Positions 1 to 64,000 of a stretch of DNA of 64,000 bases are shown piece by piece (the stretch's first letter is position 1; each line of letters begins with the position of its first letter). Source of the stretch: Protula sp. h YS-2021 (taxonomy: Eukaryota; Annelida; Polychaeta; Sabellida; Serpulidae); NCBI GenBank assembly GCA_949752745.1, contig OX457027.1, positions 79,043,214 to 79,107,213 of the forward strand. The letters are read 5' to 3'. Below the pieces are notes generated by a model. It was not told the DNA's origin and did no database searches. It worked only from the letters and a program-made list of their open reading frames with translations. A program made the translations under genes and the position numbers.

Positions 1-1264
1 GTGAATCTATAACATATTTACTGTATGGTTATTTTTGCATATCCTAATACATCCCATTCTCTTTTCACGTTTCAAAATATACCACTTTTTCGAAACTTTC
101 TTTTTTTCTTTTAGTCATCAACTCATACTGACGGATCAAACACGTCCTCTGAAACTTCTTTATTGAATTGATGGTGGAATTTTGATCATTATCCAATCTG
201 TGTCCTCATCAGGTGAAACATTTTTACACAACTTGAATGTATTCTGGTTTTCTCATTTGTTCTTAGTGGGAGTTCAGTTGAGATTTCTTTAGTTTTTTGG
301 CAGATTTTGGCAGTCTGAAAAAATGCCGTCAAAAGGCAATATGTATCTTTCTGTTCTAGACAATAGGGGAGGGGTTATGTTTCTTTGCAGTTAAATTCAT
401 CAGTGAATCTGTAACATCAAGCAGCCGACCATGACTGTTTTCAGAATTCTATGAATGCTTTTCCACAGTTAATGGTGATTTTGTATTTATGATTTTTTTA
501 TTCAAAGAATTGTGTTCATCCACATTTAGAAAGGCAAACTATTTGTGTAGTCGATTTGACATATCTTTAGTTAGGGTTGGAATTACATTTGGAAATGACA
601 AAGAATATGCATTCCTTCTGCACAACAGTTTCTGATCCTCAGTATTTTTCAGTCAAGATTTTCCAATCAACTTTTCCTGTTAAACCGTGTTCCGCCAATC
701 ATTACGGAAAAATTTTGAGTCTTCTACGATAGTATGTATATGCCAAAGAATTTACAGCTACCTGCTTTATAATTCTTAACGGCGGTGTCAATTTTCACGT
801 CTTGGAACATTACCAAAAAATCCTCATCTTTACAAAGACGATCACGTTTCAGTTTTTCACACAACCAGAAGAGTTGGCTCCGTAACGCTCTCGACATGTC
901 ACAAGATAATATGCGTTGGGGCCAGATTTAGTATTGAAATTATATGGGCGATGGCATCATAGAAGGTATTGGCTGCACCATCAAAACTGAGTTGAGCGAG
1001 AACATATTTTTCTGCTTGTTTGGGGAGGTAATCACGCCAATTCTGCTTTGTGTAATACCTTTATTGTGCATACGTGTCAGTATTAGGCAATTTTACTCTG
1101 ATAGGCAAGTCTTTCAAAAACGAAATGTTTCAGCCTGAATTGGCTTACTTTTTCATTATACCAGAGATTAGGACCGCGGCACACGTTTATTTATTCTTAA
1201 TTGCCCACCTGTGTGCTCTCATCAAGAACATATATCGCTGCTTTGATAGATGAGATCACTACTT
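1..1264. other. AT-rich stretch without recognised gene
   Basis: I see no exon with splice sites, no conserved peptide and no structured repeat here. Short open frames (for example 944-1138, +) have no recognisable domain and ordinary AT-rich composition, so I treat them as chance. Confidence 0.5.
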
Positions 1265-1458
1265 CTTTTTAAAAAAAAAACCAAGGGATGGACGGAAGAC
1301 TCATTTGTGCTAATTTGATATTCCGTGGTGGTGATTTTTGGTTGTTTAGCCAAGGGAATTTGAGCGAAAGTCAATCCTCCGCTTTCCACCCCTAGCTGGT
1401 TTCGAATCAGGGACCTTAGGATTACAAGGCCAACGCTCTACCGACTGAGATAACCGTC
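1265..1458 (-). mobile_element. tRNA-derived SINE remnant
   Basis: Read on the minus strand, 1458 to about 1385 is tRNA-like. It has an A-box-like segment (TCAGTCGGTAGAGCG), an anticodon-loop-like CTTGTAA and a B-box-like GATTCGAAACC. The T-stem halves do not pair, so this is a tRNA-derived SINE head rather than a working tRNA. The body continues toward lower coordinates and ends near a run of A/T at 1270-1280, where a SINE tail would sit. The family is not identified. Confidence 0.6.
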
Positions 1459-1460
1459 AC

Positions 1461-1920
1461 CCCGTTACTGCTTCTGAACTACGTGTTACAAGGGCAAGTT
1501 TTTACTGTTTAATGATTTTGTTGCACGTTCAGCATTTCATTACTAATTTTCTGCAGAGCGTTTTCAACGATAATGCCAAAATTCCTTTCACAGTAATTTT
1601 CCTTCCCCATGTAAAAGAATGAAAATGCGCACCGAACCCCCATTTAATCGTAACCTAAGGTACTGTGTGAAATAAGAAAATTGCCACGACTGCTCGTTAT
1701 AATCCAATGTTGCGGTGTACAAACCAAGAGACAGCTTTGAATCGAGAATAGCTTAGAATAGAAGAAAATGTTTTTTTTTGTCATTCCACTTGGTTTCAAG
1801 TTGAATGACCAAAGCTTAAATATTGTTCTTTCATTCTTTTCGTAACTGTTTCATCATTTCATGTTGACTATTCAATCAAGAGAAGGTTCTTTTGTATTTG
1901 ATCTCGTGAGTCACTCGTGT
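1461..1920. other. Intergenic, nothing recognised
   Basis: AT-rich sequence between the SINE remnant and the diverged satellite copies. No gene or repeat is supported. Confidence 0.4.
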
Positions 1921-1924
1921 AGGT

Positions 1925-2400
1925 TGAATAATGAGAAAATGTTTCTTCCACAATTTTGATCGAATTACCTTCCAAGTTTGCACAAATGTTTTCTTGAAAA
2001 GTTACTTTTTACAAAGATACAAACGAAAATTGGCTTAATGTAGGGCATTCGAAATTATTTGGAAGGCAATTTTCAAAATGCTTCTACTTCCACAATTAGG
2101 ACCAGATTTCCTTCAAATTTTGTACGAATATTAATAAGGTTGGATTCTGTTATACATTTTTGCGATCTACCGAAAATTGATCAAATATGGGCATTTAAAA
2201 ATACTTTTGCTAGCCAATTTTTCAAAGGCTTTCCCCACAATTTGGATAGAATTGCCTTCAAATTTTGCATAAATGTTCACTAGGCGGTAATATTTTGAAA
2301 CAATTGCATAAATACTGGGCATGAAAATAAGTTTAGTTGCTTCTTTTCGCATAATTTGACCAGATTTCTTTAAAAGTTTGCAATTTTTTTAAAATTTAAA
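1925..2400 (-). repeat. Diverged inverted copies of the 17-25 kb satellite
   Basis: About three degenerate units. They read as the reverse complement of the roughly 155 bp satellite at 17.1-25.7 kb: for example GGCAATTTTCAAAATGCTTC followed by a CCACAATT core, then ATTTCCTTCAAATTTTG, matches the inverse of the unit's AAATTTGAAGAAAAT...ATTGTGGGAGAAG...GCATTTTGAAAATTG. Divergence is much higher than between units in the main array, so this is an old, separate insertion. The open frames at 2059-2283 (+) and 2167-2352 (-) are by-products of this repeat. Confidence 0.6.
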
Positions 2401-4265
2401 TAGCTAGTTTTTAAATTATGGCTAACACTTTTGGGCGACAGTTTAACCCTATGAAACTTGATATACCAGATCTCGCCTGCTCACACTGTCCCTGGATATT
2501 CTTGTGTTTTATCTAAAGGAGTATCGTTGCAGCTCTGAAAATAAGTAACACATAAACTCATAAAAGTAACTTGAAACCTTCGCTCACTAATATGTATGTT
2601 AACTTTTGACGGTTTCAATTTTTTGGAATTCACTGAGTATACGACACGAAATGCTTCCAGGATCAGATCCAGCATGGCTGAGTTGTTACATTATCATTCA
2701 TAGTAATCAGCTATGATTTTCAACCATTATGCACCTATGTTTCCACGTGCACCTGTAGGCGCAAGGTTGGTCATGTTTGGAGTTACCTTTCGTGTAAAGT
2801 GAAAAACCTTAAATAATTGGTTTAGACTAAACAAATTGTTGTTGAGCCTGAAGCGACGAATATTGAAATTAAAGCTTTCAGTTCTTCAAGAGGAAGTCAG
2901 AACATCCCAGATTCTTTCACAACTATGGGAAGGGTAATCGGAAGATTCTTACATACATGCCTAACTCTATAAAACGATTACGTTTAAGTGCAGTGATAGT
3001 TATGTACAAAAATGCTCAGTCTTTTAACTCAAAATGTGCGTTTTATCCTAAACGGCCAGTGTTGAATATCTTATTCAGGGAGTTTAATCTTCAATGCAAG
3101 ACATTTTACTTTGATAAATGTGGATACATTATCTTTACCAGGATTTTTCAGCAGACGCAACGTAATCTTAGTATCTTTACCAGCAGACGCAACGTATTGC
3201 TTGGATATGAGACAGCCAATTTAAGTAGGTATCATTAACTGCAAAACTGCACAGAGTACTTTGCGTCAAATGTGTCGATATCAGTCAAAGGTCTAACAAG
3301 GTAAGGAAACAAGATACTGAATGCCCAACCAGAGGAACAGCCGATATGATCTGTCTTTCTACTATATGCCGCTTTGTAAGCCAACTGATATACATCATTT
3401 AGTTCATGCTTCGTTATACATTCAGTTTTGCAAAAGCACGTTCAATCAATAATCAATAAACACAGTGTTGGGCGATGGTTTTCAGAAGGGCCTTTGCTCT
3501 CTGCTTCTTCACCCGTCAGCCATTGACAAATTGATAATTCGTGTGATCAATGTGTGGAGCTAAAGTACACACCGCTTTGGCATTGTGCTGGACAAAACTA
3601 GTTGGCTTTTTACGAAGACGCGGAGATCAGTTCAATAATGCCATCCTCGTGTATTGACTTAAGCGACATGAAATGGTTACGAGATGCATCGAACTTGCTG
3701 CCATATTGAAATGGCTGCTGCAATCTTTAGCGAAAATGTAATCTAAGTAAATTTAGTCACATTTTCCATAATAAACTTTTTAAACTCTGCTCATTCTTTT
3801 CTTTGAATGTTTTAGGCAGATTAGGAAACGTTCGCTCCGGTTTTGAATTGTCAGTGATGATGTGGTTATCATTTATCATAGCTGATGTACGGGTAAAACG
3901 AGTAAAAAAAATGTAACAAGTGACTCTAGCCAGTAAAACTTTATTTTATGGACTGTTGCATTGTTAAGCGTTTCGTACTCGATGTGATAACTCTGGCGTT
4001 TACTAATTCATGTTTTAGAAATTAACATCGAAACATATAAAACATTTCGCAGACAGAAAGTTGAAGCTGGATAAAAGATAAAAGATACCAAACTAAATTA
4101 CATTTTGTACCGAATGTAAATTTACTAAACATTGGGCCGCTTGCTAGGCTCTCTCTTTATTTATTGACATTGTTGACATTTCAAATACATTACTTACATA
4201 AATATCAGCATCTTTTTAACATTAATGCGGCATCGTTTTGTGGGTGTAGAGAAAAGCAATGTGGA
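2401..4265. other. Intergenic, no gene recognised
   Basis: AT-rich. The 93-codon frame at 2957-3238 (+) includes a short local duplication (CAGCAGACGCAACGTA at about 3150 and 3180) and no recognisable motif. No exon borders or structured repeats stand out. Confidence 0.4.
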
Positions 4266-5215
4266 TGATGATGCTGGCAATAGTTTTAGATACCAAAATT
4301 GTCTGGATCATCTAAGAACTGTACATGGACACTGAATGCACCATGGTAATAAATGATCACCTAACAGAATGGTTCAAAGTTGGAGTAGGGGTAAATCAAG
4401 GGTGTCTTCTACCTCTAGACTTGTTTACTATTTTTCTGCTGTTTGTGATAAACGAACTAAAATCACCAGCTAACACCCCTTACCTTAGCGACAACCTCTC
4501 CTTTGACATGAGATTGGCAGATGATACCTCGCTACTTTCGGCCATGTTTGACAACAACAAATGTCGAACGAAGAACTAGAAGTCGCATGCCAAAAACGAG
4601 GGGTATAAAAGAAAATGTGCAAAATCTAAAATCACAACACTCTCCAACAGCCAAACAATAACAAACGGTAGAACGTGTAAAAGATTTTGTATTCCTGGTT
4701 AGTGTTCCAGAGTTCACATCGGATGTGAAAAGCAGAATAGCCCAGGCTTCAGCTGGATTTGGACGCTTGACGAAGCCTATCTGGGCAAAGGGTTAATAAG
4801 CAGAAGACTCGAAGCCAGGCTGCACCAAGAATTGATTCTCCCCATTGCTATTTATGTCTCATCCAAAGACGTCAGAAAACTCGAAGTGTTTCAGATAAGA
4901 TGTCTTAGAAATCACTCTAGCGGACAGAGTTAGAAATAGAAAAACATGCCAAATGTTTGACATACAGAGAACATTTCCAAAAGGGTCCTTTAGGAAAGAT
5001 TAAAATAGGTTGGGCACACCGAAATAAAACTATCAAACAGCATATCATCGGGGCGTAACCGACAAGATTTTTGCAATCCTAGACAAAAAGGAAGAACACC
5101 CGAAAAATGGAAAGACCGGGGAAAAGGAGAATGCGAACCTCCCGATCAGAACAGCAGAAAGAAGAACCAGAAATAGAGTAGTATGGGGCCAACAAGGCCT
5201 AGGCAGCTAATTCAA
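4266..5215 (+). mobile_element. Decayed non-LTR retrotransposon (RT domain to 3' end)
   Basis: 4325-4579 encodes the palm region of a LINE reverse transcriptase: a W-F-K-V-G-V-x-Q-G-C-L-L segment, then LADDTSLLSA at the catalytic box, where the first position of the usual (F/Y)ADD is Leu. After a stop and a frame change the C-terminal part continues: SRIAQASAGFGRL..., RLEARLHQELILPIAIY and LEVFQIRCLRN, the usual order in endonuclease-type LINEs of the RTE/CR1 kind. At least three frame breaks make it a dead copy. The endonuclease and 5' end are missing. Confidence 0.75.
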
Positions 5216-7672
5216 GTCACAGAAATATCTTCTTCTTTTTTAAATCTATGGCATTTTGTACATGAGCCACTTATAAAAATCAGTCGTGGTTCTAGTACCC
5301 CGTGACCATGACTACGAACAGATAATAACTTCCGGGATGGCATTGCGGTTTTCTTAGCTACATATTATATATTTTTACTTGTAAATTTGTTATTAAATAA
5401 GAATATATTCGCAGTGATTAAGATGTAAGACCGTTCCTAAAGGTATGCATCGATTAAAATTATTTCATTTTGTTGATGACATTAATACAGTAAAACAGGA
5501 AAAGGAAAAAAAAAAAAAACAGCTTTACCCAAATGAGTACGAGTGCCCGTACGAGGAGATTTTTTTAGTGATCTCGAAACTTGCATGCGGGAATTTTGTA
5601 AGCAGTTGTTTTCATGATGTCTACAACACAGGCCATATATTATATGACTTACAGTTTAATTTATAAGTTCCCCAAAATGTTTGGGGTTTCGATTGAAAAA
5701 ATATGGCTTAGAACATAAAATGAAATAGCATGTAAAATACTACAGAAGGTTAATAAAATTTCAATACTCAAAACGTACTTTCTTTCTTTCAATGAAATCT
5801 TCGGAAAGATATACCAAATCATTTTGGAAAATGTCAATAATGGCAATTTGTTTTATTATACTGTGCCTGCATAAATAAGTATCCAGAATTTTAATGATAT
5901 TACCCTATCATTTGTTTACACATTACTCTCGAGCTTTGCAGTCATAACGCATCCAAAACTCCAAAACGTCGGAAATTTATTCGGAAGTCGGTTTTGCCGA
6001 CCGCCCATAAATGTGCCCTAGGGACTTTGTCGAAAATCCAAATATCTTTGGCCGCAAACATCGGAATAGGATGTCTTTTGTGCGATAGATCTCAAAGACT
6101 ACTGGCGGGATTCCATGTAAACCGTGCATAGGGAAAAAATATAGGCTGTAGATGTGCACCTGGGTATAGGTGTTGCTGGCCGCCGAAAAATGTGTCGAAA
6201 TTCTAGAATTGCATGCCTGCTGACATATTTGTTTCAACTGCTACTCGTAAAGGCCCTCAAAGTACCACTGAAATGATATAAAACTTGAGGGTCAAGTTTT
6301 CTTCAAAAGAAGAGAATACGGAAACAACCACAAATCTCCTGCAATGCCTAAAAATTACTTACAAACAGGAGCATTGTTTAATCGTGAAAAAGTAAGAATT
6401 ATTTTTGCACTCATCTACCAAAAACTTGATATTTAAAAAAAAACTTAAATTAAAAGAATTTAAGTTAAATATTCTGGGCGCACAGAATAAATTTGTATCT
6501 CATGCTTTTTCTGAGAAATTATTTGAGTATATATTTTGCAGATATAACATCTATAACATTTAAAGCCCGGAACGAAAACAAACATTTGATAGGTGAATGC
6601 GCAAACTAAGTTTTCTGCATTTTTAATGAAGAAATAAAAGATATGCAGCCCTTTTAAAATTGTGCCTATTATGCAAAAAGAATACATTGTGCATGAACTT
6701 TCCGGAAGTGTTTGAATATTGGAGACACGTGTGCAGGGTTCGGGCCTCAAAACATGAATTTCACCCCTATTAGCGGAATCATGGAAAGGTTTGTAGCTCT
6801 GATAGAGGTACTCGATATCATTTGAGGAAGACCTCCACAATTTTTTTCATGTTTGAATATACTAATGGTAGTTAACTGTTTATGGACTATCCATAACAAC
6901 TTCAAGTTTTTATCAATACTGTACACTTCTACTGCGAAAATAATATTGAGGGTGGAATTAGGACAGAAACAGAAGCTTCATGACTGAGAAAATTTTAAGG
7001 GTGTTGGAAGAAGCGTTGCCTTCTGTCAGTTAGGCAACGATGCCTGATTCTCACGAGAAAGTTAATTATCGTGATATAATGTGAGAGTAGTCAAATTTGT
7101 TGATATTTTGCAATACTTCTCCATGATGGCTAACACACTCCACAGCGTATCAATTTCAATTTAAATCGAACCCTACGATATATTATAACATATTACTATT
7201 TTAGCAACAGGGCAACCTTTGATATAAATCTAAATGTCGTTTTTGATTCCTTGGCGGTTAGCTCGCTGAACTTTGAGCTCAAATCACAAGAATGTTCCAT
7301 TAGTTATACCTAATCCCTTGTCAGTCAAGCTTAGATAATTCTCTTCCCTTGGACAGTGCCCGGATGTCTAAAAATACCGTCAGATATTTGGCGTTTCCCC
7401 AAACATAGATGATCAGAGATATAATTCCACAATATCTCATTAAGGGTAATCCATTACTGAATCATAAAATATAAAGACGCACCATATAAACAATAAGCAA
7501 AAAAGAGACGATTCTAGATGGACATTTCTGCAAATTATCAAGGCCAAAATTTGGAAGATAAGGCTCGCCTTTCTTTGCGCTAATGTGAGCAACGGAGAGA
7601 CATCTATTTTTTGATCTCAAAAAGAAGATAAATCGATTTATAACACCCTATTAAATACAATGAGAATAAATC
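5216..7672. other. Intergenic, no gene recognised
   Basis: No exon or known repeat is supported. The frames at 5977-6237 (-) and 6460-6840 (-) are the longest, but neither shows a domain, a plausible splice context or coding-like composition. Confidence 0.4.
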
Positions 7673-9944
7673 ATGTAATTGAGACTATATTGAAATTTCA
7701 CTGTGTTGATGTTTCAAGTTTTCACTTACCAATTTTAAGATATCTTGGTTCAACCAAAGTTCTCAATAACCAACTTAAAAATATCTTAGTTCAACCAGTG
7801 CATTTTCAAAGTAGGTTGGTTGCCTGTTCACTTGTTAAAGTACCTTTGTTAAATTATGAAGTCTCTTATTAAGTAAACTGCTGCAGCTAAGGTACTTACT
7901 AAGTTTAATTATCGTTCCGGAGTAAAATAAAATAAATTTTGGTGTTTTTTATTATTCAAAGAGAAGTGTAGAAAACGCTCATTTGAGATGAGGACCTAGT
8001 GTTTCTCCCTCCTAAAAACAAAGTAAAAAAAAACTAATAACAAACAAAAAGTGGAAAAATTAAACATGAAACATACTAAATAATTTTGACTTAATTCACT
8101 GGATTTAAACCACGCTGTTTATGTATCCCCGGTCTAGCAGATGGATGTTATTGTGAGCTTGTCCGCCTCTCTGCATACTTGTTCGGGCTGCATCTGCTAA
8201 CCTATGTGTCGGAATGTTGTGAAATTTCACATTCGGATAGAGCACATATTGAAGTATGCAACTTCTTATTTTTATTCTGATTCATGAAAAATGGTTAAAA
8301 TGAGAGTATTTTTTTTTATTATTGGAATTTAGTCTATTTTTGACGTCGTGCCCAGGCTAGATCTCCGAAACAATAGTTGGATTGTTTTGAAATTTCATAT
8401 ACGGATAGAGCATATGGATATACTTATGGAAGATGTGTAACATTAAATGTTTATTCCAATTCATGAAAAAAAATTGTCAAAATGACAGTATTTTTAAATT
8501 TGGTAAAAATTAGCATTCATACAATTTTGTCCACGTCGTGTCCAGGCTATATCTCCGAACCTACAGCTCGGATTGTTTTGAAATTTCACATACGGATAGA
8601 ACGCATATTGAAGGCGTGCAGCGTGGTATTTCTCTTCGGAATCATAAAAATTCTCAAAATGCTCTATTTTGAAATATGGTAAATATGGTGATTTGTCGGT
8701 AAAATAGAACGTCGTGTCCGGGTTATACCTCCAAAATTGAAGGTCAAATTGTTTTGACATTCTATATACGGATAAAACATATGTGGAATGTGTGCAACGC
8801 TGTGGTTTTACTTGGACTCGTGAAATAATGACAAAATGGAGGATTTTTTTTATTATTGAAGTGCCATACACGGATAGAGCACATATTGCAGGTGTGCTAC
8901 ATCGTAATTTTGCTCAGATTCATGAAAAATGATAAAAATGACAGTATTTTGAAGTTAAGTAAAATTTCGCGTTATGATATATGTCTTGAAGGTGTCGTCT
9001 AGGGTGTGTCTCAAAAACTTTTCTTCTGATTTTTTTTTTAAATTTCACACATGGATAAAAAAGATATTGGAAATTGCTAAAATATCTTTTTCTTTTAATA
9101 TAAAACTTAGCTTTGGTCGAAATTGAGCACAAATTTCAGAGGTCATCCGCTTTACAAGGGGGATCGTGTCTCTGTGAGGGTCTAGTTTATTGAAGAAGCC
9201 ACGATGTTTATAGTTAAATAGATCTTTTTATTTGGCATCTTACGCATTTTCTCCTACAATCTACTTTTCGAAAAATTCAGTAGATACGTAAACGTAAACA
9301 GAGTTTACTTGGACTCGTGAACTGAAAATTATGACGTTATATGTTTGAAGCTGGCGTCCGGTTAACAGCTGTTAGTTTCTGCGACTATTGAGAGAAAACG
9401 TCACAATGCTTCGTCAGTAACGCTATTTCTCCCCGATAACGAGTTATGTACTATCAACAAATTGTATACGGAAGTAGCTCGTATGGTTGCTTTTTTACAA
9501 TTTAAAAGTTGCAGAAAGAGTTAACTAAACATTTAAGTTTGAATGTTACAACTGTTACAAAGGGCGAGTTTAATAAATACCACGGTTTCGCAAAAAAAAA
9601 AAGAAACCGGCTATTTGAAAGCGGGTGTTTGTGCAAGTTACTAGTATTTTGTTTGTGATATATTTTTATTATTATTATTGGCCACCCTTCTCCACGACGG
9701 TTAACCACCCTTCTCTACTTCCAATAATATCTCCCGTTATTTATTTAATATTTAAGGAAATTAAACTGAGCACCTTGGCTGTAGTTGGTTACTTGTTAAG
9801 TGACTTAGTTTACAGAAAACAGTTAACAAGTGAATAGACAACTGATCGACTTATTGAAAGTGCATTAGTTGAACCAAGATATTTTTCAAGTTAGTTCAAC
9901 CGAAAACATTCACACAGGGAAATTCAAGATAGTCTCAGTTACAT
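7673..9944. mobile_element. Non-autonomous element with about 200 bp inverted ends
   Basis: The left end (7673 to about 7880) and right end (about 9760-9944) are imperfect inverted repeats. The left tip reads ATGTAATTGAGACTAT and the inverse of the right tip reads ATGTAACTGAGACTAT. Further in, AACTTAAAAATATCTTAGTT faces the inverse of AACTAAGATATTTT-type sequence at 9868-9895, and TTCACTTGTTAA faces TTAACAAGTGAA. The interior has no transposase frame but holds a degenerate tandem array (8,140-9,120). No clear target duplication is visible at the tips. A MITE or foldback-like DNA element is the best description. Confidence 0.6.
8140..9120. repeat. Degenerate tandem array, period about 180-190 bp
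   Basis: A module recurs with a CGTCGTG(T/C)CCAGGCTA-type start (about 8345, 8533, 8709), then a TTGTTTTGAAATTTCA(C/T)ATACGG core, ATAGA(G/A)CATAT, and an ATTCATGAAAAA / AAAATGACAGTATTTT tail. Partial units lie at about 8195, 8870 and 8990. It fills the centre of the inverted-repeat element. Confidence 0.65.
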
Positions 9945-11559
9945 AATTAATTCCCATTCTATTTAATACGTACGTAAGTGTGCACTGGTCGCTCTAGTTT
10001 TTCATGGTTTTCTTTCAGATCCAGCGCAAGTATAAAATCAGGTTTTGGTGTTCATTCCCTTGAGATCGGTACATGGATATGTAGTGGAAAACAATGGTAG
10101 GTATTCGAAACAGACTTTCTAACAATTGCTTATATTTTCTTTGCAGTTTTGTGTAAAATGACAAAGTACATTGAAGTAACAAAGAGTGATTGTTGAAAAT
10201 CAAACAGCTTGCATGTTTTGTCTGCGGTTTCAGTTTGCCTTCGGTTTCTTGTAGTTTTGTTTTATTCTACGATTTACTGAAGGCTATTTGCGCTAGAAGG
10301 TGTAATCAAATGAGCGAGTATATTATCCTCAGCCTGTTTTATATTTTTATGTTAGATTAGTGATTTTATCGGTGTGTCTTTGAGACATAATCAAAGCTAT
10401 CGGGCGTAAATGACACGGAGATTGACGTAGCCAATCAATGACAGGTCTTGTGAACTGAAGTACATTCTTTTCTCCTTTATTGTTATAGATTTGACATTGA
10501 TTTGTTTTTGCTGGTTATTAAACCCTGTGCGTTCGGTCTGCCATATGTTATGAGCTCTCCCCAGAACACCGTAAATTTTGATTTTCGAGTTCAAGTTCAA
10601 TAGCCCATGTTTTATGTTGTGCAGAATCATTGCTCGGTATTTTTGTCAGTGTAAAGTCGCTGCTCTTTCTTTCTGGATGATTAATATTGTGTGAATAATC
10701 ACATATTTATATAATGCTCATTGGCATTTTCTAAAGAAATTTCAAACTAACTTTCCGCGTATGCAACATTAACCATGTTGACATGCGTCGCGCCTCTTAG
10801 AACGCTCAGCATAGTAAAAGTTTTATTCTTCTTTATATATATGTATATATTAAACTAGAGCAATCTAAAGAGTGATCAGATTCCAGAGTGGTATGATTTC
10901 ATAGTTGTTTTTTTTTTTTTTTTGTATGGAGGATAAGTTGGAGTTAAATTACCTGCTGATCCGTTTTTTTAGCGGTAATTACGCCTGGTGTATCTGTAGT
11001 TACCTTATTGTGGACCGAAAAAGTCTGGTTTATTTCTTGCCAAACAGCAATTACAATATGTTTTGTATTGCATTGTTGACTGAAAACGGAAGCAGAATAC
11101 TAACAAATTCCGTCATCCCATTATTTGCCAATTAACCTACGTTATGAAATAATCCCAGGTATTGGTCAACCTAATCTAAAAAAAAAAACAGTACCTAATC
11201 TAAACAACAGTACTCGGTTCTTGGAAAACGGTTCGTTTACATGCATTCACGCGCGCCCGAAACCAGTACAAATCACCCAGCCCAATGATCTATCCCAGAA
11301 ATGGCGGGATTTAGAAATAAGCCTGAAGATGCAAAACTGGCTCGTATAATAAGTATACGACAGTACCGAATTGGGGTATATTTCACAAGGAAAAGAAATG
11401 CTATTGTTTCTTTTAAACATTAACACGAGCAGCTCAGTAAGCTACTTAATGGAAGACCTTTGAAAGCTATGATAACTGTAGGAGTCGCATTTTAAATAGT
11501 ATACTACAACAATGATTTTTCTAGGCTAGAATTTACGTGATATTCTTTCTTTTGTTCAG
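9945..11559. other. Probable intron / 5' region of the SMKR1 homologue
   Basis: The exon at 11,560 has a phase-0 acceptor, so the start codon must lie upstream. The most economical candidate I see is ATG at 10,094-10,096 in AAAACAATGGTAGGT, where the ATG is directly followed by a GTAGGT donor in phase 0. This is unproven. The rest of the stretch is AT-rich without other coding signal. Confidence 0.25.
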
Positions 11560-11880
11560 CCTGGAAAGAAGCGTAGCGCCAAAAGCGGCAAGTCACGTGC
11601 CACGTCGGGCAAGTCACGTGCTTCTTCTGGCAAATCAGGGCGCAGCAGGAGCCGCAGCCCCAGTGGCAAGAAGGGAAAGCGTTCAAAGTCAGCAAAATCC
11701 AAATCTCGTGCAACCTCGGCGGCAAGTACCGTACGAGATCCGGACATGTTAGACCCCCCTGCTATGTACAACCTTTATTATATTGCGCACGGTGCTCAGG
11801 ACGCTTTGGACATCCGGGGATTTAACTGGCCCGATGGCGGCGGAAAAAAAGGCAAAAAGGGGAAGAAGAAAAAGAAGTGA
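11560..11880 (+). CDS. SMKR1: Small lysine-rich protein 1 homologue, terminal coding exon
   Basis: The exon follows a good acceptor (TTCTTTCTTTTGTTCAG|CCT) and is open in phase 0 for 106 codons to TGA at 11,878-11,880. The C-terminal half is the family signature: [20 protein letters not shown], then [20 protein letters not shown]. Vertebrate SMKR1 is a very short lysine-rich protein with the same (A)M-x-NLYYIAH...L.LRGF.WP core and basic tail; its function is not well established. The N-terminal half here is a long Ser/Lys/Arg-rich stretch with repeated S-G-K-S-R-A units, longer than I would expect for the family. The start codon is in an upstream exon that I cannot fix. A possible ATTAAA signal lies at 12,070. 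Confidence 0.8.
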
Positions 11881-14390
11881 TGGAGGTTTGCAGTAGGAAA
11901 TAGTTACAAAGCATCGTGTTGATGGCCGGTGTGTGTTTATGAAAAACTTCACGTTTCATTTGCCTTTTTGTTTTTAAGCGATAATTATCAAGTGTTTGGT
12001 TTAAAATTTAGTTGTGCAGGCTAATTGCATCTGTGTTTGGAAATGAATAGAATACAAACTGGTCATGACATTAAAGTGTTGCATTTAAATCGCAGCTAGT
12101 TGAGAAATTAGGAGATAAGTGTGAACAACAAAAGAATGATTTATAATTTTCCTAGTGAACAAACTTCTTAAAGTAAACTTGTGTGGAGTGGTAGCAGAAG
12201 ATCTAACTTCCTCGCACCAATGTAGTTCAGCCAGCTGTTATGTGTGCCCTAAAGATATCTTTGTGACTCAAGTAACAATTAAAAGGCGCATGCTCTAGAA
12301 CGTTGAATAAGCATGTCTAACACGTCACTTTGTTTTATTTGAAATGAAGTATATCGCAAAAGATTTCGGAATGATCTTCAAGCATGTCAGTTTCATGTGT
12401 TGTCAGAAAATCCGCCAAATAGGAATGCGGAAAAGGAATCAGCGTAAGATTTTGCACAGAAAAGAAAGAAACAAAGAAGTATAGGTTGGGCATAATATAA
12501 GACAACTTGTGTAGAACAGTTTCCTGTCATGCTTACATGTTGATTACTGACTTTGGTAGTGCAACGCAGCGTTAGCTTTTCTCAATGCCATGCAGTGATT
12601 GGCTGGCAGATAGGCAAACTTTCTGCGCAAACTCTCTGTTACAACACTTTTACCTTCCATATGCAAAATGCAAAAGTTTCATTTACAAGCTAAAACCCTC
12701 GCAGAATCAGCCGTGCAGGCTTATCCGTTATCGACATAGCATCATATAAACTTCTTAAATTTTATTGACGTTGAAACATTTGGTGATTTTCAAGATGATT
12801 GACTATAACTGAAAATGAATCGATTCCAGGAATGGACTCATAAGGCTCAATATCATAGAAATATATAAAGTATGACTGAAGATGGCATTAGTCTACTCCA
12901 GGCCTTAGTTCGGTCAGGACAAAAAAATACCTAATTCTTTTTAGCTTGATACATTCGTATTTTAAATAATAGAATGCCATATGTTAGTTACGAAACAGAG
13001 TTAGTTAAGAAGCAGAGTATGTTAAAATAAGCGACAGGTGGGCCAGTCAAGTTTTGAGTACGATGTGAATTCAATTTCAACTTCCTTCGACCACCGGACA
13101 GTTGTATAAAAAAGCAATAAACTGATTTACAGGTATTGACAATCCGTCCAGATGCTGTATTTATGACACTGTCGCCGCGTAGCTTTAGGTGTTTGCACTG
13201 AGTTAATGAAGCACGTGTGTGCAGCATTTTGCTTTGTATATCAATTTGTTGTTGTCATTTAGTAGGAGTATAAATTTGTGGTACGTGTGTGTTTAATGAC
13301 TGCATGGATTACAAGGGTGATGGGTTTGTCGTTAGAGATAAGGAATAATTTATAATCAATCACATGACAATATGAAGTGGTGACGGTTTTTTTATAAAGA
13401 TAACAGTTAATTATTTCTTTACTGTCTATATTTTACTGTGAGCAAAAACTTTAAAATCATCAAGTAAAAGAAAACTAATATTTTTGTTTGAATAAGATTG
13501 TGTCTAGTTAACGATCGTCTATGATAAGTAGAATTATATTGCAAGTACATGAGTGCGTGACTACATTGTGTTAATTAGTCCTGTCTGTTGTGTGCGTTGT
13601 TTAGGTGTAATATATACCTGTGACAGCGAAGTAGTGTATGTAGTGTGCCAGCCTACTGTTGACTTACGTTGACTGCGTGGTCTGCACAGGTACTGTGCAA
13701 TCAACACTGGAGGCTCAGTCTTTGTCTTTGTTTCTTAGTTTATCCAGTATTATGTTTTAGGTATTCGAAATAAAGTCAGATTACGTAGTGCTGTTATCCA
13801 TCTTTGAAATTTTAAAGAGTATAAACGTATAAATAATCCGCTCCTTTCTCGGTCATTTCGCCTTTTCCCTAAACGGAAATGCTTTTTACTTTATACTCAG
13901 TTTGGATTCAGTTTGTACCTACTACTTGTTGTGTTGCATATTAAAAGTATAAATTGGTGTAAATTAGAAGAGAAGAAACATTGAAACCTTCTGTTCGGGA
14001 TATTGACTATAAATTGAAAAGGCATTAGAAACAAGAATAACGTTCAAGTATAAATTGGTTACAAAAATTGCCCTTCCCCCGCTCATCCATTTGGGTGCTA
14101 CCAAACCTGCCTTACCCAAAATTCTTAGAAGCGGGTGAGACGCGAGTTTGCAATCAAGTTTTGGCGTCTTATGGCATCACGCTTTGCCCAAATATAATAC
14201 CAATAAGTGTATAATACGTCCAGTCCAAGGCATAATCCCACCAACTCTGAAGTTGATCTGACTACTTGTTCTCGAGTATTAACAGAGTCAAGAGTCCTTC
14301 CCTTTAAATTTTAAAGTAGCCCCTTAACCCTATGGAGGGCCGGATCTCATAAATAACGATCCTCCTTGGGATACCAATTTTAATGTCACA
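11881..14390. other. 3' flank of SMKR1 homologue and intergenic DNA
   Basis: The start may be 3' UTR. ATTAAA at 12,070 and AATAAA near 13,768 are possible polyadenylation signals on the plus strand. No further coding exon or structured repeat is supported. Confidence 0.35.
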
Positions 14391-14394
14391 GCAG

Positions 14395-14525
14395 TTACAC
14401 TGGTATCTCGCCTCAGCTGGTTAGGTACTGAATTGTTAGTACTATGGTCCGATACGAGTACACTTCGCGACCTTTAATGGGAGTAGACCGGGATCCTAGT
14501 CACTGAGCTATCCTGTCTTGCAACG
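14395..14525. repeat. Possible tRNA-like SINE fragment
   Basis: TCTCGCCTCAGCTGGTTAGG resembles a tRNA D-arm/A-box, followed by a short hairpin-like stretch and GGTCCGATACGAGT at about B-box spacing. Just after it, ATCCTAGTCACTGAGCTATCC looks like the inverse of another A-box region. Both are weak and no full cloverleaf can be drawn. Confidence 0.3.
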
Positions 14526-14869
14526 TCGACATCCACCGGCAACACGTGGCTTTGGTCCGATTCTTCATCGGACAGGTGTAGTCATGGTGCGCCCCCCCCC
14601 CCCCTCATGACAGGGAACGGCTGGTCGTTTAGGTAAACCATACTGCGTCTTGCGGGTAAGTCTGAACATCTGTTAATCTGATATTCCAAGTGTCTTAGTC
14701 CAAGTGAGAAACCCCCGCTGCCAAGTAAGGGGGTCAGAGTAAGGCAGGGAAAGGCAGACTTGGGAAACAAATTAAAATAGACACATGCGGAGAATACAAT
14801 TACAAACACTACAAGGCGCTAACAAGCGTCCGTACTCGGTCATCGCCTTTCCTCCTACTCTCTACTGTG

Positions 14870-15540
14870 AGTACATCGTTTTTTCGCCACAAAAATTCTT
14901 CTGACTCTGCTTTCGCGAACTCGTATGCTTACATTCCGGAGGTCATCGCTGCCGTCAGATGTGAGAGTTGGCTGCCTTAAATTAGGCATCAAGCCCTACA
15001 TCGCTAAACCTGTGCGGGGCTACAACTTCCAGAGGCATGGACATGGCAGCGGCAAGTGTAAAAAGCCTGACGTAACATGCGCAAATTCTGATGAGAACGG
15101 TCATGACTACATATCTTGAACTGGTGACACAAAGTACATTAACCGCCCAGCATTGGCAAAGCATTGCCCAGTGTGGCTCGCAGAAAAAGAAGTACAAAAA
15201 CCGAAGCACAAAAAGTCCGTCCCGTACCCAGAGGAACGAAAATTAGTTCACAAAGCACCATCATCAAATCGTTCATACGCTGCCGCTGCCAAGACGGACT
15301 CTTCTTGCCTAAGGGATATCACGTGAGTCACAACTCAAACACCATGTCGTGTAACAATTCCCCCGAAAACGTCGAAGGTTCCGACTGGCTCCAATACTGA
15401 CTCGACTGGTTCTAATACTGCAGTGACCAAGACTTCCCAGAAGACGCATTTGGCATCCGATCGTTCATGTACTCCACCATCGAGTAAGCCATCTGAAGAG
15501 CTTACATCACGAAAAGCGATAATCACCAAAATCACTTAGC
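14870..15540 (+). mobile_element. LINE ORF1 (gag-like zinc-knuckle) relic
   Basis: One frame (starting 14,925) reads LPSDVRVGCLKLGIKPYIAK, then a knuckle-like RHGHGSGKCKKP and CANSDENGHDYIS, then a TGA at 15,117-15,119. It stays in frame through KHCPVWLAEKEVQ, PEERKLV and SYAAAAK to about 15,330 and, after one more stop, to 15,540. This is the domain order of ORF1 proteins of jockey-type and related LINEs. Several zinc ligands are lost, and the TGA sits where the last Cys of a C-x2-C-x4-H-x4-C knuckle belongs. It is a dead 5' fragment, with no endonuclease or RT after it. Confidence 0.7.
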
Positions 15541-15926
15541 CCGTCATCAACAGGATGATTTAGAAACAAGGGCTCGAGTTAAGATCGAGTGCGACAGGCA
15601 AAAGATAGACTGCGCACTACATTCCAAGAGGAAGCAAACTATAACCTTTTTCCCCATTAATAGATGTGAACAGTGAAACAGATCCGGCCAACACTTAAAC
15701 CTCAGCGATCTCAACCACACTAAGTAACCATTTATAGAAATAGGACCGTCAATAAACAAAGAGAGAAAGAAAAACTAACGCAAGGGTGACAGGAACGTTA
15801 CATAGTGAAATATTGGAATAGACTACATTGATTTCTAAGATGTCCACTAGCGTCACTTCAAAGCTACTCTTTGAGGTAGCTGTTCGATGAAATAGAACCA
15901 AGCAAAATTTTATAATTTTTTAAAGA
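15541..15926. other. Intergenic, nothing recognised
   Basis: Spacer between the LINE ORF1 relic and element H1. No coding or repeat structure is supported. Confidence 0.35.
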
Positions 15927-16550
15927 AACAAGACAATCGTAGATTGCACATCCCCCGCCGCGCTCATCTACGACAAAGTCTAAATTGTCAAAAAATCGCC
16001 AAAATTACGTGATTTGAAGAAATCGAAAAATAACCTGACTTTGCACAACTACACGTTATATACTTTCCAGCTGTAGAGTTTTATTGGTCTACGGTGAATA
16101 GTAACAAAGATACAGCCTGGACAAATTTGTCCGAAAAACAAAGTCTAAATTGTCAAAAAAATCGCCAAAATTACATTTTTTGAAGAAATCGAAAAAATAA
16201 CCTGATATTGCACAACTACACTTTATATACTTTCTACCTGTAAGGTTTTGCTGGTCTACGGTGAAAAGTAACAAAGATACAGCCTGAACAAACTTGTCTG
16301 AAATACAAGGTACACTAAGTAAACGACTAAGTCCAAACATTTCAAAAGTCCATAACTTGAACATTTTTCGATGAAATCAAAAAGTAACCTGACTTTGCAA
16401 AACTACATGATATATTCTTTCATTCCCCGAGGTATGGTATGCCTGCGATCAACGGTTACGGAGATATGGCCTGGACAAAAGTGATAACGGACAGACGGAC
16501 GGACGGACGTTTCTATATCCCCCGCCTCCGCTAGGACGGCGGGGGATAAT
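15927..16550 (+). mobile_element. Element H1: HINE-like, internal tandem repeats, terminal hairpin
   Basis: The left end is AAACAAG, then the palindrome CAATCGTAGATTG (15,934-15,946), then arm ATCCCCCGCCG (15,950-15,960). The middle has three imperfect repeats of about 165-170 bp, each with CTAAATTGTCAAAAAATCGCC or a derivative (about 15,978, 16,144, 16,310). The right end has a GGACGGACGG tetranucleotide run (16,490-16,509), then a hairpin ATCCCCCGCC / GGCGGGGGAT (16,517-16,526 with 16,538-16,547). The left arm is thus repeated as the 5' half of the right hairpin. No protein is encoded. The layout matches pearl/HINE-type non-autonomous elements known from bivalves and Helentron-associated elements. 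Confidence 0.65.
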
Positions 16551-17089
16551 TAACCGTTATCAGTATTTCTACAGGCAATGTTTATAATTTTAGAATCTAA
16601 ACGGTTTTAGCTAAACTGGATTTTAATTGTGATAATATTGTTTTTTTAGCCAGTCATTGACATGTATTGACTCAGTGTAAACCGCTAAGGATCGACCGCG
16701 TCGTTAAACAAATCATAAAACTAACTTGAAAGCTAATCCGACAGTTACCGCGTTAATAAAATCAAGTGTCTACTGCAGACGCACACATGCTTATACTCAC
16801 ACACAAACACAAACACAGCAACAGAGTGCTTCCTCTTTACGGGGAAAACACAATGATATATAGAATAATAAGCAATCGACAAAGTTTTATAAAACAAGCA
16901 TGTCCAGGGACATGGTGACCAGCCGTGACCTACAGAATATATATCCAAGATTCACAGACAAAATCATGATCAAATTCGCAGACAGCGGTTACGAAAAAAG
17001 CCGTAACTGAATGGAGAAAATATTCGCTCACTTGATCGGTGTAGTTGTGGCTGATGAGGAGTCATTCTTTCAATTCTTTCATTAGGGGA

Positions 17090-18337
17090 AAAAATTTAAA
17101 AATGCCCCCCATTTGGCCAATTTTTTGCGGATCGCCAAAATGAGTCATTTTTCAAAAGAGGCCTACCTAGGGAGTATTCGTGCAAAATTTGAAGAAAATC
17201 TGATCAAAATTGTGGGAGAAGCAGCATTTTGAAAATTGGCAACCACAAAATTACAAATGTCCCCCATTTGGCCAATTTTGGGCGGATCACCAAAAAGAGC
17301 AAATTTTCAAGAGAGGTCTACCCAGAGAACAAGTATCCAAAATCGGAAAAGAATCCGATCAAAATTGTGGGAGAAAAAGGAATTTGAAAATTTGACACCA
17401 AAAAATTAAAAAAATGTCCCCCATTTAGCCAATATTTGGCGGATCGCCAAAACGAGTAATTTTTCAAAAGAGGTCAACCCATGGAATATTGGTGCAAAAT
17501 TTGTCGAAAATGTGATCAAAATTGTGGGAGAAGAAGCATTTTGAAAATTGGCAACCACAAAATTATAAATGTCCTCCATTTGGCCAATTTTCGGCGGATC
17601 GCCAAAAAGAGTAATTTTTCATGAGAGGTCTACCTAGAGAACAAGTATCCTAAATTGGAAATGAATCCGATCAAAATTGTGGGAGAAGAAGCAATTTGAA
17701 AATTTAACACAAAAAATTAAAAAAATGTCCCCCATTTGGCCAATTTTTGGCGGATCGCCAAAATGAGTCATTTTTTAAAAGAGGCCTACCTAGGGAATAT
17801 TGGTGCAAAATTTAAAGAAAATATGATCAAAATTGTGGGAGAAGAAGCATTTTGAAAATTGGCAACCACAAAATTACAAATGTCCCCCATTTGGCCAATT
17901 TTTGGTGGATCGCCAAAAAGAGTAATTTTTCAAGAGAGGTCTACCTTGAGAACAACTATCAAAAATTGAAAAGGAATCCGATCAAAATTGTGCGAGAAGC
18001 AATTTGAAAATTGTAAATCAAAAAATTTGAAAATGTCCCCCATTTGGCCAATTTTTGGCAGATCGCCAAAATAAGTAATTTTTTGAAAAAGGTCTACCTA
18101 GGGAATATGTGTGCAAAATTTGAAGAAAATCTGATCAAAATTGTGGGAGAAAAAGCATTCGGAAACGAGCAACCACAAAATTACAAATGTCCCCCATTTG
18201 GCCAATTTTTGGCGGATCGCCAAAAAAACTAATTTTTCAAGAGAGGTCTTCCTTGAGAACAACTATCAAAAATTGAAAAGGAATCCGATAAAAATTGTGC
18301 GAGAAGAAGCAATTTGAAAATTTGACACCAAAAAATT
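17090..18337 (+). repeat. Left part of the H2 satellite array (about 155 bp units)
   Basis: Eight units spaced about 156 bp apart, each with TGTCCCCCATTTGGCCAATT, a GGCGGATCGCCAAAA palindromic core, a CAAAAGAGG(C/T)CTACCTAG segment and ATTGTGGGAGAAG. Two unit types alternate. One ends GCATTTTGAAAATTGGCAAC, the other GCAATTTGAAAATTTGACAC, giving a dimer of about 312 bp. Short open frames within it are chance products. Confidence 0.85.
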
Positions 18338-18589
18338 AAACAAGTTTGTCCAAGGACAAAGTCCCAGCTTACGAAAAGCAATAAGACCCATTCCAGCGTG
18401 CATGAGCGAAGGAATTTCCCTGAAATATCGGGCTTCAAAAGATGAGACGGCAAAGAGCTAGCTCAATAATTAATTTAGCACCGGACCACAACATAGACCG
18501 ATAAATGCATACAAAGATTTCTTTACGTGAAAAATGGGGAACAGATTTTTTGTATCTCTGGTAGACTGGATAGTCTGCCATAGATACCT

Positions 18590-21500
18590 TCAAACAACGC
18601 TCGCATTTTGGACCAGTGCGCATATTTATGTAACTTGCCTCGATGCGCGGTTCTTATTCAGACAAGTACGCATGTTTATTTAATTTGCGTTGATGCGCGG
18701 CTCTCATTTTGGAACCGTGCACATGTTCATTTAACTTAATAAAGATTAATGCGCGGTTCTTATTCCAGACCAATGCGCATGTTTATTTTACTTTCGTTGA
18801 TGAGCGGTACTTATTTTGGACAAGTGCACAAGTTTCCTTAGGTTGTCTTGATACGCGGTTCGCATTTCGGAAGAGTTTCCATGTTTATCTAACTTGCACG
18901 GTGCGCATGTTTATTTAACTTGCGTTGACGCGCGGTTCGAATATCGGACCAGTGCGCATGTTTATTTAACTTGCATTGATGCGCGGTGCTTATTCTGGAC
19001 CAGTACAAATGTTTATCTAACTTGCGTTGGAGCGTGGTTCACATTTCGAACCACTCCACACGTTTATTTAAGTGGCGTTGATGCGCGGTTCGAATTTCGG
19101 ACCAGTGCGCATGTTTATTTAACTTGCGTTGATGTGCGATTCTTATTTCGGATCAGTGCGCATGTTTATTTACCTTGTGTTGATGTGCGGTTCTTCTTTC
19201 GGATCAATGCGCATGTTTATTTACTTGTGTTGATGTGCGGTTCTTATTTCGGATCAGTGCGCATGTTTATTTTACTTGCGTTGATGAGCGGTACTTATTT
19301 TGGACAAGTGTACAAGTTTCCTTAGGTTGCCTTGAAGTGCTGTTCGCATTTCGGAAGAGTTTGCATGTTTATCTATCTTGCGTTGATTCACGGTGCTTAT
19401 TTTGGACGTGTGCATATGTTAATCTAACTTGCGTTGGTGCGCGGTTTGCATTTTGGACCAGTGCGCATGTTTATTCAACTTGCGTTGATGAGCAGTTCGA
19501 ATTTCGGACCAGTGCGCATGTTTATTTTACTTTCGTTTATGAGCGGTACTTATTTTGGACAAGTGCACAAGTTTCCTTAGGTTGTCCTGATACGCGGTTC
19601 GCATTTCGGAAGAGTTTCCATGTTTATCTAATTTGCACGGTGCGCATGTTTATTTAACTTGCGTTGACGCGCGGTTCGAATATCGGACCAGTGCGCATGT
19701 TTATTTAACTTGCATTGATGCGCGGTGCTTATTCTGGACCAGTACAAATGTTTATTTAACTTGCGTTGGAGCGTGGTTCACATTTCGAACCACTCCACAC
19801 GTTTATTTAAGTGGCGTTGATGCGCGGTTCGAATTTCGGACCAGTGCGCATGTTTATTTAACTTGCGTTGATGCGCGGTGCTTATTTTGGACCAGTGCAC
19901 ATGTTTATTTAACTTGCGTTGATGTGCGGTTGGCATTTCGGACCAGCGACCATGTTTTTTTACCTCGTGTTGATGTGCGATTCTTATTTCGGATCAGTGC
20001 GCATGTTTATTTACCTTGTGTTGATGTGCGGTTCTTCTTTCGGATCAATGCGCATGTTTATTTACTTGTGTTGATGTGCGGTTCTTATTTCGGATCAGTG
20101 CGCATGTTTATTTTACTTGCGTTGATGAGCGGTACTTATTTTGAACAAGTGTACAAGTTTCCTTAGGTTGCCTTGATGCGCGGTTCGCATTTCGGAAGAG
20201 TTTGCATGTTTATCTATCTTGCGTTGATGCACGGTGCTTATTTTGGACGTGTGCATATGTTAATCTAACTTGCGTTGGTGCGCGGTTTGCATTTTGGACC
20301 AGTGCGCATGTTTATTCAACTTGCGTTGATGAGCAGTTCGAATTTCGGACCAGTGCGCATGTTTATTTAACTTGCGTTGATGCGCGGTGCTTATTTTGGA
20401 CCAGTGCAAATATTTATTTAACTTCCGTTGGCGCGTGGTTCGCATTTCGAACCACTGCGCATGTTTATTTAACGTGTGTCGATGTGCGGTTCTTATTTTA
20501 GGCCAATGCGCATATTTCTTTAATTTGAGTTGATGCGCGGTTCTTATTCTGGACCAGTGCGCATGTTTATTTAAGTTGCGTTGATACGCAGTTCTTATTT
20601 TGAATAGTGCGCACGTTATTTAACTTGCGTTAATGCGCAGTTCGGTTCGCATTTCTAACCAGTGCGCATGTTTATTTAACTTCGTTAATGCTCGGTTCCA
20701 ATTTCTGACCAGTGTGTTTGTTTATTTAGCTTGCGTTAATGAACATTTCGCATTTTCCACCAGTGCGCACGTTTATTTAACTTGTGTTGATGCGTGGTTC
20801 GCATTTTGGACCAGTGCGCATATTTATTTAACTTGTGTTGGTGCTCGGTACTTATTTTAGATCAGTGCAAATGTGTATTTAACTTGCGCTGAGGAGCGGT
20901 TCGGAATTCGGACCAGTGTACCTGTTTCTTTAGGTTGCGTTCATGCGAGGTTCGCATTTCGGACCAGTGCGTAGGTTCACTTAACTTGCGTTGACAAGCG
21001 AATTGCATTTCGGACCAGAACGCATGTTTATTTCAGTCCCGTCGATGCCCGACTCTTATGTCTATTCAACTTGCGTCGATTCGTGGTTCTTTCTTCGGAC
21101 CACTGCGAATGTTTATTTAACTTGCGTTGATGTGAGGTTCTCATTTCAGACCACTGCGCATGTCTATTCAACTTTCGCCAATGTGTGGTTCTTTTTCGGA
21201 CAAGTGCGCATGTTTGTTTAACTTGCGTTGATGTGCGGTGCTTATTTTGGACCGGATCGCATGTTTATTTAACATCCGTCGATGCGCGGTTCGCATTTCC
21301 GACCATTGCCCATGTTTATTTAACTTGCGTTGATGCGTGGTTCTCATTTCATACCAGTGCGCATGTTTCTTTGGGTTGCGCTGATGCGCGGTTCTTTTTT
21401 CGGACCAGTGTGCATATTTATTTAACTTGCGTTGATGCGCGGTTCGCATTTCGGACCAGTGCGCATGTTTCTTTAGGTTGCGTTGATGCTCGATCCGCAT

Positions 21501-21595
21501 TTCGGACCACTGCGCATGTCTATTCAATTTGCGTCGACGCGTAGTTCTTTTTTCGGACCATTGCGCAAGTTCATTTAACTTGCGTTCATGCGCTG
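18590..21595 (+). repeat. 51 bp minisatellite array, open on both strands
   Basis: About 58 units of 51 bp with consensus parts GCGCATGTTTATTTAACTTG, CGTTGATGCGCGGTTC and (G/T)(C/T)ATTTCGGACCAGT. Because 51 is divisible by three, units translate to a 17-residue repeat (AHVYLTCVDARFAFRTS) in several long plus frames (18,894-19,325; 19,235-19,657; 19,633-20,166; 21,185-21,544). They also translate to a basic HQRKLNKHAHWSEMRTA-type repeat on the minus strand (21,168-21,659). Units of other lengths break every frame, so I annotate it as non-coding satellite. It lies in element H3. Confidence 0.85.
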
Positions 21596-21639
21596 CAGGA
21601 GAAGATTCATTTATTTTTTTTTTAAATTCCGAAAAAAAT

Positions 21640-22131
21640 TCAAAAGTTTTCCAATTCACTCAAAAAGCACAAGCCGTATGCATGACCCCCTAAAGTCGGC
21701 TTGTATCAAAAATAAATGAAATCTGATAAAAACAGTAGGAGGAAATGCATTTTGAAGTTTTTTTATTCAAAAATTCACCAAAAATTCTGATCGACTCGAA
21801 AAGCACAGGCCGTATTCACGACACCCTAAGCATGCCTCAGCCCCACAATAAATGATGTCTGATCAAAACTGCAGGAGAAGATGCATTTTGAGGTATTTTC
21901 ATCAAAAATTCCCTATCGAAATCAAGAATTCCCAAGTCGAGTCAAATAGCACAAGCCGTATGCCCGACCCACCTAAGGATGCCTCATACCAAAAATAAAT
22001 GAAATCGGATTAAAACTGTAGGAGGAAATGCATTTGATGTTTTTCTTCAAAAATTCCCTAAAAATACAGAAATTATCGGATCGACTAAAAAGCGCAAGCC
22101 GTATGCTCAACCCCTTAGGGATGCCTCAAAC

Positions 22132-22175
<44 letters not shown>

Positions 22176-22945
22176 AGGGAGAAAGATCAAAACTGTAGGG
22201 GAAAATGCATTTTGAAGTTTTTTTCTTCAAAAGCTCCCTAAAAAAACAAAAATTGTCCGATCGACTAAGAGCACAAGCCGTATGCACGACCTTTTAGGGT
22301 CATCGGATCTTTGAGAGGTTTCGGATCAAAAATGTAGGACGAGATACATTTTAAATTTTTTTTCTTCAAAAATTCCCCAAAAATTCAAAAATCACCCGAT
22401 CGACTAGAAAAGCACAAGCCGTATGCACGACCCTTTAGGGGTGCCTCATACCAAAAATAAATCACACCCGGTCAAAAATGTAGGAGGAGATACATTTTAA
22501 AATTTTTTCTTTAAAAATTCCCCAAAAATTAAAAAATCACCCGATCGACTAAAAAAGCACAAGCCGTATGCACGACTCCTTAGGGATGCCTCACACCAAA
22601 AATAAATGACATCGAATCAAAATTGTAGGAGAAGATGCATTTTGAATTATTTTCTAAATTTTTGCTTAAAAAATTCCCCAAAAATACAAAAATTGCCCGA
22701 TCGACTAAAAAAGCACAAGCCGTATGCACGACACTTTAGGGGTGCCTCATACCAAAAATAAATCACATCCGGTCAAAAATGTAGGAGGAGATACATTTTA
22801 AAATTATTTCTTTAAAAATTCGCCAAAAATTCAAAAATCACCCGATCGACTAGAAAAGCACAAGCCGTATGCACGACCCCTTAGGGATGCCTCACACCAA
22901 AAATAAATGACATCGAATCAAAATTGTAGGAGGAGATGCATTTTG
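21640..22945 (+). repeat. Second H3 array, period about 142-151 bp
   Basis: Nine units are marked by AAAGCACAAGCCGTATGCACGAC at about 21,665, 21,807, 21,947, 22,090, 22,270, 22,412, 22,555, 22,706 and 22,857. Each goes on with CCTTAGGGATGCCTCA, ACCAAAAATAAATGA, TGTAGGAGGAGATGCATTTT and a CCCGATCGACTA spacer. A run of about 40 A (22,132-22,171) lengthens one unit to about 180 bp. The array sits between the 51 bp minisatellite and the ACTA run of H3. Confidence 0.85.
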
Positions 22946-22967
22946 AACCAAAGTTTACTAAATAAAC

Positions 22968-22968
<1 letters not shown>

Positions 22969-23022
<54 letters not shown>
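22969..23022 (+). repeat. ACTA/CTAA microsatellite
   Basis: About thirteen uninterrupted copies of the tetranucleotide, directly before the GGACACCGCCCGC block and terminal hairpin of H3. H1 has a GACG run in the same place. Confidence 0.95.
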
Positions 23023-23082
23023 GGACACCGCCCGCAAACCGATAGGAATACCCCAGCTTACGTGTAACGTAAGCTGGGCTAA

Positions 23083-25680
23083 AAATGTCCACCATTTGGC
23101 CAATTTTTGGCGTATCGCCAAAATGAGTCATTTTTCAAAAGAGACCTACCTAGGGAATATTCGTGCAAAATTTGAAGAAAATCTGACCAAAATTGTGGGA
23201 GAAGAAGCATTTTGAAAATTGGCAACCACAAAATTACAAATGTCCCCCATTTAGCCAATTTTGGCAGATCGCCAAAAGAAGTAATTTTTCAAGAGAGGTC
23301 TACCTAGAGAACAACTATCCAAAATTGAAAAAAAGAATCCGATCAAAACTGTGGGAGAAGCAATTTGAAAATTTGACACCAAAAACTTTAAAAATGTCCC
23401 CCATTTGGTCAACTTTTGGCGGATCGCCAAAATGAGTAATTTTTCAAAAGAGGCCTACCTAGGGAATATTCGTGCAAAATTTGAAGAAAATCTGACCAAA
23501 ATTGTGGGATAAGAAGCATTTTGAAAATTGGCAACCACAAAATTACAAATGTCCCCCATTTGGCCAATTTTTGGTGGATAGCCAAAAATAGTAATTTTTC
23601 AAGAGAGGTCTACCTAGAGAACAACTATCCAAAATTGGAAAGGAATTCGATCAAAATTGTGGGAGAAGAGGCAATTTGAAAATTTGACACCAAAAAATTA
23701 AAAAATGTCCCCTATTTGGCCAATTTTTGGCAGATCGCCAAAATAAGTAATTTTTTAAAAAAGGTCTACCTAGGGAATATGGGTGCAAAATTTGAAGAAA
23801 ATCTGATCAAAATTGTGGGAGAAAAAGCATTCTGAAACGAGCAACCACAAAATTACAAATGTCCCCCATTTGGCCAATTTTTGGCGGATCGCCAAAAAAA
23901 GTAATATTTCAAGAGAGGTCTTCCTTGAGAACAACTATCAAAAATTGAAAAGGAATCTGATAAAACTTGTGCGAGAAGAAGCAATTTGAAAATTTGACAC
24001 CAAAAAATTAAAAAATGTCCCCCATTTGGCAGATCGCCAAAAAAAAGTAATTTTTCAAGAGAGGTCTACCTAGAGAACAACTATCCAAAATTGAAAAAAA
24101 GAATCCGATCAAAACTGTGGGAGAAGCAATTTGAAAATTTGACACCAAAAACTTTAAAAATGTCCCCCATTTGGTCAACTTTTGGCGGATCGCCAAAATG
24201 AGTAATTTTTCAAAAGAGGCCTACCTAGGGAATATTCGTGCAAAATTTGAAGAAAATCTGATCAAAATTGTGGGAGAAGCATTTTGAAAATTTGACACCA
24301 AAAACTTTAAAAATGTCCCCCATTTGGTCAACTTTTGGCGGATCGCCAAAATGAGTAATTTTTCAAAAGAGGCCTACCTAGGGAATATTCGTGCAAAATT
24401 TGAAGAAAATCTGACCAAAATTGTGGGATAAGAAGCATTTTGAAAATTGGCAACCACAAAATTACAAATGTCCCCCATTTGGCCAATTTTTGGTGGATAG
24501 CCAAAAATAGTAATTTTTCAAGAGAGGTCTACCTAGAGAACAACTATCCAAAATTGGAAAGGAATTCGATCAAAATTGTGGGAGAAGAGGCAATTTGAAA
24601 ATTTGACACCAAAAAATTAAAAAATGTCCCCTATTTGGCCAATTTTTGGCAGATCGCCAAAATAAGTAATTTTTTAAAAAAGGTCTACCTAGGGAATATG
24701 GGTGCAAAATTTGAAGAAAATCTGATCAAAATTGTGGGAGAAAAAGCATTCTGAAACGAGCAACCACAAAATTACAAATGTCCCCCATTTGGCCAATTTT
24801 TGGCGGATCGCCAAAAAAAGTAATTTTTCAAGAGAGGTCTTCCTTGAGAACAACTATCAAAAATTGAAAAGGAATCTGATAAAAATTGTGCGAGAAGAAG
24901 CAATTTGAAAATTTGACACCAAAAAATTAAAAAATGTCCCCCATTTGGCCAATTTTTGGCGTATCGCCAAAATGAGTCAATTTTCAAAAGAGACCTACCT
25001 AGGGAATATTCGTGCAAAATTTGAAGAAAATCTGACCAAAATTGTGGGAGAACAAGCATTTTGAAAATTGGCAACCACAAAATTACAAATGTCCCCCATT
25101 TAGCCAATTTTTGGCAGATCGCCAAAAAAAGTAATTTTTCAAGAGAGGTCTACCTAGAGAACAACTATCCAAAATTGAAAAAAAGAATCCGATCAAAACT
25201 GTGGGAGAAGCAATTTGAAAATTTGACACCAAAAACTTTAAAAATGTCCCCCATTTGGTCAACTTTTGGCGGATCGCCAAAATGAGTAATTTTTCAAAAG
25301 AGGCCTACCTAGGGAATATTCGTGCAAAATTTGAAGAAAATCTGATCAAAATTGTGGGAGAAGCATTTTGAAAATTTGACACCAAAAACTTTAAAAATGT
25401 CCCCCATTTGGTCAACTTTTGGCGGATCGCCAAAATGAGTAATTTTTCAAAAGAGGCCTACCTAGGGAATATTCGTGCAAAATTTGAAGAAAATCTGATC
25501 AAAATTGTGGGAGAAGCATTTTGAAAATTGGCAACCGAAAAAATTTCAAATGTCCCCCATTTGGCCAATTTTTGGCGGATCGCCAAAAAAAATAACATTT
25601 TAAGAGAGGCCTACCTAGAGAACATTCGTGTATAATTTGAGAGGAATCCGATCAAAATTGAAGGAGAAGAAGCATTTTAA
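23083..25680 (+). repeat. Right part of the H2 satellite array with higher-order copies
   Basis: About 17 units of the same satellite as 17.09-18.34 kb. Long blocks repeat almost exactly: 23,376-24,005 matches 24,293-24,925 (offset about 917), and 23,092 onward matches 24,941 onward (offset about 1,849). The array therefore grew by recent duplication of multi-unit blocks after the older units diverged. Open frames such as 24,772-25,125 (-) are chance products. Confidence 0.85.
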
Positions 25681-25784
25681 GTAAAAGTTTACACACGTAC
25701 ATACACACATACATACGGACGACGGATACCCCTCTATTGATAAGATAAGACCAGCCCGACATAGTCGGCTGGCCTAAAAACATC

Positions 25785-26101
25785 CGTGCCCTGCTGACTT
25801 TTTACATATTTTACGTGATGACGTCATACGCCGCACTCGTTCATTCCACTCGTGACAAAATTTGAGCGAATCTTTCAGACCTCCCAAGGAACAATTCCAC
25901 CAGGTTTGAAATGTTCAGCAGCTGAAAAATCTTACATAAATGATTTTAACGTGATGGCGTCATGCGTCTTTCTTAATTTCGCAACATCTGTCAAAATTTG
26001 ACAGAACTGTCCGACTGACCCCAGCAATACCCATATAACATGTAAGTCGATATGGCTTCCGTTATCGAGATATTTTCCACACAAGATCATGTTAAAAAAA
26101 T

Positions 26102-26139
<38 letters not shown>

Positions 26140-26540
26140 TATATATATATATATATATCTATATATATATATGATGAGGTCATACCCCGCACTCGTTCGT
26201 TCTACCCGCAACAAAACTTCACAGAATCTTTCGGACTTACTAAGCAGCTATCCTACAAAGTTTGAACGTTCGCAGATGTTCAGCGGCTGAGAAATTTTGC
26301 ACACAAGAGTTTTACGTAATGACATCATACGCTTTCCCTAATAACGTAACGTGTCACTAATTGACAGAACCGTCCGACCTCACCAAGGAATAAATAGATC
26401 GAGTTTGAAGTTGATCCAACTTTTCGATCTGGAGATTTCTTGCACACATTTTGTTCACAACAAACTGACACTACACACATACACAAAGAACGTACAAACA
26501 CTATATATATCTCCGTTGGTCGGGGAAATATAATAAAGAG
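25785..26540 (+). repeat. Dispersed dimeric repeat family, copy 1
   Basis: Four modules start (A)TGATG(A)CGTCATACGC (about 25,815, 25,955, 26,173, 26,312) and carry GACAAAATTTGA...GAATCTTTCAGAC and AGTTTGAA...GAGAAAT segments. Modules alternate between a CGCACTCGTTC type and a CTTTC-TAAT type, giving a roughly 300 bp dimer. An AT microsatellite (26,100-26,172) interrupts it. The end reads ACACACATACACAAAGAACG, then TACAAACACTAT. The same family recurs at about 51 kb. Confidence 0.7.
26100..26172. repeat. (AT)n microsatellite
   Basis: Almost pure TA dinucleotides with a few C interruptions, inside the dispersed dimeric repeat. Confidence 0.9.
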
Positions 26541-28132
26541 ATTTTTCAAAAGGAGACCTTATTAATTCATTCTTTCTGCTGGATCTTGCACTGGAAAATG
26601 TTGCAAGAAAAAGAAACAAGATTTTATTTTTTTTCCAGATTTATTCAATATCAAGATATTAAATATCCCCTTTATACAAGACACAACTATATTTTATATG
26701 TAATAAAAAAGTTAATAACACAAAAAAATTGCTATGCAAATTGCTATGTAACTGAATCATAGATCGCTTTTGATAATAATGAAATTTATCACTGACGTTT
26801 TGAAAGCTGTCTGATAATTCTTTTTGTTGTTACAGTACAAATGCTACCATCTAAACCAATACGACTGAACAACAAGCGCACTGAAAGGTGAAACTGAAGC
26901 CGTTAAATGTGCCAAAACTTGAGCTTTTAGCATGAGAAAGACTTGAGCACACTGAAGGCGGTGCACATGTATATCTCAACGCCACGTCTTTAGAGCGTCT
27001 TATAAGCATTGGAATCAGTCAAACACTGCGCAGAAACAATACGAAACATCTAAGACAGGAGACGCCTCACTCTGTGCTCTCTGCGTCACGTGTATACAGA
27101 AATCCTGTGATATGGGTAACTCCAGGGTAGTTGCGTCACAGAAATGCCATTGTTTAAAGAGACACTTATTGACACCCTGAGAACATTTATGGTAAAATGA
27201 GCATCAGGAAAACGTAATATAGCTACGGTCTAACCCCGAAACTATCCAATCTGACAGCAAACTCAAAACAAGGCTTTTACTTTATTTTAAATTTACTACT
27301 ACTCTACTGCGGAAATAAGAAAGACAATGTAACACAAAATCATGAAGCCTGTGTATAGTGAACATTTTATAGACCAAGAAAAATGGTCAGTATACAGACG
27401 TGCATTTCACAACGAAGGCTCAACATTCGAATAAAAATAGTGTTCGCTAGTAAAATATGGTTAACTAACTAGGTGTTCACTGGAGGAGGCTTTACTGTGC
27501 ACGAACGGGTCGACAACAAAACTACACTAAGCTAACTATATGTGGCTTTTCTTCTTGTATCACGTGTGGTTAGCACACAAAAGATCTTCTTTAAAGCATT
27601 GGACGGAGGTAGTTAGAACATCTAAGATCCATTCTAATGCATACATGTTGCATTTTTTTTTCCTATCACAGCATGAAATGACTGATAGCTACGGAACCGT
27701 ATTCACAAAACTCCCCAAATACTTCCGCGACAACTGCTTCTTTTTTTCTTTTGGGAGTGAAGTGCTGAAACTTATTAATGATGTTTCATATAACTCTTTT
27801 AAAGGAGGGAGTGACTACTTCTTCCTAACATGCAGTCTGTCTTTTGTCTTGGGCACCTGTTTTGACACCTTGCGGTGAAAAGCTAAAAATCGAAAACACG
27901 GTTTTCACGGTACTTGTCGAGTATTTTTCCACGACGACATGCTCCATTGAGTACGTAAGTGCGGAAAGCGAGTCCGTATTTAAAAATGAGTAACTACAGG
28001 AAAAATTCAATGATAAAGGTAAGTGATTCCATAAATACTGAAGGTAAAACGAATTACCTTGGCAATATATTTCGAAATACGTATGACTCAATTACGAAAG
28101 CGAAACTGCGACCTGTTACATTAACCTTTATC
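26541..28132. other. Downstream flank of the coiled-coil gene, nothing recognised
   Basis: Possibly 3' UTR or flank of the minus-strand gene. The 27,540-27,878 (+) and 27,825-28,091 (-) frames lack any motif or coding-like composition. Confidence 0.35.
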
Positions 28133-28236
28133 TCAGTCACTATTACAGCTGTGAGCAGATTGCAGATTTGTACCCGCTCCGCTATCCCCCCACCCGGGCT
28201 GCAGCATGACATCGTCAAAGGAGGCCACAGGAGAAA
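28133..28236 (-). CDS. Coiled-coil gene exon 26 (probable last exon)
   Basis: 104 nt after GGCAGTGTTCAG. Joined to the phase-1 donor of exon 25 it reads VSPVASFDDVMLQP and on to a TGA at 28,133-28,135, making the whole CDS divisible by three. The sequence is more GC-rich than its surroundings, as expected for coding DNA. The acceptor lacks a good pyrimidine tract. A rival reading after CTCTCAG at about 28,773 would give only about 13 residues. Confidence 0.45.
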
Positions 28237-30825
28237 CTGAACACTGCCGCTGTTACTTCTCACCCCAAGGCGTATTTTGTCTCACACACTGAATTCACCT
28301 CAATCCCAAGTTTTATCTGCATTCCTTCTATCACAACAGACACTTTATGAATAACGATTCCAAACTTCTGAAGTGCAAAGCAACTACCAAAAGTACCTAA
28401 AATCAACTAAGATCCTCAAAAGCGATTTTCTTCAAGAGAGTAATAAGACTAGGGGTTTGATGAATTAATGCAAAACATTAAAGTTATCACAACGAAAAGT
28501 TTGAAATAACCAAACACACAAAGTACACAAACCGGCTTAATTTCTAAATGAGATTAAAAAAACTAGACTTTCCTCGTTTAACAAAATTTCTAAACGAAAA
28601 AAAAATGTGTTTGAATGAAAAAGTACACATCATAAAAGTTTTACTTTGTACAAGAGACAAAATGCCTTCGCCCACTGCGATTTTCAACTTCAAAAAGTAT
28701 TTGTAGCACCAAATTCATGAATTGCTTCTCACGGCAAGGTGATTCTAATTCCCTGATGCGTTTCTTTTTCTGAGAGTCTTTCCCTAAAGTTTCAGCGTGG
28801 TGGTTGATTGAAAATTTTTCTTAAACATCACAAGTAACACAACAAGACAAATCACACTGAAATGCACTTTCATGGATCACTACGCCATCGCTAGACAAAG
28901 TAGTTCCGTTGTAACGTTTGCAGATAGTCTGAGCGTGATTTATTGAAAGCTGACATACTCATAATGGAATCATCCAATGACGTCCGAGGCGGTGGATTTA
29001 TGTCAATATGAGGGCCTTCAACAAACAAACATAAGAAACTGTTCACACAATGCCCTCGTGTCTTTACTGTTAATGTATATTGTTACTGTATATTGTTAGT
29101 CTGAGAGCAACGATAAGCCAACTGTGTACTTCCGTTGAGCCTCACACTTGTATTTATCATTAAGATGCTTCATTTTCTCTACCTTTTTATATCAGATTAA
29201 TAAACAAGATGAAAAGAATTCACATCTTTATTCACTTGTCAAGAAAATCCGCAAAAAAAAAAAACGGTCCATTTCACTCTTTCATTTTTTTGAATAGACC
29301 CGCGTTTAACTGAAAACTTGCCCAGAAAAACTAGCTTCGATTGAACTTTCGTCTGTTAAGTATTCGTAGGTTCACATCCAAAACTGCTCATAGCTTACCT
29401 TTTTCTAGATGTTTGGCAATGCTGCGGTCTAGCTCTTGGCGAATTTTGGCACTTAAATCATTGATACCATGTGACCTTTTACTCACAGCCCATTGGTTGT
29501 TCAGCATGTAACTGCCATCCAAATTAGGAGGAGAGAAGGTGGGCGGATAATATTGTCTTTCAGTCCTACAAAAGATAAGAAAACATTAAAATCTGTGACA
29601 TTACAAACCATACGTTTTCCATTTGCAACGTTTCAAAATCGCTCCAACAGTTAAGTTGATAAAACAAAGGATAAACCACATTACCAAAGACTAAATGAGT
29701 GATTTGGGTTTCATATTTTTTATGATGACACAACCGTTGGGTATGTAGGAAGAAAATGTATCCTCTCCTGCCACCCCCACCCTCGCCCCTCTTTTCAAAA
29801 GAATGGCATGAGTTGCCTTACATAACGCTAACGGCGTGGGCGCTTTTATTGGCCTTCTCCAGACGCTCCATGAGTTTCTCGCGTAGCTTCACTTCGTTCT
29901 CGTACAGACTCTGCAGACGCCGCGACTCGCGCTCGTGGAGCTCCTTCTCGGACATGGCCGCTTGCTGCTCGGCACGCAGCTTCCCAAGTTCGTCCTGTAA
30001 ACAACGAACATCACTTTTTCTTACCGGCAGCTGATCAGCATGTTTGCTCTGTGTTTGGAATAAACAACCCGAAGCCACTTCAGTACACATTAGAATTTGT
30101 ATATTATCTGTCTTCCCGCCAACACAATCCGCGATATCTATCGATTATCTGTTTCTTATCTATCTGTAGTGTACAAACCAGGAGTTCTCGTTTGGTCCTC
30201 TCGAAGTCTCGCCGCATCTCGGAGTCGTTGTCCTCTCTCAGCCTGTCCAACTTGCCGCGCTGTTCGGCCTGGCCTTCCAGGTACGCGTTCACCTCCTGCA
30301 GCTTCATGTTGAGCTCGAACTGTGACTGCGCGGCCAGCTCCTGTCGCAGTTTCTCCACGTCAGCGCCCGTGCTGCTGCCGTTCACGCTCCCCGCCTGGCC
30401 AATCAGAAAGCACACGCAGCGTCACGTGATGCCGCTATTGGAAGGGTCTGAAGTGGATGCATGTACTTCAAAAAGAAAAAAAAATCACAAAAAAAGAGAG
30501 AAAAAAAATGAGCTAGAACATTTTCGTACTCGTATACCGCAGTCTTGCAGTGAAAGATCCAGGTAGCATTGCTCCAAGAATCAGTGATAAATAATTATTG
30601 TGATTGATGCCCAATTCCCCTTTATTTCTCGGACTGTGAGGACGCAATATATCTTTCATAACAAAAATTATATTAGTGAAATGACAACAAATTCCGGTGA
30701 CAGTTTTTTTTAATGAAATAATAAACTGGCATAATTTTACTCATATAGTAATTTCGAGAACTTCAAAAATGGTATTGGCCATGAATTGGCCGTCAACATT
30801 GTTTGCAGAAATTAAGCTAAGGCCG

Positions 30826-30872
<47 letters not shown>

Positions 30873-33800
30873 TGCATATTACTAATGCGGACAAAGAAAA
30901 CAAAAGTCCCCGTAATGTGTAAACGCTCAATTCTTTGTTGATCAATGAAACAAATTAGCCGACGGAAATGAGTCAGTCACCAGGCTCGCGGGTAACTACA
31001 CGTTATTGTCATGATTGGTTGGAAAAGACTTTCCGCTGTTAATGTAGTTTCAAAAACAAACATTAAAAAACCTAAGCTAAATTAACGGCTTGTTACATCG
31101 ATAACATAGCAGAAACACAAACCATGTCTTAACCTAAAACATTACAAAAACTGGCATAAACAGACAGAACAGTTAGGCTTGTTAGTGGATGTAGCACTAC
31201 AAGCGCATTTCTATTAAAAATCAAACAAACATTAACAAAATACTGAAGAAAAAAAACACTATAATATGTAGAAATGAACTAATAGATTTCGCGGGGTTAC
31301 CATAGCCATGGTAATAACACGAGGAGACATGGGTGCAGAGGTACGCCAGGAAATGAGGTGCTTCATGGAGAGTACTTCCCTCAAAGGCGCGCCTCGGATC
31401 ATGAAATCAAAAAACTGCTACATGCGAGTTTTCTGGATAGTTATAGTGGTCTGTCTTCTTATTACAACAGTACTCTTCACAATAATGTTACTTCTTGATT
31501 ATCTCAAGTACCTCTCGGTAATAAACCTGAATGAGTACATAATGCTCAGTACATCTGACCGGGAGGAGCTCGAAAATTCTTACTATTTCACTTTCCCGGC
31601 GGTAACTGTTTGCAACGAAAACCCATTCCGTAGCAACTACTTCGACTACCTGCCAACGGGGGTATTCTCTGAAGCAGAATTCTCCGACACCTTCGTCGGG
31701 CAAATGAGTCATCTCGCCACAAGCGAAGAGGTAAAGCAAGACTTCAGAGCATACGGGTATCTCATCTACATAGCAGAGCGCATGTACAGGCCACTCAACT
31801 ACTACCAGGTCCTCGGACAAACCTTCGACGATTTCTTCGTCAGTTGTTTCTTCATAAGCAACAATAACAAAGACAATGACGAGCTGCCGTGTAGGATTGT
31901 GGCGGAGATCGAGCAGCGGACCTTACCTCACAGCCTCACTTGTTACAAGCTAGAATACCGGGGCTCTGGCACGGTGACGCGAGCCAGCATCACTGGCCTC
32001 TCATTCATACTCTATCTGGATAACTTCTCACGCTTTGTACCGGAACGCGGCTTTGATTACATGAATGACTTTCAGAAGCAAACTGGAATTGAAGTGATCA
32101 CTCACATGCCCCATACACACCCGCACGTCTTTGATGCACACAGCAAATTCCCTCCAGGACTGAATGTCCAGCTCACAGTGAGTACAAGAGGAAGAAAACG
32201 TCTGCCACCGCCGTACAGTGACTGCGATCGTAATAGCAAAGCCTTGTATGGTTTTAATGCAGAGTACAATTCCTACACTCAAAATGGTTGCATTATGGCA
32301 TGTGAACAAACCCACATCACGGCCAATTGCCGATGCACCTACGCCCCGAAGTACCTCTTCTTCGATGCGGACAGCAGTCACGTAGACTATACTCGCTACC
32401 CATTCTGTCACTCAGTAAGCTTCGTGAACATGAGCCAAGTCATGGCACGTATACAATGTGCCCACGCGGTGATATCCCAGGTAGAGCAGCGGTGCGTGGC
32501 CGAGTGCAGGCCCAACTGCACGGAGATCCAGTTCTCCCACTCATCCACAGCGGCCCAGTGGCCGGCTAAGAACACCCAGCTGGCCTTCTACAACACCGCC
32601 GTGGCCACTCCAGCCGCTAACTCAACTCGCTACGAGAAATTCGCGCCAACTTTCGAACCAATCAACCAAGCCGTACAGAATGGCAACATAACACAGGCGC
32701 TACACCTACTGGAATCCACAAGCCTCATCGATAGGAACTTTGTGAAAGTCAGAGTCACACTGGATCAAAACAACGTGTTGGCGTTTGAGAGTCAGCCTAT
32801 GATAAAACTCAATCAGTTCTTTTCCATGTTAGGAGGGACGCTCAATCTCTACGCCGGCATTACCTTTGTGTTTCTCTTTGAGCTCTTTGAGTTGGGCATC
32901 AAGATATGTTGTAATACGGCAAGTGCATTAAAAGCTAAAAATAAAAGCTGTCCAAAAGCACTTCAGCCGGGTGAAACGAGTGAACTGAATTTGCAAACGC
33001 ACAGTCTAGACTGGGCTACTGGTAACGTGAAACTCGAGAAGTAGAAAACTCCATTACATTGTTTTAAATTAAGACATAATTATTCTTATCTAGGACAGCT
33101 CCCAGATAATTCCTCTGAACACAATTGTGATCGCGGTGTACAAAACATGCTGACGTTGAAATTGTAGCTCAGAAATAAAAAATTGTTTTCTCGTTCAACT
33201 AGGATCTACTGAAGGTTCCCTTTCGACATTTTCACTTTAGTTTCCGCAATGAAAATAAGGGAAATTTCTTCATTCATGGACCTAAGCCACCCCGGTATAT
33301 AAACCGTACTCCTGTTGTCTAAATATTTCATCACTGGTTTTAAATTTTTTCGAACTGGGATATTTTAAATGATTTTTCCAACTTGATGTGGAAGTAAGCC
33401 ACTAAACTCTTTTCTGTATCGATATCGTTTTGTGCACCAAATGCCAGGGAACGAAATGTACATGAAAACAAGGCAGATTTCGCTACTTAAGTGTATACAA
33501 ACAGACGGTAAACAGTCATCTGCCCCCCGGGTCAACTGACCCCCCCCCGTCAACTCCCCCCCTTTTTTGCAACCCGGTCGCCTCCCCCCCCCCCTGCAAT
33601 TTTACGGGGTCGTCATCTGCCCTACTCCTTTTTTTAGTGAAAAAAAAAATTCTTTGAAAAATTAGGCAATTGTGATGTCCCCGTCTACTTCGTCTCTAAA
33701 ACAATTGATCTTCATTGATCTATTCACAAATATTCATCTTCGGAGAGACTGATCCTTAAACTAATTGCAATTCTAATTGCAATTAGTTTCCTATTGGTGA

Positions 33801-36800
33801 ACTGCAATTTACCGAGGTGCAATACATTCAATTAAACATATATAATTTTATTTATTGTGTCTTTGTAAGCTAAGCTAAGAACCCAAGAAAAAATAGTATA
33901 TGGAGGGGACAAGCGACCACCCCTCCACTTTGAAGGGGGGGGGGGGGGGTTGGGCAGTCGACCGGGTTGCAAAAAAGGGGGGGGGGCAGATGACAGGGGG
34001 GGCAGTTGACCGGGGGGGGGGGGCAGATGACCGGTTTCCAAACAGACACATTGCACTGAGACATTTTCGTATTCTTCACTTGTATCAAGCATTCGCTCCC
34101 CTCTTGCGCTTCAGTGTCTGAGCGTTCCCGCCACTTCCCAAAGTGCCCCACCGTGTTACGTCGAATTGTTCATTCCTTGCATGAAAAATAAATCTATTGT
34201 GAAATGAAAACAAAGATTTCGAAAACAAGAATGTCCGTGGACATTGTGCCCAACCGTAAAAACGAATACATTACACTTTTCTCTTAAAGCTATCAGTTTA
34301 TTAGGTCAATTTTGCCGAACCGATAAGAAAAATACTACAGTTCCATTGTAGTAATACAATGTATAAAATATGAATACAAAAAATTTTAAGTATTATTACG
34401 CACCTTGAGCAACAGTAAAGCAGGCAAGCAAAACACAGACAAAAAAGTAAATGGATTCCAGTCTGTGGTTTGAACTCACAACCTCTTGCTTCATAGGCGA
34501 CAACGCAAACCACTACTATGGGAGGCACAACTATAAATATTGCATGTACAACCGATAAAGGGAGAGAATGAAGCCCACGATCTCATGGTTTGTCAGTCCA
34601 ACATCTTACTGAGTGAGCTATCGAGGCAACTGGTCAGGCAACTCATAAAGGTCTATCAAGAAGAACCTTATCCCGAATTTTTTTCACAATTTTACCGTTT
34701 CTGGCCAATATTTTAGCTAAGGTTGACAAAAAAAAAAAATAAAAAAAAAAAAAAATAAGGCGCATTTTATCGTGTTATCTTCAAAGGCTGCTCAATGCAA
34801 GTTCAATGAGCTGTCTATATTAAGTCTCTAATAACAGCATCAAAATGAGTCATTTTTTGTTTAGTTTACGCTTCTTACACTTACCCAGTTTCATGGTCAA
34901 CCAAAAACTCTTGCGCAGTAAATAGAACGGTATCCAGTCAGAAGAGCCTTGGACAAAAGGGCCTTGGACATATGGGCCTTTCCCACACCGGCCTTTCCCG
35001 AAAAGGCCTTTCCCAAAACGGCCCTAAATGAAAAGTTGGGCAAAGGGGCCTTGAGAAATTTTTTCTTGGATATGGTTCTCAAAATTATTATTATTTTTTT
35101 GTGTAATAAAATAAATCCACAAACAAAGTTCATTGATTTTTAAAAAATGGTCACAGTTCAAGTAAAGACCTCAAATTCAGAACTCCTTATATATTGGCAA
35201 GACACTGACACGCCAACAGCATAAAATTACGCCTTACAAGATAAAACTGTCAATTTGACTATCTCCGTCAGATGACTAGTGTTTGCTGACTACTTTCTGA
35301 CTGTCTAAGCCAAACTGTCACTTGTCATCATTTAAGTATGACTTTGTTTCATATTTATCACTAATTCGGGCAAAGACAAAAAGCCATAGTAAACAGGAAA
35401 CGATAGAATTTTGCAATTCGTTTTTTTTCCCTCGGATCAATGAGACAGTTAGTAAAAGGAAATGCGTAAAACACCAATAATAATTGATAATTGCAAAAAT
35501 TACTGCCGCGCTAGATGGAAAATGTTTTAAGCTGTCCATGTACTGTAGAAACATAAATTAGGTGGATTTATTATAGCACTAGCACAAAACATAAAGCGCT
35601 AGAAGTGGTCGACCAATTTATTAAAAAACAATCTGGCAGAAGAAAAGAGACTGTGTTAGTGGGTGTGCTACTGTTACCAAGTATCACAACAATTCAATAA
35701 ATTATATTAATTACAACTACAGGAATCAACATAAGGAAATTAAATCATTTAAAAGCAAGTTATCGTAGAAATCACACACAACCACCGGCGGCATAAATTG
35801 CTATGATGTAGTTGAAGCCTCAATGCACATACGATATGTTCTTGTTGGCACACGTTTGTGTTCAAAAATTGAAAGCGCTGCTCATCACTGGATACATAAC
35901 TGGGATGCAAAGTGGTGCTTTCACAAAGAAGTCTAACTGTACTAAAATTTTGAAGTACATGACCACTATACTGAATATATACTCACATGCATCACAGCTA
36001 TAAAGTTTTTTCAGTCAGTAGAGTTTCAACTTATTCCAGCCGAGATCGGCATAAGTTCATATCCATCATCGAATCAAAACCACGCATCGAATCATGAAAT
36101 CAAAAAAGTGCTGCATGAGTGTTTTCTGGATAGTCACAGTGATCTGCGTTCTTATCATAATAGTATTCTTCACAAAATATTAATTTTTGATTATCTAAGT
36201 TTCTATGGGTAATAAACCTGAATGAGCACATAATGCTCAGTGCAAACGACTGACAGGAAGACCAAAACATTTGTTATTTCACTTTCATGGCGGTGGGCGG
36301 TGAGAGTCAAAAGACAGTCCATTCCGTAGCAATATTTCGACTTCCTTAAGGAGGGAGTTTTTTCCGAGGTGGAATTTTCCGACATGCATTAACTGAAGAC
36401 AAGTGAACAAGGAGAGCACCAATTCAGCGTGAGGGTACCTCGTCTACATAGCAGAGCGCATGAGCTGGCCACTGAAAAAAACTACATGATCCTTGAAAGA
36501 CTTACGACAATTTCTTCGTCATCTGTTTCTTCATAAGCAACAACAATAAATGATGAGCTGCTGTTATACGCTAGAATAATGGGGCTCTTGAACGGTAACG
36601 TGAGCCAGCATCACTGGCCTCTCAATCGCTCTGTATCTAGATAACTTCTGTCTCTGTGCCGGAACGCCACTTTGATTATACGAATCACTATCACAACAGA
36701 CGGAGGGGCAATTACACATGCCGCACCCAATCGCATAGGACTTAGCCCATAGTCAGAACGTCCCAGGACAGAACGTCAGGCTTACAGTGAGTACAAGAGC

Positions 36801-39597
36801 AAGGAAATGTCTAATAACGCCCTACAGTGACTGTGATCACAGTGGCAAACCCTGTTTGGTTATAATGGTGATTACAACTCTTAATCTCAGAACGGCCATA
36901 TAGTTGGATGCGAACAAAACCACATCACGGCCAAATACCTTTACTTCGATGAGGCCAGCAGCCAAGTAGACATGAATCATTACCCATTTTGTCACAATTA
37001 AAGCCCTGAAACGCATTCAATGTGCACACACAGGAATATCCAGGTAGAACAGCAGTGGGTGACAATGCAAGCCTAACTGCACTGAGATCAAGTTCACTCA
37101 CTCAATGGCCTACGAAGAACACCCAGCTGGCCTCCACCAATGCCGCAATAGCTGCGCCCGTCAAAAACTCGACGCGCCGTGGGCAGTTTGGACCGACGTT
37201 TAAACCAAACGTACTCTTTAAACGTACTCACAATAAATTGTATGATATTTTCAAAAAAGTGTATTAGCGACATAGTACGGATAGCTATAAGTAATAATGT
37301 AATTGAAAGAGTGCACTGTACAAAGTTTTTGGGTGTCTTAATTGATGATAAATTACTATGGAATGAACACATTAATAGAGTCACAAGCAAACTGTCAAAG
37401 TGTTGTGACATTATGTTTAAAGCTAGAAATCAAATTGACTCGCAAGCACTGTTAATTCTATACAATTCTTTATTTTTACCCTATCTAAGTTATTGTTCAG
37501 AAGTTTGGGGCAATACATTCAAGGCAAAACTCCAACCTATAGTGTACCTTCAAAAAAGAGTGGTGCGCATATTGAGCAACGTACATAAATACGCACACAC
37601 AACAAAAATTTTTTATAAAAACAATATTTTAAAGTTTCAGGACTTAATTGCATTTAAAACCTCGTGTGTTATGTTTAAAGCTTTTCACAGTCATCTTCCT
37701 AAAAAGAGGCAGCTATACTTTGAATTAGGACAGAATAAAAGTCAGTATTTAACTCGTCAGTGCAAAAAAAATTAAAATTAATTATACCAGAACAAGTATA
37801 AAAACGAAGTGCCTATCGGTGGTAGGTCCGAAAATTTGGAATGCACTTCCTAAACGTGTGACTGACAGCAAAAGTATTCAATGTTTTAAGCAAAAACTCA
37901 AACAGCATTTCATAATGCAGTGCAACGATTAGGATTCTAGGTATATCAGTTGACATATCTTTAACCAAAAATTTGTTCCAATTTATATGCTAAGTTTATT
38001 CATGAAAAGCAAGTTCTCGAATAAGTTCATAACTACTAATCCTTGCCTTTCTGATTTCAAATATGTTGTTATTCAGATATTGTAAACCTGTTAAATTTTG
38101 TGTTTGTATTTTTTCATGTCGATTATTGTGCCAATTGTATGCATTATCCTTGAAATCGGAATAAACCATTCATTCATTCAAAAGCCGAGGCCGTACAGAA
38201 TGGCGATACAACACAACTGCTTCATTTAGTCCCACAACCCTCATCGATAAGAACTTTGTCAAAGTCACAATTACACTGGATCAAAACAATGTGCTGGCGT
38301 TTGAGAGACAGCCTATGATAAAACTCAATCAATTCTTTTCTATGTTAGGCGGAGCGCTTAATCTGTACGCCAGCATGGTCTTTATGTTTCACTTTGAGCT
38401 GGCTCAGTTAGGCATAAAGACATGTTGCAACGTGACAAGTACACTAAAAGCTAAAAATAGAAGCTGTCTAAACGCAGTGGAAATAAAGAAACACGTGATG
38501 TCAGTTTACAAACGCCCAGTCTATGGTAAACTGGTAACCTTAAACCTGAAACTGAAACCCTGAAAACTTTAAAAACCTCTTTTATCGCCTCATGTCCTCT
38601 TAGACCCTACGTTAAGTTTCACATAAAGGACAACAGATTTAAACTCTGCGGTAAGTAATTCTACTTAGCATACTTGTAATGCCTAAGAGATGACTATATA
38701 CATTTGAATCTTTTTGCATAAGCATAAACATGAAAAAGTCTTCGGAATTATTAGGATTTTAATATTAACCGTGATCAGACCAATCACACAATGTATTAAT
38801 GCCTAAATGTCTGGTCAACTCCCTCTATAATTGGTAACTTCAGTAGAATCCAGCTGTGTCGCAAATGATTGTCAGAAAGTGCGTCGGTATGCGACTCGCA
38901 ACACTGTTTCTGGACTTGCAAATGCAACCAGTTACCCGGGAAAATAAAAGTATTTGCAACGTTAGGATTTTGTGTTTTTACCTACAGACCTCCAGCCTTT
39001 ACATAGGAAAATTAAAGTTTTTTCATGTAGCCCTCACCACCCATTCCAACTCTGCTTAACAATGGATAATTTGCAATTTCAAAATTCACTAAGAAATATA
39101 ATCCATCATAAACACATAATTTCATGAAAACTGAAAAGAAAAGAACAGTAGCAGACAACGACAGCAGACAATACTAATAACACTTTAAGAACATCTTAAC
39201 TTTGAGCTTTGAACCTCACTTAACTAGAACTCACTTTTAGAGACTGGTTTTCTGTCTGAAGTCTCTTTTTAGAACGAAGAAGTTGGCGTTTAGTGTTTTG
39301 CAATAGACTTAAATCCTGCTTTAGTTCCCTGTTTTCTGTTTCTAGCCTGGATTTTTGGTCTAGTTCACTTTCGAGTTGAAACTGAAGTTCAGCTGTCTGA
39401 AAGATCATATCAATTTTGACTGTTGTGATTGAAGTAAAAACACATACAGTTACATAACTTAAGTACAGCAGCAATATTGTGGTACGGCCAATGTTATGAT
39501 GCTTGTATACATCAAGTGACCATGGGCCTGCTTATCCAAACGGGGATTATACAGAATACTGTCAAAACAAAACTTCGATAAAGCAGAGTATATCAAA

Positions 39598-39657
<60 letters not shown>

Positions 39658-42600
39658 AAAATCATATGCATTTTACTATATCAGTTAATACAAGATAATT
39701 CTAAATATTGAGCATTTTTGGGTTCGAGTTATCAATTATGTACTGTAACTGATGGGTTATCAGCATCATTTGGATCAAACGCTTACTTGTTCTGCGTTAA
39801 TTGGTGTTTATTTAAGTGATTTGTACAATCAATTGATGACGTTAAATGCTTCCTAACTGTTTAAATTCGGAACAAAAGGTCATTTTATGCTTGCTTTGTC
39901 ATCCTTTACACAGTTCCGTTTAGCAATCCGGTAATTTGCGAATAACAGTTCTTTTTCTTTACAGCATCGATTTAGCTTTAGCAACACCTTTTTTTTTTAG
40001 TTTGTGTGCAATTTTTTGTGAACTTTCTGCAAGTTTGTCGTCGCTACTATGATAAGAACGATAATCAATTAATAATTCAGCTATTTGTTTCTGATCCGCA
40101 ACAGATGACTATGTAGATAAGAGTTTGCCTTCTGTTGCAAGCTCCATTCAAATTCCTCCTATTCGCTACATTATAAAGATATGGGGAAATACATGCACTT
40201 AAAACATAACTATCCATTAACTCCACGTTAATGTATAGTTAATGTATACATTAACTCCACATTAACGCCCCAAGAAACGTGGTGAGAAATATGCCAATGA
40301 AAACTTATGTACAATAGTGAGTCTGGGACCAAATTATGGGCTTAAATTAAGCGGCGAACCGAATCAAAAGGGGACGAATTAAGGATACCAGAAAAAATCA
40401 CAGTAATAAACTTTGACGAATTGTCTGTAAACCAAATTTCAAGCATAAAAAGACTCTGTAATCTTATGAATTCTTACGAATTTTTATGAAATAAATACTT
40501 TGTATCACTTTTTAATTCTTAGAAAACTGTTTGTTTGTTTGTTTGTTTGGTGTTTAACGTTCCGTTCACCAACTAGGATGGGTATATTAGGACGCACTTG
40601 CTAAAGAAACAAGTGGGAAAAAAGAAGGAAGAATGAAGAAATAGTAAGAGAAGAGCTAGAAAGAAAGAAATTCCGATTAGACACCTCTTATGCCATGCAC
40701 GGAACAGAACGCAGTGGGTGTATTCTTAAGAATCGCCCCACCGCACAGGATGACTTAGAAAACTGAAAACATAAGGTGATCACATTGCCCCATCTGATGC
40801 TGATTTGACGCTTTAGCGCATCGGTTACCTAACGAAAGTGTCACCGCCAATTTGCTGGGGCGGACCATGTCGCTTTTGATTTCGCGTCACCAGTCTGCTG
40901 CCGCAATTAGTTATAAAAAACAAGCCAAGCCAGTATTCGAGTTTTTAGGTGTGTGTCTTACTGGAGGTCTGATGGTAAATACTCAGGAGACGACTCCCAA
41001 AACGAATAAAGCATTATTAAACATAAGCACAATTGCAGCCTATAAATGGCACGGCTATGGCTCCTTGTCAAGCGACATGACTGGGACAACAACCAAAAAC
41101 TAAAGAGCAAGAAGCGATCCTGACAGGAAGGGTTCTGTACGAGAAGCGATCCTGACTGGAAGCGTTCTGTACTAGAAGCGATCTTGACAGGAAGCGTTCT
41201 GTACGAGAAGCGATCCTGACAGGAAGTGTTCTGTACGAGAAGCGATCTTGACAGGAAGCGTTCTGTGCGAGAAGCAATCCTGACTGGAAGCGTTCTGTAT
41301 AAGAAGCCCCACGCCGCAACACTACATCTTCCAACTCATATTTGATTGCGTTAGTTACCATCAATTGTTTTTTTTTCTCCAGTTGATAGCTGCCTTGCTG
41401 CCCTAGAAATAACCTTCAAAATTGCCAAATTAGTGTTCTGGTGTAATTTGTCGACAAAACAACGTCATCAACTTCAATCATTTGTCTGGTGTGATTCAAA
41501 CTTTGGACCACTTTCATCAGGCACTGATATAAAGTGCAAGAACTGACACATTTTTTAAAAAACATTTACTATTTTTATTTGATCAATGCAAGGAAGTGTC
41601 AAGGCGGAAATGGCCCAAAAGTATTAGTTAATTGCTTGAACACACATGCCATTTACATATTACTTTTCATTGACGTGGCTAGCTAATGGGTGTTAAAAAG
41701 TGCAACAATTTCATTCAAATAATTGGTTGAGCTCGATGAAAAAACTACAGCAGAAGGATTAGAAGAGTGACAGGAACAGCCGCATTACGGTTGTCGCACT
41801 GCCTGTTCATTTATCGTGACAAAATGTAAATAATTTACATATTAAAAATAATATACATATTTCATAGTCAACACAGTGACCCAAACAAATTCAAAGATAA
41901 AGGTAAAGACAATAATAATGTAAATAAAGTTATCACTGGATATCAGGGGTCGCCATGGCAACGGTAACAAAACGGCGGCCCAGTATGGCTGAGGTACGCC
42001 AGGAAATGAGGTGCTTCATGGAGAGTACTTCCCTCAAAGGCGCGCCTCGGATCATGAAATCCCAAAACTGCTGCATGCGAGTTTTCTGGATAGTTATAGT
42101 GATCTGCCTCATGTTAACCACTGTTTTCTTCACGACAATGTTAATTCTTGAATACCTCCAGTATAACGCAGTCATCAACATGGAAGAATACATAATGCTA
42201 AGCAGATCAGACCGGGAGGAGCTCGAAAAGATCTATCACTTCACGTTCCCGTCAGTCACCGTGTGCAATCAGAGCCCTTTTCGAAGTGACTACACTGACT
42301 TCTTACCAGGCGGCGTGCTCTCCCACAATGTCTTTACAAACATGGCGACCGCGCAGATGCACCACGTGACCGTGCCGGATGCCGTTTGGCAGGATTTCAG
42401 CGCCTACGGCTACCTCACATACCTGGCCGAGACCACGTACCAGTACCACTACTCGCACACTGTGCTTGGACAGACTTTCGATGACTTCTTCATCAGCTGT
42501 TATTTCATCAGCGATGACAATACGGACAATGAGGACCTGTCGTGCCGTCGCGTGGGTATCGTCAATATGAGGCTCCTCCCCTTCAGCGTCACCTGCTTTC

Positions 42601-45600
42601 AGATCGAGTTCCTGGACCAAAGCAGGGTGAAGCGTAACAGCGTCACGGGACTTTCCATGATCCTATACCTGGATAACTTCTCCGACTTTATACCCGTACA
42701 TTTCTTCGATTACGCCAATGACTTCCGGAAACAAACGGGCGTGCATGTTATCACGCACCTATCTGGCACCAACCCGCAAATTTACGACGCGCACAGCAAA
42801 TTCTCTCCCGGTCTCAACGTGGCACTGACGGTGAGCGCTAAGGCAACCCTGCGCCTCCCGCAGCCATACAGCTTGTGCGATGACACGGGTCGCTCCTTGT
42901 ATTACATAGACGGCATGCGCAACTCCTACTCCCAGCAGGGCTGTATCATGGCTTGTGAGCAGGACTTAATCAACGCAGACTGCAACTGCGTCTACCCTCC
43001 GAAATATATGTACTTCAAACGGGATCTCGGGATGAGACTGCTGGGCCAGATGCCGTTCTGTCACTCGCTGCGAGAGGGAAATATCAGTATAACATTTGAT
43101 CAGATCCACTGCGCACAGGATACCATATTCAGGTACGAGCAGCACTGCGTAAACAAATGCAAGCCCAACTGCACGGAGATCCAGTTCTCGCACTCATCCA
43201 CAGCGTCCCAGTGGCCGGCCAAGAACACCCAGCTGGCCTTCTACAACACCGCCGTGGCCACTCCAGCCGCTAACTCAACCCGCCACGAGAAATTCGCGCC
43301 AACGTACGAACCAATCAACGAAGCTGTAGCGAACGGTAACGCAACAGAGGCGCTACGCCTGCTGAAATCCACGAGCCTGATCGATGACAACTTCGTCAAG
43401 GTCACCATCAGCCTGGACCAAAACAATCTGTTGGCATTCGAGAGTAAGCCCATGATGAACACGAGTAAGTTCACGTCCATGCTGGGCGGGACGCTCAACC
43501 TCTACGCCGGTATTACGTTTGTGTTCCTCTTTGAGTTGGTCGAGCTGGGCATTAAAATCTGTCACAATGCCGCCAATAAGTTCAAGAGTAGGAACCAAAT
43601 CACTCAAGTGCAGGTTACAACGAGATGTGGTAGAACTGTTTTGCAGCCTCACGCCTCGTGACAGTTCTACTCTACAGTTGCAAAACAGGTTGACACCAAG
43701 ATGAAGGACTTTGTCAAAATCTATTGCTATTGCTTTTACATAAGCATTACGGAAGGCGAAAAAGTAAAAAGTGAGAAGCGAAATGACTTTACTTTCATCT
43801 CACTCGTAATGTATAATACATTTATTAACGCGATTTCAATTATTCTTCCGGTTAGATGCTTCATTTCCTTTGGAAAAAATGGCTCTGTGGTCACTGTAGA
43901 TATACGAAGTAATTGTGTACAATACATTGTGAAGATGTTCAGTGTCTGATGCAGAAAAAACGTCTTAGCGCCTGTAAATAGGTTTGTTTGCTATCTGTCC
44001 TGTAAAAAACACTGTATTATTTAAAATAAGAATTTATCAAGCAAATAAGAATTCAGATGATTTTTGTCATGAGTGAAATCGGCTAAATTGACTACGGTAG
44101 TCTATTCCGGAATAGACAACCGTCTATTCTGGAATAGACTACCGAAGTTAAAAGTTCTCTGGAATAGAACGTTTTAAATTTTTCATATATATACATTGTA
44201 GCATATATTACTTACAAGTTTTATAATATTTAAATTTAAAATTACACAACAACGTTCCACTTAAAAGGATTTGAAGGTCGGTAGTCTATTCCGGAATAGA
44301 CTACCGTAGTCGTAAAATGCGTTAGTTCACCCATGACAAAAAATTTCTTATTTGCTTGATAAATTCTTATTTTAGATAATACACTGTTAAAAGCACTTTA
44401 AAAAGAGTTAGCAATAAAATTGCCCTTTAGAGAAAGAGTGCGATTTGTAGCAAATATCAATTAAGCTTTAGGACATTGAAGATTTTTTTCACAAATCAAG
44501 TATATATAAGCGGAAATAAGTACACAGACATACAAGTACTTATACGTGGTATATATTACTGTTAATTGTACCTGTTTCCGCAGAGAATTAAGCGATTTGT
44601 CCATCTCTGCTCGCTCCTGCGTAAAGCTATTCTGTAGCACGTTATATGTATTTTCAGGCGTGTCTAATTCCTACATGCACACAACAAAAACAACACACTG
44701 AAACATCAGCAAAAAACGAAAATAAAAGCACTAATTTTTCAAAGCAAAACTTTTCTTATCCCAATGTTCTCATGTCCTAAATTTTTGAAACCCCAAACAT
44801 TCTCTGAGTTTGAATTTGTTTCAAGAAGTCTGAAAACACCATTTAATAAGAAAACTTTCACTCTCTGTAATTTTTTGTTGCATTTTTTCCCCTTTTTGGT
44901 AGGTAGAGGACGGGGGGGGGGGGGGGGGCGGGCTTAGTGGTGGTCTCCGATGTGACAGCGAACTTTCTAGCAAAACAGTTCACACCACCTATCGCAAGTA
45001 CAATTATTTTTCTGGCTCGTTCCCACATTTTGGGCACACTTGGGGAGGGGGGGGGGGGGAGGGGGGAGGGGGGAGGGGGGACGAGGGGAGGGGTAACGTA
45101 ACGAACGGGTAAGGATATGTTATGGAGTACAACTGTAAGTATCGTTCGCTACTGCACACAAAGTATCGATACGTGTAGAGAAAAGACAAGCTAGGGAGAC
45201 ACGGAGATTTCATACACTGCTGCCATGTTTACTCTACTCTACAGTTGCAAAACAGGTTGACACCAAGATGAAGGACTTTGCCAAAATCTATTGCTACTGC
45301 TTTTACACAAGCATTACGGAAGGCGAAAAAGTAAAAAGTGAGAAGTGAAATGACTTTACTTTCCTCTCACTCGTAATGTATAATAAATTTATTAACGCGA
45401 TTTCAATTATTCTTCCGGTTAGATGCTTCATTTCCTTTGGAAAAAATGGCTCTGTGGTCACTGTAGATATACGAAGTAATTGTGTACATTACATTGTGAA
45501 GATGTTCAGTGTCTGATGCAGAAAAAACGTCTTAGCGCCTGTAAATAGGTTTGTTTGCTATCTGTCCTGTAAAAAACACTGTATTATTTAAAATAAGAAT

Positions 45601-48600
45601 TTATCAAGCAAATAAGAATTCAGATGATTTTTGTCATGAGTGAAATCGGCTAAATTGACTACGGTAGTCTATTCCGGAATAGACAACCGTCTATTTATCA
45701 AGCAAACACATTTTGAAATGTATGAAATCTCCGTGTCTCCCTAGCTTGTCTTTTTGGTAGGTAGAGGACGGGGGGGGGGCGGGCTTAGTGGTGGTCTCCG
45801 ATGTGACAGCGAACTTTCTAGCAAAACAGTTCACACCACCTATCGCAAGTACAATTATTTTTCTGGCTCGTTCCCACATTTTGGGCACACTTGGGGAGGG
45901 GGGGGGAGGGGGGAGGGGGGAGGGGGGACGAGGGGAGGGGTAACGTAACGAACGGGTAAGGATATGTTATGGAGTACAACTGTAAGTATCGTTCGCTACT
46001 GCACACAAAGTATCGATACGTGTAGAGAAAAGACAAGCTAGGGAGACACGGAGATTTCATACACTGCTGCCATGTTTACAGTATATCTCCACCCCCACCT
46101 CCTCCACCCCCACGACAAGTTAAGCAAACAAAGCTCAACTCTTCATAAATATACATTTTTTTTCATTCTTTCCATGTTAGTTAAGAATCACAAAAAACAG
46201 TTATGACATCAATGTACGGCAGTGTATTATCCGGGAAAGGAGAAAGTCATGCCATTAAAGATAAATGTGCAAACCTGTTATCACATACCAGACAAGACAA
46301 CACTTTATTTTATAAGTTCAGTGTGACAGAGGATTTTTTTTCATTTATATTTATTTCCGTCTTCGTCTAACTGAATAAGGCAAAACTTTCAACTTACTCA
46401 GCTCTAAAGAAATAATATGTCAGTCTGAGACAGCAACACCGGTTAGTAAAAACTCGTAATGTGCTTTACGCAAATATTAGTACAATTAAAACACACAATT
46501 AAAAGCTTTTAAGATGCACTTGGTTTCACTTGACCGGCCAGTGACCGGAAATTTTCAGCACTTCGGCACAGATGATGCGTGTGAAGGCAGAGGCACAAAT
46601 TCCACCATATCCAAGGGACGTTTCGAAGGCTGAACTAACCGACAACCAGACAGACGGACAATCCCTATATCCTCTACAAGAGCTTGAATAAATAACAATA
46701 ACTCCTTTGAAACACACAGTTCATACATAACAGAAGAAGGTACAGCATGCCACAGATTAACGTCGCCTTGCCTCACCTTTAAGCGCTTCTTGGCAGCTTT
46801 CAGGTAGCCCCTCAGGTTTGCCACCTCCTTCTGGAGCTGTGTAGTCCTGTCAAACAATCAATACAACACAACAATTGCACAACTTATTATATTTATTGAC
46901 TTGTTTATTTTGTTAAATTTAACGATTACAGCAGTCTATATTTACTGTATTTATGGTCACAACGTCTACCATTTTCCAGCAGTTTCTTTTCTTTTTTTTT
47001 TTTCAATAATGGCCGGCAGCTAGGGTTTTGCCAGCACAAAGAACTCACTTTTGCTGTTCTGCGTCTAGTTTAGCTTCCGCTGCCTTTTTAAGTTCCAGAG
47101 CCTTCTTTGTTCTGCGCTTTTCCTGTAAGGCACATTCACTGCGTATGTATTACTCGTACACCACGCATGCGCCGACCGTGTACCGTGCATGTGCCAAGCA
47201 CGTACTACACATGTACCAACGACGTACCGCACAGCACCATACCGTATCACCCATTTACCGCACATATACCATCAATACGCCATACATGTACCGAACGCCT
47301 ATGTATGTACCAACTGTAGCACTGCACACGTACCAACAGCGTATCGTACATATGAAATCCTTGTACTTTACATGTACTGTATAACCACCTATATACAACT
47401 CACGTGTTCTTCATGTTCCACCAATGTATCAAAACTGTAGCACCTCGTGCACGGCACCGTACCTATATTACCTATATCTCCCATGTACCACAAATTTTCC
47501 ATACATATATGGACCATGCTCTACACCTACTTAAAAACACAAACTACAATGCATGAACAACATATGAAGCACTGATATAGCACACGCTGTAAACATAACA
47601 CCAAATCACGCATATATCACAAGACGTGTACTACAACTGACATTCCGAAACCAAAATACATCAGCCACACATTTTGTGCACGCTTATGGAATTTTCTTGA
47701 TGGGGTGTGGTTTAAGGTTTTTTTTTGCCACAGCCAACAATATCCCGGCTAGTACACCTGTTTGCAGCCAGCCAGTTTCAAAGCCACTCTCTCTTGCCCT
47801 GCCCCCCTTTCTCACAGCCCCCGCGCCCCCGGCATCTCCACCAGGCAGGTGGTACAAAGCGACACGCACCTCGTCGATAAGAGTGGCGTTCTCCTGCTGA
47901 CTCCGCTCCAGCTCTGCGATCTGTCATAAGTACACACACGCGCATGCGTCATGCTTTCAGTGCAAAACTCGTGACATCAACAACTTCAATGGTATTCCTT
48001 TGCTAACCAAACACGATCCAACTTAATCAAGCAGTGACAATGTGCCTGTGTGTGTGTGTGTGTATGTTTTTCATATGCAAATATACGATCTCATCTTGTC
48101 ATAGTGATCAAAGTCTTATTTTTAATCTCATTCAGCCTTTACCACTGCTGTCGCTGAATAAAATCTAGACAAGCGAAATTCAGAAAAGACTGCAGATATA
48201 AAGACGGATGTGGCGGAAAAGCCAAAATCATGGGAAGAAACTGAATTATGATGAGTATTGAATGGCCATGGAGGCAAGTAACGGCAAGGAAAGACAAAAG
48301 ATGGGGATGAACGGGAAGGATTTTGTGAAAGAGGAGGGTGGGGGTGGGGGGATGAAGTGTGGCAAAGTGTAACAAGAGAAAGGCAGGGGAAGGAGTGCGC
48401 GACGGCCTGGCTTACTTTGACGCCAAGCTTGGAGCGGGACTTGACCTCGGCCTCGTACAATTGCTTGACGTCATCCGCCTCATACTCCGCCATGCTCTTC
48501 GTGGCCGCCGCCTCCTGTGTGATTTATGACAACGAATGGCATATGTGACACCGTTTATGGTATTTTGTGACAACTGGTGATATTTGCGACAACGTGCGAC

Positions 48601-50263
48601 AGTTGTGACGTGTGGAATTTGTGACAACACATGGCATGCAGTTAGATGTCACGCATTCCTCGCACAGAACATGCGCTTTTATAATTTTTTTTAATTGTTG
48701 AAACTTCGAATATTGCCACGTTTTGCTTCAGAATTTTAAATAATACGGTGTTTACAAAACGTATCCATGGAAACGAACCAGTCCATAAATAACAAAAGCA
48801 ATACATATAACTTGGCACTTTAAGAGAAGGACAACGAACCCTTATATAATTGACCCGTTTTATGCACAACTCAACTGAAACTTGTCAATAGGTCAACACA
48901 GTGCTGCACCTACCACTGGCTTTACATTGTTTATTATGAATAGTGTTTGCAAAACCCCATCGAATTTGCTATTTGTTTTAAAGGAAAATAACAGGGCAAT
49001 AATTTAATGCAAAAGGAACATATATCTTTAAAACAGGGTCATATTCAAGAGTTATGACTTAAACTTTTGTGTTGACAAAAATATTTTCCAACGTAATTGA
49101 TATATTAATCAACAGTTTTTCTCTATTTTTACGTGTAAAATAGCGCCAAGCATAAAACAACACGGAATGTATATATACAAAGTCAAGACATAGTTCCAAT
49201 GCTTAAATTTAGCCAGACACAGGTTTAATACTTAAATGGTAAGCCGAGCACGTTTTAATACTTAAATTTTAATTCAGACACAATCTTAAGACTTAAATAG
49301 CATGCCGGACGCAGTTTTATAATAATGGTAAAACGGTTAGTTAAATACAGTGTAATGCTGAAACAGTTAGTCAAACATAGTTTTAATGCTTAACTGAAAG
49401 TCAATGCACAGCCTTAATGCCGAAACAGTGAAAGATTACCGCTATCTAAGTTGATCAATTTATTAACATTCACAACTGTCGTTCATATTTGAACCTTAAT
49501 AAATTAGCAAATTTTGACCCGTCAAAACAGGCCTCGACTTATTTCTGCCACAACACGTTTATTTTTATTGATTATTTTGTTTTGACTGCTTCAGAGGCAG
49601 CAGGGAGGAGTCTCCACTCGCCTCAGAAAGTGACCAGCAGTGAAGCGATGGAGATGACTGGAAATCTATACTACAGATACAAGTACGGTAAGTATGGCAC
49701 AGACTGGGGAAATTCAGCAAGGTCATTCCAAGCCAGTCACAGAGACACACAAAGAACAAAACACCAGCGGCCCAGATTCAAATATGTGTTTCTATTGTTA
49801 AACATGTTCTATTGTCGAGTATGTTCTATTATTGAGTATGTTCTATTGTTTGGGTATGTTCTATTGTTGAGTATCCTTTATGTTGAGAACGTTCTATTGT
49901 TGGAACGTTCTATTTTTGGGTTTGTTCTATTGTTGATTATCTTGCTGTACGGTGAAAGAGAACGATATGGCTGTCAGCAAAGGCAATAGACCACTATTCG
50001 CAATTGAGAAACATGAATTTAAAGGTCGAGCACCAAGAATCTCAACTGCATCTAGCCATACAGTCAATTCACTTAATATTTAAACGATAATTTCAAGACC
50101 ATGGTCTTAAATTATGAGAATGCATTGTTAAAAATCAGACTATGCATTCTAAATAAAAGAGGAAAAGTCTGAAAAAAACAAAACAAATAGAGCTGCCAGT
50201 ACACACAAAACATAAGAGTACAGGCTTATATTATACTTTCATTCGACACCTGTTTAGTTTCTC

Positions 50264-50294
<31 letters not shown>

Positions 50295-53200
50295 TGTTTG
50301 TTTGTTTTTTTTTTTGTTTAATTTATTTATGTTTTTTGTAAGCAAAAAAAAAATTCTCTCTTGGATTAAACCCATAAATAACAATTTCGTATTTTTTTCT
50401 GAAGGAAATGATTAATTTCTATAGACATAACCATAATTTTTTTTCTCTGAAAATAGTACAAACTTTATCAAATGAAACTATATGAAAGAAATGTCACAGG
50501 AAACATTTGTTTTGTTTTTTTTGTTTACAAAAACAAAAAGGAAACTGCTGGCTAAAATGTTTGATGCCTGTAAATACGACAATACCCTATGTCTCCAAAT
50601 CCTGATTGGTCTGACAGGGGAGAGTGAGGGGGTTCGTTTCCTCAAACAACTCTTTTGATCAAATGTGTTATATTTCTTAGAATAAACACATAACTTGGGT
50701 GTTTTTTTTACTCCTGACTCGATGACGTAATAGCTGTCACTATCGCACAGAAAGGTCAATAACAAGCAATGTAAGAAATAGCCATGGATCGATAGTTGTG
50801 CTGTTACGATTTTCAAGTGTGCCTATAGAATGCAGTAACACTCGGGAATCTTGTAGAAAACGCTGAAATCGCCAGGGGTAGTTAATAACTATGTTTAGCT
50901 AACTAATGAGCCGACAAAACGGGAAGAGGGGGTGGTTTTAGATTCAGGGACTGCAAAATATATCACGCAATACTTTTTACGCAATGGTGCGGTTCTTTTC
51001 TTTATGAGGTTTAGGTATAACGAAGATCGTGGGACTTTCCGCTGTCGAGATATTTTTCACCTAACGTTTTTACCTAATGACGTCATATGCCGTTTCGTTC
51101 GTTCCACTCTCGACAAAATTTGACAGAATCTTCCGGACCTATCAAAGCAACATTTCCACCAAGTTTGAACTTTCTGCGATGGGCAACAGCTGAGAAATCT
51201 TAGATATAACGTTTTAACGTAATGACGTCATACGTCTTTCATAATTTCGCTACATCCGTCAATAGCTGATGCACCTATCCGAGTGATCAAAGAAATATTC
51301 ATATAAAAATTTCACGTCGTTACGACTTTTCGTTATCGAGATATTTTGCACACAAGATCTTGTTCAAATTATAACCCTATTTTATCTGATGACCTCATAC
51401 GCCGTTTTCGTTCGTTCCGCTCGCTACAAAATTTTGTAGAATCTTTCAGACCTACCAAGCAACGATCCCACCAAGTTTGAACTTTCTCCGATGTTCAACT
51501 TCTGAGAAATTTGGTATACAAATGTTTACCTTATGAATCATACGCTTTCCTAAATAATAACATGTGTCAAAGGTTGATAGAAACGTCCGACTAACCAAAG
51601 GAATAAAAAGACTAAGTTTTAAAACGATCTGACTTTTCGTTCTCGAGATATCTTGCGCACAACATTTTTTTCACAACAGACTGACACAAACACACATACA
51701 CACAGAACGTACAAACACTATGCCTCCCTCGGTCGAAAATACATAAAAAGTCCGTTGGATGAAGGGTTTTCGAGACTGCAACGTCCAATGATAACCTAAT
51801 ACGGTAATGGCCGGCTGTATTAAAAAATCGAGAACTGCCACATATTGGGCACAGTCCAATCGAAAAGTCTCTGCTACGAGAAAAATGTACTCGATATTTA
51901 TAAAGGTCCCAAAGAAATCTCAGGTAACTGACAAATGGAAGACTGGTTTAAAAAGAGCTACAGTATATATATTTTTTAAATGAGTCACACACAAGAAAGA
52001 GCACGGAGATGAGAATGCTTTCACACAGAAAACGCATGAATCTTACGTTCATATGCAGTTTGTATCTTGTATTTTCAGCTCTGAGGCTACCTAGCTGCTC
52101 TTCTGAACGCACATACGCCTGCGGGGGCACAACAACCGGATATACGGCGCTTCACCAAATGTCACACGGTCATACTATTCCATGACTATTAAAAGCAAAC
52201 AACCTCCCCCTCCCCCCAGTTCCACCCCTCCCTCCTTCCCTCCTGTCCTTAAAATGTAAATTTTAGCTTAAAAATCTAAAAAATCTTATCTATTCCGTAC
52301 AAAGGAGTCTTAAGTTGGACAAGTGTGGGGGGAATAGGTGACACTTATAACATTTCACTACTGGTTAAACTCACTCCTAGTTTGTCTTCTAGATGCGCGT
52401 TAGTGCTTTTGTAGTTGCTTAGTAGCGCTTCCAATGTTATGCGCACCTGGACATGACAATGAACGAGACAAATCTCGACTGATTTATCAGCCCTTTTTTC
52501 ATTCAGAATTAAGTAAAATTTCATTTGTTCCATAGCGGGTTCATTACAGGGTAGGGACAATATATTCAATAAAGCAAAAATATCAAGATTTACTGGTGTA
52601 TACACTGCAGAATGGAAAGTTCACTTCAGACTAACATCGCACCTGGGTATGGACCTAGCGCTCTTGGGTCACAGCGGAAATCTTCTAACACTACTGAGCA
52701 CCAAACCACTGACCCATGCTCCCGTGCAATTTTAAGGCCCTCATAGACCACCCCCTCCCCCCCCCCCTTAGGAAAAAGGTATACTGGTAAAAACAGGATC
52801 CTGGTAGTTTACAACAGAATCCCGATGCTATTCCAAATAGTTATTCTAGATACGGCGGAATCCTGATACAGGTACCAATAGCACAAATCCTGAAATTTCA
52901 CCAGGATCCGGACGAATTTCAACTAGATTGCGACCGTGATATCGTCATGGTATACAATTCTTGGCATTTTATCGCAGTTGAATCCCGGTCGGGTATCTAT
53001 TTTTCTCTGGGGCCGGGGTGTATGGACTGACCTGTCTGGAGTCGGCGAGTTCCTTCTGGAGCGCCTCGACGCGCTGCGCCTCGTGCTGTAGAGCCGCCTC
53101 CAGCCTCGTCTTCTCCAGCTCCAGCTTGTGTGCGTTCTCCTCCGCCTCCGACTGCCCAAACAACAATAATAAGCCGCCATCACTTACGGACCAGCTGTAC

Positions 53201-56200
53201 ACTTATAATGTCTCTAAGGTATTAGCACTTCGGCTTAAGTTACAACAACCCTAACCCAACAAGCCGCCATCACTTACGGACCAGGTGTACACTTACAATG
53301 TCTCTAAGGTATCATCACTTCGGCTTAAGTTACAACAGTTTGTTCGTTAAATTTGCCAAAAAAAAATGTATTACCACATTTTATTGGCGAAAGGACATTT
53401 TCATTAAGATCAGCTTTTGGTGGGAAATAAATAAAATAAAGATTTCATTATTCGGGTACTTATGGAATCAGCTTGATAAGCGCGTTTGAGTTTAGCGAAA
53501 GGTCACCACTAACGAAAAACCATTTTATAACATTGATCTTAGTGGTGCACTCGGGGACACTTTAGAATAATTGCAAGAAGCAGCCACTGTTTCCAAGAAT
53601 ATAGGTCGTTATATTCCAGAATTCTCATAATTGTAATAGCAATCTTCAAGGAGCTAAAATTACTCTAACTTTGCACATCTTTCTGCATGCATGACCATGA
53701 AAACAAATCCATCAACAAAATAATAAGACTGACAAAGCTTTTAGAACTTCTTTCAAAAAAGAAAAGAAAAGAAAACAACACATTTATCCCACCACTACAG
53801 TCTATTAACAAAAACACACAACAGCATGCAAAGCTACAGGAGACTGTTGAGGGGCCATGAACAAGACTAAAACGATAGGATAATCGGTACGAAAAAATAA
53901 AACAATGTAATAAAACAATGATATATCTCTTTTATCTTTCACTCAAATAAAAATTTACTTAAATTTGTATGGTTTCCCAAGTAAAATTTTACGAAATGTG
54001 TATATGACGTAGGTAACTTTGGATACTGAAGTTCTAATAGCTTATAAATGACACCGAGGTGAGGCAGCAACTGATCCATTTCTTCATACGTAAAATAACG
54101 TAAAAATGTAAAAACGTAAACAGACTATTAGCCGAAGCGGAATGCAACCAGCAAGCAAGCAGCACAGCATGCATCACTTGGCGATCAATATCACAACAAT
54201 AAGGGACGATCGAATAAACTATAATATTCTTCATTTATAGGACGTGAGGCAAAGCTATTAAGATATGAACGGCCTGATGCATTGTGGACGAAACGGAGTG
54301 GATGTTTTCTTGAGAAGTGTGTTTGAACAGTGCTAAATTGGTGACGGGGATATATTTTTTCGTGCCCATGCTGAAAGTAAATACCTTCATGTTAAACGGA
54401 AAACCCATAAAACCTCCCTGAAAAAATCAACATTTTTTTATCAATTAACTTTTTTTTATAACATTCAAAACTGGGAATTAAACCATGTTTATACAGCGTT
54501 ACATATTTACAACGAATTGAGCAATGTACAGCGAATAAACAAAACCTTACCAATCGCTTTGCATCCTGCAAAATGTTAAAAATTTACAATTATTTACAAC
54601 TGTGCGATCTTGGGAGACGCCCTGCAAACTACGGAAAAGCTCATCTTTCTCAGTTTCCTGAATGCGTTTCTGTTCTATGATCATCTATTTCGTCACTATC
54701 AGTTTTTATGCCACAGAAGACTTTTTTTAAACTTTATTTTATAAATGTTTCCGCGGAAACAGACAGCCAAAAAAAAAAAAAAAAAACGATTCTCACCTTG
54801 CCAGTGGCTAGCGCCGAGAAGCTGTCATTATGCGCGGCTAACTGCTGTGCAGAGTTGGCTGCGTTCGTCTCGGCTCTTTCGACTCGTTCCACTAGCTCGG
54901 CGACCTTGCGCTGGGCCTCGAGTTGCTTCTCCGTGGAGTCGGTTAAGCGTGCCTGTAGCTTGTCAACTTCTGCTCGGAAATGTGACCGCTCCAAGTCGAC
55001 CTGCTCTTTGCTCTTCAAAAGACATGAAGGCACGTTTTGAAAAGAATTTCTTTTAATTTTATTAAATTTACATAACATTAATCTGTGGTACTTTTAACCA
55101 CAAAACTTTATTAAATTTACGAAACTAAATAAAGCGCTCCATCGAATAAAAAGAAAATCACACTTAATGAACACAAACTGACTTTATCTATTTTGAATAA
55201 AATATCACTTCATTAAAATAAGCATAAACCCCCATACTCGACGCTACCCATATTTTAAACAAATAAATTAGCTTTGATCAAACGTAGTTACAAGCAGCTA
55301 CCTTGTTAGCTACTTGTAGCGAGGCCTCAGCCACGGACAGCTTGCGCTGTGTCTCTGCCAGCTCGTTCTGGACAGCGCGTAGCTCCGTCTCCAGCGAAAT
55401 GCGCCGGTTATCCACCGATCGAAGCTCCTCTTTCAGGTGAATGATCGAGTCGTTTAATGCCGAGTTCTTTTCCTGCAGTGCTGCCTGGTTCTGTGATTGA
55501 TGAGACATGCATTTTTTTTTACACGGCGGTTCCTCAACTCCCTTTCAGAATTTAATTGCATTTTCTACCATTACCTTTCTGGAGTGGTATGAACAGAAAG
55601 GAACCACAAACAGGTGATAGCGGAAGGTGCTTCCAGACTCCACAAACACTAGACACCCAAGCTCCCAGCACACAAACACACACACACACATAGAGTACAA
55701 TCTCAACCAAAAAATGAAATTCACCGTAATTGTAAACAACCCATCAAAGCGACTGTCGTTATTTCAGCACAAAAAATATCATGCAATAACCATTGTATCC
55801 TCGAAATACCCTGGATGATTCTGGAATGGTATGTTCACAAGGCGAGGAAACAGCAGCTTGCAGAGCTCTGAAGCATGACTTAGCACGACAAGCGATGTAT
55901 ACCTTTTCTTGGTCCACCCTCAGCGAGGTGAGGACGGCATTGAGATTCTCCGCGCCCTCGCCCTTGGCGTTGGCAATGCGCGCCTCATCGAGCTGCTGAC
56001 GTAACGTGAGTGTCTCGTGCTGTAGGCTAGTGACGCGCTCCTGTAGTGCCTCGTGACGAGCCTCAAGGCGCGCTTTCTCCTCCTTTTTGTTTTTTTGTTT
56101 TTTTTGTTGGCAAGAGAAAAAAAGAAACACAAAATTTCCTTGTCTTTTTAAAGCGATAACGAAATAATTTTATGAATGTGGTGACAAGAGTAACTTTACT

Positions 56201-58322
56201 TACAAGTGGACTCTGAAAAAATGGCACTAGGCGTAATTACTTCACCCGATTTACCGTTTAGGTACGTAATGGAAGTACTGTTGTTTACAAGGAGTACCAT
56301 CCGATGCGGCAGAATGACTGGGTACTAGCGATGTTACATACGTCATAGGCATGCATAATTCATTGTGTTGTTACCATGCTGTTTCTGTACTCAATGTTTC
56401 AGATGAACAAGGAAATTATTTGTTGGAATGTAAAAACTTATCATGGAATGTCATTTATGGCATTTATAAAAACGAAACAAGTAACGCCCTCTTTTGATAA
56501 AAAATATACAATTGTAATGAACACGCACCTTTTCTTTTTTGATATTATCATCGAGTCCTCCCTGATTGTTACGACGCAGGTCTAGTTCTTTCTGTATCGT
56601 CGTCAGCTGATTGGTCCGCTCGACCAACGTGGCATTCGCAACTGCCAGCTCGTTTTCGATACGAGACACTTTACTTTCGGATTCCCTCAACCGAGACTCA
56701 ACACTCTGAAAAAGGCCACAAAAATTCCGAAAATTCCATGGCGATTAACTGCACTAAAACCTCTGAATCAGAATGAACACCTTCCAGACAGCCTAAAATG
56801 TACATTGTGAGCGGGTGTTCACTAAAGAGAGAGTCATTTTCATAATAAAAGCTGGAAGATAGTGTTCCTCACCACAGATGTCCACTTGGTAGATGTGTTT
56901 ACTGACTACGATTTCGCTGTACTTTTCTAGCAGAAAAAAACTCTTCATTCTCAAAAGTTTGGGTCACCAAATGTATGTGTCGCAAACTGCCTAAGAGCCA
57001 CCGATCTGTAAAGCTCACCGTTTAGGGTCTGATTACACTTCGTCCTCCTCCTCCCCACCCCCCCCCCCCCCGCAATAAAGCACTTGATGAAACTCCATGA
57101 GGCGAACCATCTCTTGCTTCCCGCCATACTGAAATGCCCTCACCCACCTGCCCCCTCAATGCGCCCCATAAAGGTGCCCCCACAAGGTGCCCGCACTTTT
57201 ACAATTCCATCCCCCCTCCCCCATCTCCATAAGGCTGTTCGCACCTGGTGGGACTCCTTGAGGCGTGTGAGGCGTGCCTGCCCTTGCTGCCCGCGCTACA
57301 AATCCCCCCTCCTCCCCCATCTCCATAAAGCTGTTCGCACCTGGTGGGACTCCTTGAGGCGTGTGAGGCGTGCCTGCCCTTGCTGCCCGCGCTACAAATC
57401 CCCCCCTCCCCCATCTCCATAAAGCTGTTCGCACCTGGTGGGACTCCTTGAGGCGTGTGAGGCGTGCCTGCCCTTGCTGCCCGCGCTACAAATCCCCCCT
57501 CCCCCATCTCCATAAAGCTGTTCGCACCTGGTGGGACTCCTTGAGGCGTGTGAGGCGTGCCTGCCCTTGCTGCCCGCGCTACATATCCCCCCCTCCCCCA
57601 TCTCCATAAAGCTGTTCGCACCTGGTGGGACTCCTTGAGGCGTGTGAGGCGTGCCTGCCCTTGCTGCCCGCGCTACAAATCCCCCCTCCCCCATCTCCAT
57701 AAAGCTGTTCGCACCTGGTGGGACTCCTTGAGGCGTGTGAGGCGTGCCTGCCCTTGCTGCCCGCGCTACAAATCCCCCCCCCCCTCCCCCATCTCCAAAA
57801 AGCTGTTCGCACCTGGTGGGACTCCTTGAGGCGGGCCTGCTCTTGCTCCCCGCGCTCCAGCAGGTGGCGCCACTCGTCGCGATCCTTCTGGCTGGAGCGC
57901 TCCAGGTCGCTGCGTGCAGATTGCTCCTTGCCAAGCTCCTTCGTGGAACTCTCCAAGCGTGTCTTCATAGAAGCCAGCTACACATAGATGAAAATTTACC
58001 TCGTGTTTGTGCGGCTCTTCTCCTTATTGTTATTATTTATTTATTTATTTGCTTATTTTCCAGTAAAATTCTTATTTTACATTAGTTTATTTGCATTATT
58101 TTTTGCCGCATTTTATTATAATCATTATTATCATACTATACTATCAAGGCGCCCAAGACAGAAAGGGGATTCAAGATGACCGGTTTATATGGAAACTTTA
58201 CCACAGAAAACATGATGTACACTTATAAACTATTGTAATTTTATTTATTTGTTTATTTTATCTTTATTCATTACTTATTACTTATTATTCTTATTACTGT
58301 TATTATTATTTTTATTATTGAA

Positions 58323-58353
<31 letters not shown>

Positions 58354-61300
58354 GGGAGGGGGGGTGCTATTACCTCCGTTTCGAGCTTCTCCTTCTGGGC
58401 CTTCTCGTCGCCTAGCTTCGACTGTAGCTTGGCGTTCTCGATCGTGGCACCATCGATGTGTATGGCGTACTTCATGCTCGCCTGTTCTAACGCCTCCTCG
58501 CTTAGTTTCTGTACAGTGAAACGGAGAAAACGCGATAATCTCAGGCATACTTCGTAGTTCAAAGAACTCAGAAGGCTCCATTATAGAAACCCTCTCAGCC
58601 TGCGAGCACGTAATATATTACCCACATGTATAGACTTGATAGGTGGCTCACGCCCAAAGCAAAAGCGGATTGTACATTGCTGAAACAACAACATCATCCA
58701 ATTCAAACTTTCTAAAGGCAGAATTCGAACAGAATTAAGATAAATACCAGGTATTTCTTCAATCGATATCCACTCCCGCCCAGTTCCATTTCTGCCCACG
58801 TTTTAATTTTATTCCCACTTTTTATGAAAAAAAAAACCTATACTATCTGTGATGATTAAATCTAATATCTGGAAACGAGGACACATCTACCCGATACTCG
58901 CAACTAGCAGACAAAATAAGCATAATTTTATAAGGGTACATTATGAGATACCAATGGGTGCACAACTTACCCCGCTCTCCCCTGCTTGACAATTATCCGG
59001 AAAAAAAAGAATGACTCACAATGTCGTCCTTGAGCTGCCTGATCTTGGCATGGAGCTCGTCGTTCTCGGCGCTCAGCATGTCATGGCCATCCTTGTGTCG
59101 TTCGCGCTGTCTTGCCAGCTCCTCTGTCGTCGCCTTCAGTTCCGCCCTCGTGCGATCCAAGCTCTCGTGCGACTCGCGCTCTTTCTCGTCGGCGGTCTCG
59201 AGTCTGGCGAGAGCGTCAGCCTGTTTGGCCGGAAGTAACGTCATCACTAAACCTCAGTTTTATTTTGTCGTGAAGTGTTTCAAGCATTTTAGTATCACAT
59301 CTAACATGTGTTTATCATTTTTTTATAATAAGTTCTGAAACACGCACGTGAGTGCTATTAGTTTACAAGGTTTAATGTGACGATGGGAAAGGTTTAAAGC
59401 ATGTGTAAGTGCAATATACATGCTTACCACTCAACATCACTTTTGTTCACTGGGCTTATAGTATTGTATCAAATGGCGGCAAAATTACTGCCTCATACAA
59501 ATTATCGATAGCTAACAGTTTATTAAGGTCACAGACTAGAACCGCCAATTTTATATCCTCAAACCGCCCACCAGGAACCTGCAAGGGCAAGGAACGCACC
59601 CACTGGCCACCGTACAACTGACCATGGGGCAAACCATAGGGCCAGGGCTTATTTATTCCAGTGCCTGCTTGGTGTATGTTACATTGTTAAATGGGGCACA
59701 CTCGTGATGCCAAGCACAGTGGCTGACTGCCACCATCGAGTTGTACACTAGTCATGCCTTTGGATAAAATTCCATCCTAGATACCCGGGGTAAATATTTA
59801 AAATGTAGTTGGGTGTCAGTTGATCAGCTGATTTTTTATATTATTTGGTAGTAACCTGTCCGGCAGTATTGTGCCCAACAACCTCCCACCACCCAACCCC
59901 CCCCCCAACCATCACCCCATCATGATCTTGCCAGGTAGGCGGGGCAGGGATCAACTACCCGAGCTGGCTAAATAAAATTACACAAGACAAAAAGCCTTCT
60001 GCCACTGAAGCATGCAGGTCTGGGATGAGTACACAATTACACCCTCCATTCGTCCTGCAGCAAGATAAATTCCGAAGTGGCGAATGTTTCACAAATATAC
60101 GCGTGACGCTTCATGTAAAAGATTTCCCAAAAAAAGAATAAATAAATTATTCAATGTGAAAATGATTGGCAATATTACTAACATACGACTAGCCAGGAAC
60201 TTCTTGGTTAAAACTAAAGTGCAACAAACTATAAGCTATTCGTAAGGTGGGATGGAGAAAATCAGCAAGCGCTTACCAGTTCTCTGCGAATATCCTGAAA
60301 TACACACGACAGAACAACAGGCAGTGTTATAAAGCAGAGTGTGTGCCATGGAAAAAGAAAGGAGTTGTAACAGATATTTTTATAATATTAACAAACGTTG
60401 TATATGAATCTGAAAAAGATGAGTTTTAAAGAGAAAAGAGAAGCATTTACTTGTTATAATGACTTAGATTAAGGACATAGTTCAAAAGCTTAATGAGCAA
60501 AAAAAAAAAAAAAAAAAAAAAATAGAAAAAAAAAATACCGGAATATTCAGATTGATACGAGAAGCCACAACACACCAATAAGATTCCCCTTTTCAATTTT
60601 TTAATTAAACACAACGCATGTTTACAAGTCACAGTAAGGCTTTTCAGAGAGCACACTCAAAACGTTATCCTGCACATTTTGGGTTACTGATACGATGTGG
60701 AAGACTTGACTTCTCCCCCCCCCCACCCCCTCCTACCATACCATCTGTTGATTACTCTACGCCTGCGTCGAATTGTGACAACCCCGTGGGTTGCCATAAT
60801 TCCCTTCGGCCGCACTCAATAACGCACAGCAAAAAATTTACTCGTCAAAGAGGCCTGGATAAAGTTTTGAGTGTGGTTATTCACGTCTATTTATAACTAC
60901 AAGACATGATTCTATTCAGATATCACGCACAACACCACACACGAAAAACAACACACGCCCCGCTCCCTCCCTCACCGCCCTTTTCGTGTAAAGGGAGGAG
61001 GACATTATCCTCCAAAGATCAAAAGCTATCCATCAACAACATCAGAACTAGGCTACCATGAAAGTCCCCCCCCCCCCCCCACCCCCCACCCCTCTCTTTC
61101 CCTGCACGTTATTCATAAAATAGAATAAGGTCAGCGGTGAGCAGACCGGCTATGACGTACGTTTTGCGTGCCAGGATCCTCGGAGAGGGAGCGCGTGAAC
61201 TTGAGCTGCTCCTCGTTGATTCTCTCCTGCAGCAGGCGTGCGTCACGCTCGTGGTTTAGCTGTCTCGCCAGGTCCTCCTTCTCCTCCTCCAGCTATCCCC

Positions 61301-63280
61301 CCACCCACACAAAACAGGAGCATATCAACATGCAAATTTACTTCCAATTTTACTAATCGATTACTAAGGTTCGATAGACCATGAGACGTCTATTAGCCAC
61401 TTGAATTTTTTTTCATACGCTTCCTAATGCTTAGATGGAAACTTAGAGGTAAAGTGTGGAATATAGTGAAAATAATGACTTCTCTACTCTGAGGTGTATT
61501 CTTATCCATTGTGGGCCGGAATACATACCGATTATTACAAATTTAGGGCTAGAACTTAGTCACAAACCGCCTGTGGTAACTCCTGATTTTAATTTTGAAA
61601 AGGCCACAAGCAAGAGCTCGGAGCGGACAATTCCTCAAGCATTATCAGACCAGAGACCGGCAGACAGACAGACCTGCTTGGCATTGGACAGGGCAGTTCG
61701 CAGCTCCATCTGCATGTTTCTCATAGCCAACTCTGATTTCTGCTTCGCTTCAATTTCCCTGAAAAAATAAGAAAAGACATTCGCACAACCGCACACGCCA
61801 CGCACAATATTATTATATCTACCACTTGCAGACACAATGCTAAACTCACCAAACGAGAAAGCCCACGCCAACAACATTTAAAAGGGCAGGTGGTTAGTGT
61901 TATCAAAATTATTGCCCGAATGCGGAAAGGAGCGACTGCCCTCCCCTTCCTCCACCACCTCGTATTTAGCTGTCTGTTGGTGAGGCTTGGCGTCAACATG
62001 ACGTTACTCACGCGGTATACCCCTCTTTCGAACTACTCCCTCCCTCGCCTCACAATCAGCTGCTCGTGGGCGGGGCTTTGATAGCAGCATGACGTCATTC
62101 ACTCCATGTAATACTGTGTCTCCTCAAAACTAACAACCCCTGGGTGGGGCTTTAACGACAACATGACGCCACTCACATCTCATATTACCCCCCCCCCCCC
62201 ACCCAACCTAACAACATGTTGTAGGTGGGGTTTTGACGTCACTCACGTCGTGTACTGCTCCTCCTTGCGGTCGAGCTGCTGGCGGCACTTATCGTAGAGC
62301 ACCTCGGCGTTCTTGCGCCTCTCCACCTCCTCGCCCACGCTATACTGCAGGTTCCTGATCTTTGCCTCCAAGTCGATCTTGTTCTGCTCCAAGGCCGACT
62401 TGGCACGAGTCGTTTCTTCGAGTTTCCTAGGCAACAGAAAACAATAGACAATCTTTCCCACTGTTTAATAGCCATGAAGTTCACTTGTTGTGGTCAAACA
62501 CTTTGCACTTGCCACTAAACCAACCCGGTTATGCGACCACGTCTGCGGATCGGTTCACAGATTATCAAGCGAACCCATATTATAACGCTTTATTCATTCC
62601 GATTCTTATCCTTTATCTTAGAGCGCAGGACTGTAAAGAAAATATGAAGAAATTGAAAAGACAGACATTGTTTTCATTATCCAATATTTGAAATAAAATA
62701 CTCGAAACAATTACCATAACTACTACAATTACCATAACTTACTGACCTTCTTTAACTACTCCAGTAAGCGTAACATTAGGTGAGTTTATCCAGCGCACGA
62801 GTAGAAGTGCTGAGAGAGTACTTACTGCGTGAGCTCGGAGCGCTCCTGTTCCAGGGACGTACGCTTGTTCTCCAGGGACGTGCGGGCACTGCGCTCACGG
62901 TCAAGCCTCCTCTGCCCCTCCCGCATCTGCTCCTGCAGCCGCATCACGTTCACGGACTCTTCAAAAGAATAGGAGCGCGATAAGCCAGGCTTGATGTTCA
63001 TTTTGCCCACGCTTTTATGAATACGCTCCCACACAGCCGCCAGATCCCCCGCCGGGGGCAGTGCGCTGCCGTTAGCACCGAATGAATACGAACGCATGAA
63101 ATTGGACTTGTTTTGCACATTATGATCGCCGTGTAGCAAGCTGCTGTTTTTCTCTCCCAGCTGAACGCCCTCCGTGACACTGTCCAGTGCTTGCGGCGTC
63201 AACATACCGTTCGTCCCAAATGAGTATGAGCGCATCCGCTCTTTGCGCGTCGCGGGACCGTCTTTTGATGGCTCGCTCAT
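28133..63280 (-). CDS. ANKRD26-like (DUF3496) long coiled-coil protein, 26-exon gene
   Basis: Joining 26 minus-strand exons by their GT/AG borders gives 3,627 nt in one frame (about 1,208 residues), and every exon-exon phase agrees. The protein is almost entirely coiled coil (E/K/R/Q/L-rich heptads) after a disordered N-terminus. The last exons, with LREKLMERLEKANKS, NLDGSYMLNNQW and AKIRQELDRSIAKHLEK, resemble the DUF3496 C-terminus of ANKRD26/CCDC144 proteins. In vertebrates these act at the basal body and centriolar distal appendages and in signalling, so a centrosomal or ciliary scaffold role is an inference. No ankyrin repeats are encoded, and an in-frame TAA 34 nt upstream of the ATG argues that 63,280 is the true start. 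Two antisense DEG/ENaC genes lie in introns 21 and 22. Other long coiled-coil families cannot be excluded without a search. Confidence 0.75.
29399..29565 (-). CDS. Coiled-coil gene exon 25
   Basis: 167 nt. The first base completes the Met codon split by exon 24. It encodes TERQYYPPTFSPPNLDGSYM, then LNNQWAVSKRSHGINDLSAK and IRQELDRSIAKHLEK. A short Pro-rich linker is followed by the final helix, as in ANKRD26-type C-termini. The donor GTAAGC leaves in phase 1, so at least one more exon must follow. Confidence 0.85.
29822..29994 (-). CDS. Coiled-coil gene exon 24
   Basis: 173 nt from GTTGTTTACAG|GAC to AT|GTAAGG. It encodes DELGKLRAEQQAAMSEKELH, then RLQSLYENEVKLREKLMERL and ANKSAHAVSV. The L-Y-E-x-E-x-K-x-R-x-K-L-x-x-x-L-x-K-A-N block is the clearest DUF3496-like signature. 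It leaves in phase 2. Confidence 0.9.
30179..30394 (-). CDS. Coiled-coil gene exon 23
   Basis: 72 codons, phase 0, from TTTCTGATTGGCCAG|GCG to CTG|GTTTGT. It encodes AGSVNGSSTGADVEKLRQEL, then QFELNMKLQEVNAYLEGQAE and KLDRLREDNDSEMRRDFERT. The EVNAYLEGQAEQR...L-x-x-x-R-x-x-N region resembles the start of the DUF3496 region of ANKRD26 proteins. The donor GTTTGT is weak. Confidence 0.9.
30828..30869. repeat. (TA)n microsatellite
   Basis: An uninterrupted TA run of about 40 bp upstream of the first channel gene. Confidence 0.95.
31308..33044 (+). CDS. DEG/ENaC-family sodium channel, intronless
   Basis: 578 residues. The start ATG is in TAGCCATGG, at the same place as the paralogue at 41,955. 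The N-terminus has STSLKGAPRI (Lys26-Gly27 for the usual His-Gly). TM1 is at about 41-63. The loop begins FPAVTVCNENPFR (96-108) and includes ITGLSFILYLDNF, PGLNVQLTVSTRGRKRLPPP then YSDC, and the Cys pairs GCIMACEQ, CRC, CVAECRPNC. TM2, at about 505-532, contains LGGTLNLYAGIT (Gly-Ile-Thr 517-519) and ELFELG; a 45-residue cytoplasmic tail follows. AATAAA is at 33,174. It lies antisense in intron 22 of the coiled-coil gene. The lack of introns and near-identical blocks shared with 41,955-43,661 indicate local duplication; a retrocopy origin is possible. Confidence 0.92.
   Translation: MVITRGDMGAEVRQEMRCFMESTSLKGAPRIMKSKNCYMRVFWIVIVVCLLITTVLFTIMLLLDYLKYLSVINLNEYIMLSTSDREELENSYYFTFPAVTVCNENPFRSNYFDYLPTGVFSEAEFSDTFVGQMSHLATSEEVKQDFRAYGYLIYIAERMYRPLNYYQVLGQTFDDFFVSCFFISNNNKDNDELPCRIVAEIEQRTLPHSLTCYKLEYRGSGTVTRASITGLSFILYLDNFSRFVPERGFDYMNDFQKQTGIEVITHMPHTHPHVFDAHSKFPPGLNVQLTVSTRGRKRLPPPYSDCDRNSKALYGFNAEYNSYTQNGCIMACEQTHITANCRCTYAPKYLFFDADSSHVDYTRYPFCHSVSFVNMSQVMARIQCAHAVISQVEQRCVAECRPNCTEIQFSHSSTAAQWPAKNTQLAFYNTAVATPAANSTRYEKFAPTFEPINQAVQNGNITQALHLLESTSLIDRNFVKVRVTLDQNNVLAFESQPMIKLNQFFSMLGGTLNLYAGITFVFLFELFELGIKICCNTASALKAKNKSCPKALQPGETSELNLQTHSLDWATGNVKLEK
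33507..34039. mobile_element. Non-autonomous TIR element with C/G-rich ends, 8 bp TSD
   Basis: AAACAGAC occurs at 33,499-33,506 and again at 34,040-34,047, flanking the element. The left tip GGTAAACAGTCATCTGCC faces the inverse right tip GGAAACCGGTCATCTGCC. Both ends go on with GGTCAACTGCCCCCC-type short repeats and TTTTTTGCAACCCGGTCG. The 8 bp duplication suggests hAT-type mobilisation (inference). No protein is encoded; the frames at 33,832-34,151 are Pro/Gly-rich by-products of the C/G runs. Confidence 0.75.
34222..34255 (+). repeat. Orphan left end of an H-type element
   Basis: AAACAAG is followed by the perfect palindrome AATGTCCGTGGACATT (34,230-34,245) and GTGCCCAACCG. Order and spacing equal the left ends of H2 and H3. 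No right hairpin with CGGTTGGG was found in the next few kb, so the element is truncated or very diverged. Confidence 0.6.
34435..34640 (-). repeat. Two tRNA-like modules (SINE-type)
   Basis: On the minus strand, 34,640 to about 34,565 has TAGCTCACTCAGTAAG (A-box-like) with GATCGTGGGCTTC at B-box distance. About 34,515 to 34,440 has TAGTGGTTTGCG with GTTGTGAGTTCAAACC. Both have A- and B-box spacing but poor cloverleafs, so they are retroposed or decayed tRNA-like sequences. Confidence 0.45.
36075..38563 (+). pseudogene. DEG/ENaC pseudogene interrupted by a LINE
   Basis: The copy tracks the channel gene at 31.3 kb: start of TM1 (ATCATGAAATCAAAAAAGTG at about 36,090), the beginning of the loop, the PPYS-like segment (36,820), and the STR..FGPTF part (37,170-37,210). 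After a retrotransposon insertion it goes on with the AVQNG-like part (38,181), QPMIKLNQFFSMLGGALNLY and a C-terminus ending TGA at 38,561-38,563. Many frameshifts, stops and small deletions are present and the first codons are missing. The TM2 region reads YASMVF, so even the filter has changed. The last 90 codons (38,291-38,563) remain open. Confidence 0.9.
37211..38180 (+). mobile_element. 5'-truncated LINE inserted in the channel pseudogene
   Basis: The reading begins abruptly within the RT C-terminal region: SLNVLTINCMIFSKK, then TKFLGVLIDDKLLWNEHINR, SLFLPYLSYCSEVWGNTFKA and LQKRVVRILSN. The frame closes at 37,775. After a frameshift it resumes with GPKIWNALPKRVTDSKSIQC and ends TAG at 37,930-37,932. 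The 3' end is AATAAA followed by CCATTCATTCATTC (about 38,160-38,177). Layout and tail fit a CR1/jockey-type LINE. The left ORF borrows its first codons from the pseudogene. Confidence 0.85.
39235..39396 (-). CDS. Coiled-coil gene exon 22
   Basis: 54 codons, phase 0, from GATATGATCTTTCAG|ACA to AAA|GTGAGT. It encodes TAELQFQLESELDQKSRLET, then NRELKQDLSLLQNTKRQLLR and QTENQSLK. It is more AT-rich in codon use than the 5' exons. An 8.8 kb intron follows. Confidence 0.9.
39601..39652. repeat. (TA)n microsatellite
   Basis: 26 uninterrupted TA dinucleotides. The small YIYIYI-rich open frames on both strands come from it. Confidence 0.95.
40528..40860 (-). mobile_element. Probable SINE/LINE 3' end with (CAAA)n tail
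   Basis: On the minus strand the segment ends ACGTTAAACACCAAACAAAC, a tail type common in marine invertebrate retroposons. The body (about 300 bp) precedes it. A tRNA-like head near 40,800-40,860 is only suggestive. Confidence 0.4.
41108..41305 (+). repeat. 32 bp minisatellite
   Basis: Six units of GAGAAGCGATCCTGAC followed by (A/T)GGAAGCGTTCTGTAC, with 32 bp spacing and few changes. It lies upstream of the second channel gene. The minus frame across it is a by-product. Confidence 0.9.
41955..43661 (+). CDS. DEG/ENaC-family sodium channel, intronless
   Basis: 568 residues with the full family layout. The ATG sits in CGCCATGG. There is a short cytoplasmic N-terminus with STSLKGAPRI (Lys28-Gly29 at the usual His-Gly gating motif), then TM1 at about 42-65 (VFWIVIVICLMLTTVFFTTM). 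The extracellular loop starts FPSVTVCNQSPFR and has a Cys-rich domain (C-x-M-A-C-E-Q, CNC, PFCHS, CVNKCKPNC) plus PGLNV.LTV...LRLPQPYSLC. TM2, at about 507-535, holds LGGTLNLYAGIT; Gly-Ile-Thr (519-521) sits at the Gly/Ser-x-Ser selectivity filter. It likely forms trimeric, amiloride-type Na+ channels, possibly peptide- or proton-gated; the ligand cannot be read. It lies antisense in intron 21 of the coiled-coil gene. A possible AATAAA is at 44,413. Confidence 0.9.
   Translation: MATVTKRRPSMAEVRQEMRCFMESTSLKGAPRIMKSQNCCMRVFWIVIVICLMLTTVFFTTMLILEYLQYNAVINMEEYIMLSRSDREELEKIYHFTFPSVTVCNQSPFRSDYTDFLPGGVLSHNVFTNMATAQMHHVTVPDAVWQDFSAYGYLTYLAETTYQYHYSHTVLGQTFDDFFISCYFISDDNTDNEDLSCRRVGIVNMRLLPFSVTCFQIEFLDQSRVKRNSVTGLSMILYLDNFSDFIPVHFFDYANDFRKQTGVHVITHLSGTNPQIYDAHSKFSPGLNVALTVSAKATLRLPQPYSLCDDTGRSLYYIDGMRNSYSQQGCIMACEQDLINADCNCVYPPKYMYFKRDLGMRLLGQMPFCHSLREGNISITFDQIHCAQDTIFRYEQHCVNKCKPNCTEIQFSHSSTASQWPAKNTQLAFYNTAVATPAANSTRHEKFAPTYEPINEAVANGNATEALRLLKSTSLIDDNFVKVTISLDQNNLLAFESKPMMNTSKFTSMLGGTLNLYAGITFVFLFELVELGIKICHNAANKFKSRNQITQVQVTTRCGRTVLQPHAS
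44010..44386. mobile_element. MITE with about 110 bp inverted ends and palindromic core
   Basis: The tips CACTGTATTAT...ATAATACACTG face each other. Inside them, AAAATAAGAATTTATCAAGC (left) faces the inverse copy near 44,358-44,378. Toward the centre, GTCTATTCCGGAATAGAC, a perfect 18 bp palindrome, occurs at about 44,099 and 44,284, with a variant at about 44,121. No coding capacity. A left-end partial copy (45,577-45,692) comes from the segment duplication. Confidence 0.75.
44572..44670 (-). CDS. Coiled-coil gene exon 21
   Basis: 33 codons, phase 0, from GTGCATGTAG|GAA to CAG|GTACAA. It encodes ELDTPENTYNVLQNSFTQER, then AEMDKSLNSLRKQ. It lies inside a segment that was later tandemly duplicated (43,664-45,229); the second copy has lost this exon. 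Confidence 0.85.
44671..46776. other. Intron 20, with duplicated DNA and G-rich tracts
   Basis: This contains the G-rich tracts at 44,915-45,085 and 45,768-45,945 and the second copy of the duplication (45,230-46,078). The minus frames at 45,004-45,213 and 45,818-46,060 are copies of each other and encode a low-complexity Pro-rich stretch with a few Cys. I see no reason to call them genes. Confidence 0.6.
46777..46846 (-). CDS. Coiled-coil gene exon 20
   Basis: 70 nt from TTGTTTGACAG|G to AAG|GTGAGG. The first base completes a Lys codon. It encodes TTQLQKEVANLRGYLKAAKK and RLK. It returns the gene to phase 0. Confidence 0.9.
47049..47122 (-). CDS. Coiled-coil gene exon 19
   Basis: 24 codons plus two bases, from GCCTTACAG|GAA to AA|GTGAGT. 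It encodes EKRRTKKALELKKAAEAKLD and AEQQ. It leaves in phase 2, matched by exon 20. Confidence 0.9.
47123..47660. repeat. Degenerate CATGTACC-type short repeats
   Basis: The motif (C)ATGTACC(A/G) and variants (CACGTACC, CATATACC, TATGTACC) recur irregularly every 20-35 bp on the plus strand. No fixed period is clear. It lies in intron 18. Confidence 0.5.
47870..47920 (-). CDS. Coiled-coil gene exon 18
   Basis: 17 codons, phase 0, from ACTTATGACAG|ATC to GAG|GTGCGT. It encodes IAELERSQQENATLIDE. It is a genuine 51-nt exon, the same size as the exon-like units at 57.2-57.8 kb but unrelated in sequence. Confidence 0.85.
48416..48514 (-). CDS. Coiled-coil gene exon 17
   Basis: 33 codons, phase 0, from AAATCACACAG|GAG to AAA|GTAAGC. 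It encodes EAAATKSMAEYEADDVKQLY, then EAEVKSRSKLGVK. The L-Y-E-A-E-V-K-x-R-x-K-L pattern recurs in exon 24 (LYENEVKLREKL), which suggests internal repetition. Confidence 0.9.
49190..49430 (+). repeat. Degenerate tandem repeat, unit about 38 bp
   Basis: Six or so units with the theme (T)TTTAATRCTTAAATGGTA followed by AGCC(A/G)GACACAG, increasingly diverged to the right. Confidence 0.6.
49787..49960 (+). repeat. Short tandem repeat, about 18 bp unit
   Basis: TATGTTCTATTGTTGAG-like units recur about nine times with variable spacing. They keep a plus frame open (end of 49,489-49,989), which I regard as chance. Confidence 0.75.
51020..51735 (+). repeat. Dispersed dimeric repeat family, copy 2
   Basis: This has the same module order as 25.8-26.5 kb: TAATGACGTCATA(T/C)GCC modules at about 51,073, 51,218, 51,381 and 51,530, the GACAAAATTTGACAGAATCTT segment, and the ending ACACACATACACACAGAACG, then TACAAACACTATG. 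It lies in intron 16 of the coiled-coil gene. Confidence 0.7.
52047..52118 (-). CDS. Coiled-coil gene exon 16
   Basis: 24 codons, phase 0, from GTGCCCCCGCAG|GCG to AAC|GTAAGA. It encodes AYVRSEEQLGSLRAENTRYK and LHMN. It has the same length as exon 15, and a 3.5 kb intron follows. Confidence 0.85.
52375..52446 (-). CDS. Coiled-coil gene exon 15
   Basis: 24 codons, phase 0, from TGTCATGTCCAG|GTG to GGA|GTGAGT. It encodes VRITLEALLSNYKSTNAHLE and DKLG. It is short, with strong splice sites on both sides. Confidence 0.85.
53032..53151 (-). CDS. Coiled-coil gene exon 14
   Basis: 40 codons, phase 0, from TTTGGGCAG|TCG to CAG|GTCAGT. It encodes SEAEENAHKLELEKTRLEAA, then LQHEAQRVEALQKELADSRQ. The upstream intron begins with a 90 bp tandem duplication at 53,171-53,350. 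Confidence 0.9.
53171..53345. repeat. 90 bp tandem duplication in intron 13
   Basis: AAGCCGCCATCACTTACGGA occurs at 53,171 and again at 53,261. The following sequence (GTACACTTA, AATGTCTCTAAGGTAT, CACTTCGGCTTAAGTTACAA) repeats with few changes. Confidence 0.9.
54551..54565 (-). CDS. Coiled-coil gene exon 13, 15-nt microexon
   Basis: 15 nt between CATTTTGCAG and GTAAGG encode DAKRL in phase 0. Like the 18-nt microexon at 60,277, it starts with a GAT codon, has a consensus acceptor and donor, and keeps the frame whether included or skipped. Confidence 0.6.
54797..55012 (-). CDS. Coiled-coil gene exon 12
   Basis: 72 codons, phase 0, from GTCTTTTGAAG|AGC to AAG|GTGAGA. It includes SKEQVDLERSHFRAEVDKLQ, STEKQLEAQRKVAELVERVE and SAQQLAAHNDSFSALATGK. 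A second AG three bases inward could be used without changing the frame. Confidence 0.9.
55302..55490 (-). CDS. Coiled-coil gene exon 11
   Basis: 63 codons, phase 0, from CATCAATCACAG|AAC to AAG|GTAGCT. It contains NQAALQEKNSALNDSIIHLK, SLETELRAVQNELAETQRKL and SVAEASLQVANK. The L-x-x-x-L-A-x-T-x-x-K-x-S-x-x-E-A-S-L-x-V pattern matches a conserved ANKRD26 block. Confidence 0.9.
55903..56082 (-). CDS. Coiled-coil gene exon 10
   Basis: 60 codons, phase 0. It encodes EEKARLEARHEALQERVTSL, then HETLTLRQQLDEARIANAKG and LRVDQEK. The block L-x-x-E-x-x-x-L-R-Q-Q-L-D-E-A is a hallmark-like segment of ANKRD26-type coiled coils. The donor is AAG|GTATAC. The acceptor (AAACAAAAAG) is A-rich, with the pyrimidine tract about 25 nt upstream, so the exact 5' border is less certain. 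Confidence 0.85.
56529..56705 (-). CDS. Coiled-coil gene exon 9
   Basis: 59 codons, phase 0, from GGCCTTTTTCAG|AGT to AAG|GTGCGT. It encodes SVESRLRESESKVSRIENEL, then ATLVERTNQLTTIQKELDLR and GGLDDNIKKEK. The NQLTT...KELD segment parallels the E-K-T-L-x-L-E-x-x-Q-K-x-L region of ANKRD26 proteins. Confidence 0.9.
57237..57800 (-). repeat. Six tandem copies of the 3' end of exon 8 (exon-like units)
   Basis: The unit is 93-98 bp. Each copy holds, on the minus strand, GATTTGTAG, then 51 nt coding RGQQGQARLTRLKESHQ in phase 0, then GTGCGAACAG. The exon-like parts are 57,245-57,295; 57,341-57,391; 57,435-57,485; 57,528-57,578; 57,622-57,672; and 57,715-57,765. They match the end of exon 8 (RGEQEQARL-KESHQ) plus a small insertion. 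Introns between units would be only about 42 nt and G-rich, so splicing of all copies is doubtful. The long open frames here are by-products of the repeat. Confidence 0.85.
57813..57977 (-). CDS. Coiled-coil gene exon 8
   Basis: 55 codons, phase 0, from CTATGTGTAG|CTG to CAG|GTGCGA. It contains LASMKTRLESSTKELGKEQS and SSQKDRDEWRHLLERGEQEQ, and ends ARLKESHQ. Its last third, donor and first intron bases were copied six times in tandem just downstream (57,237-57,800). Confidence 0.9.
58374..58508 (-). CDS. Coiled-coil gene exon 7
   Basis: 45 codons, phase 0, from TTTCACTGTACAG|AAA to GAG|GTAATA. It contains KLSEEALEQASMKYAIHIDG and ENAKLQSKLGDEKAQKEKLE. The E-N-x-x-L-x-x-K-L-x-x-E-K-x-x-K-E-x-L-E-T-E pattern is close to a conserved ANKRD26 family block, the best local match to that family outside the C-terminus. 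Confidence 0.9.
59020..59220 (-). CDS. Coiled-coil gene exon 6
   Basis: 67 codons, phase 0, from GGCCAAACAG|GCT to ATT|GTGAGT. It reads ADALARLETADEKERESHES, with LDRTRAELKATTEELARQRE and LSAENDELHAKIRQLKDDI after it. The heptads are long and charged. It resembles the LTAEN.ML..K(I/L) segment of ANKRD26-type coiled coils. Confidence 0.9.
60277..60294 (-). CDS. Coiled-coil gene exon 5, 18-nt microexon
   Basis: An 18 nt unit between TGTGTATTTCAG and GTAAGC encodes DIRREL in phase 0. Both splice sites are strong and the phase suits its neighbours. It is far too short to appear as an open frame. It may be an alternatively included microexon. Confidence 0.65.
61161..61292 (-). CDS. Coiled-coil gene exon 4
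   Basis: 44 codons, phase 0 at both ends, from GGATAG|CTG to AAC|GTACGT. It reads LEEEKEDLARQLNHERDARL, then LQERINEEQLKFTRSLSEDP. The acceptor sits in a G-rich, pyrimidine-poor context, so its strength is uncertain, but the open phase-0 frame is convincing. Confidence 0.85.
61674..61758 (-). CDS. Coiled-coil gene exon 3
   Basis: 85 nt. The acceptor follows a TTTCTTATTTTTTCAG tract. It encodes EIEAKQKSELAMRNMQMELR and on to SNAKQ. The donor CAG|GTCTGT is followed by a short TCTG run. This exon shifts the gene from phase 2 to phase 0. Confidence 0.85.
62247..62426 (-). CDS. Coiled-coil gene exon 2
   Basis: 180 nt between TTTTCTGTTGCCTAG|G and AC|GTGAGT. The first base completes the Gln codon of exon 1. 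It reads KLEETTRAKSALEQNKIDLE onward to RKEEQYT, pure heptad-type sequence. It enters and leaves in phase 2. Confidence 0.9.
62826..63280 (-). CDS. Coiled-coil gene exon 1 (start codon)
   Basis: 151 codons plus two bases. The start is ATG at 63,278-63,280, with an in-frame TAA at 63,314-63,316 and no pyrimidine tract for an acceptor between them. Residues 1-105 are low-complexity and carry three RSYSF motifs (about 17-21, 63-67, 102-106). The coiled coil begins at about residue 110 (MRLQEQMREGQRRLDRERSA). The donor is GTAAGT at 62,820-62,825 and splits a Gln codon (CA|G). Confidence 0.85.
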
Positions 63281-64000
63281 ACTGCTTTTGGTACGCCTGT
63301 TCCTCTTTCTTTCTTACTGACACCTTATACTGGATCTTTTGCTATCTTGCCTAAATATTTATTACTGATCTACACTGACATATTTTAAATGTCTTATATT
63401 CTTCCATTACTTCACCCAAAATCCATTTTAAATGTGTTACACTCTTCCGTTTATATATCAAAAATCTTGCTGAAGGAACATTCGTAAAAAAGCTTTTCTT
63501 CCGCATGTATTTTTCCAGTTACTTTAAGCAGTTCCTAATTTCAATAAATTGCTCACAAACTACTCGCTTACGATTTCCCGATTACATTATTTCACGTGAC
63601 ACACACATATACAGAAGTATTGCATTACATCCATAATAATCGTCAATGACTTTTCTATCAACTATATTCGGCTCATATCCAAAACACACTCCACACTCAT
63701 AACGGCATGTGGTGCATCAGTCTGATATTGCTGTTCGTTTCAAATCTACGACCTACTTGCGCTAAATGGTGTGTAAAATTTATCTATGAATCAAGGTGCT
63801 CTATCTTACATGAGTAGAGAGATCTGACAAAAACAACATGTTCTCTGCGACCAAATCTATGCTGATATTTATTTTCATAAGAGAATATGACATGATCTAG
63901 GGCTGCGTGAGAAAAAACATTCATCTGTGTTGGTTTAGCCCCTATAAGGTCACGCTCCGGAATCACTAGGCCAGTTCATGCGACAATGAGGACCGCACTC
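63281..64000. other. 5' flank of the coiled-coil gene
   Basis: AT-rich, no exon or ankyrin repeat recognised on either strand. If the gene had upstream coding exons an acceptor would be expected just above 63,280, and none is seen. Promoter elements cannot be assigned. Confidence 0.5.

Follow-up and report, generated by a model that had tools for sequence, protein, structure and literature searches.

Tandem copies of an exon end with candidate splice sites in intron 8 of an ANKRD26/CCDC144C-like gene of the annelid Protula sp.

Intron 8 of a multi-exon ANKRD26/CCDC144C-like gene of Protula sp. h YS-2021 carries, on the minus strand and directly after exon 8, six tandem units derived from the end of that exon. 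The array is probably a recently amplified, nearly neutral exon-edge minisatellite with decoy splice sites, and an mRNA that contains none of the units would be the main product. It is most likely a variant of the known intron gain by tandem duplication and not a working device for protein variation. What distinguishes the locus is a combination: a true donor is paired with an exonic GAG codon six times over, each unit holds a complete would-be intron and a frame-neutral exonlet, and an eroded earlier copy lies alongside. The locus is thereby a snapshot of would-be intron and exon birth, with six fresh copies bearing full sets of splice sites and one eroded copy, and it poses jointly the questions of how the spliceosome chooses among seven identical donors and whether very short G-rich segments lacking a pyrimidine tract are removed. 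All coordinates refer to the window, the whole stretch of 64,000 nucleotides that was analysed.

Results

The host gene

A total of 18 exons (63280-46777) were rebuilt from splice sites and from similarity to two relatives, giving a composite of 873 residues. The composite matched Pfam PF14915 (CCDC144C coiled-coil region) over residues 182-708 with 231.1 bits against a cutoff of 35, and its best relatives, at 40-45% identity, were an annelid protein and mollusc ankyrin repeat domain-containing protein 26-like proteins; on this similarity the gene is classed as ANKRD26/CCDC144C-like. Ankyrin repeats were absent from the composite, whose first codon is the ATG at 63280, with exons past the window edge being possible; among the relatives, none were listed for P0001 and P0002 and several were present in P0003. 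Later exons, down to 28894, were partly traced, with C-terminal pieces matching at 30382-28894. The vertebrate ANKRD26 has been studied at centriole distal appendages, as described in PMC11984956.

Exon 8 has an open frame, the acceptor TGTGTAG and the donor CAG/GTGCGA, and is 50.9% identical to Mya P0002 461-515; on its own it aligned with PF14915 over residues 2-54 at 26.9 bits, under the curated cutoff of 35. The shortest of the 17 reconstructed introns is 202 nt. Two native acceptors are unusual in composition, that of exon 4 being G-rich and that of exon 10 A-rich, and the relatives align gaplessly at both. The exon 10 acceptor (56083-56102, minus strand) has a near-pure A tract in place of pyrimidines, with the boundary backed by similarity to relatives. 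An 18-nt microexon (DIRREL) with good splice sites was found in the same gene at 60294-60277 (minus strand), and an intronic 90-bp tandem duplication (53171-53337; 1.9 copies, 94% matches) stops some 20 bases short of exon 13. When the end of exon 8 was compared with its own intron, array included, the score was 28; for the 16 remaining exon ends, each compared over at most its last 58 nt with its own intron, the best score was 10 and no duplication was evident.

Organization of the array

Exon 8, the six units and exon 9 are arranged as follows.

57813..57977, minus strand: exon 8, 55 codons, phase 0 at both ends; the last 42 nt and the donor are the repeat source
57766..57812, minus strand: pseudo-intron 1, 47 nt, 25 G, without the TTTAT branch-like motif
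57715..57765, minus strand: exonlet 1, 51 nt, RGQQGQARLTRLKESHQ
57673..57714, minus strand: pseudo-intron 2, 42 nt, 20 G
57622..57672, minus strand: exonlet 2, 51 nt, identical to exonlet 1
57579..57621, minus strand: pseudo-intron 3, 43 nt, 21 G, with the GATATGTAG variant
57528..57578, minus strand: exonlet 3, 51 nt, identical to exonlet 1
57486..57527, minus strand: pseudo-intron 4, 42 nt, 20 G
57435..57485, minus strand: exonlet 4, 51 nt, identical to exonlet 1
57392..57434, minus strand: pseudo-intron 5, 43 nt, 21 G
57341..57391, minus strand: exonlet 5, 51 nt, identical to exonlet 1
57296..57340, minus strand: pseudo-intron 6, 45 nt, 22 G, with an extra GGA in the G tract
57245..57295, minus strand: exonlet 6, 51 nt, identical to exonlet 1; followed by the seventh donor at 57244
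56529..56705, minus strand: exon 9, the conserved partner of exon 8; resembles Paralvinella P0001 and Mya P0002, with a gapless junction

Tandem Repeats Finder placed the array at 57211-57833 (6.6 copies, period 93, 97% matches). The donor CAG/GTGCGAACAGC occurs seven times on the minus strand, at 57812 (exon 8), 57714, 57621, 57527, 57434, 57340 and 57244, with successive spacings of 98, 93, 94, 93, 94 and 96, and all seven donors are identical over the 31 nt compared (20 nt before the cut and 11 nt after). Every unit consists of a G-rich segment of 42-47 nt ending in TAG, 51 nt in phase 0 and a copy of the exon 8 donor. The six 51-mers are a single sequence, which translates in the exon 8 frame into the 17 residues RGQQGQARLTRLKESHQ.

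These results bear out the earlier note on this DNA, which had reported six tandem copies of the exon 8 end together with its donor and intron bases, a unit of 93-98 bp and the phase-0 arrangement of AG, 51 nt and GT. Some details are revised. The note rightly named the exon end as the source, and the part copied is a quarter of exon 8 (42 of 165 nt), not its 3' third; the would-be introns are G-rich as described, with lengths of 42-47 nt and not uniformly about 42 nt; and the units, rightly called duplicates, are inexact ones, since the 51-mer differs from exon 8 by three substitutions (two amino-acid-changing and one silent) and by a 9-nt insertion, which is a tandem doubling of CACGCCTCA.

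Between any two units, 0 to 2 of 81 positions differ (with the G tract collapsed, which also masks the extra GGA of unit 6), so the six-fold amplification would be recent or the copies would have been kept alike by exchange. Units 1 and 3 bear substitutions of their own and unit 6 its extra GGA, and the length differences lie mostly within G runs. G is the commonest base in all six pseudo-introns (20 to 25 G each), every one of which contains runs of 5 and of 6-11 G. Each of the six units has a stretch of four G runs from which a quadruplex could form. For a 233-nt RNA made of two units plus almost the whole of the following pseudo-intron, 200 of 200 shuffles folded as well or better (z 2.41), and no stable RNA fold is thus indicated for the array; a search of the whole window against Rfam at gathering thresholds returned no match.

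Origin of the unit and its phase

The unit acceptor sits at a GAG codon of exon 8: CTG GAG/CGC GGG in the exon reads TTTGTAG/CGCGGG in the units, the bases before the AG coming from the intron side after duplication. We infer a tandem duplication of roughly 85-90 bp that began at this GAG codon, close to the exon 8 end, and reached about 40 nt into the intron; the copied exonic AG would then have come to lie downstream of the original donor, so that each copy resembles an intron of 42-47 nt followed by a 51-nt phase-0 exon. A founder unit may next have gained the 9-nt duplication and the three substitutions, after which unequal exchange or slippage may have multiplied it to six copies.

The phase-0 symmetry was considered as a feature of special significance and this was rejected: of the 293 AG dinucleotides counted across the rebuilt coding sequence, 202 stand at the end of a codon, and when the duplication is made to start at each of 150 points in exon 8, the first AG falls in phase 0 for 122 of them, so that phase 0 of the unit acceptor is expected from codon content. 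This suggests a rule, namely that coding DNA rich in GAG, AAG and CAG, for example that of coiled coils, would yield mostly phase-0 exonlets when an exon end is duplicated.

An older copy in the same intron

Downstream of the array, a further copy of the exon end was detected that is absent from the earlier note.

57129-57176, minus strand: pseudo-intron-like part of the decayed copy, G-rich, similar to the G-rich stretch of the unit
57084..57128, minus strand: decayed older copy of the exon end, 45 nt, YGGKQEMVRLMEFHQ, without the 9-nt insertion

The Smith-Waterman score of this copy was 22, whereas 2,000 dinucleotide-preserving shuffles reached 16 at most and the same query run against the 16 other introns of the host gene reached 9 at most; nhmmer recovered it at 57176-57085 with E=0.0034. 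It is identical to exon 8 at 31 of 42 nt (26% diverged), and its donor scores 3.6 bits against 8.3 for the donor of exon 8 and the units. Six of 14 residues are changed relative to exon 8, where a neutral simulation expects 6.9 (P of 6 or fewer = 0.36); the amino-acid changes are compatible with neutral drift, and with 14 codons the test has little power and weak selection is compatible as well. The frame is open, as it is in 59% of the neutral simulations. An AG near the lost acceptor scores 3.8, above the fresh units, which counts against plain decay. Over its 14 codons the copy gives no sign of retention as a coding exon. Together with the fresh array it indicates that the exon edge was duplicated at least twice, or once with later turnover.

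Splice potential of the units

When all pseudo-introns were removed exactly in silico, products with 0 to 6 units all kept the frame open; the earlier claim that any number of units is frame-neutral thus holds, provided that every pseudo-intron is exactly removed. Twelve partly spliced products were also constructed, in which each pseudo-intron was retained with the earlier ones removed, or donors 2-7 were each used with nothing removed before them, and all 12 reach a stop 30-101 residues past exon 8. For pseudo-introns 2, 4 and 6 (42 and 45 nt) the acceptor TAG is itself the stop.

With a matrix derived from the host gene, each unit donor reaches 8.3 bits, which places it at the 99th percentile when compared with 2,358 other GTs. 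For the acceptors the matrix comes from only 17 native sites; it gives the units 0.6 to 2.8 bits, or the 63rd-82nd percentile among 2,114 other AGs. With this 17-acceptor matrix every unit acceptor lies above three native ones, those of exons 4, 8 and 10, and the highest lies above 5 of the 17. The exonic AG ancestral to the unit acceptor scores -5.1, so the new context is the better one. The fraction of pyrimidines from -20 to -5 is 0.12-0.19 before the unit AGs, against a native median of 0.62 (n=17), and some native acceptors are also poor in pyrimidines (exon 4, 0.31; exon 10, 0.12). Five of the six pseudo-introns contain TTTAT, a branch-like motif of the YTNAY type, 27-30 nt from their end. 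Splicing has been described for human G-rich introns, 43 and 49 nt long, that have no usable branch and 3' sites (PMC4463651; PMC8363638), and removal of the pseudo-introns of the array is accordingly possible.

The exon 8/9 junction and the coiled-coil register

The relatives used here are the 55 proteins with E <=0.001 among the matches listed from 7,988 scored candidates; they represent 33 species by name count, 8 annelid or mollusc and the others vertebrate, with several isoforms of one species included. In all 55 of these listed relatives the exon 8/9 junction is gapless over 55 columns, which indicates that the protein with zero units is the ancestral one. Core positions run continuously across the junction in 33 distinct rows (window included), and one heptad register holds over the last 14 or so residues of exon 8 and on into exon 9. 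The core positions that close exon 7 follow a different register, so a natural register change occurs within exon 8, and a coil with such a change might tolerate a unit.

The unit peptide had been called heptad-like, a description that we abandon. Its 17 residues make two heptads plus three, so that one unit would shift the register by three; a discontinuity of this kind is a stammer. The peptide contains two glycines, and core-type hydrophobics account for 2 of its 17 residues (0.12, against 0.16 for exon 8 and 0.24 for exon 9). On these grounds the unit was rejected as a natural heptad extension. A protein search with two units included returned none at E <=0.001 among 6,377 candidates; true relatives were missed too, and the result therefore says little.

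Discussion

Interpretation of the array

If the array is a nearly neutral minisatellite, as we consider probable, most mRNA would join the exon's own end straight to exon 9 and encode the ancestral protein. The seven identical donors would then be decoys, accompanied by weaker decoy acceptors, use of a downstream donor without removal of the upstream pseudo-introns would lead to a premature stop, and in-frame inclusion of exonlets would be minor at most. The size of the pseudo-introns, 42-47 nt against 202 nt for the shortest reconstructed intron, speaks for this reading, as do the low pyrimidine content before the unit AGs, the gapless junction in the 55 listed relatives and the changes in the older copy. 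Speaking against it are unit acceptors no worse than several native ones, the TTTAT motif in five of six pseudo-introns, the open frame and the 3.8-scoring AG of the decayed copy, and the natural discontinuity of the coil.

Since the unit acceptors score within the native range, splicing of the pseudo-introns as real G-rich ultra-short introns is possible, and the exonlets might then be included in variable number, giving coiled coils of up to seven lengths from one gene, with unit number as a heritable length setting. We regard this as unlikely. The strong donors, the open frames with 0 to 6 units and the branch-like motif all suit it, as does the resemblance of the 42-47 nt, mostly G segments to the human 37-65 nt class, as that class is described, which includes the spliced 43- and 49-nt G-rich introns; the identity of the six exonlets suits it as well, though recent amplification accounts for that too. 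It is opposed by the absence of any insertion at the exon 8/9 junction in the 55 listed relatives, by a peptide that is not made of whole heptads, by an older copy changed in both protein and donor and, with little weight, by the empty two-unit search. The earlier proposal of a variable coiled-coil length fares accordingly: acceptors that outscore native ones and the splicing of human G-rich 43-nt introns, as described in PMC4463651, are on its side, whereas the gapless junction and the neutral-like drift of the older copy tell against it. It is rather improbable that the minisatellite is a row of alternative micro-exons whose DNA copy number sets the count of 17-residue blocks that can be spliced into a conserved coiled-coil protein.

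An effect on output rather than on structure is also conceivable. The extra strong donors might generate stop-containing mRNAs that are destroyed, so that unit number tunes expression, the array being an accidental or a selected poison element. Stop-containing mRNAs can be degraded by nonsense-mediated decay, and the seven identical strong donors, the stops in all 12 partial products tested and the acceptor TAGs that are themselves stops point in this direction, but the use of the downstream donors and the degradation of the mRNA are assumptions of this reading, which we judge doubtful. Less likely still is an assembly artefact, whether in the number of units or in the array as a whole. G runs are poorly read by sequencing, the units are nearly identical with length differences mostly in such runs, and the array is known from one sequence; against this, units 1, 3 and 6 have their own marks, and the decayed copy shows past duplication of the exon end apart from the fresh array.

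Comparison with known systems

In human duplicated genes, minisatellite-type internal tandem repeats that overlap exon-intron boundaries have been described, and the authors proposed that they may cause novel introns (De Grassi and Ciccarelli 2009, PMC2812944). The present array resembles those repeats, as described there, in that tandem units of this type cross the boundary between a coding exon and its intron and have expanded in a single lineage: it spans the exon 8 donor, and the 55 listed relatives have no insertion at the protein level. It differs from them, as far as that account extends, in its invertebrate host, in a unit where an open exonlet of 51 nt separates an AG from a donor, and in being known here from DNA.

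Intron gain through repeated or duplicated segments has been described in fission yeast, with repeat-borne introns and tandem copies of a 24-nt unit (PMC3629103), in Drosophila (PMC2891723) and in potato, where parental splice signals are combined with a cryptic exonic site (PMC4974935). In these accounts, as in the array, a duplicated segment supplies the pair of splice sites for a new or would-be intron. The classic tandem-duplication model, as described, works by doubling an AGGT within an exon, with no change to the peptide, whereas here the segment spans the exon end and the intron start, a genuine donor is paired with an exonic GAG codon, AG and GT are 51 nt apart, and each unit included adds 17 residues. 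In the wider sense of intron gain, both sites of the would-be intron come from the duplicated segment and its neighbour, given that the donor equals the exon 8 donor over 31 nt and the AG lies at the position of the exon 8 GAG codon.

The human G-rich ultra-short introns of ESRP2 (43 nt) and NDOR1 (49 nt) (PMC4463651, PMC8363638) are, as described, similar to the pseudo-introns in size, in G being the commonest base, in G runs and in the scarcity of pyrimidines before the AG; all six pseudo-introns fall within that class (37-65 nt, G commonest, G triplets or longer). Unlike those introns, they are probably recent products of duplication and are introns only putatively. Our literature search returned precedents for tandem duplication and for ultra-short introns and no array of the present kind, which is no proof that none is in print.

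Other features in the window

The plus strand carries two DEG/ENaC-type channel genes (PF00858) with uninterrupted frames, at 31278-33041 and 41928-43658; they share 63% identity over 551 residues and lie inside the ANKRD26-like gene on its opposite strand. Given their lack of introns, they may be retrocopies. A third copy fragment at 38165-38560 (plus strand) comprises the C-terminal part only and is 73% identical over 83 residues to the gene at 31278. It adjoins an open frame (37152-37772, plus strand) that returned no match in Pfam at 0.01 or 0.001 and that, judged by eye, we take to resemble the end of a non-LTR retrotransposon reverse transcriptase. A 51-bp repeat forms a long array at 18599-21593, with higher-order periodicity at 153 bp and with long open frames in either strand; the equality of its period with the exonlet length is probably a coincidence. 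The 51-bp array is flanked by arrays of seemingly one 155/310-bp satellite unit at 17089-18340 and 23080-25678.
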